The translations under genes and the position numbers were made by a program. The notes beneath the pieces are model-generated. The model did not search any database. It saw nothing but the letters and a program-made list of their open reading frames with translations, and was not told the DNA's origin. Below, in pieces: positions 1 through 64,000 of a DNA stretch of 64,000 nucleotides. This DNA is from Apostichopus japonicus (taxonomy: Eukaryota; Echinodermata; Holothuroidea; Aspidochirotida; Stichopodidae), in NCBI RefSeq assembly GCF_037975245.1, contig NC_092571.1, forward strand, positions 10,797,917-10,861,916, given 5' to 3'. Each line of letters opens with the position of its first letter. Position 1 is the stretch's first letter.

Positions 1-330
1 TTGTGAAAAATGTTTAATTGAAAACTAATCAAATCTCGTCAATTAGTCATTTTTTGCTGCAAAATGTTCATTTGTTTACTTCATTCCATAAGAACAATTG
101 AAAAACTTTTCTGAGAAATGTTTAATTGACAACTTATCTTATCTCGTCAATTGGACATTTTTGGCAAAATGTTCAATTGTTCACTTCATTCCAATTGAGC
201 AATTGAAAAAATTTCTGCAAAATGTTTAATTGACAACTTATCGTATAACGTCAACTCAACATTTTTCTGCAAAATGTTTAATTGTTCACATCATTCCAAA
301 TGCTCAGTTGGAATGAAGTGAACAATGTTT
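1..330. repeat. Degenerate ~105-bp tandem repeat with fold-back end
   Basis: About three imperfect copies of a unit beginning AAATGTTTAATTG recur near positions 8, 117 and 220. Each copy contains the words ATGTTCAATTG and TTCACTTCATTCCAA. The last 25 bases (about 304-328) are an inverted copy of the TTCACTTCATTCCAA segment, so the block can fold back on itself. The array may start before the window. It could be the edge of a MITE or a minisatellite; no coding potential is seen. Confidence 0.7.
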
Positions 331-2086
331 TTTTTATTCATGTGAGTGATAAATAGCCCCACCCCCACCCCCAAGAAAATAATATTAAGCCCGCTAGGAA
401 AAAGCACTGTATTTTTGGGTAATTCACTATGTCGTCGAATATAATTTTCGAAAAAAAGTTTCCCCTTTGTTACATTAACATAGCTTTTTTAGTCAGTAGT
501 CTATGTAGCTTATCAAGCAGATAACTCGTACTCAGTTGCTTACTCGCTTAACCAGAGTGATTGATAAGTTTTTAAAGTGAGGGCCAGTGGTACAAATGTA
601 CCGAGAAAAGTTTGGAACAAAAGTGCAGTCGCGAAAGATAGGGTGTCTGACTGACACTGACCGTATCGTTGACGAGTATAGTGCGGGGGGGGGGGGGGTA
701 CAAGGCAGCAGTCGGAATTTTCTGGCTCCAAAACCCATCCAGTTGGAAATTCAGCCACTAAACCCCCAATCATCATGCATTAGCTACGTCCCTGTATCTA
801 GCTATACAAATTTTACACAATACACAAAACACATTCAATCCATTAGCAAAAGTGCTAGATTTAAGGTCAATTTCGCGTTTGTTAATTTAAGTCAAAAATA
901 CACTTTCTAATCACTTACAATTGTATTTAATGTATTAATTCTTCGGTAAATATCAATTAGGCTATATGCTGAGTCAATTATGGAAGTATAGAAGTCAAGA
1001 GAAATATTACATGCTTAATATCCACCCCCCCCCCACCCCTCCCCATTTATTCTCTGATTGGATTGAAATGTACTTGCAGAAGAAAAATGTTCATGCCAAA
1101 TTACTTTAATCTGGTAGAATTGATACACTTTTACCAATCTATGTGCAAAGATGTTCTATAAACTATTACTCAATACTTCATAAGATAAATTTGAAGGAGC
1201 GGAATAAAGGACCATGCGTTCTGATTGTAATTGAATGATTCATTCAGGATGTTTTCTAGAAGTTTTCTCTCGTAAAAGAGCGCTTGAACATTAGGCTCGA
1301 ACTAATTGATACCGATGTACGAGCTGACTGCCTACCGTCATTCAACGTCCATGGAATACCTTTAAAAGGCTGAGAGTTCATATTTATCATAGCGTGATTG
1401 CTCCCTTGCGTCGAACCATTAAAATTGATAGATAACTGAAATAATCTACAGCATGTTGACAGTTTAACTGCTTTTTTGCATTTGTATTCCCGAATGAATG
1501 AAATATCGGAATATCTTTCCTTCTACGAATGTCTCTGACCCACGTTAGGAGAGTTAAAGTGATATTGTTCAATGTTTGAACGTTACTGCATGTACCATTA
1601 ATTCATGGTACTTGGTAGGCCTATATAGGGGATGGTTTATTTCTTTGATTGTTTCTCCGGCTGTAAGCTTCATAAGCTTCATTGGGCTATCATGACAGTG
1701 CAAGCCTGCTACAAGCCTGCTACAGCCTTGCTACGGCCTAGCTACAGCCATAGAAAGATGCTGTCGCTTTATGCCATCGTGGTCAAATATCTGCCACATT
1801 GCAATTTTTCCCTTTTGATTAGGCTGAAATTTCGTAAGTGATTTGAGTAAGTTAAAGTGTTATATGCTAACATATCGATGAATTCGGAAGTCATTTAGAG
1901 GCTTTTTTAAATTGTAAAAACTTTCCGACAGAATTTGGCCATGTATATAGACATTCTGCCATTAATTGGAATGCACTTAAAACGAGTTCTCTCTTTTTCA
2001 TTCCTTGAGGGTCCAAAGTGCAATTTGTAATGCTACCGGTTGACACTAAACGCACGATACATAACATATGAGATGGACACTCATTT
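331..2086. other. Non-coding stretch, no gene recognised
   Basis: No exon or conserved protein is recognisable. Low-complexity items are a 14-base poly-G run at 685-698, a 10-base poly-C run at 1025-1034 and a short run of imperfect GCTACAGCCT repeats at about 1699-1750. The small open frames here have no domain features and are probably chance. Confidence 0.5.
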
Positions 2087-3990
2087 AAGAAGTGATGATG
2101 TAGTGGTCATTTAAATTGGTCAAGCACACTTTGGACCTGGCAAGACGTATTATGGTACTCTTCTACACTGTCTTAAAAAATCATATGACCCATCGGTTAG
2201 GTGGTCCAAGGCGTTCTGGTCTGGATTAGGGCCCAAAGCTTTTTCGTGGTCCCTTTTCACTCATTAAAGAAGCAATGATTTAGTGGTCATTTAAATTGGT
2301 CAAGCACGCTTTGGACCGGGCAAGACGCATTATGGTACTCTTCTACAATGTCCTTAGAGTTCATGTTAACCATCGGTTTTGTGGTCCAAAGCGTGCTGCA
2401 TGGATTAGGGCCCAAAGCTTTTTCGTGGTCCGGTTACACTCGATGATGAAGTCATGATTTAATGGTCAGTTTAATTGGTCAAGCACGCTTTGGACCGGGC
2501 AAGACGCATTATGGTACTCTTCTACAATGTCCTTAGAGTTCATGTTAACCATCGGTTTGGTGGTCCAAAGCGTGCTGCATGGATTAGGGCCCAAAGCTTT
2601 TTCGTGGTCCCGTTACACTCGATGATGAAGTAATGATTTAATGGTCAGTTTAATTGGTCAAGCACGCTTTGGACCGGGCAAGACGCATTATGGTACTCTT
2701 CTACAATGTCCTTAGAGTTCATGTTAACCATCGGTTTGGTGGTCCAAAGCGTGCTGCATGGATTAGGGCCCAAAGCTTTTTCGTGGTCCCGTTACACTCA
2801 ATGATGAAGTCATGATTTAATGGTCAGTTTAATTGGTCAAGCACGCTTTGGACCGGGCAAGACGCATTATGGTACTCTTCTACAATGTCCTTAGAGTTGA
2901 TGTTAACCATCGGTTTGGTGGTCCAAAGCGTGCTGCATGGATTAGGGCCCAAAGCTTTTTCGTGGTCCGGTTACACTCGATGATGAAGTAATGATTTAAT
3001 GGTCAGTTTAATTGGTAAAGCACGCTTTGGACCGGGCAAGACGCATTACGGTACTCTTCTACAATGTCCTTAGAGTACATGTTACCCATTGGTTAGGTGG
3101 TCCAAAGCGTGCTGCATGGATTAGGGCCCAAAGCTTTTTCGTGGTCCCGTTACACTCGATGATGAAGTAATGATTTAATGGTCATTTCAATTGGTCAAGC
3201 ACTCTTTGGACCGGGCAAGACGCATTATGGTACTCTTCTACAATGTCCTTAGAGTACATGTTACCCATTGGTTAGGTGGTCCAAGGCGTGCTGCATGGAT
3301 TAGGGCCCAAAGCTTTTTCGTGGTCCCGTTTCACTCATTAAAGAAGTAATGATTTAATGGTCATTTCAATTGGTCAAGCACTCTTTGGACCGGGCAAGAC
3401 GCATTATGGTACTCTTCTACAATGTCCTTAGAGTTAATGTTACCCATTGGTTAGGTGGTCCAAGGCGTGCTGCATGGATTAGGGCCCAAAGCTTTTTCGT
3501 GGTCCCGTTACACTCATTGAAGAAGTAATGATTTAATGGTCATTTAAATTGGTCAAGCACTCTTTGGACCGGGCAAGACGCATTATGTTACCCTTCTACA
3601 AGGTCCTCAGACTTCCCATGACCCATTGGTTGGGCGGTCCAAGGCGTGCTGGATTTGATTAGGGCCCAAATGTTTTTATTTCAGTTCCCGTTACATTTAT
3701 TTAAAAAAAAATGTTGATTTAATGGTCATTTTAATTGGTCAAGCACTCTTTGGACCGGGCAAGACGCATTATGGTATCCTTCTACAATGTGTTAAGAATT
3801 CATATGACCCATTGGGAAGGTGGTCCAAGGGGTGCTAGTCTTGATTAGGGCCTAAAGTAATTTTTTTACATTAATTTAAGAGCTGATGAAGTACTGGTCA
3901 TTTTAGTTGGTCAAAAACTATTTGGACCGGGCAAGATGCATTATGGTACCCTTCTACATAGTTATTAGAGTTCATATGACCCATGGGCCA
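2087..3990. repeat. Satellite A: ~179-bp tandem array, about 11 units
   Basis: The word TTGGTCAAGCAC marks units at 2116, 2296, 2475, 2654, 2833, 3012, 3191, 3370, 3549, 3735 and 3907, giving spacings of 180, then 179 for seven steps, then 186 and 172. Central units are nearly identical; both edge units are diverged, as is usual for satellites. Each central unit contains a perfect 15-bp inverted repeat (AGCACGCTTTGGACC at 2482-2496 and its complement at 2562-2576). No open frame persists through the array. It shares no visible sequence with the other 179-bp satellite in this window. Confidence 0.93.
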
Positions 3991-6754
3991 TAGATAAACC
4001 TCTTTCCACGACCATATGTTGAACATCTTGTAAGAAAGCTTTTGTCTTGCCAGAGGTGTTACGTCGATACCATTGTCGAATACGTAACTGAATCGGTAGC
4101 AGTTACTCATTCGCGAATGTCGAACGAGGCACGGGGAATAAGTATCTAACTTCACACCGGTACTATTCAAAATCTATTTTGTGATCGGCACTACCAGTCA
4201 GAAATCAGACTGCGACTTTTGACCGTTATTTCGCAATCATTAAACACTTCGCAAAAGCGGTGAAATGCATTGTGGGAGCTTAGTCCATCACTACATTTCA
4301 GTACACTGCAGCTTGGATATCGTCTGAAAATCCGTTTTAATACATATTCATAGAGCAGCAATCGAATTGCTTGAACCAAAACATTGAAGAAAAGAAGTTA
4401 AATATTCATTAAATATCTGTTTGCGACGATGTCGGACTCACGATGTGGATGAAATTCGGAAATTTCTTCGCCCCGGCTTGAAAAATAAAAACGAAACGTG
4501 AGTAAAAACCTTTCATCTTTCGAATTGCACATTTTCCGTTTTCAAGAAGGTACAACCTCCATCGTCCGGTCAATGGTATAAAACAAATTGAACAATGATT
4601 TTGGGCTAAATTCGGAGTTGTTCCAGCATTCTGGGTTGAATTAAAGTGACATTTGTAAGGTTGCTCTTGATCACCGGCATCAACGTATCCTATCGTGGTT
4701 AATTGAATATGTACATGTGTATGCGCATTACCATAGTGTGTAGCCTAGGGTTATAGTTTTAAGTATTCTACAGTACAGTGTATTCATATTACGGGACCTT
4801 GTGTTTATGAATGATGTTAGACATTGTTTACGAATACAATGTCGTTTCCTTGAATTTTAGGGTAGTGCTAGTACTGTAGTGACCGAGCAGTAGGACCCTA
4901 CAGTACAACTACACAATACTAGGCCTATACTGGTAATTTTAAGTTTACTACTGACTTCTGCCACTGGTGGTTGTCAGCAATGGCAATACCTTCATACCAG
5001 CCCAGCTACTAGTAGTATTCAAGTACTAGTACATATAATAGTACTTGAAAATTAAAAAGCTTACATTGAAAAAAAGGTACTGCCTTGGTCGGCTCTGGTT
5101 AGTACTAAGTAGTTTTACCATTGTGTGATTTAATCCGGTGTACCTAGATACATAGGTTGGTCGAGTCAGTGACAGGTTCTGCACTGAACATTGGTTCTGC
5201 ACTGAATTTTTGTACATTGTTCGCAACACATTTTGGTAGTATCCTTTTGTGTGTGAATTCATATTGCACTTATTTTTTGGGGGGGTTGTGCATGTGCCCA
5301 TTTCACTTTGTTTCAAAGTTCTTCAACTTGTACTGTTGTATGTCTCTGTCATTTTCAGAGAGAAAATGCATTTACAAGTTCCACTACAATGTTACGTAAT
5401 ATGGGCTTGTTGCAACTAATCTCTGCCTGTTGCATTTAAAAGCAATGTGAAGTCATTCGTCATGTGACTCTAAATATTGTCTCCTATTATCCAATGTTCT
5501 GTTAATATTTATTTTTGTTTTCTTTTATTTTCAGGACTCTTTCTGCATCTGCGGGTTGGATTCTCCTTTGTGGGCAGTTGGGATATAGTACATGCATCGA
5601 TATTCGAGACAATTGTAGCCTGCAATTATTTCAAGTTGCTTCCTTAATGTGTTTTTTTTTTTACATTATTCACAGTTTCAACAAATATGCATGTGTAAAA
5701 TAAAAACCCCACCATATTATCTTCATTGTCATACATCATGTGGCAAATATTGATGCAATTGCATGTGGTTGTTTTTGTAGGTCCAGGTTGAAATAATGTT
5801 GCGGTGGAATGGAAAGTCAATTGTGCATCTTTTGTTCCTTGCAGAAAGTACACGAACCTAAGCATTCAATAAGGCTCAAGTTGATTTTTGTGTTTATGCA
5901 TATGTGACACCTACCTTTGATAATTCACTCTGTAGACACAATCTAATGGGTAAAAGTGACCTGTTTTTGTTGCTTTGTCACAGGGTCAAACCTGACAAAT
6001 TTCAAATAATGACAAGTCGTGGTACTCATCATGAATACTAATGAGGCCACAATTTCAAAGTTAATGTTTCAAAAATATAGTCCCAGCAATTGGTCTAACT
6101 GCATTGAGACATTGTGGTTGTTGGTCGATGACAGGTAAATGATAATATTTGGTATATTGATTATGTATATTAATGAGGGGATGTGGCTAAATACTAAGAT
6201 TGGGTGGCCCATTAACCCTATACAGTAATATGGCATTTGTTCACCAAGGTATAATAGATATTTTAATTAAAGCTTGTTTCAACAGACTACTAATCAAGTC
6301 ATTTCCAGTCAAGAGTGTAAAGTAATGTGTTAATTCACATACAATTTTTTCCAAGTCAGATCAATTTGCTGGTCCTTGCAAAAACGCAAGTGGAGAAATT
6401 GTGAAAGTTTTGCTATCGCACAGGTTGTTACACTGTTACTTCACCCTGAATTTTCTTGTTACATATTTGCTGACACCTCATCTTAATGTGCTTGCTAAGA
6501 ACAGTGGTACAATGCTAAAGTCAGTTTTGTCAATCTCACTCCATTAACTTACCAAACAATGTTTTTCATGAGTGTTTGTTCATTGAGCATGAAATGTTGC
6601 CTTTCCTTTGGCCATATCAAAACAGTTTATTGAAGCCATAGTCATCGAATTCTTTCAATCAAAATTTCATTTCACCTTTTAACTTACATTTATGGAAAAG
6701 CGTCTTTAAACTGTATCTGTTGTGTTGCTTTGAAGTGTTTCGAATGATTTCTAA
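3991..6754. other. Non-coding stretch, no gene recognised
   Basis: AT-rich, with several CAGTACTG, ACTAGTA and AGGCCTA words. A good-looking splice acceptor (TTTTATTTTCAG ending near 5534) precedes a short open segment, but none of its three translations resembles a known protein, so it is not called as an exon. Nothing else is supportable. Confidence 0.45.
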
Positions 6755-6979
6755 AGGTAGTCAGTATAGGCCCCAAATTATGGCACGCTATAATTGCTCG
6801 AAGTTTTCAAAAAGTACTTTCCTTGAGGTCTTTACTCTTCGAATTGTTCTCAGACATTTTGAGGAACAAACAAGGTGACTGAATGTCCCAGTGAGGAAAA
6901 ATACAAATAGTTTAAGAATTTTGACAAAGGTGACCATACTTGAATATCTAGCATAATTGTGGCAAATACAGCATGGTAA
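6755..6979 (+). mobile_element. TTAA-type MITE, copy 1
   Basis: This segment is a diverged reverse-complement relative of 11407-11648. It starts AGGTAGTCAGTATAGG after CTAA, a degraded TTAA target, and ends near CAGCATGGTAAC. Shared internal words include AGTACTTTCC, AGGTCTTTAC and GGTGACCATA. The ends are imperfect inverted repeats. It is non-coding. piggyBac- or Kolobok-type elements use TTAA targets, so one of these is the likely source, but no transposase is present to decide. Confidence 0.65.
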
Positions 6980-8554
6980 CATTATTTTTTATGTGTTTCA
7001 AATCAATTTAAAATTGAGGTTTTCTAATGAGCAACTATCAAAAGTATAGTGTGTTCATATATTAGATGAACAACACCTTAGTACAAACTACTAAGTATTG
7101 CTTAACCTCTTCTCTAATTTTTAACAAGTAATTCTTTTAAGGTTTCTTTTAACATTTTTTTTAAGGCGATCAGTCTTTCAGGTAAAAGTAATTTTCCTCC
7201 AATAAAAGAGAAATTCCTTTACAATTGGTATTCTATTTGATTCTTTGTTTGTCAAAGGTGTCAGAAATTGGATCTTGTACCTCATACCACATGTCCTTAA
7301 GACTAATAATATTTACAGCTCCTTAAAGACAAACATGCTATTCTGCTCCTCTGTACCTTTAATTGCAGTCTCTTGCAAGAAAGTGATTACAGTTATGCAG
7401 TTGCACATACTTATCCATCACCATGCAAGTTATGCAACAGGCGGATACCTCCTGTGGGTGGGGGGGGGGTGGGGATTGTTCCTATCAATATACTTTGACT
7501 TCACCTCTCATGGGATACTAAGGAATATGCAGTGCAATGTTACTATGATAAGGCTAAGCACATGCAGAGAAATTAATTCGCGATAGTAACCACACCCCCA
7601 CTCTTTGAATTGCATGCTCAAGGTTTCAGAAAGGGTGTGATGTAATATGCTAAGCACATCACTTGTGTGAGATCACCCACCACCTCCCCCAGCACACACC
7701 ATCGTTGAAACGTGCAATTGAAACCAAACCAGGTGATTGAGCATCGGCTGCTACGTAGTGCTTATGAATATCCCTACGAACCGTGGAAACGAGTTGAATG
7801 TAGAGCTGGATCATATGATGCTAACTTCTATACAAATTCAGTCATCACTGAATTTTGTCTAACATCACTCGGTGCCGTGTGGACTGAATTTTGACCGGTT
7901 GTTTTCTAGCAACCTGAAATTTTACGAATGTTTTCATTTGTGGTATGGATTTATCCAAGCAAAAACCTATTACATCTGCTAAAATCGATCGAAGTATGTA
8001 CACTGGCTTCTGTGTTGTTGCATTCCAGCGCATACGCTGTGTTAAATGTATAGCTGTATATAGGATGCTAACTTGTTGAAATTTCAAAGATGGCGGCCCA
8101 ACATCACCCGCGAGCATTGGAGACATGTGAAATGAATCGTGATCGGCCGTTTTCAAGCAGACTGTGATAATTGACGGATGTTTCTGTGTTTGGAATGAAA
8201 TTATCTAACTGTTTGTGAACATTTGGCGTTTGTTCCGGTATTTTAAGTCTTTTATGAGTCGATTTCATGATCGGTCGCTATGGCTTTTGGAGCCGTGACC
8301 TAAATATCACCTGTAATTTAGCGGATTTCCTGTGAGTATTTCTGTTCGAATTTATCGCTAGTGGTAAGTCAGAAACCTTTTTATCTTAGTTTCCAGGTTC
8401 AGTAGACATTTGAATGAGGTTTTAATGAAAACAACACATTTATTTCAACATTTATTTCTCGTCTCTCAGTGAACGATTACCGCCGAAATTCAAAATGTGT
8501 GACGTCACCAAAGCTTAATAAATTCCGGCGAACCTTGGGTCTGCTTCCCAACTG
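6980..8554. other. Non-coding stretch with a YY1-like motif and weak ~250-bp repeats
   Basis: No gene recognised. AAAGATGGCGGC at about 8088-8099 matches the YY1 motif common around animal transcription starts. GATCGGTCG/GACCGGTTG-type segments followed by TTTCTGTG/TTTTCATTTG recur near 7890, 8138 and 8269, suggesting an old degenerate tandem repeat. TGTGACGTCACC near 8500 contains a CRE core. A G-rich run lies near 7457-7472. Confidence 0.4.
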
Positions 8555-8665
8555 TACGGCGTTGTCACAGAATGTTAGCACCAATCAAAATAGATCTCAG
8601 AGAAGATTTAGGGTTTCAGCCAATCGCAGGCATTTCCTGGATGAACAACATGTCTGCGCCCTTAT
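8555..8665 (+). repeat. Dispersed repeat, inverted partner of 22714-22815
   Basis: The segment with GTTAGCACCAATCAAAATAG, GGTTTCAGCCAATCGC and ACATGTCTGCGCCC is the reverse complement, with substitutions, of 22714-22815. About 100 bp align without large gaps. Both copies carry two CCAAT words. It may be a small MITE, or a promoter-like duplicated segment; no TSD was identified. Confidence 0.7.
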
Positions 8666-9090
8666 GCCGACCCCGGTTTCAGTGGTGTACATGGAATTAC
8701 GTTAGTAATAGCCGAGGCCTATACTTACAGTCACTTTATCAACCAAACAAGTGAAGCCTTCAGTTCCTGTTTTTGATATGAACGCAATGCATGTGTGCCC
8801 GGTGACTGTGTTGAGGACTACCAAGTAAAAGTGGTCGGATTTGCACAGAATAATGTTATTGCGTTACTTGACAAGTCGTCCATATGACTTCAAGTTACAC
8901 ACAGAGTGAGACTGGAGTAGGCTAGGCCCTTATAATTAAATAGGCAAAGGCCTAGCACTTAAGTTTATGTTAACGTTTACAGCTCATATAGCATCTGCAC
9001 CTTATTATCTGAAAACGAAATTCATGATGAGGGACGTGTTGAAGATTCGTGTGGATCTTCCAGGCAGGTTGGTCTAGGCTTTATAATGTT
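8666..9090. other. Non-coding stretch, nothing recognised
   Basis: AT-rich sequence with AGGCCTA-type words and no exon, repeat or RNA signal that I can support. Confidence 0.4.
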
Positions 9091-9368
9091 GGCCGTGGCT
9101 ATTCTTACGACTAGTCGTAACAATAATTTATTAACTATTCTTACGACATTGGCGAATTCATGCGCTATGAAGTAAATAAAGCAACTTCGCATGTAGTAGC
9201 GGTAACCCTTACCCCTAACCTAACCCTAACCCAACCCCTAACTGGGAAATATTGTTACTCCTAGTCGTAAAAATAGTACTCCTAGTCGTAAAAATAGCTG
9301 CGTTAAAGGAACTGCGCATGCGTGAAAGGGAATTATTGTTACGACTAGTCGTAAGAATAGCCACTTTG
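9091..9368. mobile_element. MITE with palindromic TIRs and telomere-like interior
   Basis: Perfect terminal inverted repeats of about 33 bp start at GTGGCTATTCTTACGACTAG (from 9095) and end at its complement (to 9364). Each TIR contains the 16-bp palindrome TTACGACTAGTCGTAA. The 9-bp word TATAATGTT flanks the unit on both sides (9082-9090 and 9369-9377) and is the probable TSD, with four non-matching bases between TSD and TIR at each end. Two further CTAGTCGTAAAAATAG copies lie inside. It has no coding capacity. A 9-bp TSD suggests a Mutator-like origin (inference). Confidence 0.8.
9204..9243. repeat. Telomere-like CCCTAA-rich patch
   Basis: About 40 bases of imperfect (CCCTAA)n, read as CCCTTACCCCTAACC, CTAACCCTAACCC and CAACCCCTAAC. 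They sit inside the palindromic MITE. Animal telomeres are usually (TTAGGG)n. The patch is too short and degenerate to be a telomere and is best called an interstitial telomere-like sequence carried by the MITE. Confidence 0.7.
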
Positions 9369-11406
9369 TATAATGTTTCTTCTCCAGTCCTAATTTTGTT
9401 CAAACAAGAGGATATTAATTATTCCTATTTCCCCATGATATTTCAGAAATAGGCCTATGGTAGATTTGAAGACAAACAATGGTCTGTTTGAGATATTGAA
9501 ATGCACATTTGGTCTCCAACTGTGTAAACTCATTGAACTTCAATAGGCCTGTACATGTTATGATATTCGTTGTAAATTGTGATTGGCCTTTAATAACATT
9601 GTCGGCAAAAAAACATTTTTACAGGTTGCACAAGATTATTCTTTCCCTGATGAAGTCTTCTCAAAATCTGTGGGCTGTGTGGGATGCAAATTGCAATGTA
9701 TTCTCCATATAGTGAAGATTTACTCCACATCCATGACTGATTCATCATATTCATACATTCATCCCCCTGCTGATGGTTTTCCAAAGTTTCATTCCCCATG
9801 TGTGGCAATTGTATTGAGGGACGATTTGACATTCAACTCCAAAATTGGACTTCAGTTTTTAAATTCCAGGTGCTAGAAACATAGACCAAATTGATTTCTT
9901 TCTTTTTGGAACTTGTTAGGCCATTATATAATCTGTTCTGGTGATGCAGAATTCATTCAGCAGGTGGTTCAATTCCATCAACAGATATCATACAGCCAAA
10001 CAGTTTCCAAAAAGAAGGTCAAGTATTCGGCACCATCATGAGACTTGTAACAAAAGGAATTACAGGAGTTTTCAGTGGCAAAGCTCTCTTGAATTTCCTC
10101 ACATTGTCTACTGTACATAGGAATTTTCTCTGTGATAATCTCGCTTTCTATTGCCCATCACTCTACACAGCAAATGTGAATGGTAGGGGTAATTTTAATG
10201 TAATCATGACTTCACTATAGACCATCCACTGGTGTTCCAATGAAAGACTCAAAATGAGTTGTTAGCTCGGCAGCTAACTTCAGTTTAAACAACAACAAAA
10301 ACTGTTAAAAGGAACATGTTTGGATGGTGCCATCTCATATCTTGGAACTACTGGAACAGATAACTAATATATATATTTATATATAGAGAAGAACAGCTCT
10401 CAGCAAACTGGTTAGCCATGTGTATGGAAATATCTGTAGTAAGTGGACCTGCAGTTTCCCACCGGGATGCTCTGTAGGCCCATATGTTTAAACAAAAGAT
10501 ATTTTTATTACACACATAGGCATACATTTCTCATCAGAAACTATGAAGTTGTGCAAATTGTTGAACTATGCAAATATTACAGCATGTTGTCATGGCTGAG
10601 CTAACAATGGATGTTTTTGAGCACCTCTCGTCAAGCCAATGTGTTCATAAGCACCATTAGATGACTGCATGGAAATAAACCCATATTTTCACTTGTAATC
10701 CATTTGTGCTTAACTTTGCAACTCACCACCCCAGATAAAGTTATAATGAACAATATTCATCTTGTATAATGTTCTCCAAATTTCTCCCACTTAGTATTTG
10801 CTATTCTGTGTTCCCCAGTTTTCCATTAAGGACATGCATTAGTCACTGATTCACATATTATCTGTCTAATTTTTGTCCATTTTAAGGCACTGTACCACCC
10901 CAGAAGTGTTTAATACTGAAACTGGTAAATGGAAAGTGGTGGACACAGCATACATAAGCCTATGGAGGAACATTACCTCAAAAAGTGCAGGTACTTTATG
11001 AATAATTGGATTCATATCCACATACTGTATAGTTAATGTTGTGCATAGTGAGTGTGTCTGTAAAACTAGAAGGTGAGGTTGATCTCATATAGAATGGTAT
11101 ATCAAGGCAGTGTCCAGTAAAAAGGAGACTTCAACTGCAATAGCAATTATCTCTTGATAATATATTACAAAATGACAATATGTGAGGAAGTGAGTGGGGT
11201 GGGAATTGGGGACAGCATAATGAACACATAAATTGGTATCACTGTTCCTGTGGCTATGTAAAGGTCTCTTGGAATTTCTTTATATTCTTGCAAGGAAAAA
11301 GTTAATGAGTAAAATGTTTATGCAATACAGAGGCCCGGTAAAGAAAGTAGATATGCATTGAGAGTGTTTCAAGTATATCACTAATTCCAGGTGGGGTTCC
11401 TCTTAA
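9369..11406. other. Non-coding stretch, no gene recognised
   Basis: AT-rich intergenic or intronic sequence. Open frames up to about 97 codons near 9583-9876 show no domain, codon pattern or splice context I can defend. A short (AT)n run occurs near 10365-10384. Confidence 0.45.
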
Positions 11407-11648
11407 AGGTATGCTATAATGGCCCCAAATATGCTAGATATTCAAATATGGTCACCTTTGGTCAAAATTATTAAACTTTTTTTTATTACAAACTTTGAGG
11501 AAATTTCCTAACTGGGACATTTAGTCATCTTGTGTGTCCTTAGCAATTTCTTAGAACAGTTTGTATAGTAAAGACCTCCAGGAAAGTACTTTTTGAAAAC
11601 TTCTAGCAGTTATAACATGCTATAATTTGGGACCTATACTGACTACCT
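11407..11648 (-). mobile_element. TTAA-type MITE, copy 2 (242 bp)
   Basis: The unit is bounded by TTAA on both sides (11403-11406 and 11649-11652). Its ends AGGTATGCTATAATGGCC and the complement of GACTACCT form imperfect inverted repeats. It is the reverse complement of 6755-6979, which confirms a mobile family. It is non-coding and probably moved in trans by a piggyBac- or Kolobok-like transposase (inference from the TTAA target). Confidence 0.78.
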
Positions 11649-12607
11649 TTAAAGCCAAAAGTTTGCTAATCTCTGTGCCAAAATACCCCCAAAAGTATGG
11701 ACAAGTATTGTTATTCTATAGTGGCTGACACTGGGAACCACCACCTGTCAGTCAGAACTTTGTAGTACTTTAGGGTGGAGGTTGAGGGGGTGGGGGTATC
11801 TGAGAGGTGTTGCCAATTAGAAGCATAAACACAGTATGTCTTCTGGGAAACAATATTCTTGATAGGGTTACAAGCAAATCATTTAAAACAAAGAAGAAAT
11901 GGAAAAATAGAGACTTAACTTTAAACATGAAGGTAACCTATGGGTTTTCTCTCCTGACCAATGCAGTAAGTACAAGGCACCTCTCAGTATGTGAAATGAC
12001 TGTGTTTATCTAATGGTTTTAATTTGTTCTTTTTTAATTGAGAACTAGCCATCCATCATAGCATCATCATAGCATATGAGTAAGAGTATAAACTTCTAGA
12101 AATAATTAAAAATTCATTGATTTCAATGCTTCATACTCATGGTTTCGTGGGCAAAGACTTTGTGTAATACCCTGTCATACCCAGGACACCTTGAAGCAGG
12201 AGCCACGACAAAGCAAAAACATGAGAAATGATCTGCAGAAAGTTATGAACAGTTGTTGATTTTTTTTTTTAACTTCCTGATATCTACAAAATATATTGTA
12301 TTGCTTCCTAACTATTCGTTTATTTTACTACATTTTATTCATGAAGGCACCAATTCAATGCAAAGTGTGTTTCTTGAAATGCCTCGACGATGGAAACAGT
12401 GCTGACAACATCTGAAGTACGGTGGTTTGGAGCATTCAGTGTTTATGTGGTCCAAGCATGTAACAGCATTTGTTGAGTGAAATAGTGAACCATAATAACT
12501 TGCACACATCCACTAAGAAAAGCGGAGGGGTGAGGTGGGGAGGGTGGGCGGGTCGAGAGTTTCAGGTACATCAATCCATGGGCAACTTAATGTATAAATG
12601 CCTTAAA
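11649..12607. other. Non-coding stretch, nothing recognised
   Basis: No supportable gene, RNA or mobile element. A G-rich segment (GGGGGTGGGGG) lies near 11787. Confidence 0.4.
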
Positions 12608-12820
12608 TATTATTATTCATCATCATTCTTATTGTTATTATTATTATTGTTGTTTTTGTTACTATGATTACTATTATTATTATTGTCATTATCATCATTC
12701 TTATTATTATTGTTGTTGTTACTATTATTATCGTCATCATCATCGTTATCATGATTATTATTATTATTATTATTATTGGAAAATCGTTGTTGTCATCATT
12801 ATTACTATTATTAAGTCTTC
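12608..12820. repeat. Imperfect (ATT/ATC/GTT)n trinucleotide microsatellite
   Basis: About 200 bases of interspersed TTA, TCA and TTG triplets with a pure (ATT)n run near 12757-12776. It yields artificial leucine- and isoleucine-rich translations that should not be annotated as protein. Confidence 0.9.
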
Positions 12821-13049
12821 AGAGGGGGTGGAGTGGTATAGGCAGCTGGGATTGTAATGATTTTTACAGTACATTTCAATTAAGTTTATTTCAAGCTCCT
12901 TATCACATCTTTTCTCTTAACCTATATAGTCATATTTTGTGTACCTCGTGTATTTTTACATTTATACTATATTTTTGGTTTGAAATAAAAAGAATAAAAT
13001 AGAAAAGTCTGAGTCATTGTATTACAGTTGCTGTAGTTCTCTGGGCATT

Positions 13050-13990
13050 ATATCCAGAAACATGCCTCTTTTTGATTCCTTGCCAAAGGCTGAAGAAATC
13101 AACGCGATGGTGATTGTGTGGGTTTGGGTGTGTGTGTGTGCGTGTTTGTATGTAACACTTTCTTGTAAACATGATATCTCAATAATTGAAGCTTGTATTT
13201 AACTCATACTCTTCATGTGGGTAACCCATATTAGGACTACTATTGTTTTTGGTGGAGGTCAAAGGTCATTTGAGGTCACCAGAGGTCAAACTAAAAACCA
13301 CTTAAACTGCTTGTAAACACAATATCTTATAGGTGGGGTAACTTGGAAGGATTTAATACTTAGTATGTAGATGGCCCATATTGTGTAGAAGATCCCTATT
13401 ATATTGGACACGGGTCAACAGTCATTTGAGGTCAGCAGAGGTGAAAGTCTGGAAAACTTGTAAAAAAATTACTCTAAAAGTGAAATTGCGTTAATTTCCA
13501 ACAAAGCACGTAGATTGCCTTTGGTGAGAACAAAATCGCTGTGGAATTTCATGCGTGTCAAACTTCCTTTGAGGTCAAGAGAAATAGTTTTCAGAAAACC
13601 CATTCTACGGTGCCCATCATCGACCATACTGTCATCACATACATGTTTCTGAGCTACGATGATGCGCAAGCCTATATCATTTCGTCGTCCGGATCAGGCA
13701 TCCGTACAAAAGTGTCGCAACGAAACCGGTTTACGAGCTGCATTTCGCGTAAGTTACTGAGTTCCTGTAGTATAGGTTCTCTCTGGCCAGTATCTTAGTA
13801 AGCAATAAGATTTTGATATGTACTGGGTATGTCGATGATCCATATCAATTAAAGAACCCTATTGTTTTGGTGAAGGTCAATACAGCCCAAACTGTGAATA
13901 ACCTACAAACATGATATATCCAAATCTCTCAAGTTGAAATCAAAGCCCTAGCAAAATGTCTCCTATGGGCAAGGAATCACTAAATCTTTG
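13050..13990 (+). repeat. AGGTCA-rich interspersed repeat, copy 1
   Basis: It begins with TTCCTTGCCAAAGGC, runs through a (GT)n stretch at about 13118-13143, and then contains repeated TTTGAGGTCA and CAGAGGTCA phrases. At 13256-13288 four AGGTCA half-sites occur in a row with spacings of 1, 4 and 4. Related blocks occur at 42290-44400 and 62190-62960. The part at 13470-13800 lacks the repeat words and may be an insertion of unknown type. No gene is supported. Confidence 0.7.
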
Positions 13991-14433
13991 ACTTTCTGGT
14001 TTCTTATTTGCTCATTACTAGGCTGCTCATTGTCCTTTTGTAAATGATGTATTCATCCTTTAAGAAAAGTGAATAATAAAGAAAAATACCCCAGTAGCAC
14101 GGCTAATTAATGAGCAGTGATGTAAGATGTTTGAATAGCTATACCTACCGTACCAAAGTTCAGCAGGCTGATTCGAAATATACCAATAACAGATGAGAAC
14201 TATTTGCGGAAGGAAGGAGTGCTTCTATATAAACCTTCACATGATCAGCTATACACAATAGTGCACATGTTTTGTAGCCTATATAGTCCAATACACCCGT
14301 TTTCTCAAAGTTATTCCGTAAGAGTGGGGGGGGGGGGGGGGGTCTTTGAAGGGGGGAAGGGTCCGATCTTCGAATTTTATGGCTTATTGGGTCACTAGTT
14401 CCCAATCATATTCGAGACGGATGCTCATACCAT
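13991..14433. other. Non-coding stretch with 17-base poly-G run
   Basis: No gene recognised. A 17-base poly-G run occupies 14326-14342. Confidence 0.5.
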
Positions 14434-14673
14434 TTGTATGTATGTATATTAGATCCTCCTGCAAGCAGGAACTCGCGAAGAAGCCTAATTGGCTTATCAA
14501 AGCCGCAAGCTGACCGAAGTCAGTCTCTCACATTCATATTTAACGTCCATGATTATGAATTGTTAATTGTCAACAACTCTGTAACTGGACAACATACATT
14601 AATCTGGGAGTGACTCGAACCGGGGACCTTATGATTGAAAGGCACCGGTGTTAACCACTGAGCTAACACTCCA
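14434..14673 (-). mobile_element. tRNA-derived SINE, minus strand
   Basis: Read on the minus strand, the head has an RNA polymerase III A-box (TAGCTCAGTGGTTAACACC, about 14649-14667) and a B-box (GGTTCGAGTCACTCC, near 14607-14622), within a tRNA-like 70-nt segment from 14673 to 14604. The T-stem does not pair well, so it is not a working tRNA gene. A roughly 150-bp body follows, ending in a short (ATAC)n tail (plus-strand GTAT repeats at 14435-14448). Next to the head, at 14672-14717, a short TTTCTGGTTTAGAA direct repeat occurs. Expected to be transcribed by Pol III and mobilised by a LINE in trans (family knowledge). Confidence 0.82.
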
Positions 14674-15768
14674 TTTCTGGTTTAGAACACCATTAGAACA
14701 CCATTTCTGGTTTAGAAGTTAAAAATGGTTAAAGTGCTCAACTGGCCATATTTTCAAACTGAGGGTAAAAATCGAAAGAAACTTGCAGAACTAATAGTTC
14801 TATAGAAAACTTCCCAACCTTCCAAACGAGTGTGATAACGTCACAGAATCACAGGAGAATGGCATGTCCAAAATATTAAAGTCTTAAGAAAGTCAAAATC
14901 TTGGTTGGAACTAAAATTTATATGTGCGGCATTAAGTGGAAAGGTTTTCGACCTCGAAAAGAATTTTCCAAACAATTATGGCGTTAACCCTCACCCTATA
15001 GGTTTACCATTAGGGTTAGCCTGATTAATTATGGTGTCTAAATGAAGAGGTCTATAGGAAGCTGAACCTCCGAATGCATATTATGGCAGACCGATGCTTT
15101 CACGTGATATCCATGTATTAGCTCAGTGTAAGTTGCTCTCCATGTGAGGGCGCTTCATAAGAATACTTTCTAAGGCAAACCCCACAGCACTGGAAAGATC
15201 TGTCAACTTGAAACTTATAATTACCTTGAAAGCTAATTGCAAAGGTCGTTTTGAAAATTAAATCCCGATTTCCCCGTCTTTTAACCCCAAGCGGATGTGA
15301 TGTAGTCGTGTACGTCAATAAGTCGGAAATGCAACATGCAATGGCATAATAATTTGTGGCGTATATACAGCATGCCACTTTCTCTTACTTCTTACGTTTC
15401 ATATCTTTTCTTTTCTACTTGAATAAAAGGCGGCATGTTAAAAAGACATAAACAATTGTAAAAAATATAATAAGAAAGTTACCAGAGGTCGGAGGCAATC
15501 GAAATGACATTGAAAAAATGAGCTTTGTTTTTCATATTTAAATATAGAATTTCAAGCCAGTCGGGCAAAGTTTACATTGGCGCCAAATACCGCTCCACAA
15601 TATAACGTCATAAAAATCGATAAAAATACTGTTTGCCCTAGAATTGGACTCGATGGGTCCATTGATGCAATGATCAGGACGATCAAATGCATTATTGTAG
15701 AAAGTGAGAGGAGAATGAAAGGGTAGATAATTATGATATCATTCCGAGTCTATACAGCTAGGGGAGGC
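14674..15768. other. Non-coding stretch, no gene recognised
   Basis: No exon or repeat family recognised. CCCTATAGG and TTAGGGTTAG words near 14995-15020 recall telomere-like sequence but are too short to call. Confidence 0.4.
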
Positions 15769-16464
15769 CAGTGGCGTAGCCAAAGGGAGTCAGATTTTTT
15801 ACTTTCAAATTTGCTTTGTGCTAGAGTCTTGCCCCCCCCCCCCCCCAAATGAAATCCAGTGATGTATTGAAAATACTTCTTTTTACATTTTTTCGAGTTC
15901 TATTCAAAAGTATTCATACCTCAGGGCTCATGTTCAAACTTCATGGAAGGTCAGAACTTGGAAATCAGACGGAGATATTATACATTTTGGGCCTTTATCA
16001 TACCCACATACGGAGACCGTTGATCAATATCGTCCTACAGAATAAGCGCCAATAATTTGGCCGGTTGTAACTATTACAAACTAACGCTAGCAACCCATGT
16101 GTATTTTCAGCGACTTATGATGCCACTTGTGGAGAATTTTCACTGCACGTATAGGCCCAATGGGCCTAGTGTAACTTGTTTGTGTGGAAATCTGGGCATG
16201 TAGGCCTAGTGAATTAGAGTAGCTAATTTATTCATTGTAGGCCTATCCTTTTCATAATGTGCGGAATTATGCAGAAACCACGATGTCTCTGCAATAGAGG
16301 TAAATTAAGTGAAAGTGTGTCATGTTCCACTGAACCATTGGATGTGTATTTGTGCAGACGAGGTGCCCGTTAATACATATATTTCTTGGTAATTCCTACC
16401 ATCAACCATCGAGGGGTTTCCCCCTTTAAGAAAATCTTGCCCCCCTAATGTTAGCTACGCCACA
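15769..16464. mobile_element. hAT-like non-autonomous element (CAGTGGCGTAGC ends)
   Basis: The termini CAGTGGCGTAGCC and GCTACGCCACAG are inverted repeats. They are flanked by GGGGAGGC (15761-15768) and TGGGAGGC (16465-16472), an 8-bp TSD with one mismatch. Short TIRs of the CAGNGGCG type with 8-bp TSDs are characteristic of hAT transposons. A poly-C run lies just inside the left end (about 15832-15846) and another C-rich run near the right end. No transposase is seen. Confidence 0.78.
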
Positions 16465-16521
16465 GTGGGAGGCCACGTTGACTTAGAACTTATGTTGTTG
16501 GTACAAGACCACAGATGGGAC

Positions 16522-17177
16522 CAAGGGCGGCGGAAGCACTTTTAATCTGGGGGGGGGGGGGCACCGACATCAAAGGGCACTTTGCAGAAATTCGATTAGA
16601 CTGATGCAGCCTTATATTTAGTACCCTTTGTAACTCTTATTGTATTATCTTATTTGCGTATACACATCACTCCACCCCCCCCCCCCCCCCAATAAGGAAA
16701 ATATGCATAGGCCCTACTAGCACTGCAATATCCAATGTGCAAATTGGGAAACAAGGAACAAGTTTTCTTTTGAGACAAAATGAGGTGAAATCATGCTAGT
16801 TGCTAATGTAGGAATCGTCCGAATTAGAGTTTATTTCTTGTTAATATCTTAACAATTTTTTCCATTCGAAATAGCTTTGAGTTTGACCCACAGAGGTTCA
16901 TTAAAAGTCAGGGGCGTAGCCAGGATTTGCAAAGTCGTATGCACGACTATCTGAGCGGAGCGCCACCATCGGTTGGCGCGGAGCGTAAAAGAAAATTGTT
17001 GGTTTTACAAACCCCTCAGATGGCCGGAAACGGCCCTTCCCGAGTGTTCATTCTGGTTCCCTGGCCTCTTGCTAACTTGAGACACCTCAATTTTTATGTA
17101 GAAAAAGGGCACATTTTTAACCTGAGGAAAAGTGGGGGGGGGGCGGGAGGCACGTGCCCCCAGTTCCGCCGCCCTTG
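16522..17177. mobile_element. hAT-like element with perfect 8-bp TSD
   Basis: The TIRs CAAGGGCGGCGGAA (16522-16535) and TTCCGCCGCCCTTG (17164-17177) are perfect complements. GATGGGAC flanks both sides (16514-16521 and 17178-17185). Inside, at 16909, lies the start of another family with CAGGGGCGTAGCCAGGATT, followed by a GCGGAGCGCCACCATCGG module that recurs at about 27462, 28172 and 28885. Long poly-G (16548-16561) and poly-C (16674-16690) runs are internal. The unit appears composite and non-coding. Confidence 0.85.
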
Positions 17178-17185
17178 GATGGGAC

Positions 17186-20100
17186 TCACTATTGTTTATA
17201 GTCTTTGCCCGATTTAAAATGTCTCGTAGTTAAAATGGCAAGCGAATGTGGCCAAAGAACACTTATATTAACAGAGGGCGCTCTTGTTGGCTTACATTTA
17301 GAGTTTATTTATGTTCTACTTACATTCAGAGCCATGTATACCTCTTTGTTTGCATTAATGTAAAATACATAACCTGTCATTTTTCAAAGCTCGAAGCCTT
17401 AACGTGTTGAGATGTTTCATCCTATCAGACCAACCTATGAGAGGTTATTGAGCCCCCCCCCCACTCCCCTTGGCAGTAGTATACTGCATGATGTTGGTGC
17501 GAAGAAGAGTTTTGCCTGACCATTGCCTTTTCCAAACTTAAATGATCGGGCTGTTGTTTAGCATTAGGAGTGCTGTTGTAGGTGCAACTTTCCGAGATTT
17601 CCCTACAAAAACACTTGGGTATCGGGGAGGGAGCAGAGTGGAAATGTTATACATAAATCAGCCTCCCTAGAGAGATAGTCATGGTAGGGGGGGGGGGAGA
17701 CACACCCAAAATGTTCTGCTCAGTATGTGCGGTATACACATGCTGACGGAGTTAGTGTGAAGGCTGGTTGCAATGGACCCCCCCCCCCCCACACACACCT
17801 TCCCAGTGTTAACACTCAAAGATCAATATGTAAGTTTTCTTTTCCTTCACAAAAAAAGTAAAGTACAACTTCTTCTTCATAACACCTAGTCTTCGACTTT
17901 CCTTGTTTCATGCCCTGGCATCAATCCCTTTAATCCAATTTAGCACTCATTTAGCAATCAGGAGTTCGGATTGTAGCAGACTGAATTGTTTGTCACCTTA
18001 TCTGAATATTAAATGTGACAGCATCATGGTTTGCTAGTGACCGTGTCCAAAGAATGCGATAGCTTTGTGACATAGTTGTTACAACATCAAATGATGTTAT
18101 AGCATCACAGGCAATTGGGTTCATCTAATATTTTTAAATTATTTTATGCTAGAGAGCACCATGACAAGATTTCAGTCCCTTCCGTAATAATAAAAATGTC
18201 AAGAATGGGGATTTTCATTCATCTGTCAATAATAGTTAATGAAATAAACAATAAAATACCATTATCAATTGCAACTTGAGTTTATTGAAATCACCAAGTA
18301 CAGTCCTCTTGTTGCAATGTCACCAGATTAAAGTATTGCATTTAATCACCACAAATATGCTATGATATCACTAGAATAACAAAACAAATCGCTGCTTTTC
18401 CCCTGCAGCAACTAGATCGTAAGTAGAAATAAGCACATACTTATTTACATATGAAACACAACCAGCTATGGTATTTCTAAGATACATTTGGCATAGCAAG
18501 GTACTGTCAACCAGAATGAAAACATTTCATGGTTCCTGCTGCTGCTCATTGATTAACAGGGAAAACTCCAAGTATGTAATGATGAAGCAAGATCAATAAT
18601 TGCCTTACAAAGCCACACCTCATAAATACACACTTTATCCATTGTAACACACATCGCCATGTGTAAGCTACCTATCAATAACACACTCACCTTTGATGAA
18701 ACTGTGACTTATGGTTGTCTACTGTAGGTTTAACCCTGTGACCTCATTCATATTCATGATATGAGCACCAAAATCAATATTTTTATCAACTAATTATGGA
18801 CCACCCACCCACCAAATATAGCATCGATCAATCATAGCCCTTGTTGAGTTATCGTGCATACAAACTTACAGTAAGTGTCACACACATACACATACACACA
18901 CTGACACACCGACCTGACTACAAAGCTTTCAGCAAGAAACCAAAACTACAAAATGCCATACACAAAATGCACATAAATTTAAGTTTGCTGTTGTGTTTGA
19001 TCCAGGCACAATGCAACATGATATTTGTTAATTAAACAAAGAGGTAATTGCATACTTCCTTGACAGCAAGGAAATGTTAATTGACTGTCAAGACTGACTG
19101 AAACCACAGAATGTTTAACATACAATGGGTGGGTTCATTTGCTGCAATGTTCAGAAAATAACATTATATGGACCCTGCTGAAGGATAACTATTTCCTGCC
19201 ACAACAAATACCTTTTCACAGTGAAAAGAACCTTTTTAGACTAAATAGATCTGTCAATAAATGAACAGAACATATGTCACCTGTGATTTGCAAAGGGCAT
19301 ATTTCTATAGCGTTTTAATGTTAAAATTTGTTATTTATTTTAACGTTGTTTAATAATTATAAGTCACTAATATAAAATTCTTCTTGATTAACTGTATGAT
19401 TAGGTGGCAGAAACATGATAATTATGATACAGTAGTAACATGAGCAAATACTGTATACCTACAAACCTTTTCTGCCACACCCTTTTTTTATCATCATTGA
19501 ACAACCATTCCAATTGTTATTCTGCTTGCATACAGTGCTTTCTCAATTGACTTGAATTGTGATCAATAATAACATTGAGTTGCTTTTTATAGTTATTGGG
19601 ATCATTTGCTTGATCCTATGAAGTTTTACAGTACCTAAAGAAGTAAACATATATAGAATGCCTGCAAAGGTAAAATACTAACTGTATCCAAGGACAGTAT
19701 TTAACTTATCACAATATGAGGTTAATTGCATTATACCATACTGCAGCTTTAAACAACTACATACACATAAACCTGCAAGACCAAGAAATATGCCTCCTCC
19801 CAACCCATTGCCTTCTCAGGTATGCATAGTATGCCTTCAATATTAGCAATCATGGCTAGTGAAAGACATAAATTGATAAAACTAAATTATAATTTTCAGT
19901 TGGAATGTCCAGCCAAATCAGTCTCCATGTGATTACTGTCATGTCTTTCTGCTACTACTGCACTCATGAAACTTTCTCTATGAGGCTTCTTATGCCCTTC
20001 AGCATGTCTCTTGACATAAATAGAATGAAAAGATAAAAAATTTCAACACAATATGCATGAAAATATGAGTGTGATGTCGGGTATTTTGTGTGAAGTATTT

Positions 20101-21959
20101 GCCAGTGTTGCACATTTTTGGCAAAAGTTTTGCTCACTGCCATAGGTGAAATTATTGAATTTCTTCTCATACAATGTCTGAAAATTTTGCCAACAGATGA
20201 TTGAATGAACACCAGTCCAGTGACTAAACTAAACTGAGAGGATGAACATTTTAAGTTGCCAGAGAAATGCTTGTGGTTGCAATTGTGACCTTGCAGAGGA
20301 AATTGCATCCAACTTTCACAAAAATCCATCACAAAAAGAGTTTCCAGAGCACTTAAACAACCATAGATACATGTAATACAGCTAATCCATTAAAATGACA
20401 CTCAAGTTGTGAAATTTTAACCCTTAATTTACATAGCTTTTTTAATAATACTGATACTGTAAGTTACCACTGTAAACTGGTCATATACAGTATACCAAAA
20501 GATTGAGTGATTTGCAAACCCTGAAACTGGCATGTTGTATGATATGCTGCAGGTTTCCTGTAAACAAGGCTACTTGATTCATAAATAAGTACTCGACCAC
20601 ATCATGTGTCAAGGTGAAAGAAAAAGACTTAATTTTATAGAATTCCTAAATTATACAAACTGTAAATGATGACATCCTAGGCTGCTAGCACAGATACATG
20701 TATGGTGAACAAACTTACCACCTTGATCTATTACATGTTAATATGAGTAGGAAGCTAATTGTATTTTGCCAATTTTGAGCTGTCTACATAAACTTAATAG
20801 TTCAATCTTTTGTCAAGCAATCCCACTTGCCTCAAACACAAGACTGCAGGGTTTAAAGTTGGTAAAGGATGGCTAAGCCAAAGGCTGTCATACAGTTGCA
20901 GTGCTATGAGGGGTTTTCATACCACCCATTCAGTAGTTACTTCAAAAAGGTACTGTAGAAAGATGAATAACAGATGGATAACAGCTAGATAGATTGACAG
21001 AGTGAAGATGCTGAGTCACAATATATCAAGTGGCATAGCTGGTTCGAGCTAAAAGTTACATTCCAATATGGGAGAGTCTTTCAAATATCCAGTTGCTCAG
21101 ACTTACACTGGTCAGTATTTTATAACACTGTGCTTGCTCTCCATTAACCAGGTGCCACTCCATTAAACTATGGAAGAACAACATTTTGCTCCAGAGTCTT
21201 CGTTCATAGGAGGCATCCATCATGGACATACTGTAATTTTATCATGATGGCAACTTCCATAGACCAGTCATGGAACCATGCAAAATATTTTGTGTGTCTT
21301 TGAGTGCAACTTTACTTTCCTTTCCAATGTTTTTGGTTGTGCTTCTACTGCCAGCACTATCCTTTTTTATCAGCATGTTAACGATCATTGACATCTACTG
21401 CCAGGGTGTGTTGTCAGTAAACCATCTTTTGAAATTAAGGCCAAATTGGATAGTCAATGCTTTTAAATGACATATGAAGTTGTCTTGGATCTCATGCATG
21501 CTGATCACCTGTCACAATTTTATTCAAATAGCTCAACACCCTGTCCAAACAAGGATCTCAATCACTGCAGTTTACAAAGTCATTACAAACTAAGGGCTTC
21601 CAATTCCATCCACAAAAGTCCATGAAATACGTACAGTATAGCCAGGCTATAGTGCTGAATAACATGTGGAGTGAGTACTTGGTAATAATATTATATTTAT
21701 CAAAATTGCAGACAATACGTTGCACATTGTTATACGGTGTACATAGGACAAACAATGGGGCATTAGACATATTGTGAATCACCTCTGGGTCAGCGTGACG
21801 CCCCTCCCCCTTGGATTCACCAGTACAAAACTAAGTATTAATCCTAGGCCCTAGGGTACTATTACTTATTAAAATACCAGAGTGAATGGCCGTGCATGAC
21901 ACTGGCAGTACAGTTTACAGGCCTTAGTAAGGCTAACACAGTTACATTCCTAACATGCA
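17186..21959. other. Long non-coding stretch, no gene recognised
   Basis: AT-rich sequence with poly-C/poly-G runs near 17454, 17687 and 17779 and a (CA)n patch at about 18880-18905. Open frames up to 122 codons on the minus strand (19964-20332) have no recognisable domain, signal peptide or splice context. Nothing else can be supported. Confidence 0.45.
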
Positions 21960-22560
21960 GTTACGCCTATAATAGTAGTATATAGTATTACTACTAGTAG
22001 CATACTACTACTACTAGTAGGATGGTGACTTCGAAGTTCGGCCACTTAAGACTTAAAACACCCCAAAACTAAATCTTCTGGTATAAATCATTTGAAAATA
22101 TACTTCATATGGTGGGAGAATTTTGTTATAGTACGATACACGGCCAAACTTTCTTTCCTGCAAACTGTTTTCACGTTGTTTTCCAAGAAGATTCTTCGTG
22201 ATTGTGGAACTGGTATTTCTTGCTAGAGTATTGCGAAGTTCGGACACGCAACCCACAGTGTGGCGCTGGTAAATATTGGTGGCGCTGTTGCTCTTTCAGT
22301 AATTATAACAGACTTCATAGATCTTCGTCATTTTATTGACAAATATGTAAGTAATTTCTTGCACACGGGTCATTTTGGAGAGAAAATAACTGTAGCTTCG
22401 TACTTTTTGGTGAAATTTGGCTCTTCCTGTAGGTTTTCATGGTGAAAATCGTGTATTTCTTAGGGTGCCCGAACTTCGCAGTATGGCGAACTTCGCAATA
22501 CTGACTATAGTAGTAGAACTAGTTTATACTATGCCTACTACTAGTAATAGGTAGGCTATA
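21960..22560. repeat. ACT/AGT-rich palindromic flanks around repeated GAACTTCG words
   Basis: Palindromic ACTACTAGTAG-type clusters at 21972-22020 and 22505-22552 bracket a segment that repeats the words GAAGTTCG and CGAACTTCGCAATACTG in both orientations (near 22036, 22232, 22470 and 22487). This looks like a degraded inverted-repeat element. No TSD or coding capacity is identified. CTCTTTCAG at about 22291-22299 and GTAAGTAA at 22347 would make plausible splice sites, but the sequence between is not recognisable. Confidence 0.45.
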
Positions 22561-22713
22561 TCGAAATTCGGACTTCTTCATCAATTCCAAAGCGCCCGAA
22601 TCGACCGCCCGCCATTTCTTCATTTCTATGATCATTCAACTTAACTATACACGCTTGAAGTCGGGCTCGAAGTCGCCATTCTTCTCGTATACGCTTCGCA
22701 CTTTGTTTACATC

Positions 22714-22815
22714 TATGGGCGCAGACATCTTGATTAGGGGTGCTTGGCAGCGATTGGCTGAAACCCCAGACCTTCTCTAAGATCTATTTTGATTGGTGCT
22801 AACATACTGTGACAC
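22714..22815 (-). repeat. Dispersed repeat, inverted partner of 8555-8665
   Basis: This is the reverse complement of the 8555-8665 segment, including GGCGCAGACAT, GCGATTGGCTGAAACCC and TATTTTGATTGGTGCTAAC. It lies just outside the foldback element and is therefore host or older repeat sequence. Confidence 0.7.
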
Positions 22816-22973
22816 CGTCACCCTCTCGGTGACCATTCATCCTACGAATCTGTGCTCCAAACAACACGAATGTTAGGGAAACTACCATTTAGCGTTTTCT
22901 AGGGTTTTATTTTCGCAAATCTAGCGTTTTTTCGTCAACTGTCGCTGGTAACGCTGCCAGGAAGTACGTGGAA

Positions 22974-22982
22974 TTACATTTG
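22974..22982. other. Left target-site duplication of foldback element
   Basis: TTACATTTG occurs immediately before the left terminal repeat and again immediately after the right one (37912-37920). A 9-bp TSD fits Mutator/Foldback-type elements (typically 8-10 bp). Confidence 0.75.
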
Positions 22983-23113
22983 ATCGGGCTGAAGTTGGCG
23001 AACAATAACAGCGACCAATAGCAGCGAACGTTAAGCATTACCAGCGACCATTACCAGCGAACAATAAGAGCGAACACTAAGGGAAAATGATACTACGGAA
23101 AAGTTTAATGGCC
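22983..23113. repeat. Left TIR outer domain of foldback element
   Basis: About six imperfect 13-bp units (AGCGAACAATAAG, AGCGACCATTACC and similar) follow the terminal GGCTGAAGTTGGCGAA. GATACTACGGA at 23089-23099 closes the outer domain, and weaker similarity to the right arm continues for about 15 bases. Its inverted partner is 37791-37911. Confidence 0.85.
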
Positions 23114-23215
23114 ATTCCAACGTTACATAAGGGGAAAAAATGTTTTAAAAACAAAACTAATTGACACACTTATTTAACAGCAACATGGGTGTGTTATCAG
23201 ACAATATAAAGTTTC

Positions 23216-26200
23216 AAAATCTGTAACTCAGTATCATTGGGGTCCCCAAAGTAGCTGACGTCACCCTCTATCACCCCATCAAAACCATCTTGAGAGAAGA
23301 TGTCAGAGAGGGTGTTAATAACGCCAAAACTCGACGCGCAGTCTCATCTACCGTTTATATATGGTTTTTCAACCAGACTTTTGGCTAACAAATCAAATCT
23401 GTAACTCAGTATCATTGGTGTCCCCAAAGTAGCTGACGTCACCCTCTATCACCCCATACCAACAAACCTCGGGGGACGGTATCATTTAGGGTGTTATTAA
23501 CACCCAAACTCGACGCAAAGTCGCATTTACAGTTTATATACGGTTTTTCAACACGATTTTTGGCTAACAAATCAAATCTGTAACTCAGTATCATTGGGGA
23601 GCAAAAACGTAGCTGACGTCGCCAGCTATCACCCCATACTAACAAACCTCGGGGCACGGTATCATTTAGGGTGTTATTAACACCCAAACTCGACGCAAAG
23701 TCGCATTTACAGTTTATATACGGTTTTTCAACACGATTTTTGGCTAACAAATCAAATCTGTAACTCAGTATCATTGGGGAGAAAAAACGTAGCTGACGTC
23801 ACCAGCTATCACCCCATACTAACAAACCTCGGGGCACGGTATCATTTAGGGTGTTATTAACACCCAAACTCGACGCAAAGTCGCATTTACAGTTTATATA
23901 CGGTTTTTCAACACGATTTTTGGCTAACAAATCAAATCTGTAACTCAGTATCATTGGGGAGCAAAAACGTAGCTGACGTCGCCAGCTATCACCCCATACC
24001 AACAAACCTCGGGGCACGGTATCATTTACGGTGTTATTAACACCCAAACTCGAAGCAAAGTCTCATCTACCGTTTATATACGGATTTTCAACACGATTTT
24101 TGGCTAACAAAACAAATCTGTAACTCAGTATCATTGGGGTCCACAAGGTAGCTGACGTCACCCTCTATCACCCCATACCAACAAACCTCGGGGGACGGTA
24201 TCATTTACGGTGTTATTAACACCCAAATTCGACGCAAAGTCTCATCTACAATTTAAATACGGTTTTTCAACACGATTTTTGGCTAACAAATCAAATCTGT
24301 AACTCAGTATCATTGGGGTCCCCAAAGTAGCTGACGTCACCCTCTACCACACCACACCAACAAACCTCGGGGCACGGTATCATTTAGGGTGTTATTAACA
24401 CCCAAATTCGACGCAAAGTCTCATCTACAATTTAAATACGGTTTTTCAACACGATTTTTGGCAAACAAATCAAATCTGTAACTCAGCATCATTGGGGTCC
24501 CCAAAGTAGCTGACGTCACCCTCTACCACACCACACCAACAAACCTCGGGGGACGGTATCATTTATGGTGTTATTAACACCCAAACTCGTAGCAAAGTCT
24601 CATCTACCGTTTATATACGGATTTTCAACACGATTTTTGGCTAACAAATCAAATCTGTAACTCAGTATCATTGGGGTCCACAAAGTAGCTGACGTCACCC
24701 TCTATCACCCCATACCAACAAACCTCGGGGGACGGTATCATTTACGGTGTTATTAACACCCAAATTCGACGCAAAGTCTCATGTACAGTTTATATACGGT
24801 TTTTCAACACGATTTTTGGCTAACAAATCAAATCTGTAACTCAGTATCATTAGGGTACCCATAGTAGCTGACGTCACCAGCTGTCACCCCATACCAACAA
24901 ACCTCGGGGCACGGTATCATTTAAGGTGTTATTAACACCCAAACTCGGCGAAAAGTCGCATTTACAGTTTATATACGGTTTTTCAACACGATTTTTGGCT
25001 AACAAATCAAATCTGTAACTCAGTATCATTGGGGTCCCCATGGTAGCTGACGTCACCCTTTATCACCCATACCAACAAACCTCGGGGGACGGTATCATTT
25101 AGGGTGTTATTAACACCCAAACTCAACGCAAAGTCTCATTTACAGTTTATATACGGTTTTTCAACACGATTTTTGGCTAACAAATCAAATCTGTAACTCA
25201 GTATCATTGGTGTCCCCAAAGTAGCTGACGTCACCCTCTATCACCCCATACCAACAAACCTCGGGGCACGGTATCATTTAGGGTGTTATTAACACCCAAA
25301 CTCGACGCAAAGTCGCATTTACAGTTTATATACGGTTTTTCAACACGATTTTTGGCTAACAAATCAAATCTGTAACTCAGTATCATTGGGGTCCCCATGG
25401 TAGCTGACGTCACCCTTTATCACCCCATACCAACAAACCTCGGGGGACGGTATCATTTAGGGTGTTATTAACACCCAAACTCAACGCAAAGTCTCATTTA
25501 CAGTTTATATACGGTTTTTCAACACGATTTTTGGCTAACAAATCAAATCTGTAACTCAGTATCATTGGTGTCCCCAAAGTAGCTGACGTCACCCTCTATC
25601 ACCCCATACCAACAAACCTCGGGGGACGGTATCATTTAGGGTGTTATTAACACCCAAACTCGACGCAAAGTCGCATTTACAGTTTATATACGGTTTTTCA
25701 ACACGATTTTTGGCTAACAAATCAAATCTGTAACTCAGTATCATTGGTGTCCCCAAAGTAGCTGACGTCACCCTCTATCACCCCATACCAACAAACCTCG
25801 GGGGACGGTATCATTTAGGGTGTTATTAACACCCAAACTCGACGCAAAGTCGCATTTACAGTTTATATACGGTTTTTCAACACGATTTTTGGCTAACAAA
25901 TCAAATCTGTAACTCAGTATCATTTGGGAGCAAAAACGTAGCTGACTTCGCCAGCTATCACCCCATACTAACAAACCTCGGGGCACGGTATCATTTAGGG
26001 TGTTATTAACACCCAAACTCGACGCAAAGTCGCATTTACAGTTTATATACGGTTTTTCAACACGATTTTTGGCTAACAAATCAAATCTGTAACTCAGTAT
26101 CATTGGGGTCCCCAAAGTAGCTGACGTCACCCTCTATCACCCCATACCAACAAACCTCGGGGGACGGTATCATTGACGGTGTTATTAACACCCAAATTCG

Positions 26201-26420
26201 GCGCAAAGTCTCATCTACAATTTAAATACGGTTTTTCAACACGATTTTTGGCTAACAAATCAAATCTGTAACTCAGTATCATTGGGGAGCAAAAACGTAG
26301 CTGACGTCACCAGCTGTCACCCCATACCAACAAACCTCGGGGCACGGTATCATTTAGGGTGTTATTAACACCCAAACTCGACGCAACGTCTCATCTACCG
26401 TTTATATACGGTTTTTCAAA
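23216..26420 (-). repeat. Satellite B, left array: about 18 units of 179 bp
   Basis: Head-to-tail monomers in reverse orientation to the right array. Each unit has TCTGTAACTCAGTATCATTG, AGCTGACGTCA, CAAACCTCGGGG, GGGTGTTATTAACACCC, TTTATATACGG and CAACACGATTTTTGGC. Spacing is 179 bp with occasional 1-bp changes. The outermost unit (about 23216-23395) is diverged; inner units are more than 90 percent alike by eye. The array stops mid-monomer at its inner edge. Apparent 60-codon open frames end in every unit because 179 is not a multiple of three. Confidence 0.95.
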
Positions 26421-27414
26421 TGTTCAAATATTTTTCAATACTGCCAAAACTCCCGAATAATAAAGACAAAATAAACTGGTCTTGGTGATTTTCCACCAGC
26501 CAAGCCACTTGAAATTCACGCTACTGTACAAAGCTATGAATTCTTAAATGTTCATGTTCGGCAATAACCTGGACATTGCTGTTAGTTATACTCTACAGTG
26601 TAAAGAAAAATAGTCAGCTTACCATTGACTAGAGTCAACATTACATAAACTGCTACATAAACTGCATGACTATTTTATTTTTTATTTTTTTATGTGTGAT
26701 TCAGTTGTGACTTCATTTTTCCCTGCCCTGGTCTAGGTTATGTATAATGTTTAAATATTAACAATTTGGCATCTCTCGGTACTCAGAAAACACAAACTTC
26801 GTTCGCAACCCTTTGCTGTGTAAAGCAGGTATCGCGGTATCACTATACTGCAGCGCTTCCGTGATACCTGGAATGTGTTATTTGCCGTGGTTGCAGTTGG
26901 GAATAGGAATAGTGAACTGAAAAGTGTGAATATTTAGTCGATGGTTTTATTCACATTAAAAATATCAAAATGTTTCAGTAGTACTTGCTAACGTTGATTA
27001 TTTATAACAGCTATAACACGCATACACCCTTTGTTCATTATATGAAGTTTGTAATTTATAAAAAAAAAGTTGATCCCTTCATATCCAATATATGTCTTCT
27101 GAAACATCATGAAGGTACTTTTCTTGGAACATAAAAGGAGATTGAAGAATTAAGCCGACGATAGAAAACAAGATTTAGGTAACTGCATGCCTGTCGATTA
27201 TTCCTTTAAAGGAGTTGGTTAACGGTATAGTACGGATTAAACCGATAATGACTGAAACAAAAAACTTGAGGTTCCATCGGTTGTTGATTACACAGACTTG
27301 TGTAGCTACGTTTTGTTGACCTGGATTCAGGTCACTCTAAATGATACACCAATAGTTAAAAGTCGAAAGAGCTATTTTCAATTTTCATTCCAGTGAAGTT
27401 AGTGCATGTGTACA
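26421..27414. other. Foldback spacer, left part, no gene
   Basis: AT-rich sequence directly after the left satellite array. No transposase motif, exon or repeat is recognised. Confidence 0.45.
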
Positions 27415-28100
27415 CAGGCGCGTATCCAGGATTTTCAAACCCGGGGGGCGCGAATTACTAAGCGGAGCGCCACCATCGGTTGGCGCGCAGCGTACAAGAA
27501 AATTTCTTGTTTTGAAACCCCCCCAGATCACCGGAAACGGCACTTCTCGGGCTTGAAATGACCAACCAGATGTACACTTTTTGCCTGAGAACCAGGTATT
27601 TCCTAATAGTTTTTTTTTTCCATCCATAACCTTTTTGAAGTTTGTCAACCCGGCACACATCATGTTCGACCTTATGGCATCTCCTGTGGGTCTTTGCTTT
27701 TGTAGGTGATTCTACGTCGCGGCCCACAATACCCGTCAGCCCCACTTTTCAAGGTTTTAAGCCCCATATTTGTTCAGAATTTGAAAATTCACATTTCTCG
27801 TGAATAAACTCACTTCAAAACATACCCATAATGTTGTACAAAATTTCATCTATGGACAACCAATAATAGAAAAACTTCCTTCAACCCCTAACAGACCGGT
27901 CAAAATTGCACGAGTAGAGGGAAGTGTGATGCAGAATGTTGGTGAGAAATTTTCGAAAATTCAGACACAGTTAATTTAATGGTGTACAAACATTTAAACC
28001 TCTTATAACGGCTATTATAAAACTTGGTTGAAGGAAATGAAAAAATAGCAGATATTTCCGAAAGCGAACACTACACACATAGGCGTAGGAGGTGCGGCGG

Positions 28101-28483
28101 CAGTGGCGGAGCTAGGGGTATTGGTCAGGAGTGGCGAGAATGGTCTGTAGGAGCGCTTTCGACACTATCTAAGCGGAGCGCCACCACTGGTTGGCGCGTA
28201 GCGTACAGAAAATTTTTGAATAAAGATACTCCCTAGATCGCCGGAAATGACCCTTTCCGGGCCTGGCTAATTTGCAGATAAACGAAGAATAAGGTGTCAT
28301 CGCCAAATGACACCAACAAAATGTGAGAAATGTCAATAAGTAGATGAGAGCGCAATAAAAACGTTAATAATCTAGAATAAGTAAAAAGTGGTAAAGAGCT
28401 GAAAAAGGCGCCAGCAGTCCATTTGAGTCCGTCAGGGGGGGGGGGGGCATCCACCCCCCGACCGTATGGACGCTCCGCCACTG
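28101..28483. mobile_element. Nested hAT-like MITE (383 bp)
   Basis: Perfect 12-bp TIRs CAGTGGCGGAGC (28101-28112) and GCTCCGCCACTG (28472-28483) are flanked by TGCGGCGG and CGCGGCGG, an 8-bp TSD with one mismatch. It contains the GCGGAGCGCCACCA module and a 13-base poly-G run near 28436-28447. Non-coding and hAT-type by TIR and TSD. Confidence 0.85.
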
Positions 28484-29435
28484 CGCGGCGGGGGTGCAGC
28501 CCTTAATTCGCCATTACTAATGTAAAAGAGAGTTTTGACATAATTGGACCTCCATGCTTTTTATACATCTACATGAGACATGTCGTTGTTTACATTAGCA
28601 TCACGCGAAATACTGCGCAATTTGAACGGACCGTACGGTACATGATGGCATGCGATGTAATAACCGAGGCTTGCTTATATGATATTGACATGAACACGTT
28701 GAACGCGAAAATTTTTGGTTATTTTTTCAGGCAAGTCGGACAGTTTTGAGGCTTTTCATCCTGGAACGCCATTTTCATGCTCACTGATATGATGTGATAT
28801 CTGCTGTTTGCGTTACAAATTCGAACAGGCGCGTAGCGAGGAATTTGCCAAGGGAGGGGCGAAGCCTGTAGGCAAATTATCTAAGTGTAGCGCTACCATA
28901 GGTTGGCGCGAAGCGTACAAGAAAATTTTGGCAGAAAATGCCTCCCAGATCGCTGGAAATGGCACTACCCAGGACCATTTGTTAGCGCGAAGCGTACAAG
29001 CAAATTTTGGCCGAAAATGTCTCCCAGATCGCTGGAAATGACACTTCCCAGGCCTTGTAAGTTGCCTCTAAGCACTTTCTATTTTGAAATTACTTAGCGA
29101 TATCATTTAAAAAAATGCTGAATGGGGGGGGGCGGGCGGTCGCCCCCATCCCAAAATGCGTCATGTTCCCCGACGACACGGTCGAGTTCGAGACCAGCCA
29201 CAGTTGGTTTCATAGCACAATTCTACACACGCGTTATGATAGACCATATATAGTACATATATAGATCATTAGTGAGAGAGGAAAATGGAAACGTCAAAAA
29301 ATGGAGTTGTCGGTGTAAGGGGTAGGGTGAGTCACACTTTTACGAAATCATTGATCCGTCACTGGCTACCCTTCAGCGCTGTAATGATGTCACTGTTCCT
29401 CTTTCTCTCCCCGGTGTCTTCGCGTTTTTCTTTTA

Positions 29436-29558
29436 CTCCCTCCTTTTCTCCTTTTTCTCTCTTTCTTCTTTTTCTTTTCCCTTCCTTCCTCTCCTCCTCC
29501 TCTTTTTTCCCCTCTTTTTTCTTTTTTTCTTCTCTTTTTTTTCTCTCCTCTTTTTCTT
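29436..29558. repeat. Pure polypyrimidine tract of 123 bases
   Basis: Uninterrupted C and T on the + strand, preceded by a less pure C/T-rich stretch from about 29395. It lies just before the right end of the composite hAT-like element. A shorter C/T tract at about 31309-31343 has the same relative place in the element at 30764-31399, suggesting it is a family trait. Such tracts can form triplex (H-DNA) structures (general knowledge). Confidence 0.9.
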
Positions 29559-29605
29559 ACCTGGGGGGCGCGCGCCCCCAACGCCCCCCCCTGGATACGC
29601 ACCTG

Positions 29606-30763
29606 GTACACATCAATGAAAGATGACCAAACTTGATCATATAGTGTCCTTGAGTAGTGGGTCATATGGGTGTTTAGTAAGTTTATGCCAATGGTTATGC
29701 AGAGGTCATCTGGGTTCATTGTGTGAACCCACTCAAAATGCTTCTCCTATATGGGTGATCACCATGCTGGGTCATAGTGGTCACTTAATATGGAGACATA
29801 ATTATGGTGTGTTCAAAATATGGATGTCATGTTCTTCTCGTGCAGTTTGCATTGGATTATGAAGAATGTTGGTCATAGTGTTACTTGAACAGTAGTCTAT
29901 ATAGGGGTAAGAATTTGTGGCCAACGGTCATCCGGGCCCAAATTTGCGATTTTGTGTAAAACACTGTGCTTTTCTTCAGCAATAAAAGTTTTTTTTTAAA
30001 GAAATATGACTAAATTTTTCAATAAACTTTCAATTTTTTATAGTTCAAGAAGGTAAACCATAATTAGTATACCCTGTAATTTGTTTAAGAAGTCATGGTC
30101 TTTTCTCTTCTACGCTAGGCAAAGTGATAACTTAGATATTAATTTCATTACTTGTCGTTTGTTGCATGTCTATTAAAGAATTAGGTTCTTACCAGCTTAC
30201 TGCTGAATGCCGGAAGATCTATGAAGATTTATGTGGAATTTGCCTTCGTTTGTTTGTTGTTTGTTTGTTGTGTGTATGTGTAAGATAACTAAACAAGTCA
30301 GTGCAACTTAAAACTTCATGAAATGTACGTATAACTTAGGAAAGATATCAGCCCAGCTGCTTTTCACGTAGTTTTGGCCGTTATGCGTTTGATTGCAAAA
30401 ACTGGTACACAATCAAATCATCATCTTAACATTGTTGAAAATATGAAAATATCTCAACTACTTATACAGTAAGTAAACCTTGATTGAAAGCCATACTAAG
30501 TTGATATATACATTCCCCTTAGTATATACAAGAAACATATTGTATATGTGTTGTCAATGTAAAATGCCAGATATCGAGTCAATATATTAGGTCAATTTAT
30601 GTATTTCGAATCATGAGCCGTTTATTCTTTTTAATTCACTTTAACCAGTCATTTATAAAATAAGTTTTTTACGGCACATTTTGAACAAGGGGGTCAGATA
30701 CGTTATATCCTGTTATGGAACTGATGCTTTAACGCAAACGTATTTGAGAGAAATAACCAAACA
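29606..30763. other. Foldback spacer, middle part, no gene
   Basis: No recognised gene. Near 29640-29780 are several GGGTCAT/GGTCAT words, and short (GTTT)n appears near 30246-30270. Confidence 0.4.
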
Positions 30764-31399
30764 CAGGGGCGGATGCAGGATTTGTGACAGGGGGGGGGGG
30801 GTCTGACTGGTCCAGCCGCGAAGCGTACCAGGAAATTATTGGCTTTACAAACCCCCAAGATGGCCGGAAACGGCACTTCCCGAGTATTCTAAGCTGCATG
30901 TACCTAGCCTGAAAATATGGATCTCATGTCAATGTAATATATCTGTCATATTCAAGTCGAATCAGTCATTACTGTTAAATATGCACACTAAAAAATGCAT
31001 GTACTGTATAACAAGTGACGATTATTGATGGCGCTATGCAACTTTTGAAACTACTCAGTCTCATGAAGAATTCGTTGGCGCATCCTTTGCAGCCTACCAC
31101 TCTGCCACCTCACCGCCCCAAAAAATTCAAACACCACCTCAATTTTGAAACTTTTCGGTCTGAAAATTGAGATTTTTAGGCAATTTTGGCACGTGTAGCA
31201 CGCGTGCACACTATAGTTCATTTGACGGAAAAGACACACCTGGCTGACTTGTAAGGATAACCGCCCTTCTGACGTCCTACATGTTTAAAATTGGCGTTAA
31301 ATTTAATTATTTTTTCTCTCTCTTTTCTTTTCTCTTTTTTTTTTTGGCCAAGAGCAGGGGGGTCCGGACCCCCTGGACCCCCCTCTGGATCCGCGCCTG
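30764..31399. mobile_element. hAT-like non-autonomous element in foldback spacer
   Basis: The ends CAGGGGCGGATGCAGGA and TCTGGATCCGCGCCTG are imperfect inverted repeats. CAAACAC flanks both sides (30758-30764 and 31400-31406). Behind the left end a poly-G run and the module GCGAAGCGTACCAGGAAATT, then GATGGCCGGAAACGGCAC, match the copies at 16.9 kb and 27.5 kb. A C/T tract precedes the right end. Non-coding. Confidence 0.75.
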
Positions 31400-32151
31400 C
31401 AAACACCATGAATTTGATTATCGTGTTTGCAACTCGGTGGTCCAACGTCTTAAAACAATTCACATGCTTATATGCAATTAGGTTGATTGAAGACAATTTG
31501 AGAAAAATGCCATGATAACATTTATCGCTAACCAATTTATATGATATGTTTTGTCTGAACCAAATTTACAATTGGATCATTGTCATTAGACCCATCACAT
31601 GTTATCTCAAATAAGTTGTATGGATCCCATTTTAGGAAAAATCGGGCCTGAACTTTCACAATTTACTTATACTGTCGACATGATTTTGTTGTCTGTCAAA
31701 TAAATCCATCTTTAGTTCACGGCGATTAATTCCTTTGGTATTTAAAAGGAATACAACATTGCTAAGCCTTCTTTTCACCATTGCGGTTGCATATCGATAA
31801 ACTTCTACACACATACTGAATGAAGTTTGGAGACATATTAACTATTTTTTGACTAACTCTTGTAATACGATGTAATTTGACTGTACACTGACACTACAAT
31901 CTATTCCGAATTGGTCCGGATATACATGAGATCGGGGAATTTTCTTGTTTTTTCATTTCAACGATACTATATGAGTACGGTCATTTTATGTTTACTTATG
32001 TATCTTTGTATATAATATTCCGTATTCCGTAGAAAAAAATGATAGCTTTCCTGATAGCTTCATTTTACTTTACGGCTTTCTCAATTAATTTCTCTTCTTT
32101 CTTCAATGTGTGACATTCTCTATACACTGAGAAATATAAATCGGATAGCTT
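31400..32151. other. Foldback spacer, right part, no gene
   Basis: AT-rich sequence with no recognised feature, ending at the mid-monomer start of the right satellite array. Confidence 0.4.
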
Positions 32152-35100
32152 GCGTCGAGTTTGGGTGTTAATAACACCCTCAATGATACCGTGCCCCGAG
32201 GTTTGTTGGTATGTGGTGATAGCTGGCGAAGTCAGCTACGTTTTTGCTCCCAAATGATACTGAGTTACAGATTTGATTTGTTAGCCAAAAATCGTGTTGA
32301 AAAACCGTATATAAACTGTAAATGCGACTTTGCGTCGAGTTTGGGTGTTAATAACACCCTAAATGATACCGTCCCCCGAGGTTTGTTGGTATGGGGTGAT
32401 AGAGGGTGACGTCAGCTACTTTGGGGACACCAATGATACTGAGTTACAGATTTGATTTGTTAGCCAAAAATCGTGTTGAAAAACCGTATATAAACTGTAA
32501 ATGCGACTTTGCGTCGAGTTTGGGTGTTAATAACACCCTAAATGATACCGTCCCCCGAGGTTTGTTGGTATGGGGTGATAGAGGGTGACGTCAGCTACTT
32601 TGGGGACACCAATGATACTGAGTTACAGATTTGATTTGTTAGCCAAAAATCGTGTTGAAAAACCGTATATAAACTGTAAATGCGACTTTGCGTCGAGTTT
32701 GGGTGTTAATAACACCCTAAATGATACCGTGCCCCGAGGTTTGTTAGTATGGGGTGATAGCTGGCGACGTCAGCTACTTTGGGGACACCAATGATACTGA
32801 GTTACAGATTTGATTTGTTAGCCAAAAATCGTGTTGAAAAACCGTATATAAACTGTAAATGAGACTTTGCGTTGAGTTTGGGTGTTAATAACACCCTAAA
32901 TGATACCGTCCCCCGAGGTTTGTTGGTATGGGGTGATAGAGGGTGACGTCAGCTACTCTGGGGACCCCAATGATACTGAGTTACAGATTTGATTTGTTAG
33001 CCAAAAATCGTGTTGAAAAACCGTATATAAACTGTAAATGCGACTTTGCGTCGAGTTTGGGTGTTAATAACACCCTAAATGATACCGTCCCCCGAGGTTT
33101 GTTGGTATGGGGTGATAGAGGGTGACGTCAGCTACCATGGGGACCCCAATGATACTGAGTTACAGATTTGATTTGTTAGCCAAAAATCGTGTTGAAAAAC
33201 CGTATATAAACTGTAAATGCGACTTTGCGTCGAGTTTGGGTGTTAATAACACCCTAAATGATACCGTCCCCCGAGGTTTGTTGGTATGGGGTGATAGAGG
33301 GTGACGTCAGCTACTCTGGGGACCCCAATGATACTGAGTTACAGATTTGATTTGTTAGCCAAAAATCGTGTTGAAAAACCGTATATAAACTGTAAATGCG
33401 ACTTTGCGTCGAGTTTGGGTGTTAATAACACCCTAAATGATACCGTCCCCCGAGGTTTGTTGGTATGGGGTGATAGAGGGTGACGTCAGCTACCATGGGG
33501 ACCCCAATGATACTGAGTTACAGATTTGATTTGTTAGCCAAAAATCGTGTTGAAAAACCGTATATAAACTGTAAATGAGACTTTTCGCCGAGTTTGGGTG
33601 TTAATAACACCGTAAATGATACCGTGCCCCGAGGTTTGTTGGTATGGGGTGATAGCTGGCGACGTCAGCTACGTTTTTGCTCCCCAATGATACTGAGTTA
33701 CAGATTTGATTTGTTAGCCAAAAATCGTGTTGAAAAACCGTATATAAACTGTAAATGAGACTTTTCGCCGAGTTTGGGTGTTAATAACACCTTAAATGAT
33801 ACCGTGCCCCGAGGTTTGTTGGTATGGGGTGATAGAGGGTGACGTCAGCTACCATGGGGACCCCAATGATACTGAGTTACAGATTTGATTTGTTAGCCAA
33901 AAATCGTGTTGAAAAACCGTATATAAACTGTAAATGCGACTTTGCGTCGAGTTTGGGTGTTAATAACACCCTAAATGATACCGTGCCCCGAGGTTTGTTA
34001 GTATGGGGTGATAGCTGGCGAAGTCAGCTACGTTTTTGCTCCCAAATGATACTGAGTTACAGATTTGATTTGTTAGCCAAAAATCGTGTTGAAAAACCGT
34101 ATATAAACTGTAAATGCGACTTTGCGTCGAGTTTGGGTGTTAATAACACCCTAAATGATACCGTCCCCCGAGGTTTGTTGGTATGGGGTGATAGAGGGTG
34201 ACGTCAGCTACTTTGGGGACACCAATGATACTGAGTTACAGATTTGATTTGTTAGCCAAAAATCGTGTTGAAAAACCGTATATAAACTGTAAATGCGACT
34301 TTGCGTCGAGTTTGGGTGTTAATAACACCCTAAATGATACCGTCCCCCGAGGTTTGTTGGTATGGGGTGATAGAGGGTGACGTCAGCTACTTTGGGGACA
34401 CCAATGATACTGAGTTACAGATTTGATTTGTTAGCCAAAAATCGTGTTGAAAAACCGTATATAAACTGTAAATGCGACTTTGCGTCGAGTTTGGGTGTTA
34501 ATAACACCCTAAATGATACCGTGCCCCGAGGTTTGTTAGTATGGGGTGATAGCTGGCGACGTCAGCTACTTTGGGGACAGCAATGATACTGAGTTACAGA
34601 TTTGATTTGTTAGCCAAAAATCGTGTTGAAAAACCGTATATAAACTGTAAATGCGACTTTGCGTCGAGTTTGGGTGTTAATAACACCCTAAATGATACCG
34701 TCCCCCGAGGTTTGTTGGTATGGGGTGATAGAGGGTGACGTCAGCTACTCTGGGGACCCCAATGATACTGAGTTACAGATTTGATTTGTTAGCCAAAAAT
34801 CGTGTTGAAAAACCGTATATAAACTGTAAATGCGACTTTGCGTCGAGTTTGGGTGTTAATAACACCCTAAATGATACCGTCCCCCGAGGTTTGTTGGTAT
34901 GGGGTGATAGAGGGTGACGTCAGCTACCATGGGGACCCCAATGATACTGAGTTACAGATTTGATTTGTTAGCCAAAAATCGTGTTGAAAAACCGTATATA
35001 AACTGTAAATGCGACTTTGCGTCGAGTTTGGGTGTTAATAACACCCTAAATGATACCGTCCCCCGAGGTTTGTTGGTATGGGGTGATAGCTGGCGACGTC

Positions 35101-37440
35101 AGCTACGTTTTTGCTCCCCAATGATACTGAGTTACAGATTTGATTTGTTAGCCAAAAATCGTGTTGAAAAACCGTATATAAACTGTAAATGCGACTTTGC
35201 GTCGAGTTTGGGTGTTTATAACACCCTAATTGATACCGTCCCCCGAGGTTTGTTGGTATGGGGTGATAGAGGGTGACGTCAGCTACCATGGGGACCCCAA
35301 TGATACTGAGTTACAGATTTGATTTGTTAGCCAAAAATCGTGTTGAAAAACCGTATATAAACTGTAAATGAGACTTTTCGCCGAGTTTGGGTGTTAATAA
35401 CACCGTAAATGATACCGTGCCCCGAGGTTTGTTGGTATGGGGTGATAGCTGGCGACGTCAGCTACGTTTTTGCTCCCCAATGATACTGAGTTACAGATTT
35501 GATTTGTTAGCCAAAAATCGTGTTGAAAAACCGTATATAAACTGTAAATGAGACTTTTCGCCGAGTTTGGGTGTTAATAACACCTTAAATGATACCGTGC
35601 CCCGAGGTTTGTTGGTATGGGGTGATAGAGGGTGACGTCAGCTACCATGGGGACCCCAATGATACTGAGTTACAGATTTGATTTGTTAGCCAAAAATCGT
35701 GTTGAAAAACCGTATATAAACTGTAAATGCGACTTTGCGTCGAGTTTGGGTGTTAATAACACCCTAAATGATACCGTCCCCCGAGGTTTGTTGGTATGGG
35801 GTGATAGAGGGTGACGTCAGCTACTTTGGGGACACCAATGATACTGAGTTACAGATTTGATTTGTTAGCCAAAAATCGTGTTGAAAAACCGTATATAAAC
35901 TGTAAATGAGACTTTGCGTTGAGTTTGGGTGTTAATAACACCCTAAATGATACCGTCCCCCGAGGTTTGTTGGTATGGGGTGATAGAGGGTGACGTCAGC
36001 TACTCTGGGGACCCCAATGATACTGAGTTACAGATTTGATTTGTTAGCTAACAATCGTGTTGAAAAACCGTATATAAACTGTAAATGCGACTTTGCGTCG
36101 AGTTTGGGTGTTAATAACACCCTAAATGATACCGTCCCCCGAGGTTTGTTGGTATGGGGTGATAGAGGGTGACGTCAGCTACCATGGGGACCCCAATGAT
36201 ACTGAGTTACAGATTTGATTTGTTAGCCAAAAATCGTGTTGAAAAACCGTATATAAACTGTAAATGCGACTTTGCGTCGAGTTTGGGTGTTAATAACACC
36301 CTAAATGATACCGTCCCCCGAGGTTTGTTGGTATGGGGTGATAGAGGGTGACGTCAGCTACGTTTTTGCTCCCCAATGATACTGAGTTACAGATTTGATT
36401 TGTTAGCCAAAAATCGTGTTGAAAAACCATATATAAACTGTAAATGCGACTTTGCGTCGAGTTTGGGTGTTAATAACACCCTAAATGATACCGTGCCCCG
36501 AGGTTTGTTAGTATGGGGTGATAGAGGGTGACGTCAGCTACGTTTTTGCTCCCCAATGATACTGAGTTACAGATTTGATTTGTTAGCCAAAAATCGTGTT
36601 GAAAAACCGTATATAAACTGTAAATGCGACTTTGCGTCGAGTTTGGGTGTTAATAACACCCTAAATGATACCGTCCCCCGAGTTTTGTTGGTATGGGGTG
36701 ATAGCTGGTGACGTCAGCTACCATGGGGACCCCAATGATACTGAGTTACAGATTTGATTTGTTAGCCAAAAATCGTGTTGAAAAACCGTATATAAACTGT
36801 AAATGCGACTTTGCGTCGAGTTTGGGTGTTAATAACACCGTAAATGATACCGTCCCCCGAGGTTTGTTGGTATGGGGTGATAGAGGGTGACGTCAGCTAC
36901 GTTTTTGCTCCCCAATGATACTGAGTTACAGATTTGATTTGTTAGCCAAAAATCGTGTTGAAAAACCATATATAAACTGTAAATGCGACTTTGCGTCGAG
37001 TTTGGGTGTTAATAACACCCTAAATGATACCGTGCCCCGAGGTTTGTTAGTATGGGGTGATAGAGGGTGACGTCAGCTACGTTTTTGCTCCCCAATGATA
37101 CTGAGTTACAGATTTAATTTGTTAGCCAAAAATCGTGTTGAAAAACCGTATATAAACTGTAAATGCGACTTTGCGTCGAGTTTGGGTGTTAATAACACCC
37201 TAAATGATACCGTCCCCCGAGTTTTGTTGTTATGGGGTGATAGCTGGTGACGTCAGCTACGTTTTTGCTCCCCAATGATACTGAGTTACAGATTTTATTT
37301 GTTTGCCAGATGTGGTTTTGAATAACTGTATATATATGCTACGTTTTACTTTCAGTTGCCGAGTTAATTGTTAATATCCCCCTGCCCGACATCGTCCCTC
37401 ACGGTTGTTGGCATACTTTGGTAGAGTGTAATGTCAGCTT
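32152..37440 (+). repeat. Satellite B, right array: about 29 units of 179 bp
   Basis: Same monomer as 23216-26420, in the opposite orientation. In this orientation each unit reads TGACGTCA (e.g. 32407-32414), CCAAT (32430-32434), TATATAAA (32487-32494) and GGGTGTTAATAACACCC (32522-32538). Variant units (TTTTTGCTCC type versus GGGGACACC type) recur in the same order about 1,792 bp apart, i.e. every ten monomers, showing higher-order structure. The last unit (about 37290-37440) is strongly diverged. The short open frames in each unit have no stable frame across units. Confidence 0.95.
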
Positions 37441-37790
37441 TAACGTTCACCCCACCCTTCTTCATGTTTCCCATTAAGCTTTGTTTCCAAATATGTTATC
37501 TTTTACCCTAAACTTACGCTTTTCGCTGATATTTGGGGCAGGTCTGATATTTTAAGAGCTATAATTTTGCTTTACCACGATAATGAGTTAGGCCATACCC
37601 TGACTTTTGGGATATTTTATACCCCGTTCCATAATTACGAGTTTGTCGGGTTTGAATCTCTTATAATAAATTATTTAATGCATGGAACGTCCAAAAGCCT
37701 GTCTTTCCCTCCTAATTGCAATCGATTGAAAGCATTCTATCATTCAATTTGCTTTAAACACATCATTTTTGCCACATGGCCCATTACGAA
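37441..37790. other. Unique inner segment between right array and right TIR
   Basis: About 350 bases with no counterpart of similar length on the left side, where only about 100 bases separate TIR and array. No coding feature is recognised. Confidence 0.5.
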
Positions 37791-37911
37791 GGCCACTACA
37801 CAACTCCGTAGTATCATTTGCACTTTCTAGCATTTTTTGGTCGCCCTTATTGGTCGCTCTTATTGTTCGCTACTATTGTTCGCTCTTATTGTTCGCCAAC
37901 TTCAGCCAGAT
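37791..37911. repeat. Right TIR outer domain of foldback element
   Basis: TCCGTAGTATC at 37805-37815, followed by about five inverted 13-bp units (CTTATTGTTCGCT and similar) and the terminal TTCGCCAACTTCAGCCAGAT. It mirrors 22983-23113. Confidence 0.85.
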
Positions 37912-37920
37912 TTACATTTG
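37912..37920. other. Right target-site duplication of foldback element
   Basis: TTACATTTG, identical to 22974-22982. Confidence 0.75.
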
Positions 37921-38603
37921 AGACACGAAACAGCTCGCTGCAGAGATCTGTTTCATACAGATTAGTTTTCCTAGCAATCACTCGGTTTATTTTTCCCCAT
38001 ATTTTCAAATACCATTTAGTATCCATAGAAGCAAGATCTCCGGTACATCGATCACTCATCGACTTAAATAGGTAAAATATCTGAATAAGAGTAGTGCACG
38101 CCGCCCCAGTTCAGGACTAGGCCTAGTCGGATTGTACAAAAATCCTAGACACATCACGTAGGCTTGTCAGTGGCCAACATGCTTGACCTGGGTATTCTAC
38201 AATTGCTATGCTATATTACTTTTTATTAGTTATTACTTGGCTTAGGCCTACGTTTTCTAGGCTGGAAGAACCACATCTCCTGTTTTGATAAACTTCCCCA
38301 AGTTTAGTGCTATCCAACAACAAAATATATGCAGTGCATTGATTAGCAAGCTTAGTGAAACTAGGCCTAGTGTCAAACACATGGCCATGCAATAGGCCTA
38401 CTGTATGTTTATCATAAGCAGCTGCAAAGCCATCACAAACAGTCAAAATAAATTAAGCATGGATAAAAAAGTTCTCATTGTGACAAAAGGAGCCCAACAA
38501 TCTATCTCTGCAATCACAGGTCTATAAGTCAACTTTTTACCTTAATACTCATGAAATCATGGAAGCTAGGTCTCTCCTGAAAGTGGAATGTCAACTAAGC
38601 ATA
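37921..38603. other. Non-coding gap between two mobile elements
   Basis: AT-rich with AGGCCTA words; no gene recognised. Confidence 0.4.
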
Positions 38604-39729
38604 CAGTACTGATTTCGCTTAACTCCCGTTAAAATTCGTTGAAAGAAAAATAACCGAATTTCTACGTGTTTTTAATCGAAATTCCCCGATTTTTATCGAA
38701 ATTCCCCGAATTTTAACGATTGGTTATCTCAGTCATTTCCTTCGTGGAATTTTCAACGATGCGTTGAAATTCTTTTTTAAACGAAATAGAAGGTCAATAT
38801 GTGGTTACGCGAATCGTCGGAAAACGCGTAACTTCGTTTATCAGTATCAATTAGACTTTGGTACAGTCGTTTGAAAGCGGGAATATTTACAAGAGCATTC
38901 TCAGGCTTGTATGAGTAGTAACGCACATAAATTCATGTAGCTAAACTGACGGGGGACGTTTTCTTACTGTGAACCCCAAACACAGTGACATAAGTCTTAA
39001 CTTGGCCAGGTCAAATAGAAGGTTGCAGTACAAGCTATGTACCACGAGGCACCCTTCCAGATAAGTTTAAGTTCTGTTTAACCCTTTAAATAACAGTGAA
39101 TGGACATATAAACTTGGTTTACTTGCAGATTACTAAAAATAGTTATTTTTAAGATATGTAAATTTGGTTTTTATGAGAGTTGAAGTATGAAACTTTGTTT
39201 CCGAGCGAAAACATGTTACTTGAAGCAAAATAAAGATGCCCCGCCCATTCTGCGAGGACACTTCCATTTTTCAAAAAGGCGTTTTCTCTTTTTATTTTTT
39301 CTATTTTGTTTACATTTTAAACATGAAAATTATTTAAAAATATGTAAAGAACTTAGTAATGTACTGCAAACTATCTATAAAAAACAAAAAAACGATGTTT
39401 TAGGGATGAATAATGTGTTCAATATAACTAAAGTAGTAGGCCAATAGTCATGAGCTCATGATAGTGTCGTCAATTCGTTTTCTCAGTTTATATTTGCGAC
39501 ATATCACCCGTGTACATCGATCAATGGCATGGTGAAATCCCGTGTGAAAATATGTTGACCCCAAAAGACGCAAATGGTCGTTCCAGAAAGTACCGTTATA
39601 ACATTAACAACACATGGCTAGTTTGCTCTCTCAGGTCCGCATGTGTACAGCCATTTTTTCACACATGGTATTATGCTGTGCATGCATTGCGGGCGGGATT
39701 GCGGCAAACATAAAAGAAAATGAATGAAA

Positions 39730-39962
39730 ATGAAAAACTTACGATATTTTTCACAAATATTGATGCTTAGATAAGTGCTTCCTCACAATCAACGAGCCGC
39801 CCTAAAATTCGCTCCGCTTACGTAAAAACTTCTATATATATATAACACATGGAAAAACCCGAGTTTTTACACACATAATTCCCACTGACATTGGTCACAG
39901 AACAGAAGTAGGTCATTGACATTCGAACTTGGCAACTTGCCCAAGTTCATCGCACCATGGGA
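39730..39962 (+). repeat. 230-bp module shared with 52986-53215
   Basis: Contains TGCTTCCTCACAATCAACGA, TTCGCTCCGCTTACGTAAAA, a short (AT)n run, ACACATAATTCCCA and GACATTCGAACTTG, all found in reverse complement at 52986-53215 with substitutions. Similarity ends abruptly near CACCATGGG at 39961. It is an internal module shared by two different TA-target transposons. Confidence 0.8.
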
Positions 39963-42289
39963 ACGACACAACACATTGAACATGATGTTAAATTCTCCCG
40001 CCATCTGGACGCCGAGTGTAAATTTTAGTGTAATATGCAAATTATGAATGGTACTGCGCAGCGTGGTTAAATCTTAACCTATTGCGACACAAATTTTGGG
40101 AAGCTGTTGTTGAAGTTACTTTCGTATCAAATGTAAGGTACTGTATCATGTATGTGACACAAGCATAGAAATTCTATGGACACAAGAGAAAGAAAATGAA
40201 ATCGACGGCTGCTCAAACCAGTTTCAACTTGATTTTTACAACCCATCGCACAACACGTGCGTGCGTAATTTGTTTTCTTAACATGACTTTTAATGAGTAA
40301 GTAGGAAAGGTGGGTAAGTTTGCTAATTTAGGCGAGTTTTTGTTTAAAATCTTGTGATAGATAGACAAATATATATTGTTTTTTTTTCTTCAAAAGTTAC
40401 GATGTTGCCGAAGGCCGAGTTATATAAATTCAGTGATCTGAACTTCTGAAGACCACGAATACTGATCATGTGTGTTAGGCAATTATTATTACACGAAAGG
40501 TTCGCAATATTATTGGGCCTAATTAGTAATTAACATACATTGATCGTTGTCTTGCTGCCTGAATTGCTATCTGCTGGAAAAGAAAACATTAGTTATTGTA
40601 CTCATAACGTCCTATTTTGATTAAAAGTCGAGTGACGGTGCGTCGAAAAAGCCGCCATCAGGAAACGGCGTTTAAACGTTTAACCGACCGGCAGGCGATA
40701 TGGTGAAACCGTTAGCGAAATATCTGTTAGGTCACACCCTTATTTAAACACACACAAAAAAACGACCTTATTCAATGAAAATATACTGAAAACCATATCG
40801 CAAAAACACAAAATCGCTTATAACTCGAAAACGGAAGGAGACATCGACTTTTGTCGGCTGTATAGGGATTTCCTAAACCGAATTTTGATGCGCTCTATCC
40901 ACCTGTGTCATTTATGAGCTTCTCTGACGTAAGCTGCAGTACGTAATTTCTCTATACCAGTTCCGCGAAATTTATTTACGCAGTAAACATCGTTCATTAT
41001 GTTTTCTTTCACAACGAATATTCAAAGTTGTGCTCCACACGCTTCACAGATATATATTGTTTTATGTCGTTCATTTTCAATTCTGCTTTAAAATTACATT
41101 TTCGAACGATGCATTGCATGCCTTATCAAACATTCCTGATTAGTAAAACTAAGGAAGGATATTTAAATATATATTATTTTCATTTGATATGATTTTATGA
41201 GTTGTTCCACTTGAAAAACGATGATAAAACCGAAAACAAAACATTTACTTCTCATGTGACGCATACCGGGAGACTCATAAAAACTCCCCCTTCTCATTAA
41301 ATTAAATTTACATGCTGTCAGGCCAGTTGAAATCCGTCAGGCCAGTTGAAAGCCCTCCCCAGTAATGTTTGATCAACTCTTCCCAATATACAATACTCAA
41401 ATAAGCAATGAAAATATATTCATTTTCCACAGAAATCTACCCAACGTGGGCCCCAAGTCACTGCTTTATTTTCTTAGTAGTCATGGAAACAATTGTTTGC
41501 AACTCTCTTGCTGGCCAGGTGTTTTCAAGTTTTATTAATAGCAGGACTTCTGATTGGTTCATTCAAGATAAACTTTCTATCCCTGCTGGATTGTTCTACT
41601 TATATATATATATATGAATGAATATTTGGTTTTCAATTAACTTAGAAACAGGTAACATCCATTCCATTACGAACAGTAGGGGTAAAATAATGTTTGCTTC
41701 TAGAGGCAGCCAGCCAAAGGTTCTGCAGTGCTAAACCCCCACGAAGATAAATACTATGCTAATTAACATATGGTAGGCGTGAATTTGACAAAGCCAGGTT
41801 TATGATTGGACTAAGCCTCTCAAGAAAGTTTGGTGGTGGGGATATCCAGGGTAGGGAATGCACATGTAAGCAGCATACTATAGGTGGCCCAGACCCAGGC
41901 TGCAACCTTAATTACCAGGGCAGTCCATCTGCATTCGCGGGCAACTTACAGTAACGGGTTAGGGGGAAAATAACAGTTTTTGTTTTTGTTTTTTTGCGTG
42001 CATTGAAGCCGGGGGAGGTTTTTTGGACGGAATGCAGAAAAGTTTGAGAGTGCGGTTCTGTAGTAAACGGTACTGTAGTACGTCAAGTAACACAGGAATT
42101 AATTGGGAATAAAGATCTCTTTGATATCCAGCTACGACTGTTTCATTGTTGATATTTTTTTTCTTCTTGTTTTTCTGACACTGTGTTCCTTGGTGAGTTA
42201 GCTTAAACTTATCCTAGAACTTTAAATACTAGCCTATAACTTAAGAGTCATAGAATGTGCTTGTTACGATCGACCAAGACTAGTTTTTG
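39963..42289. other. Interior of the 6.3-kb transposon, no gene recognised
   Basis: No transposase or other protein is recognisable. A short (AT)n run at about 41601-41616 and scattered CRE-like or palindromic words are all that can be noted. Confidence 0.45.
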
Positions 42290-44400
42290 GTTCCTTGCTT
42301 TAGCAAAAGGAACCTATGCAGTCAGGTTGGCGTGTGTGTGTGTGTAGGCATGTATGTATGGGTGTGTATGTGTGTGTGTGTGTGTCTGTGACACTTGCTT
42401 GGGTACGCTCTATCTCAATAAGGGAATGTTGGATTGAGGCCAAACTTGGACTATAGATCCGCCATATGGAGAAGGTGTGCCCTATTGTTTCTGGTGCCCA
42501 CAAAGGTCACCAAAGGTCAGTTATGGTCCAAAAGCCGAAAATATTAAAACTGCAATAACTCCCAGTGCCAATGTGTGACAAGATTGATATTTTGGGACAA
42601 GTTGTGAACTGTTTAGGGGAGCATTTTCAAACTTAACGGTCATGTGATCCGAGGTCACCAAAGGTCAATTAATGATAAAAAACTAGTATTTTTGCGATAA
42701 CTTGAGAACGAAATGTCCGTTAGGGTTGGGAGTTGCTTCAATGTTATCCAATTGTCGACCCGCATCTGGGTGACCCTTGACCTCAATTTGACCTCTGGTG
42801 ACCTTTACGTGTTTTGGGGGATTTTTACAGTTTTGATGCTATTTTCAGATGTCAAAAGTACCTTCTGATCATAAATGTCAATAGGTTGACCCTGTGTGAC
42901 CTTTATGTGCGAAGTTATATGGGGTCAAAGTTTTTCGGTCGGAGTTAGGATGGTTGTACAGACTTGTCGTTTTGTTTTTTGGAATCAGGAGATTAAACTA
43001 CATCTGAAACCAAGGTCAAAAGGTCAAAGGTCACATTAGAAAAAATGTGCTTATTTTGGGAGGAAACGAGCAAAGAAGGAAATGTTTGGTTTTGATGCTA
43101 GATTTGGATATGAAAGGTACCTTCCGATCAAAAATGTCAATTGGTTACACCCGTGTGACCTTCGTGTGCGAAGTTATACGAGGTCAAAGTTAATTTTCAG
43201 ACATTTAATGCAACAACTCCCAGTTCCAAGGTGTGACATGGTTGATATTTTTGGACAAGTTGCAAATGGTATAGGGGAATATTTTCAAACTTAAGGGTCA
43301 TGTGATCCGAGGTCACCAAAGGTCAATTAATCATAAAAAACTAGTATGTTTGCGGTAACTTGAGAACAAATTGTCCGTTAGGGTTGGGAGTTGCTTCAAT
43401 GTAATCCAATTGTCGACCCGCATCTGGGTGACCCTTGACCTCAATTTGACCTCTGGTGACCTTTTCGTGTTTTGTGGATTTTTAGTTTCGATGCTATTTT
43501 CAGATGTTAAAGGTACCTTCTGATCATAAATGTCAATAGGTTGACCCCCATGTGACCTTCGTGTGCGAAGTTATATGAGGTCAAAGTTAATTTTCAGACA
43601 TTTAATGCAATGATAAAAAACTAGTATTTTTGCGATAACTTGAGAACAAATTGTCTCTAAGGGCTGGGAGTTGCTTCAATGAAATCCAATTGTCAACCCG
43701 CATCTGGGTGACCCTTGACCTCAATTTGACCTCTGGTGATCTTTTCGTGTTTTGTGGATTTTTACAGTTTCGATGCTATTTTCAGATGTTAAAGGTACCT
43801 TCTGATCATAAATGTCAATGGGTTGACCCCCATGTGACCTTCGTGTGCGAAGTTATATGAGGTCAAAGTTAATTTTCAGACATTTAATGCAATAACTCCC
43901 AGTGCCAAGGTGTGACAAGGTTTATTTTTTTGGACAAGTTGCAAATGGTATAGGGAAATATTTTCAAACTTAACGGTCATGTGGTCCAACGTCACCAAAG
44001 GTCAGCTAATGTTAAAAAAGTATTATTTTGTGGGGAGAAAATGGGCAAAGAAAAAATGTTTGAATTTTTACAGTCATGCTCTATTTAGGTCTCACCGATC
44101 AAAAATGTCAATTGGTTGACCTTCGGGTGACCTTTGTGTGTGAAGTTATGTATACAAGTTCAAAGTTAATTTTTTTTAATTTAATGCAATTAAATCTCAA
44201 TGCCAAGGTGTGACATGGTTGATATTTTGGGACAAGTTGTGAACAGGGTGGTGGAACATTTTGAAACTTAAAGGTCATGTCATCTGAGGTCACCAATGTT
44301 ATCATATCTGTTGACACGCTTGTAGGTCTATTATATTTCTTACATTTTCGACGCCATATTTAGATCTCAAAAGTGCCTTTTGATCCAAAATCCGATCACA
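42290..44400 (+). repeat. AGGTCA-rich tandem repeat, ~660-bp units
   Basis: Opens with TTCCTTGC and CAAAAGGAACC and a (GT)n stretch (about 42331-42386). CAATAACTCCCAGTGCCAA-type unit starts recur at 42551, 43209, 43889 and, degenerate, at 44187. A ~280-bp internal piece is duplicated (GATAAAAAACTAGTATTTTT at 42672, 43332 and 43612). Perfect direct repeats of AGGTCA with 4-bp spacing occur at 42504-42519, 42652-42667 and 43310-43325; a DR2 plus DR1 triplet occupies 43013-43033. Related blocks are at 13050-13990 and 62190-62960. Small open frames inside are not conserved between units. Confidence 0.85.
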
Positions 44401-44923
44401 TTTGTGATCACAAAAGTGTTGGCTATAGTGTTGGTTACTTTATGGGAACATGTAGGACCACAATTACTTGGACTATTTGAGCCCAATCTTGCTTGATAAT
44501 ATTATGTGTATTGTCATATACCCCAAGCAAGGAACCACAGTGCCCTTGGGCTCTTGTTATTATCCTAGCCAAATCATTTTTCAAACACCTAGTACAGAAC
44601 TAACTCTGTCTTATATACAATCAAACTTTTGCAACGTTTGTAATATTCCTCTGCAACTTCTGGTGTAGTCTGAAAACGGCTGTAGTTACACTAAGGATTC
44701 AACGCAAGTCACAACCTTGATATGTCTAGAATTGCCTTGGCGGTTTTTGATCGCGATAACTTTCGTGGAAATTTCGTTGAAACTTTGTTGACAACCGTGC
44801 CCGCAGTAGTCTAAATCTTGACAACGAAATTATTCGTTTTTAATCGATTTTCAACGATTTTCAACTTTTGTTATCGATCGTTGATTTTTTTTTCAACGGG
44901 AGTTAAGCGAAATCAGTACTGTA

Positions 44924-45550
44924 CATGTACAAAGCATCTTAGCCCATAATTTGCACTTGGGTCATTCCCTGTCATATCAACCAGTGGTCCCCAGGTGACC
45001 CTCTCAGATTTTGATGAAACATCATCAGAATGATTGAGTATGTCCCAAATGAACACAAAAAAATTGAAATCAAACTCCATGTCGTTTTCGAGATATAGCC
45101 GGTTGAAATTTGGTCAAGGCGGCCATTTTGTGCTTGCGCGATTCGCGAAAAGTGACTTTTGTGATGAAGTTTCATCTAAATCTGAGAGGGTCGTTAGTGC
45201 GTGAACATGTAACCCCTTTGGTACATGCTTTCAATCTTTAAGACAATGTGAACTGTATGAAATTGTTGTGTCTTTCTCAAGTGCTAAACTTGTGCATCTT
45301 GGACTGTATTAAACTTTGGCTACTAATTTAGCTGAGCCACACCATGGTGAATTGATTGGACTTTTAATTAGCGTTTTTTACCAAAATAAAGATCTTCAGT
45401 GCATTGTAAGTAATAATGAAATACACATGTTGTGTCGTTCTGGTAAACGTTCAGAATATTTACCGTATCAACTTTGCTTGCTGTGTACAGCTCATGAAGA
45501 CAGTTTTTTTCCTGTGTTACTTTTGAGTTGCAGAAGGTTCTAGCAACTTA
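44924..45550. other. Non-coding stretch, no gene recognised
   Basis: Contains AAGGCGGCCATTTTG near 45116, a YY1-type word in reverse orientation. An open frame of 75 codons at 45316-45543 does not resemble the expected upstream part of DFFB. Confidence 0.4.
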
Positions 45551-46030
45551 AGTAAATGGGACTTAGGCCTGATAACAGTATGTTTATGTCCATGGTGGTT
45601 ATTATTCAACCAATACAGTATTAGTGAGTGACATCATCATCCTATAAGTAAATGGGACTTAGGCCTGATTACAGTATGTTTATGTCCATGGAGGTTATTA
45701 TTCAACCAATACAGTAGCAGTGAGTGACATCATCATCCTATAAGTAAATGGGAATTAGGCCTGATTACAGTATGTTTATGTCCATGGTGGTTATTATACA
45801 ACCAATACAGTATTAGTGAGTGACATCATTATCTGTAAATGGGAATTAGGCCTGATTACACTATGTTTATGTCCATGGTGGTTATTATACAAAAAATGTA
45901 CAGTAGTAGCAGTGAGTGACATCATTATCCTATAATTAAATGGGAATTAGGCCTGATTACAGTATGTTCATGGTGGTTATTCTACAACCAATACAGTAGC
46001 AGCGAGTGACATCATCATCCTATAAGTAAA
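45551..46030. repeat. ~96-bp tandem repeat, five units
   Basis: Units begin AGTAAATGGGACTTAGGCCT near 45551, 45647 and 45743, and with small changes near 45833 and 45934. They share TATGTTTATGTCCATGG, CAACCAATACAGTA and GAGTGACATCATCAT. Spacing varies from 90 to 100 bp. Non-coding minisatellite about 1.1 kb upstream of a DFFB exon. Confidence 0.9.
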
Positions 46031-47130
46031 TGATAATTTGGAGGTTGTTACTTTGTGTAGTTCTGTAAACGTAAAATCCAGATTGCATTGTAACTTAATA
46101 CCTGCAAATAGATCAAATGACAAATTGTCATCACCCTCTATCACTTTGCAAAACCTATACAACTCATATACTGTCTTAACAGTGGTCATTCATTTCTTCG
46201 AACAACCACAGGTTAATTAAGACTTGGTTTTACACAAAAAATCCTAGTTTACCCCAGACATTTTAATCATATTTTTTCTATATCAACTTGTAAATGTTTG
46301 GCTATATTGAATCAATCCAAAGTACATTACTTGAAGTAACTTCTGTTAAAATAACTGTATTCCTGTGGTATGCATAATATTGACCATGACTACTACCGTA
46401 GGTTGTGTAAGTACTCTTTCTAAGTCATCTTTGTACTAGGCAAAATTTGGTTTTAAAAATATCCCCAGAATTTGAGAATATTTGGCATAACACAAGTTCA
46501 AATTGGCATGTGTTACACATGTCTATAACTTTTTATTAAATTATTATATTTTTGTTCTGCAAGCACAGTGGTAAAATATAACTCTTAAACTATCTAGCCA
46601 TACCACATTTGACCATGTTCTGTACATTTCCAATTTCAACCCAAATGTTACATTTCCCTTGACCCTTCCCACTTAGTTGACAGTGTAGGGAGTCAAAATA
46701 CGTTAAATTTAATGAAGTTGTCCATATCTCAAGTTAGGGGCAAATATTGAGATGAGATGTTCAGTCAGCAGTGTGTAATTGTTTCTCTCTGATGTAAGTT
46801 TCACATTGGTTGTCACCAGAAAATTCTTTTAACTTAATTGATGATAATAAACTGAGGAACTACAGGCTGCCTTTGAATATCTGCATTTCAAGTTCATAGT
46901 TTTGCATATTTGACAACACTAATTTATTCCAGGTAATAAATAAAAGGTGCAGTGATGTGAAATATAAGTTTCTCTAGTTAATATTTAAGATTAAAGAAAT
47001 ATGGAAGCAGATGAAGGTGAGATTGAACTTGCCATAGTCTTATATATTACCATTCTCACCTGTCAAAGTAAATTAAGTCATGTTTCTAAAGGACATCTGG
47101 TTCTAATTGATCAACTTCCATTCATTACAG
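46031..47130 (+). other. Presumed DFFB intron, upstream of the first recognised exon
   Basis: No CIDE-N-type exon can be recognised. A 27-base segment at 46991-47017 lies between AG and GTGAG, is open, and would join in phase with the next exon, but its acceptor has a weak pyrimidine tract; I leave it as a possible microexon only. The 3-prime end supplies TTCATTACAG, the acceptor of exon A. Confidence 0.4.
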
Positions 47131-47227
47131 ACAGTTATGGCTCTTGAAGAAAGTATGGGAGGTCTCAGTATCGCTGATAGAGACAACGACAAGGAAGCTC
47201 GAGGAGACGATGACGAATGGTTCAAAG
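47131..47227 (+). CDS. DFFB: DFFB (caspase-activated DNase), internal exon A
   Basis: DFFB/CAD is the nuclease that cuts chromatin between nucleosomes during apoptosis after caspase-3 cleaves its inhibitor DFFA/ICAD. This 97-nt exon lies between acceptor TTCATTACAG and donor GTCAGA, begins in phase 0 and ends in phase 1. It encodes an acidic linker ending DDDEWFK. Joined through the split codon to the exon at 63153 it gives WFKD and then VEEKYETKS, matching the vertebrate DFFB pattern W-F-E-G-L-E-x-x-F-x-x-K-S between the CIDE-N domain and the catalytic domain. An ATG occurs inside the exon, but CIDE-N exons are expected upstream, so it is treated as internal. The identification rests on continuity with the two downstream exons, which are clearer. 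Confidence 0.8.
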
Positions 47228-48179
47228 GTCAGAATTGTAGTGGACTTGTGAAATGTCTTAGAGATTTAAATGAACTGTATGTTGATGGTTAGAGATATAC
47301 AGTACTGCATTCATTGTGTTATTTTTCTGTTTGTAAACTTATACTCAGCTGATTTAACTAGAATATGACAATTACATTTCCTTCTTTGAATGGTAGAATT
47401 ATATTGAATCCAAAGTAACCTGTTGCAAAACTGGTTTGGTTAACTTGTTTGTTATGCAAATACTGATGTAATGGGGTTTGTTTTAATACATAACAGGGAA
47501 ATTGTTGTCATTGCATTATTACAATCTACCAGACCAGTTTCAAGAGAAGTCAATGCTCATGTGAGTGGGTAAATGGTTCATTTCATGCAAACTACAACAT
47601 CCTCAGATGAGCTATATATATATAGCTATTCTGGTTTGTAAACCTCTGCAAATTGTTTCATTATACACAACATTATACACAATGTCACAGAAAGCTTTGT
47701 AACCCAAGAGTTCCAGACTTTATGATCCTCTGAAAAGTAGTGCACATGACCATATTTTCACTGAAAATGCTGCCACATTGATTTTACAAATTTTGGGTGA
47801 TAATAAATTTTTATTAAATAAGTTGCAACCTAATGGTTCAGAATCTGGTGTTCAAAATACAATAGCTATCTTAGTGCTTACTTTACTCCTTACCTGTCTC
47901 CTCACAATCTTACCACCTCATTCTAACTTGTCTAGTATGCCCTGGTAATCTTTACACCCTACTGTACACCCTCAGTTACTGGCTCCTCCGGTTGTTGCCC
48001 TTCCTAATTCTACCATTAAGAAAGTGTAACTTACACATGTATGCGTTTTTGTAGTGGATATAAAATCTTACGGAAATTGCCCGGAATACATTGGATTTTA
48101 CCTTCTAAATACACCCTTTGGGATTTCAGAACGTTCTACAGTCTTTAACAGCCTGATAAGTACAGTATCCTTTTCTTAT

Positions 48180-48609
48180 AAAGGTAGAGAGTTTGGGGGC
48201 TGTTTTTAGTGTGCATCCCACACCCATGTGTTCGTATTTGAGTAGCGTAGCGTTACTTTCTCAGTTACTGTAGAAGTTCTGCTTTGTTCGTTCTCGCCTG
48301 TTTCGCACTGGTGCGGACTGGCGGTACCTCACTTTTTTTGTATACATGTATATTTGTCTGATATACTTTTTCTAAGATGTTTGATCGTTTTCATGTACTT
48401 TTTGTTACTTGATCGCTTTTTCTAAGTGTTGGGATTCCACTTTTGTAGCGTACTTTGTAAGCCGCGAGCCCCGAGCGGGCGCGATATTTTCGTTACGTAA
48501 CTCTACTCTCTGTTAGTTCACATTCCCACCCCACTTCTTCCTTTCTATAGTTAGTTTACATTCCTTACAATGGACTACCCTTTCTAGTCTTTCCTAGGGT
48601 TTTTCAGTT
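48180..48609 (+). promoter_or_regulatory. Probable DIRS 5-prime leader region
   Basis: About 430 bases upstream of the gag-like frame and downstream of the left inverted end. T-rich with GTAGCGTAGCGTTAC and GCCGCGAGCCCCGAGCGGGC words. No clear TATA box. Regulatory role is inferred only from position. Confidence 0.3.
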
Positions 48610-49299
48610 ATGTCTCGGATCCACTTCAAATGTGTTAATTGCTCAATGTTCCGCCCGATTCGGGCGTGGGATGACCATGATCTTTGTCCCAGATGCAGGA
48701 CCTGTAGTCGCAAAGACCCTTGTCTGGTCTGCATCTTGTTTACGCCAGCACAATGGCAAGAGATTGACACAGGGCTGGCTAGCCAGCGTTCCAAGACAAG
48801 CTAGGCCTCCTCCCGAACCCCAACGGTCTCCGGGAGGGGAGGGAATGGCAGGAGAGACTGGAGATGAGGAGGAAGTGAGAGAGTTGGTGGGATATGGAGT
48901 GGAGAGTGGCCAAGAGAGGCTGGAGAAGAGAGAGAGAAAGAGGAGAGAGGTGGAAAGGGGGGAGAGATTTTTCCCCACAAGGTCCCAGCGCCATCCAGAT
49001 CTGATATGACCAAAGGGAAAGTCAAGGACAAGGCTCTGGCCAAGAAAAAGCCCATGAGGAAATCTATCCTGACCGGATCGGACAGACCGTCCGGGTGGCA
49101 GAGAATTGCACCTGGCGTGGTGGGTGCACAGAGATGGCTCCGGAGAGCCCGGGTCCGACAAAACCCCAGAGGGGATCCAGAACCGAAGTTCCACTCCGGA
49201 TCCGAGACCAGTCCTGAAGCCGGGAACCGGAGCTACAGTCAACTGCTGGGTCCCCAGACCGGGGTAGCTAGGGCAGGAGCCCGGTTGGTAGGTCTCCAA
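48610..49299 (+). pseudogene. DIRS gag-like gene, N-terminal part
   Basis: The first 40 codons encode a cysteine-rich zinc-ribbon-like motif: CVNC, then DDHDLCPRCRTC and KDPCLVC, spaced as paired CxxC knuckles. Such motifs are common at the start of DIRS gag proteins in animals. The frame starts ATGTCTCGG at 48610 and stops at 48802-48804; further gag-like sequence continues in other frames (48632-49009, then 49006-49299), so frameshifts are present. Downstream the sequence is rich in charged residues and enters a 105-bp tandem repeat just before the copia insertion. It presumably packaged element RNA. Confidence 0.65.
49295..49299. other. Left TSD of copia element
   Basis: TCCAA directly before the left LTR; the same word follows the right LTR at 57986-57990. 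Ty1/copia elements make 4-6 bp TSDs. Confidence 0.9.
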
Positions 49300-49450
49300 T
49301 GTTATGTCAGTTATAATTTATATATTTCCCGTTGTTTTCCCTCTCTCCCCTGCAGGTATGGTGGGGCTTTATTGTATGCCATTAGTATAGAGTTATTAGC
49401 ATAGACAGTGGAATTGACATTAACAAAGTATTCATACTAGCCAATTATCA
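49300..49450 (+). repeat. Copia left LTR
   Basis: 151 bp from TGTTATGTCAG to CCAATTATCA, with the canonical TG...CA ends. Copies 2-151 are identical to the right LTR. TTATAATTTATATAT near 49311-49325 could serve as a TATA region. Confidence 0.93.
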
Positions 49451-49462
49451 TGGTAGCAGAGC
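49451..49462 (+). other. Copia primer-binding site (tRNA-iMet type)
   Basis: TGGTAGCAGAGC directly after the LTR. The first 11 bases are complementary to the 3-prime end of animal initiator methionine tRNA including CCA, the usual primer for Ty1/copia elements. Confidence 0.8.
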
Positions 49463-49548
49463 GAGTTTCCTAAAGACCAACAGAAGCAGAAGATAATAAA
49501 GACTCTGAATAACCGTATTACAGTGAAAGTGCACAAGAAGAAAAGAAG

Positions 49549-50430
49549 ATGGCTGAAGCAATAAAAGAACAAATGATGGGGCCACCAGTATGGGACACCA
49601 AATCAACTTCGTATGAAGATTGGAAGTTTGACGTTACATTATGGGCACAGTTTACCAAAGCGGAGAAGAAAAGAGAGGGTTTCATGCTGTACAGCAAGCT
49701 GCCAACAAGCAGAGGAGTAAATGAGAAAGTGAGGCTAGCAATACAAAATGAAGAGATAAAGATAAATGAGGAAAATGCCATTGACCAAATCTTTGTGGTG
49801 CTTGACAAATTTTATAAGAAAGATGATTTGAGCACAGTCTGTGAAACATGGTGTTCGTACAAGAACCTGAAGAAAACAAGCGGCGAAACGATGGAGGAGT
49901 GCCTGAACGAGTATGAGAAGAAAGTGAAAGAGCTAAAGAAAGAAGGCGTAACTCTCCCAGAAGTTGTTTTAGCAATGCAGTTGATAGATGGTGCTGGTTT
50001 AGGCAAGAAAGAAAAACAAATCGTGCTGACAGCAGTTGACTACTCCAAGAAGGAGGAAATGTATGATCAGATGAAGCAAGCGTTAAGGAAGTTTTTTGGT
50101 GATCAAGCTATGTCTAGTAGAGAAAGAGTGAATGAACCACTGATGAAGGAAGAATCAGCACATAGTACAGAGGTACAGGCAGAGTCAGAAGAAGCAGCGT
50201 ATTATACACGAGGACGAAATCCTTATCGTGGAAGTAACTATGCAGGTTACAGGGGAAGAGTGAGATATAATCGTGGTGCTGGAAGAGGTAATCAAAGCAG
50301 AAGAGGAAGTCAAACAAGTAAACCAACAAACAGCCAACCAGGAGAATCCAACAGAGGAGGATTTCAGAGTTATGTTAGAAGAAGAAACCCACATAATGCT
50401 GATGGGAATTACAGTACCGCTCACGTATAA
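49549..50430 (+). pseudogene. Copia gag, interrupted by a DNA transposon
   Basis: Open frame of 293 codons, of which only the part to 50411 is native; the last codons are read from the inserted transposon. The start ATGGCTGAAGC is 98 bases after the LTR. The central part resembles the copia gag (UBN2/Retrotran_gag-like) fold: an acidic/basic helical region with W-C-x-Y-K and M-E-E-C-L-N-E-Y type words around codons 100-130. Codons 220-275 are arginine/glycine rich (RGRNPYRGSNY, RGAGRGNQSRRG) and would bind RNA. The CCHC zinc knuckle that should follow lies beyond the insertion at 53957-53998. Function: capsid-like particle protein. Copy disabled. Confidence 0.88.
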
Positions 50431-50589
50431 CTGGACATGTGTACGCGCACAGAATCGTATAAACACGTATAAACACGTACACTCGCGTATAAACTCGTTG
50501 ACAAAGAAATTGCCGCGTAGAGGCCGCGTAGACACCGCGTATAATCCCTCTACGAGTTTATACGCAGGAAATGCTATTGTGCTCAATGA

Positions 50590-52985
50590 ATAGGGATTAA
50601 AGTCGCCGAAAGAGTTAGTGAGATGTTTAAAACAGCCGTTTCTTACATCGTAGTTTAAGAGGTGATATTCACTTTGCAGCGAAGGGGACGAAGGTAAAGT
50701 GTTTGATGGCATAGAATGTTTTTTGTTAATTGGGTTTCTATTCAGTGTTTCTTTCCCCGACTTTATTTTTCAGTTGTAGAGGTTCTGTTCCACGGAGGAT
50801 TAGTTTACTTTGAATAGTTGTCAACATTTTGAAGAAATAATAAAGTATTACTAAGCGTTTCTTTGTCAATTTTTATTTAATTTACCGTTGGTTCGTTGGA
50901 ATGAAAAGAAAAAATTCCACCGAACAACTTTGAAGCAGGTTAAAAACAAAACATGTTTTTCGCCCGCACAAGGGGCCTCCTTTTTCCTGAATCCCCGGGG
51001 TGTCTATTCGGATTACAAGCAATCTAAACTATCATTAAATAATATTTTGTAAAGGAAGCCACGTATTCTGAACTAGTATTAAAGCAATGAAAAGAAAAAA
51101 TAATGGCCGCCTGTTTTTTTCAGATTTCGTACGAGAAACATTATTTTATTTGAAAAAAAAGAACAACTCGAACGTATGGTAATTCTTTGTCGCAAGAAGT
51201 GTGTTATTGGAAAATATGTATTGAAAGAGGCAGAGAATTTGCCGCAAAACGAGTAGGCCTATGCTAAAACAAAACTTTAAACAAAAAAAGAGGTGTTACG
51301 TAAAAAAACTTATACTTCTTAGAATGTAGGAAAACAGTTTCCAATTGCATGACTTTTTCCCTCGAATGTCCGTTTGCCAAATAAAAAACATTTAGGATCC
51401 ACAGACTGATTGGCCATGACAAAAGTGATCGAGCACAATTTAAAATGGCGCTAAGATGCTTACCAGCTCCATTCAACTTGACATTATAAGAACCAGTTGT
51501 AACCGAACATCAGAAGAGTAAAATCCACGTATTCCAACAGTAAGTTTCATTTGAGGTTTTCGTTTTCCCATGTCATGCGTACTAAAACGTGATCACCAAA
51601 TATCCCAACTGCAGGTGCGCGCGCGGAATATTGACTACCCTGGAAATCTAGGTCATGTCCTGGTTTCTGCTCACATGCCTGACACCTGTTAATTTGCATT
51701 CCATTCTGACCTAACAAGGAGTTGTTACAACCCTGGCAAACTGCCAAAAACGTGCAACACTATATTAACCCGTCTCGTAAGAGAGGAGGGGTGGCCCAAG
51801 CAGTCTCCCAGGTACCTTGCTTAGCGCGTGTGAGCTCAATTTTTGCAGCAACGAGCTTTACCCTGGATTCCTGGAAGTACAAGTATGGTTCGTGAGATTT
51901 TACGCCCTGGGATTTGTTTCTCAATATGTTCAAATTTTGCGAATAACATTTCCTCATTGTCAAAACCAAACTTCGATAACCATTGAAGATAAAAAAAAGG
52001 AAAATAACCGGACGATTGAACGGTGAGAAAAAATACACTTAACGTAGGGGTAAAACGTTCGTAACATTTGCATATTACTAGTACTTTCAGATGTTTCCGA
52101 CTTTTTAAACAGTGTTACATTTCGTGGCGCCTTGTGTGTCTGGTAATGGCGGTACGTTCGGCGTTATCAATAAAAAGCTTAGCAACTTTTAAGGAGCTAC
52201 GGGAGTGACATGTTAAAACATTGAAATTATTTAAAAAAAAAGTTCAATACGTATCTCCGTGATACATATTAAACATTAAACATTTTCGGTTGTGTCGGCA
52301 GGAGGTAAACATTAAAGTAACGATGCTGTAGTGTACCGTATTTATATAGTTGTTCAGTCTGGGATTTATTGGATTACTTCATGTGTACCGTTGTTTTGAA
52401 AATATTTTGTGCGACGTTTTGAGCCTAGGTAAAACGATATTTTTGTTGAACGGAAGCCACTTAGAAGTTGAACCAGGATAACATATAGTGGGAATGGTTG
52501 GTTGTCGCCCGAAACCGATGGCCATTATCATCAATATGTCGATATTTCTCTTATTTCGTGTTACTGCTCCCCACTCCTGCTTGAATTTTTGTTTCAAAAG
52601 GTTAGTAAATAGTTATTGTACATTGAATGCTTTTGTCAAAACATGACGTTACTTCGATATATTTCTTCGCAGCAACTTTGTGTTCAAAGTTGTATCACCT
52701 TTGACTTTGTTCAAATCATTAATTCACCTTACACGATTTTTCAACACTTTCTGAATGGCCAGGCCTATGTACTTTCAATATAATATACCAGCAATGGCCC
52801 TTGTGGAAAAAGCAATACACTGCATTTCGAAATATTTTGTTTGGCATCGTGCCAGGAGTGAAAAATAGAAACGCTACATATACAGTAGGAAAAGTTTCCA
52901 AAGTCGCTTATGTTTGTGTTTACGATAACATTTTATTAAAAAGGCAACCAATCATAAATTTCGACTGATAAAACTTCTTTCGTTC
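50590..52985. other. Interior of the 3.5-kb transposon, no gene recognised
   Basis: No transposase, DDE motif or conserved exon can be recognised on either strand. A short minus-strand frame (51547-51747) has a few cysteines (CQGC, CQAC) but is too short to assign. Confidence 0.45.
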
Positions 52986-53215
52986 CCATGGTGAAGTGAA
53001 CCTGGGCAAGTTCGAATGTCGATGACCAATTTATGTTCCGTGACTAATGTCAATGGGAATTATGTGTGTAAAAAATCGGGTCTTTCCACGTGTTATATAT
53101 ATATATATATAGAAGTTTTACGTAAGCGGAGCGAAATTCGTGGAGGCTTCTTGATTGTGAGGAAGCACTAATACCTAAGCCTTAATATTTGTGGAAAAAA
53201 TCGTAAGGGTTTTCT
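52986..53215 (-). repeat. 230-bp module shared with 39730-39962
   Basis: Reverse-complement relative of 39730-39962. Shared words include CCATGG, GACATTCGAACTTG, GTGTGTAAAAA, a longer (AT)n run, TTTTACGTAAGCGGAGCGAA and TTGTGAGGAAGCA. It sits about 730 bases from the right TIR of its host element, whereas the partner sits about 1.1 kb from the left TIR of the other element. Confidence 0.8.
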
Positions 53216-53949
53216 TCTGAAAATATTTTTTAATAGTAGGCCTAACCAAAACCTTGTCATTGCTTTTGGGGAAGTCAGATCTTCAAGTTCAAATATATAT
53301 TTTTTTTTTCGTTAAACGGTTATCGTGGTTTTCTTGCGAGGTATATACGGCGTAACTTTCGATGAAGGCTAAAAGGTAGGATAGGCCAAGGCCTACCTTG
53401 TTCTCATTAATTGTTACCTACATTCAATTTAATGCCCAACGGGAGGAACTCGTATAAATATTAACAGACTGGTGCACATTGTAATTGATAAAAGTTTCCA
53501 TGCTGAAGTTTTCCTGCACTGATTGTATCGATCGTTTGTACTTCTAGTAGCGCTGTTTTCTTTGTTATTCTTATTCTTAACGGCTTAAGTATATGCTTAC
53601 TCTGTGGTTGAATATTTTGGAAAGGCTTAGGAGACATTACTTGATGTTGAGTTTACCGACTCTTTTGTGCATCACAGTTTATTCTAACCCATAGAAGCTC
53701 TTCTATATAAAGCGGCTGAGAATATCCTACGTTTACAGATTATACGAGATTGTACGTCTTTACACGCGTATAATCCCTATTCAGGTGCACTGAAGCGAAG
53801 CCCTAAGCCGCGTAGACACGGCGTAGACGCCGCGTAGACACCGCGTAGAAAGTCGCGTACAGAAACGTATAACATCGTATAATCGCGTATAATCGCGTAG
53901 ATAAACGTAGAGTATACGTCTACGCGAGTTATACGTGAGCGGTACTGTA

Positions 53950-54028
53950 CATGAAATGTCATACTTGTGAGTCAATAATGCATTTCAAGAGAGATTGTCC
54001 GCATGCACAGTCAAGGAAAAACAAGTAA
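53950..54028 (+). pseudogene. Copia gag 3-prime end with CCHC zinc knuckle
   Basis: Continuation of gag after the transposon, in the same frame once one TA is removed. It encodes a perfect retroviral-type knuckle CX2CX4HX4C (cysteines encoded at 53957, 53966 and 53996; histidine at 53981), then stops at TAA 54026-54028. Pol continues in the minus-one frame. G AAA AAC at 54016-54022 is a possible slippery heptamer, imperfect because its first three bases are not identical. Confidence 0.82.
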
Positions 54029-54978
54029 TGGAAGCTAGTAGTAATGAAGAAGTGTATAAGGTGCATGATTACTCGAGTGATGATAAACAAGTGTTGATGG
54101 TAGAAGCAGCAAATTCCGCTGTGTTTGACTCGGCCTGTCCCAAAATTGTGACTGGACGTGTGTGGAAGCAAATTTTCATGGAATCATTATCAAGTAATGA
54201 GAAGAAAGATGTGAAGATATCATCAGGAGGAACAACGTTCAAGTTTGGGGGAGGAAGTAGTGTGAAGTCAGAAGAAAAAATGACATTTCCTTGTGTTATT
54301 GCCGGCAAGAGCACGACCATCACAACTGATGCGGTAGACAGTGACATACCATTGCTTCTTGGCAAGCCAGACATGAAGCGTTTAGGATTCAAATTGAATA
54401 TGATGGACGATACCCTTGAAGTCAATGGCAAGAAGATTGATCTCGACACAACTTCATCAGGACATTATTACATACCGCTAAAAGAGTGTGAAGTCAAAGT
54501 AGAGAACGTCCATATGGTTTTGGGACAGAAGACACAGAAAGAGAAAGTGAAAATGATTGAGAAGCTTCACCGTCAGTTTGCCCACCCTACTGCCAAGAGT
54601 CTCAAAGCCATCATGAAGAATGCTGAGATGTTTGATGATGATTGCAGCTCCCTGATTGATGACATAAGTGTAAAGTGTGATGTTTGCAAGCGGTTTAAGA
54701 AAACCACATCTAGACCAGTAGTATGCTTACCATTGGCAAAGAAATTTAATGATGTGGTTGCTATGGATTTAAAGAAATTTGGAGATGTCTACTTTCTGCA
54801 TTTCATAGACTTGTTTACCAGATTTAGCAAGAGCAAGCTGATTAGAAGAAACACACCTAAAGTCATAGTAGATGCAGTTGCAACAGAGTGGATTGCTGCT
54901 GGTTTTGGTCCACCAAAGAAGTTCCTGGTAGACAACGGTGGAGAGTTTGATAATGCTGAATATAGAGAGTTGGCTGAA
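53995..54978 (+). pseudogene. Copia pol part 1: protease and integrase N-terminal half
   Basis: The frame begins upstream of ATG 54029 and overlaps the gag end, so frameshifting or a separate start is required. The aspartic protease active site FDSACPKIVTG lies near codon 45. An integrase zinc finger follows (H-x-x-x-F-A-H-P then CDVC, about codons 195-230). The catalytic core then has its first Asp in VVAMDLKKFG and second Asp in FLVDNGGEFDN. A TAG at 54979-54981 ends the frame within integrase; the same frame resumes immediately. One C-to-T change of a CAG codon would explain it (inference). Confidence 0.88.
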
Positions 54979-54981
54979 TAG

Positions 54982-56487
54982 TTTAATGTGGAAGTATGTG
55001 CAACGGCTGCATATTCGCCATGGTCTAATGAAATTTGTGAACGAAATCACTACGTAGTTGATACTTGTGTACAGAAGATGATTGAAGATGATCCAGACAT
55101 GGAGTTGAGTGTTGCTTTGGCTTGGGCTGTTAATGCCAAGAACTGTATGCAGACCCACCAGGGGTTCAGTCCCATTCAACTTGTGTTGGGTAAAAGCCCC
55201 AACTTACCTTCAGTTCTTCTAAATGAGCCTCCTGCATTGGAAGAAGTTGAAGTCAGTGATAATGTTCTGAAGCATTTGAATGCTTTACATGCAGCTAGAA
55301 GGGCGTTTACTAAAGCAGAGTCATCTGAGAGGATTCGCAGAGCATTGCGACATAATGTCAGAGTAGCAGAAATGGCATTTCTGCCAGGAGACAGAGTGTT
55401 TTACAAGAGAGATGACAGCAACAGATGGCGTGGTCCAGGGAAAGTTATTGGACAAGATGGCAAAGTAGTATTTGTAAGACATGGGAGCCAGTTGATACGA
55501 GTTGCTTCCTTTAGAGCCATTAAGGCACATCCCGACGTAGGTGCTCCAGACAAGACATGCAAAGAAGAAATGAGCAAAGAAACAGATGGAAATGAAATTA
55601 AGCAAAAGAAATTTATACCCAAAGAAACTCCTGCTGAAGATTTCATGGATGAAGAAATAGAAACTAACATTGAACAAGAACAAGAGCACATTGAAGCACC
55701 TAACATAAATAATAGTCACACAAGCAATACTGATGAATCTCAGCTAGACACTGATGAACAAGATTTACCTGAAAATCAACCACAGCAACAGGCAAATCCT
55801 GAGAATACCATAACCAAAATTGATATACCCAATGTTAACACAAAGATAAAGTATCGTCTTCAAGAAGATGATGAATGGACACAAGCCACAGTTATGGGAA
55901 AAGGTGGCAAAGCAACAGGAAGAAATAAACATTATGTCAATGTTCAAAGAGGAGAAGATGAGCAGAAAGTTGGAATTCACTTGGACAAAGTTGAGTTTGA
56001 AGTCATCAAAAATGCAGGTAGTGATGCACATGTAAGCAGCAGTGCAGATGCCAATATTGTATTCATACCTGTCAGTCATCATGGGGACAATGAAGTTGTT
56101 CAAGCAAAGCACCAAAACTTACAGAACTGGCAGGACTTTAAAGTGTATACAGAAGTTCAAGATCATGGGCAAAAGAAGCTTTCTGCAAGATGGGTAGTGA
56201 CTGAGAAAACCTTACCCAATGGTGAAAAAGGTTTACAAGCACGGCTAGTGGTTAGAGGCTTTGAAGAGGAACAACAAATACCATCTGATTCACCCACTGC
56301 TTCAAAGTCCACTTTGAGAATCGTCATGGCGATTGCGGCTAGTGAAGACTGGAAGTGTGAAAGCATAGATATTAAGGCTGCATTTTTACAAGGCAGGAAG
56401 ATCGACAGAGATGTGTATCTAGTTCCTATGTCTGAGGTGAGAGAAGAAGGTGTGGTATGGAAAATTGAAAGGCTGTGTATGGGCTAG
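54982..56487 (+). pseudogene. Copia pol part 2: integrase C-terminal half and RT start
   Basis: In the same frame as part 1. It begins with the integrase segment carrying the third catalytic residue (SPWSNEICERN; E of the DDE triad), then the C-terminal integrase domain with WRGPGKVIGQDGK. A long acidic linker follows (about codons 210-290 of this segment). The RT domain begins at SARWVVTEKTLPNG, with QARLVVRGF and the first catalytic Asp in DIKAAFLQG. The frame is lost near 56470: the expected VYGL motif is encoded minus-one relative to this frame. Confidence 0.9.
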
Positions 56488-56816
56488 CAGATGCATCCCG
56501 TAACTGGTTTTTCAGTGTTAAAGAAGAACTTCTGAAGCTCAACTGCAAACAATCACAGTTAGATAAAGCTTTGTTCAGATGGTACAACAATGGGAGGCTG
56601 GAAGGAGTGTTTGTCATGCATGCAGATGACTTCCTGTTTGCAGGATCAGAAGCATTCAACAAGAATGTCATTGATAGAGTAGTTGACAAATACAAAGTTG
56701 GTAGAAGAGAAATTGAGAGCTTTCGCTATGCTGGATTGGATCTTGAACAAGTTGAAAGTGGGATAAAAGTAAATCAAGATGAATATGTGATGGAGATGGA
56801 AGAAATACCAGTGACA
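56475..56816 (+). pseudogene. Copia pol part 3: RT palm with HADD box
   Basis: Picks up the RT after the frameshift with VYGL-type sequence (YGLADASRNW). The catalytic pair is in VFVMHADDFLFAG; the family YVDD box is HADD here. It ends at TAG 56817-56819, in frame with the next segment, so this is a second nonsense codon rather than a domain end. Confidence 0.88.
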
Positions 56817-56819
56817 TAG

Positions 56820-57390
56820 AAGAGAAAGACTGAAAGATCATCACCATTAACCAAAGTCGAGATGCAGAATTTGAGAGCCACAGCAGGACAACTAAACTGG
56901 GTAGCTACACAAACTAGACCAGATCTGAGCTATGATGCTATGGAACTTAATATGAACATGAACAATGTTACAGTTGATCAGATGCTGAAAGCAAACAAGG
57001 CGAGTCGTCATGCAAAAAATGTTTCTGCAAGTATTCTTTTCCCAAACATTGGGCCAAGTAGCGACTGTGACGCATCCTGGGGAAATCTGCCTGATGGTGT
57101 GTCTAGCAGTCAAGGACATGTGGTTTTTCTGACAGGACATGCACAGAAGGGTTGTCCTCTAGCCTGGACATCCAATAAGATAAAGCGGAAAGTATCAAGT
57201 ACCCTAGCAGCTGAAACTCTTTCTATGCAAGATTCGCTTGACGAAGCTGTGTACCTCGGAACTCTGATAACAGAAGTGTATTTTGACAGTTACAGTGCCA
57301 ACAAAATTCCCATCACCGTATACACAGACAACAAGTCTCTTAATACCAGAATGTACATTCAACTAAACAAGTGCATGAGAAGCACCTGAG
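56820..57390 (+). pseudogene. Copia pol part 4: RT connection and RNase H
   Basis: Same frame as part 3. TAGQLNWVATQTRPDLSYD is the conserved copia connection motif. RNase H shows Asp in CDASWGN, Glu in LAAETLSMQ and Asp in VYTDNKSL. A further frameshift near 57355-57370 moves the C-terminus into another frame. Confidence 0.88.
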
Positions 57391-57562
57391 AATCAACATT
57401 GCAGAGATCCAAAGAATGATGGCTACAGGAGAAGTTCAGACAATTGAATGGGTACAGAGTAAACTCCAGTTGGCAGACGCTTTAACCAAGAGAGGAGCAG
57501 ATAGCGATTGGCTTTTGGAATGCCTCAGCTTTGGTGAACTGAAAATGGATCGCGATGAATGA
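57371..57562 (+). pseudogene. Copia pol part 5: RNase H C-terminus
   Basis: Encodes HEKHLRINIAEIQ and later LQLADALTKRGAD, the typical end of copia RNase H, and stops at TGA 57560-57562. The frame differs from part 4 by one base. Confidence 0.88.
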
Positions 57563-57820
57563 ATCATTGGACTCTATACTGTTTTACATTTAATGTCAGA
57601 GAACATTAATTCGCTAGACATAGTCTTGTGAAGGATTCAGTGAGAACTTTTTAATACCAAGTTATCAAGTTTGTTTTACGAGACTGTAAAGATTGTTTTT
57701 AGTTAACGAGGACATTTTCATGTGCGTGGGTACAGTTGGCCCACTATGTTCTTCTGTAACAAGTAGTTATGGACATTAGTTTTGACTCCACCATCTTGTT
57801 TCCTGCTGTTGCTTGAGAAA

Positions 57821-57834
57821 GATGCGGGGGAGTA
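57821..57834 (+). other. Copia polypurine tract
   Basis: GATGCGGGGGAGTA immediately before the right LTR, the expected place of the plus-strand primer. Confidence 0.75.
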
Positions 57835-57985
57835 CGTTATGTCAGTTATAATTTATATATTTCCCGTTGTTTTCCCTCTCTCCCCTGCAGGTATGGTGGG
57901 GCTTTATTGTATGCCATTAGTATAGAGTTATTAGCATAGACAGTGGAATTGACATTAACAAAGTATTCATACTAGCCAATTATCA
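57835..57985 (+). repeat. Copia right LTR
   Basis: Same as the left LTR except that the first base is C instead of the canonical T. It is followed by the TSD TCCAA at 57986-57990. Confidence 0.93.
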
Positions 57986-58483
57986 TCCAAGATGGATCCA
58001 GAGCCGGTCCTGGAGCCGAGAACCAATCAGATCGACAACTGCTGGGTCCCCACAACGAGGGAACAGGGGCAGAAGCCTGGTTCGAAGATCTCCCAACTGG
58101 ATCCTAAATCAGTCCCGAAGCCGGGAGTCGACGAGTTTGACAACTGCTGGGTCCCCAGAACGGGAGCAGGGGCAGGAAAACTTCCTAACCAAAGCCACAG
58201 CCGGTCCCGAAGCCTGGAGCCGGCAAGAGCAACAACTGCTGGATACCTTGAACGGGTAGCAGGGGCAAGGGCCCAATCCGGAAAGAGAACGGGTCCTGAA
58301 CGAGGTCCCCGGGGAAGGGAGAAACACTTATCTCCAGCTTCAGACGAGTCCTCACCCTCTTTCGACGATGGGTTTTGGGAAACCAAGAGGAGACGACAGT
58401 CCCCAGGACGGCAACAAGAGGAAGAGCCAGCTTGTATGGCTTGTTTGACAGGCCTTCTCCACCCGCTACTAGAAGGGGAATGA
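57986..58483 (+). pseudogene. DIRS gag-like gene, middle part with 105-bp repeats
   Basis: Resumes the DIRS gag after the copia element. GACAACTGCTGGGTCCC recurs at 58037 and 58142, and a weaker copy at about 58229; the copy at 49241 left of the copia element lies exactly 105 bp before 58037 once copia and one TSD are removed. The repeat encodes about 35 residues with the word DNCWVP. After the repeats the chain is arginine/glutamate rich, suggesting a disordered nucleic-acid-binding region. Confidence 0.7.
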
Positions 58484-59285
58484 CAAACACAGGCACCAAC
58501 CACAGATGTCGGTGCTGAGGCGCGATTGCGACCCATGGCCAGCCCGGCCGCAACACCATGTCTATCCCAGACCAAACAATAGAACCTGATTTGTTCTTGA
58601 TTGCAGAGCGTCGGTCAACCTGTCCGGCCTAGACGACGAGGTTACAGAGGACAGCTGCTCCCTCTTCCCAGTAGGAGGCTCCGATATTGGGAGGAGACAG
58701 CTCGAGCTGCAGAGATCTTCCGGAGACACTTGGGGTTCTAGGAACCGGAACCACAACCACAACGCCCAGCTCTTGTCTCTAAACTGACATCAACAGGGGA
58801 AGCTTTGACCCGCCCAAAGTCCACCATGCCGGTGGACTCCACCTGCTACGACAGGTTCGAATCTATCGCAGTAAAAAAAGCCGGTGGATGGTATTTCCAG
58901 CAAAGGCGGAACAGGCTGTCAGAGTTCCAAACAAGCCTGGAAGGACCTGTTCAAGTGCCCAACCATCCCCCAGGAGGCGAAGGAAAACTACGAGCAGACA
59001 AGGGACCTTCCTCCTCCCACGTCTTCAAGAATCATAACCAACTTATTAAAGCAGGACTTACTGGTTGATGTAGACAAGGCAGCCCGGTCTGGCATGAAAT
59101 TCAGCTCGGTACTTATGTTGACAGCAGAAGTCCTAATGCGGTTACCACCAGCAACTCCCCCAGGACTAGAACCAGGTCACAAGACCCCAGGCAGGACAGC
59201 TCTTGCTCATGTTGAGCCCTCTGTACGGCTAGTCTACGACCAGCTTGCTACGGTAGCGATTTGGTCGGTTAGAGCCCGATGCTAA
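58484..59285 (+). pseudogene. DIRS gag C-terminal part (degenerate)
   Basis: Frames change several times. The clearest segment (58884-59285) encodes W-K-D-L-F-K-C-P-x-I-P, a capsid-like motif of DIRS gag proteins, followed by a helical-looking stretch ending RLVYDQLATVAIW. No single frame covers it. Confidence 0.6.
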
Positions 59286-59639
59286 AATATCGTCGTATCC
59301 ATCAGATGGCCCTCAGTGGAATCTAAGTTTCGATTGCTTTCCCTCCCGTCCTTCAGTAACAATTTTTTCGCTGGGAGCTTCCAACAAAAGCTGCAAGAGG
59401 AAGTGGCTCGGAGAGAAACCCTGGCCTAGTCGGATTACAGATCCTCAGAGAGATTCAGAGCTAGACTATTACGGCCGAGGGAAAACAGACCCCAAAGGAG
59501 CAGAGTTTAGCCCTCCAAAGCACTGGGAAGAGGCGCCTCACGGGACAGGACGCAGGGTTCCTTCCATTGACCTTCACTGCCATGGATAGCACGAGGGGCA
59601 AACAGAGCCCAACCAACAACGACCCGACGTGACAACGAC

Positions 59640-59905
59640 CGCTCCTCCAGACCGTCGTTCCCCGCTCGGCCCTAGGGGTGCTTACTGCGGAATAACTGCT
59701 AGTGGGGGGGGGAGACTCAAACTTTTCCTACCAAGGGAATCTATTACCGGGGACAAGTAGGTGTTGGATACTATCGAACACGGATACAAAGTAGAAATCA
59801 CCTCCAGCCCGCCTTTCAGGAGCGGAGGAAGGCGAACCCCAACACCCACGAACCCCGTCCAAAAATTGCCTCTCCAGGGGGAGATTGCGGCCCTGAGCTA
59901 TGGTC
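59640..59905 (+). pseudogene. DIRS pol: start of reverse transcriptase domain
   Basis: The frame at 59761-59905 encodes LDTIEHGYKVEITSSPP and then QGEIAAL, the well-conserved entry of the DIRS RT. The sequence then passes directly to the region that normally follows the RT (VDVISLCRLHM, from about 59901). The palm with the catalytic Asp pair is therefore missing: an internal deletion of the RT core. This copy could not reverse-transcribe itself. Confidence 0.75.
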
Positions 59906-60268
59906 GACGTCATAAGCCTCTGCAGGTTGCACATGCATCTACTGCAATTACACCTCCAGAAGTTCCCAGGCCACAAAGATCGGGACATGGCCACACCGAT
60001 CAGCAGGTCGGAAGAGTTCACCCAACACCTCCAATGGTGGAACACACCAGAGTACTGGAGTGGAGCCAGGGAGTTCCTTTCACTATCAACCTCCTGATGA
60101 CCTCAGTGATGACCATAGCCTCGCTCTGAGGATGGGGAGCTCACTGGAGCAACCGTATGGATTGGGGAACTTGGACATTGGGGGAACAATCCTACCACAT
60201 CAACATCCTGGAGATGCTGGCAGTGAAACGGGCTTCCACGCCCAAGTACGGGGCACCTTGACCACCAT
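59901..60268 (+). pseudogene. DIRS pol: RT thumb/connection and RNase H first half
   Basis: Encodes SLCRLHMHLLQLHLQ, KDRDMATPISRSEE and LQWW (59901-60097), then GWGAHW and HINILEM (about 60126-60240), typical of DIRS RNase H. The Asp expected in the T-D-A-S motif is replaced and a TGA precedes GWGAHW. The domain is cut at about 60268 by a SINE. Confidence 0.78.
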
Positions 60269-60587
60269 CAATAATAATAATAATAATAATAATATAATAA
60301 TCAGCAGTTATTTTTACGACGCTTAAGCGACCACAAATGTGGGAGAAGCCCGCAAGGGCTTATGGATTACAACTTACACGTCGGGTGGCTTCCAATTCAA
60401 CATTTAACTCAAATTTTGGAATCTTTTCAATTTAGAAAGTCATTTCAGATGGGAAAACCGTAGATTTCTCTTGGATGAAAAACCCACCTTACTATGACCC
60501 GGCCAGGAATCGAACCCCGAACCTCCCGATTGCTAAGCCTCATTGCTTCAAATGCCACCGCCTTTATCCACTCGGCCACAGACACGG
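60269..60587 (-). mobile_element. tRNA-derived SINE inserted in DIRS RNase H
   Basis: On the minus strand, a Leu/Ser-type tRNA head at about 60587-60498 has A-box TGGCCGAGTGGATAAAGGCG and B-box GGTTCGATTCC, with room for a long variable arm. An unrelated body of about 200 bp follows and ends in an (ATT)n tail (plus-strand AAT repeat 60269-60299). It separates the two halves of the RNase H domain. No clear TSD was found. It differs from the SINE at 14434-14673 in both head and body. Confidence 0.85.
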
Positions 60588-60770
60588 TTTCTCAGACAAC
60601 ACCACGGTGGTGGCCTACATCAACAGACACGGTGGTAATGGGTCAGAGAGATTGTGCCGTCTGGCATGGGAGATCCTCACCACAGCCGCAGAATCCGGCA
60701 TGGCCCTACGGGCCTCTCATACACCAAAAAGGAGAATGTGATGGCCGATGCTCTGTCCAGGGGACAGCTG
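60588..60770 (+). pseudogene. DIRS pol: RNase H second half
   Basis: Encodes SDNTTVVAYINRHGG, then LAWEILTTA, then ADALSRG after a frame change near 60735. This is the canonical end of DIRS RNase H. It continues the domain cut at 60268. Confidence 0.85.
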
Positions 60771-61395
60771 GACCCCAACTAGTGGACCCTTTCACAATGC
60801 ACATGCGACAGGATTTTCCACGTTTGTCCCTTTCATGGGATGGACTGGAGGCTTACCTCTTCCCCCCTCTTTGCACGATCAGTCAGGTACTGAGATAGAT
60901 CCGCCACTCCAGGGGCAGATTCATCCTAGTGGCTGGCTCCCTTCTGGCCCCGCAGACCCTGGTTCAGGGAGATTTTCCAGCTCCTCGCAGACACGCCGGC
61001 TATTCTGCCAGACACACCACATTTGTTGACCCAGAGACAGGGGACGTTGGCTCACCCAGAAATCAATGGCCTACAGTTAGTTGCCTGGAAATTGTCAGGT
61101 CTACCCTCAGACAAAGATGATTTTCAGCCGACGCCAGAAGGAGAACAACCGTGGCAACTTTACGATTCCCGCCAACGGAGATTTGAAGTATATATCGTGC
61201 GGAACAGGACAGACTCCTACTCCTACTGTACCAAGGCCTCTCTAAAACCTCAATCCCCGACTTCTTGCTCACACTGTTTCAAGAAGGCAAGCAGGTTTTG
61301 ATGATCAAGAACTACTGTACCGTTTGGCTATTGCCACCATCTAGCAGGGCTTCCACCACGGCTCCACGCCAGGCAACAACGGAGAAACTGCCCAG
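60771..61395 (+). pseudogene. DIRS pol: linker between RNase H and recombinase
   Basis: Low-similarity linker with several frame changes; LLAPQTLVQ-type words near 60938 and a short helical segment near 61250 (FLLTLFQEGK) suggest the N-terminal arm-binding part of the recombinase. Confidence 0.55.
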
Positions 61396-62106
61396 ATGAT
61401 CAGGGGGATGGCAAACATGCACCCACGAGTTAAAAGCCTCGCCCCCTCTTGGGGACTCTTTGCTACACTACAAGCCTTGACTAAGGCGCCCTACGAGCCT
61501 ATGGCAAAGGCAATAAGGCATCCCTTGCGGTCCTCACCAAAAAGACGCTTTTCCTCATCGCCTAGCCTCTGCAAGGAGTTGCCTTCACGCCATCTCTACA
61601 AAGAGGAACCACATACGGTTCAAGAATCAAGGGATGCGGATGGTTCCCAACCCCTCCTTCATCGCCAAGAATCAGGTCCTGGCTTTCCTTCCGGGAGACA
61701 TCTTCATCCCAGAGAGCAAAGCCTCCTCCTCGATCCCCGAGGACAGACTGTGGTGTCCCGTTAGGGCACTGACGTGGTACCTCCACAGAACAGAAGACCT
61801 CAGGGGTACTTCGACATCCCTGTTCATCCTTCCTCGAGTGCCTTACTCAGCAGCCTGAAAGGATACCTTGTCCTGCTGGTTGGTGGAAATTATCAGCCCA
61901 ATTGCAACAGGTCCAGGCAGACCTAGGGCCCATGACATCAGGGGTGTCGCAGCCATTACAGCCCTATTGCAGAGATTCCGATAGTAGACATTCTCAAGGC
62001 AGCGGCTTGGAAGATTCCAACTACTTTCGTTGCCTGTTACTTATCGGACACACTACAGGCCAAGTCGCCATTTGGTCACTCGCTGATGCGAGCTCCGGGG
62101 GGTTCT
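61396..62106 (+). pseudogene. DIRS tyrosine recombinase (degenerate)
   Basis: The catalytic domain is spread over frames: ALTKAPYEPM and an SARS-type first-Arg helix near 61565, HIRFKNQGMRM-type strand near 61618, DRLWCPVRALTWYL (about 61741-61785), FILPRV, then AHDIRG (HxxR motif, about 61930) and a final Tyr candidate in VACYLSD near 62030. The order matches DIRS YR proteins, which insert circular DNA by recombination instead of using an integrase. Stops at several points make it inactive. Confidence 0.78.
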
Positions 62107-62189
62107 AAGTCCCACCCCTCAGGCCTCCCACCATGGGGCAGTGCCTCTCTGTGCTAAGGTTGTGAGGAGACAGGTAGACAAGTTTTATG

Positions 62190-62960
62190 ATTTTGAGGGT
62201 TGGAAGGCATTTACAAACCAAAATGTTCTCTTCCTGTAGTCGTGTTTTATCTGTGCGATGGTGATGGCGAGTGAGTTTGTATGTTTATGTATCTATTGCA
62301 ACCCTTGTGCTTTTTAGCACAATAACCCACAAAGTGATGTGTGCTTGCAGTACGTATTTGCTATGTCAATTTCCCCTGGTAAGTAAAAAATACCTTGTTA
62401 ATATTACTGAGGGTCAAAGGTCATTTTAGGTCAGCAGAGTTCAAATTCCAAAAACCTTGTAAGCAGTATAAGACACAGAGTAAGGCTTGAATTAAGTTCA
62501 TTCTTGCTGTATGGATCCCTTTGGTGAGTAAATGATCCTTATTGATAATTGTGGAGCTCAAAGGTCATTTGAGATCAACTGAGGTCAAAGTCTGAAAACC
62601 TGTAATCATGGTTCATTACAAAGCAAAGCTTGGAACAGCTTCAAATTCAGTATATAGTTCCACGGTTAGTAATTACATTGCCTTATTATAGAGTTCATAG
62701 GTCGTTAATGCTTATGAATCAGTGTTCAACTATACAAAACCTTGCAAGCTCAATGACATCAAAAGCAAAGCGTGGATGCACTTTATACAATTTATTGAAT
62801 AATAGAACTCATATTGGTATTACAGTAGGTTCAAAGCCTTTGTGGTCACAAGTCTGAAACCGTTGTCAGCACATTTTACTCAAAATCTAAAGAAGTGTGA
62901 ACTTCATTAGATTCACCTTAGTGAGTACCAGAGGTCAACTGTCATGTCTGGAGGTGAAAG
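62190..62960 (+). repeat. AGGTCA-rich interspersed repeat, copy 3
   Basis: Contains GGGTCAAAGGTCA (DR1, 62411-62423), TTTTAGGTCAGCAGAG, CTCAAAGGTCATTTGAG and ACTGAGGTCAAAG, phrases shared with 13050-13990. It lies between the DIRS right end and DFFB exon B, so it was probably in the intron before or beside the DIRS insertion. Confidence 0.7.
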
Positions 62961-63152
62961 TTTGTTTGCAATCAAAAGTAGAAAATCACACTAGCTGTTC
63001 TCATAGCAAATGGCAAGTTATCACTAAACCTGCTGGCTCTCTTGTTGTAATTTACATTAATGAAAAGAAAATTAAAAGGTTTACAAGTGGTGTAATGAGA
63101 CTAATAATTTCATCATGCCATTACAGTGATTGTTTTCTTTTTATCTTACAAG

Positions 63153-63232
63153 ATGTTGAAGAGAAGTATGAAACCAAAAGCCAGTTTATGAAATTCAAAG
63201 CAGAGACCAGGACTAGAAATGTTTTCTATGAT
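63153..63232 (+). CDS. DFFB: DFFB (caspase-activated DNase), exon B
   Basis: 80-nt exon with a strong acceptor (TTTTATCTTACAAG) and donor GTGAGT; it starts in phase 1 and ends in phase 0. It encodes VEEKYETKSQFMKFKAETRT and ends NVFYD. This aligns position by position with the vertebrate DFFB segment following W-F-E-G (pattern L-E-x-x-F-x-x-K-S-x-x-x-x-Y/F-x-x-E-S/T-R-x-R), the first part of the nuclease region that contributes to dimerisation. Phase and content agree with exon A 15.9 kb upstream. Confidence 0.85.
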
Positions 63233-63305
63233 GTGAGTTTGAAAAAAAACAAAATTCAAATACATATATTTTCAGCTAGTGCTACATTGTACTTTAAATC
63301 TTGTC

Positions 63306-63323
63306 TGTCTATCTATCTATCTA

Positions 63324-63372
<49 letters not shown>
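63306..63372. repeat. (TCTA)n(TCTG)n(TCTA)n microsatellite
   Basis: Three TCTA units, about fourteen TCTG units and two more TCTA units in the short intron between exons B and C. A good length-polymorphism candidate. Confidence 0.93.
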
Positions 63373-63374
<2 letters not shown>

Positions 63375-63588
63375 CACTTGACTGTAATGTAATCATGTAA
63401 AATTCTCTGGTACATAATTTAACATACTGTACAGTATATGTCAGGTTATTGTTTAACTTTCTGGTGTCAATTTTCATGAATTGTAGCATCTAGCATAATG
63501 GTAGCATCAACAAATTTTATTAAAGCATAAAAAGGATTTAAGAAAATAGTATCAATTTTTATTTGATTTGTCTTCATTTTATTTTAAG

Positions 63589-63868
63589 ACAAAACGAAAG
63601 TTACTTTCCAACGATTCTGATGACCAAGAGATGAAAGCGAAAAAAAAAGAGTGATAGAAATTTTCGGGAGTCAGCTAAAAGCAAACAACTTCTATGAGAT
63701 GCGCTTTGACAGGACTGCTGATGGAAATCAGAAACTCTGCAACAATGATGGGAAGTTTGAATGCCAAGGAGCATACAATGTACCAAGCTGCCACTTCAAC
63801 CATCACATTAACCCTTACTTAAGGAAACAATATTGCAAAGAATTCAGTTCCTGGAATCTTAATCATAA
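63589..63868 (+). CDS. DFFB: DFFB (caspase-activated DNase), exon C with frameshift
   Basis: Acceptor ATTTTATTTTAAG and donor GTGAGT bound a 280-nt exon. Its 5-prime part joins exon B in phase 0 but runs into TGA just after a run of nine A (63640-63648). Beyond that, the minus-one frame encodes a clear DFFB catalytic-domain segment: IFGSQLKANN, DGKFECQGAYN, HHINPY and SSWNLNH. The vertebrate counterpart reads W-F-x-C-Q-G, H-x-I-N-P-Y and T-W-N-L-D-H. A tenth A would open the whole exon, so this is either an assembly error in a homopolymer or a real disabling indel. The His of HINPY and of NLxH, both important in mammalian CAD, are present; the Asp before the latter is Asn. Later catalytic His residues would lie past the window. 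Confidence 0.85.
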
Positions 63869-64000
63869 GTGAGTACCACCACTTTAAGTACCTGTTATAT
63901 CAATTCTTTGTTTTTTTGCCTTTGATCCATTTTGGACCAAATCAACCAGCAAGAAGAAATCTGGAAGTTCAAATTATACTGCAAACTAACTGATTTTCTG
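63869..64000 (+). other. DFFB intron start after exon C
   Basis: GTGAGTACC donor followed by AT-rich sequence to the window end; the gene continues beyond. Confidence 0.7.

Follow-up and report, generated by a model that had tools for sequence, protein, structure and literature searches.

INTRODUCTION

The sea urchin TU element is an echinoderm foldback transposon, and its outer inverted repeats consist of tandemly repeated short units (~15 bp). To our knowledge, TU has a target site duplication (TSD) of 8 bp and carries no satellite-sized inner arrays. Tetris, a non-autonomous foldback element of Drosophila virilis, has a TSD of 8 to 10 bp and terminal inverted repeats (TIRs) of up to 1,735 bp, in which an outer flanking part is followed by inner tandem repeats of ~220 bp that expanded into satellite arrays; a 37-bp stretch is common to the TIR and the repeat, and large arrays were suggested to block transposition (PMC4079207). 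In Tribolium castaneum, the 164-bp satellite monomer TCsat23 lies in the inverted termini of the 9.5-kb Rehavkus-1_TC, mostly as five and eight monomers (PMC10218199). Rehavkus elements have a TSD of 9 bp, TIRs of 26 to 400 bp, and a minisatellite, and are given for arthropods and annelids only in the cited part of their source (PMC6446971). Galileo, of the P superfamily, has TIRs of up to ~1.26 kb; the Drosophila Galileo F carries two or three ~210-bp tandem repeats in some of its TIRs, in numbers unequal between the ends, and chimeric copies are attributed to exchange (PMC3573991). Tetris, pDv, and Xmix are tabulated in a review as elements from whose TIRs or terminal repeats satellites derive (PMC9659126). 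Our comparisons extend to the cited portions of these papers.

Among the open-licence papers listed by our searches, we found no account of this element in a sea cucumber, and neither PMC5638244 nor PMC13228809 contains the word "satellite" or "foldback" in its main text. Here, we describe an element from a 64,000-nucleotide stretch of DNA (the window); there is good support for reading it as a foldback DNA transposon whose arms are satellite-like.

RESULTS

A flush 9-bp duplication and inverted ends bound the element

The bounded unit occupies 22983-37911 (14,929 bp), and an exact 9-bp TSD, TTACATTTG, abuts both of its ends (Table 1). For a given pair of flush 9-mers, the probability of a chance match is ~5.5e-6 at the base composition of the window. 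We scanned 22800-38100 for inverted repeats, using exact 11-mer seeds, requiring flush direct repeats of 5 bp or longer, and excluding pairs that touch the arrays. This produced four pairs, namely, the one with the 9-bp TSD and others with direct repeats of 6, 5, and 5 bp; mononucleotide shuffles of the same scan produced 0 pairs in 5 of 5 trials. The TIRs are imperfect and partly composed of 13-bp units. The first 53 bp of the unit match the reverse complement of its last 53 bp at 88.7% identity, and a looser alignment gives 123/174 matches (71%). Tandem Repeats Finder (TRF) reports 13-bp-period arrays at both element ends. The six units of the left end are interrupted by a 7-bp break. With up to 2 mismatches allowed, the right end has four units, and at that tolerance the window holds 4 further scattered matches.

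Directly outside the left TSD, at 22869-22956, lies a stretch that resembles the left TIR but is reversed, in the orientation that a right end would have. Its likeness to the left TIR has a P of 0.001 by shuffling (0/553 control windows equally high), and its likeness to the right TIR has a P of 0.03 (5/553 control windows as high); in a finer scan, it barely exceeds background. Judged from its sequence, this stretch may represent the eroded terminus of an older relative.

Table 1. Coordinates of the element and its parts in the window
Feature	Position	Strand	Remark
Left TSD, TTACATTTG	22974-22982	.	Exact match to right TSD
Left TIR: six 13-bp units (22998-23082) and inner motif AAATGATACTACGGA (23085-23099)	22983-23100	+	
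Left subterminal DNA, TIR to array; monomer likeness not significant (P 0.45, 0.25)	23101-23216	+	
Left arm: 18 monomers of 179 bp	23217-26419	+	
Inner left-arm stretch close to right-arm monomers, including 620 bp exact	25066-26114	+	
Spacer, 5,730 bp, with nested short inverted-repeat elements	26420-32149	.	
Nested element: 16-bp inverted ends (CAGGCGCGTATCCAGG, one mismatch), 5-bp direct repeat GTACA	27415-29605	.	
Nested MITE-like element: 13-bp perfect inverted ends, 6-bp direct repeat GCGGCG	28100-28484	.	
Right arm: 29 inverted monomers of 179 bp, innermost truncated (R29)	32150-37334	-	
Strongly diverged monomer, outer edge of right array	37348-37494	-	Alignment score 65
Right TIR: four 13-bp units (37845-37896), inner motif 37805-37819	37805-37911	-	
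Right TSD, TTACATTTG	37912-37920	.	Exact match to left TSD

Two mirror arrays of one 179-bp monomer form the arms

TRF assigns a period of 179 bp to both arrays, with 17.9 copies at 93% matches on the left (3.2 kb) and 28.9 copies at 95% on the right (5.2 kb). The arrays stand in opposite orientation, with inverted pairs of up to 1354 nt at 97%, so that, read from either end toward the middle, both arms present the same monomer in one direction. Beyond the right array, on its outer side, the strongly diverged monomer was found by alignment only, with a score of 65 against a maximum of 37 in 200 shuffles, and brings that array to ~5.3 kb. On the left, the most diverged monomers are the outermost (L01, 82.7% to consensus) and the innermost (L18, 86.1%). 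Within the right arm, segmental repeats recur at shifts of 1434 and 1792 bp, or about 8 and 10 monomers. The figures of the original prediction, with a 9-bp TSD, matching TIR ends with 13-bp repeats, and opposed 179-bp arrays of ~3.2 and ~5.3 kb around a 5.7-kb spacer, agree with what we measured. The measurements support a single foldback-type insertion with TSD and TIR borders and one tandem repeat in both arms.

Signs of exchange between the arms

We compared monomers within and between the arms, leaving the edge monomers L01, L18, and R29 out of both the mean identities and the tree. Monomers of the left arm are on average 93.2% identical to one another, those of the right arm 95.4%, and pairs across the two arms 94.2% (90.9, 93.5, and 92.1% untrimmed). 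The longest exact stretch between arms measures 620 bp, 25495-26114 being the reverse complement of 33855-34474; the longest exact stretches within one arm are 573 bp on the right and 251 bp on the left. Exact monomer matches between the arms form three sets: L02 and L14 equal R09, R17, and R27; L15 equals R18 and R28; and L16 equals R19. The consecutive left monomers L14-L16 therefore equal the consecutive right monomers R17-R19. A sliding comparison dips at ~24747-25017, and we rejected these dips as divergence, attributing them to monomer length differences in an ungapped comparison.

In a tree built from 44 of the 47 monomers, with bootstrap values that had not settled, the arms do not separate cleanly. 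The best tree needs 8 changes of arm label, and well-supported branches force 4 of these; the mean for shuffled labels is ~12. Shuffling the labels reached so low a count in only 7 to 11 of 500 trials, indicating some clustering of monomers by arm.

Private variants were defined without L01, L18, and R29 and also without L11-L16, the stretch under test. Left-private variants are present in 6 of the 10 defining left monomers and in 0 of the 6 monomers L11-L16, and one right-private variant is present in 2 of these 6. L02-L04 and L10, which lie beyond the stretch presumed to be exchanged, are likewise without left-private variants, and the edge monomer L01 has one right-private and two left-private variants; the borders of the presumed stretch are therefore soft. 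Taken together, the exact identity between arms and the private-variant pattern in L11-L16 suggest that right-arm sequence entered the inner left arm through a conversion-like exchange. Alternatively, the 620-bp identity could be common ancestry retained in the source element, or the arms could have exchanged sequence before insertion, within the source copy. TIR divergence is not usable as a clock.

Long inverted arrays are difficult to assemble, and 620 bp of exact identity between arms would also fit an array that is a misassembled duplicate or a mirror layout that joins two loci. We consider such an artefact very unlikely. The arms differ in length, with 18 versus 29 monomers, each has variants private to it, their inner and outer edges differ, and one TSD spans the whole unit. 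The unequal lengths, the private variants, and the common TSD make a simple assembly duplication unlikely.

The spacer and the class of the element

Thirty-one stop-to-stop frames, each 55 aa or longer, overlap the spacer. Nine of these 31 frames and one right-flank frame were compared with Pfam and gave no match at E up to 1. This copy is probably non-autonomous or dead. A search with Rfam (gathering thresholds) and ARAGORN across the window gave no match. Besides the two nested elements of Table 1, we noted by eye another short nested element at 30765-31400. Its inverted ends resemble those of 27415-29605, and CAAACA may be its 6-bp direct repeat; the seeded inverted-repeat scan missed it.

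The nested elements in the spacer and the TIR-like stretch outside the left TSD point to a complex history of the locus. They would fit a locus in which the mirror arrays derive from two older repeats or from an inversion and in which the TSD and TIRs are coincidental or of other origin. We regard this as scarcely credible, since a flush 9-bp TSD and 53-bp inverted ends at 88.7% identity enclose both arrays.

The TSD lies flush with the inverted ends (9 bp, exact), and the long inverted arms hold tandem repeats, both of which are marks of the foldback class. The element also shows two features of Mutator/Rehavkus elements: a TSD of ~9 bp and, as in Rehavkus, minisatellite- or satellite-like repeats adjoining the TIR. 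Rehavkus transposase is a MULE-type DDE enzyme with a PHD finger, and a non-autonomous copy would be without it. The 9-bp TSD fits Mutator/Rehavkus, with which we call the element compatible and no more than that. We also considered a Helitron or Helentron with central tandem repeats. Such elements are not known to have TIRs or TSDs, and the TIRs and 9-bp TSD do not fit this candidate.

As to superfamily only, the element might instead be a foldback of the P/Galileo or hAT type. The TSD of hAT and P elements is 8 bp and that of Galileo is 7 bp, whereas here it is 9 bp. In the cited passages, Rehavkus has 9 bp (PMC6446971) and Tetris 8 to 10 bp (PMC4079207), and these lengths also count against a P or hAT origin. 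On the other side, the foldback-like Galileo, a member of the P superfamily, has internally repetitive TIRs, and TIR length is described as unreliable for classification (PMC3573991). On balance, we find a P/Galileo or hAT assignment rather unlikely.

Other repeats in the window

A second tandem array with a 179-bp period lies at 2077-3984 (10.7 copies, 90%). One of its monomers was compared with the foldback-arm monomer, and no relation was seen (P 0.57, 0.67). By eye, several monomers of this array contain an inverted pair, GCACGCTTTGGACC / GGTCCAAAGCGTGC, and the region 800-6000 yielded no pair of inverted ends that abuts a direct repeat of 5 bp or longer. A tandem array with a 105-bp unit (2.8 copies), possibly clipped by the window edge, occupies 1-300 at the start of the window. 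Partial direct repeats of ~90 to 380 bp cluster at 42551-44296, and a 96-bp unit is present in five copies at 45549-46032.

A Ty1/copia-type element extends over 49301-57986. Its long terminal repeat matches, 49301-49451 and 57836-57986, are identical over 151 bp, and a possible 5-bp TSD is one base off their ends. The coding region is split across several stop-to-stop frames and has RVT_2 and rve domains, the latter slightly below the curated cutoff. Among the best 120 of 325 matches, the top-scoring one is an unnamed protein (60% over 91%), and the best named ones are Apostichopus japonicus predicted proteins, at 93% (56% of the query covered) and 97% (33% covered). A sea cucumber is on these grounds the probable source of the window, with the caveat that mobile elements mark species only weakly.

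Origin of the monomer

The motif AATGATAC is found at both TIRs and twice in each monomer. It occurs 91 times in the arrays and only once in the window beyond the arrays and TIRs, at 27340 in the spacer. Of the 33 9-mers that the two TIRs share, 2 are present in the monomer, with a P of 0.006 in 5000 dinucleotide shuffles for a motif chosen post hoc; against the whole left TIR alone, P is 0.03. Since AATGATAC was chosen after being noticed, we count this sharing as a hint only. Elsewhere in the element, the monomer shows no significant likeness to the left flank 23100-23216 (P 0.45, 0.25). Against the right flank 37500-37830, P is 0.64, and in array orientation a borderline 0.05, which we did not use. 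Likeness at the inner spacer edges is no better than in shuffles. In a self-comparison of the window, with array-to-array pairs skipped, the arrays have no match beyond the element at E 1e-10. An exact scan of viral contigs with the monomer string gave no match, and the 22-bp TIR string had 0 exact matches in prokaryotic and viral contig collections, both of which are little informative here. A protein-level search with one reading frame through the array gave no candidate.

The prediction had left it open whether the satellite was captured or generated. The presence of AATGATAC twice per monomer and at both TIRs is a weak hint, read from the sequence, that the monomer was generated together with the element. 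Under capture, which concerns the origin of the arms only, an independent genomic 179-bp satellite of the host would have entered both arms. That the whole monomer lacks significant likeness to the left subterminal DNA speaks for it, as does the presence in the window of a second, unrelated array with the same period. Yet capture needs two events in mirror orientation, or one event followed by arm copying, the monomer shares 9-mers with the TIRs, and a diverged monomer lies between the right array and the right TIR. We therefore think capture possible but doubtful.

DISCUSSION

Our best explanation, to which we give a probability of roughly 0.8, is that this locus is one insertion of a non-autonomous foldback transposon with two-tier arms, whose arrays grew by exchange or slippage and whose arms have been exchanging sequence. 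Counting against it, we saw neither another copy nor an empty site nor an autonomous partner. The transposase that mobilized such an element in trans was most likely Mutator/Rehavkus-like and encoded at another site, and the single insertion here would have made the 9-bp TSD that we observe. The outer tier of each arm consists of the 13-bp units at the extreme ends, which are presumed transposase-binding sites; the inner tier is the array of 179-bp monomers. In the right arm, the segmental repeats of ~8 and ~10 monomers suggest that the arrays were enlarged by unequal exchange or replication slippage. Across the palindrome, the arms would trade sequence by a conversion-like exchange, as the exact stretches common to them suggest.

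A bolder reading is that the 15-kb unit moved with its kilobase-long arrays, that it seeds satellite loci, and that conversion across the palindrome keeps its arms alike. We hold this combination to be unlikely as a whole. If true, large arrays would be no bar to transposition, contrary to what was suggested in the cited account of Tetris (PMC4079207). The element may stand midway on a path from foldback transposon to satellite. Further copies would tell the spread of a satellite by transposition from later local growth and would show whether conversion keeps mirror arms alike.

The novelty that the original prediction attached to a foldback with tandem-repeat arms was overstated. Such termini, and their growth into satellites, are already published (PMC4079207, PMC10218199), and in the passages cited Tetris, TCsat23/Rehavkus-1_TC, and Galileo all carry tandem repeats within inverted termini, which makes the kind a known one. 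The present element looks like a large, well-preserved example of it. What is new here is the probable sea cucumber host, the size of the arms in a copy that is still bounded, the two-tier 13-bp/179-bp arm, and the signs of exchange.

Its closest likenesses are structural. TU and the present element, the latter probably from an echinoderm too, are both foldbacks with short-unit outer repeats, a comparison by description rather than by sequence. Tetris is likened by structure, not sequence, and probably belongs to a different phylum; from the cited description, it shares the foldback form, the tandem repeats inside inverted termini, and a stretch common to TIR and repeat, of which AATGATAC is reminiscent here. 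Against Tetris TIRs of at most 1,735 bp, the arms with their arrays measure ~3.4 and ~5.8 kb here, in a copy that is still bounded by its TSD. Galileo, as far as the cited passages go, is similar in its long TIRs, in internal tandem repeats that are unequal between the ends, and in the exchange inferred for it. Compared with Rehavkus-1_TC as cited, the present element has 18 and 29 monomers and no transposase match in 9 of its 31 spacer frames. Its arrays are thus several times longer than in the bounded insect copies compared, as these are described in the cited portions, and yet its borders are intact.
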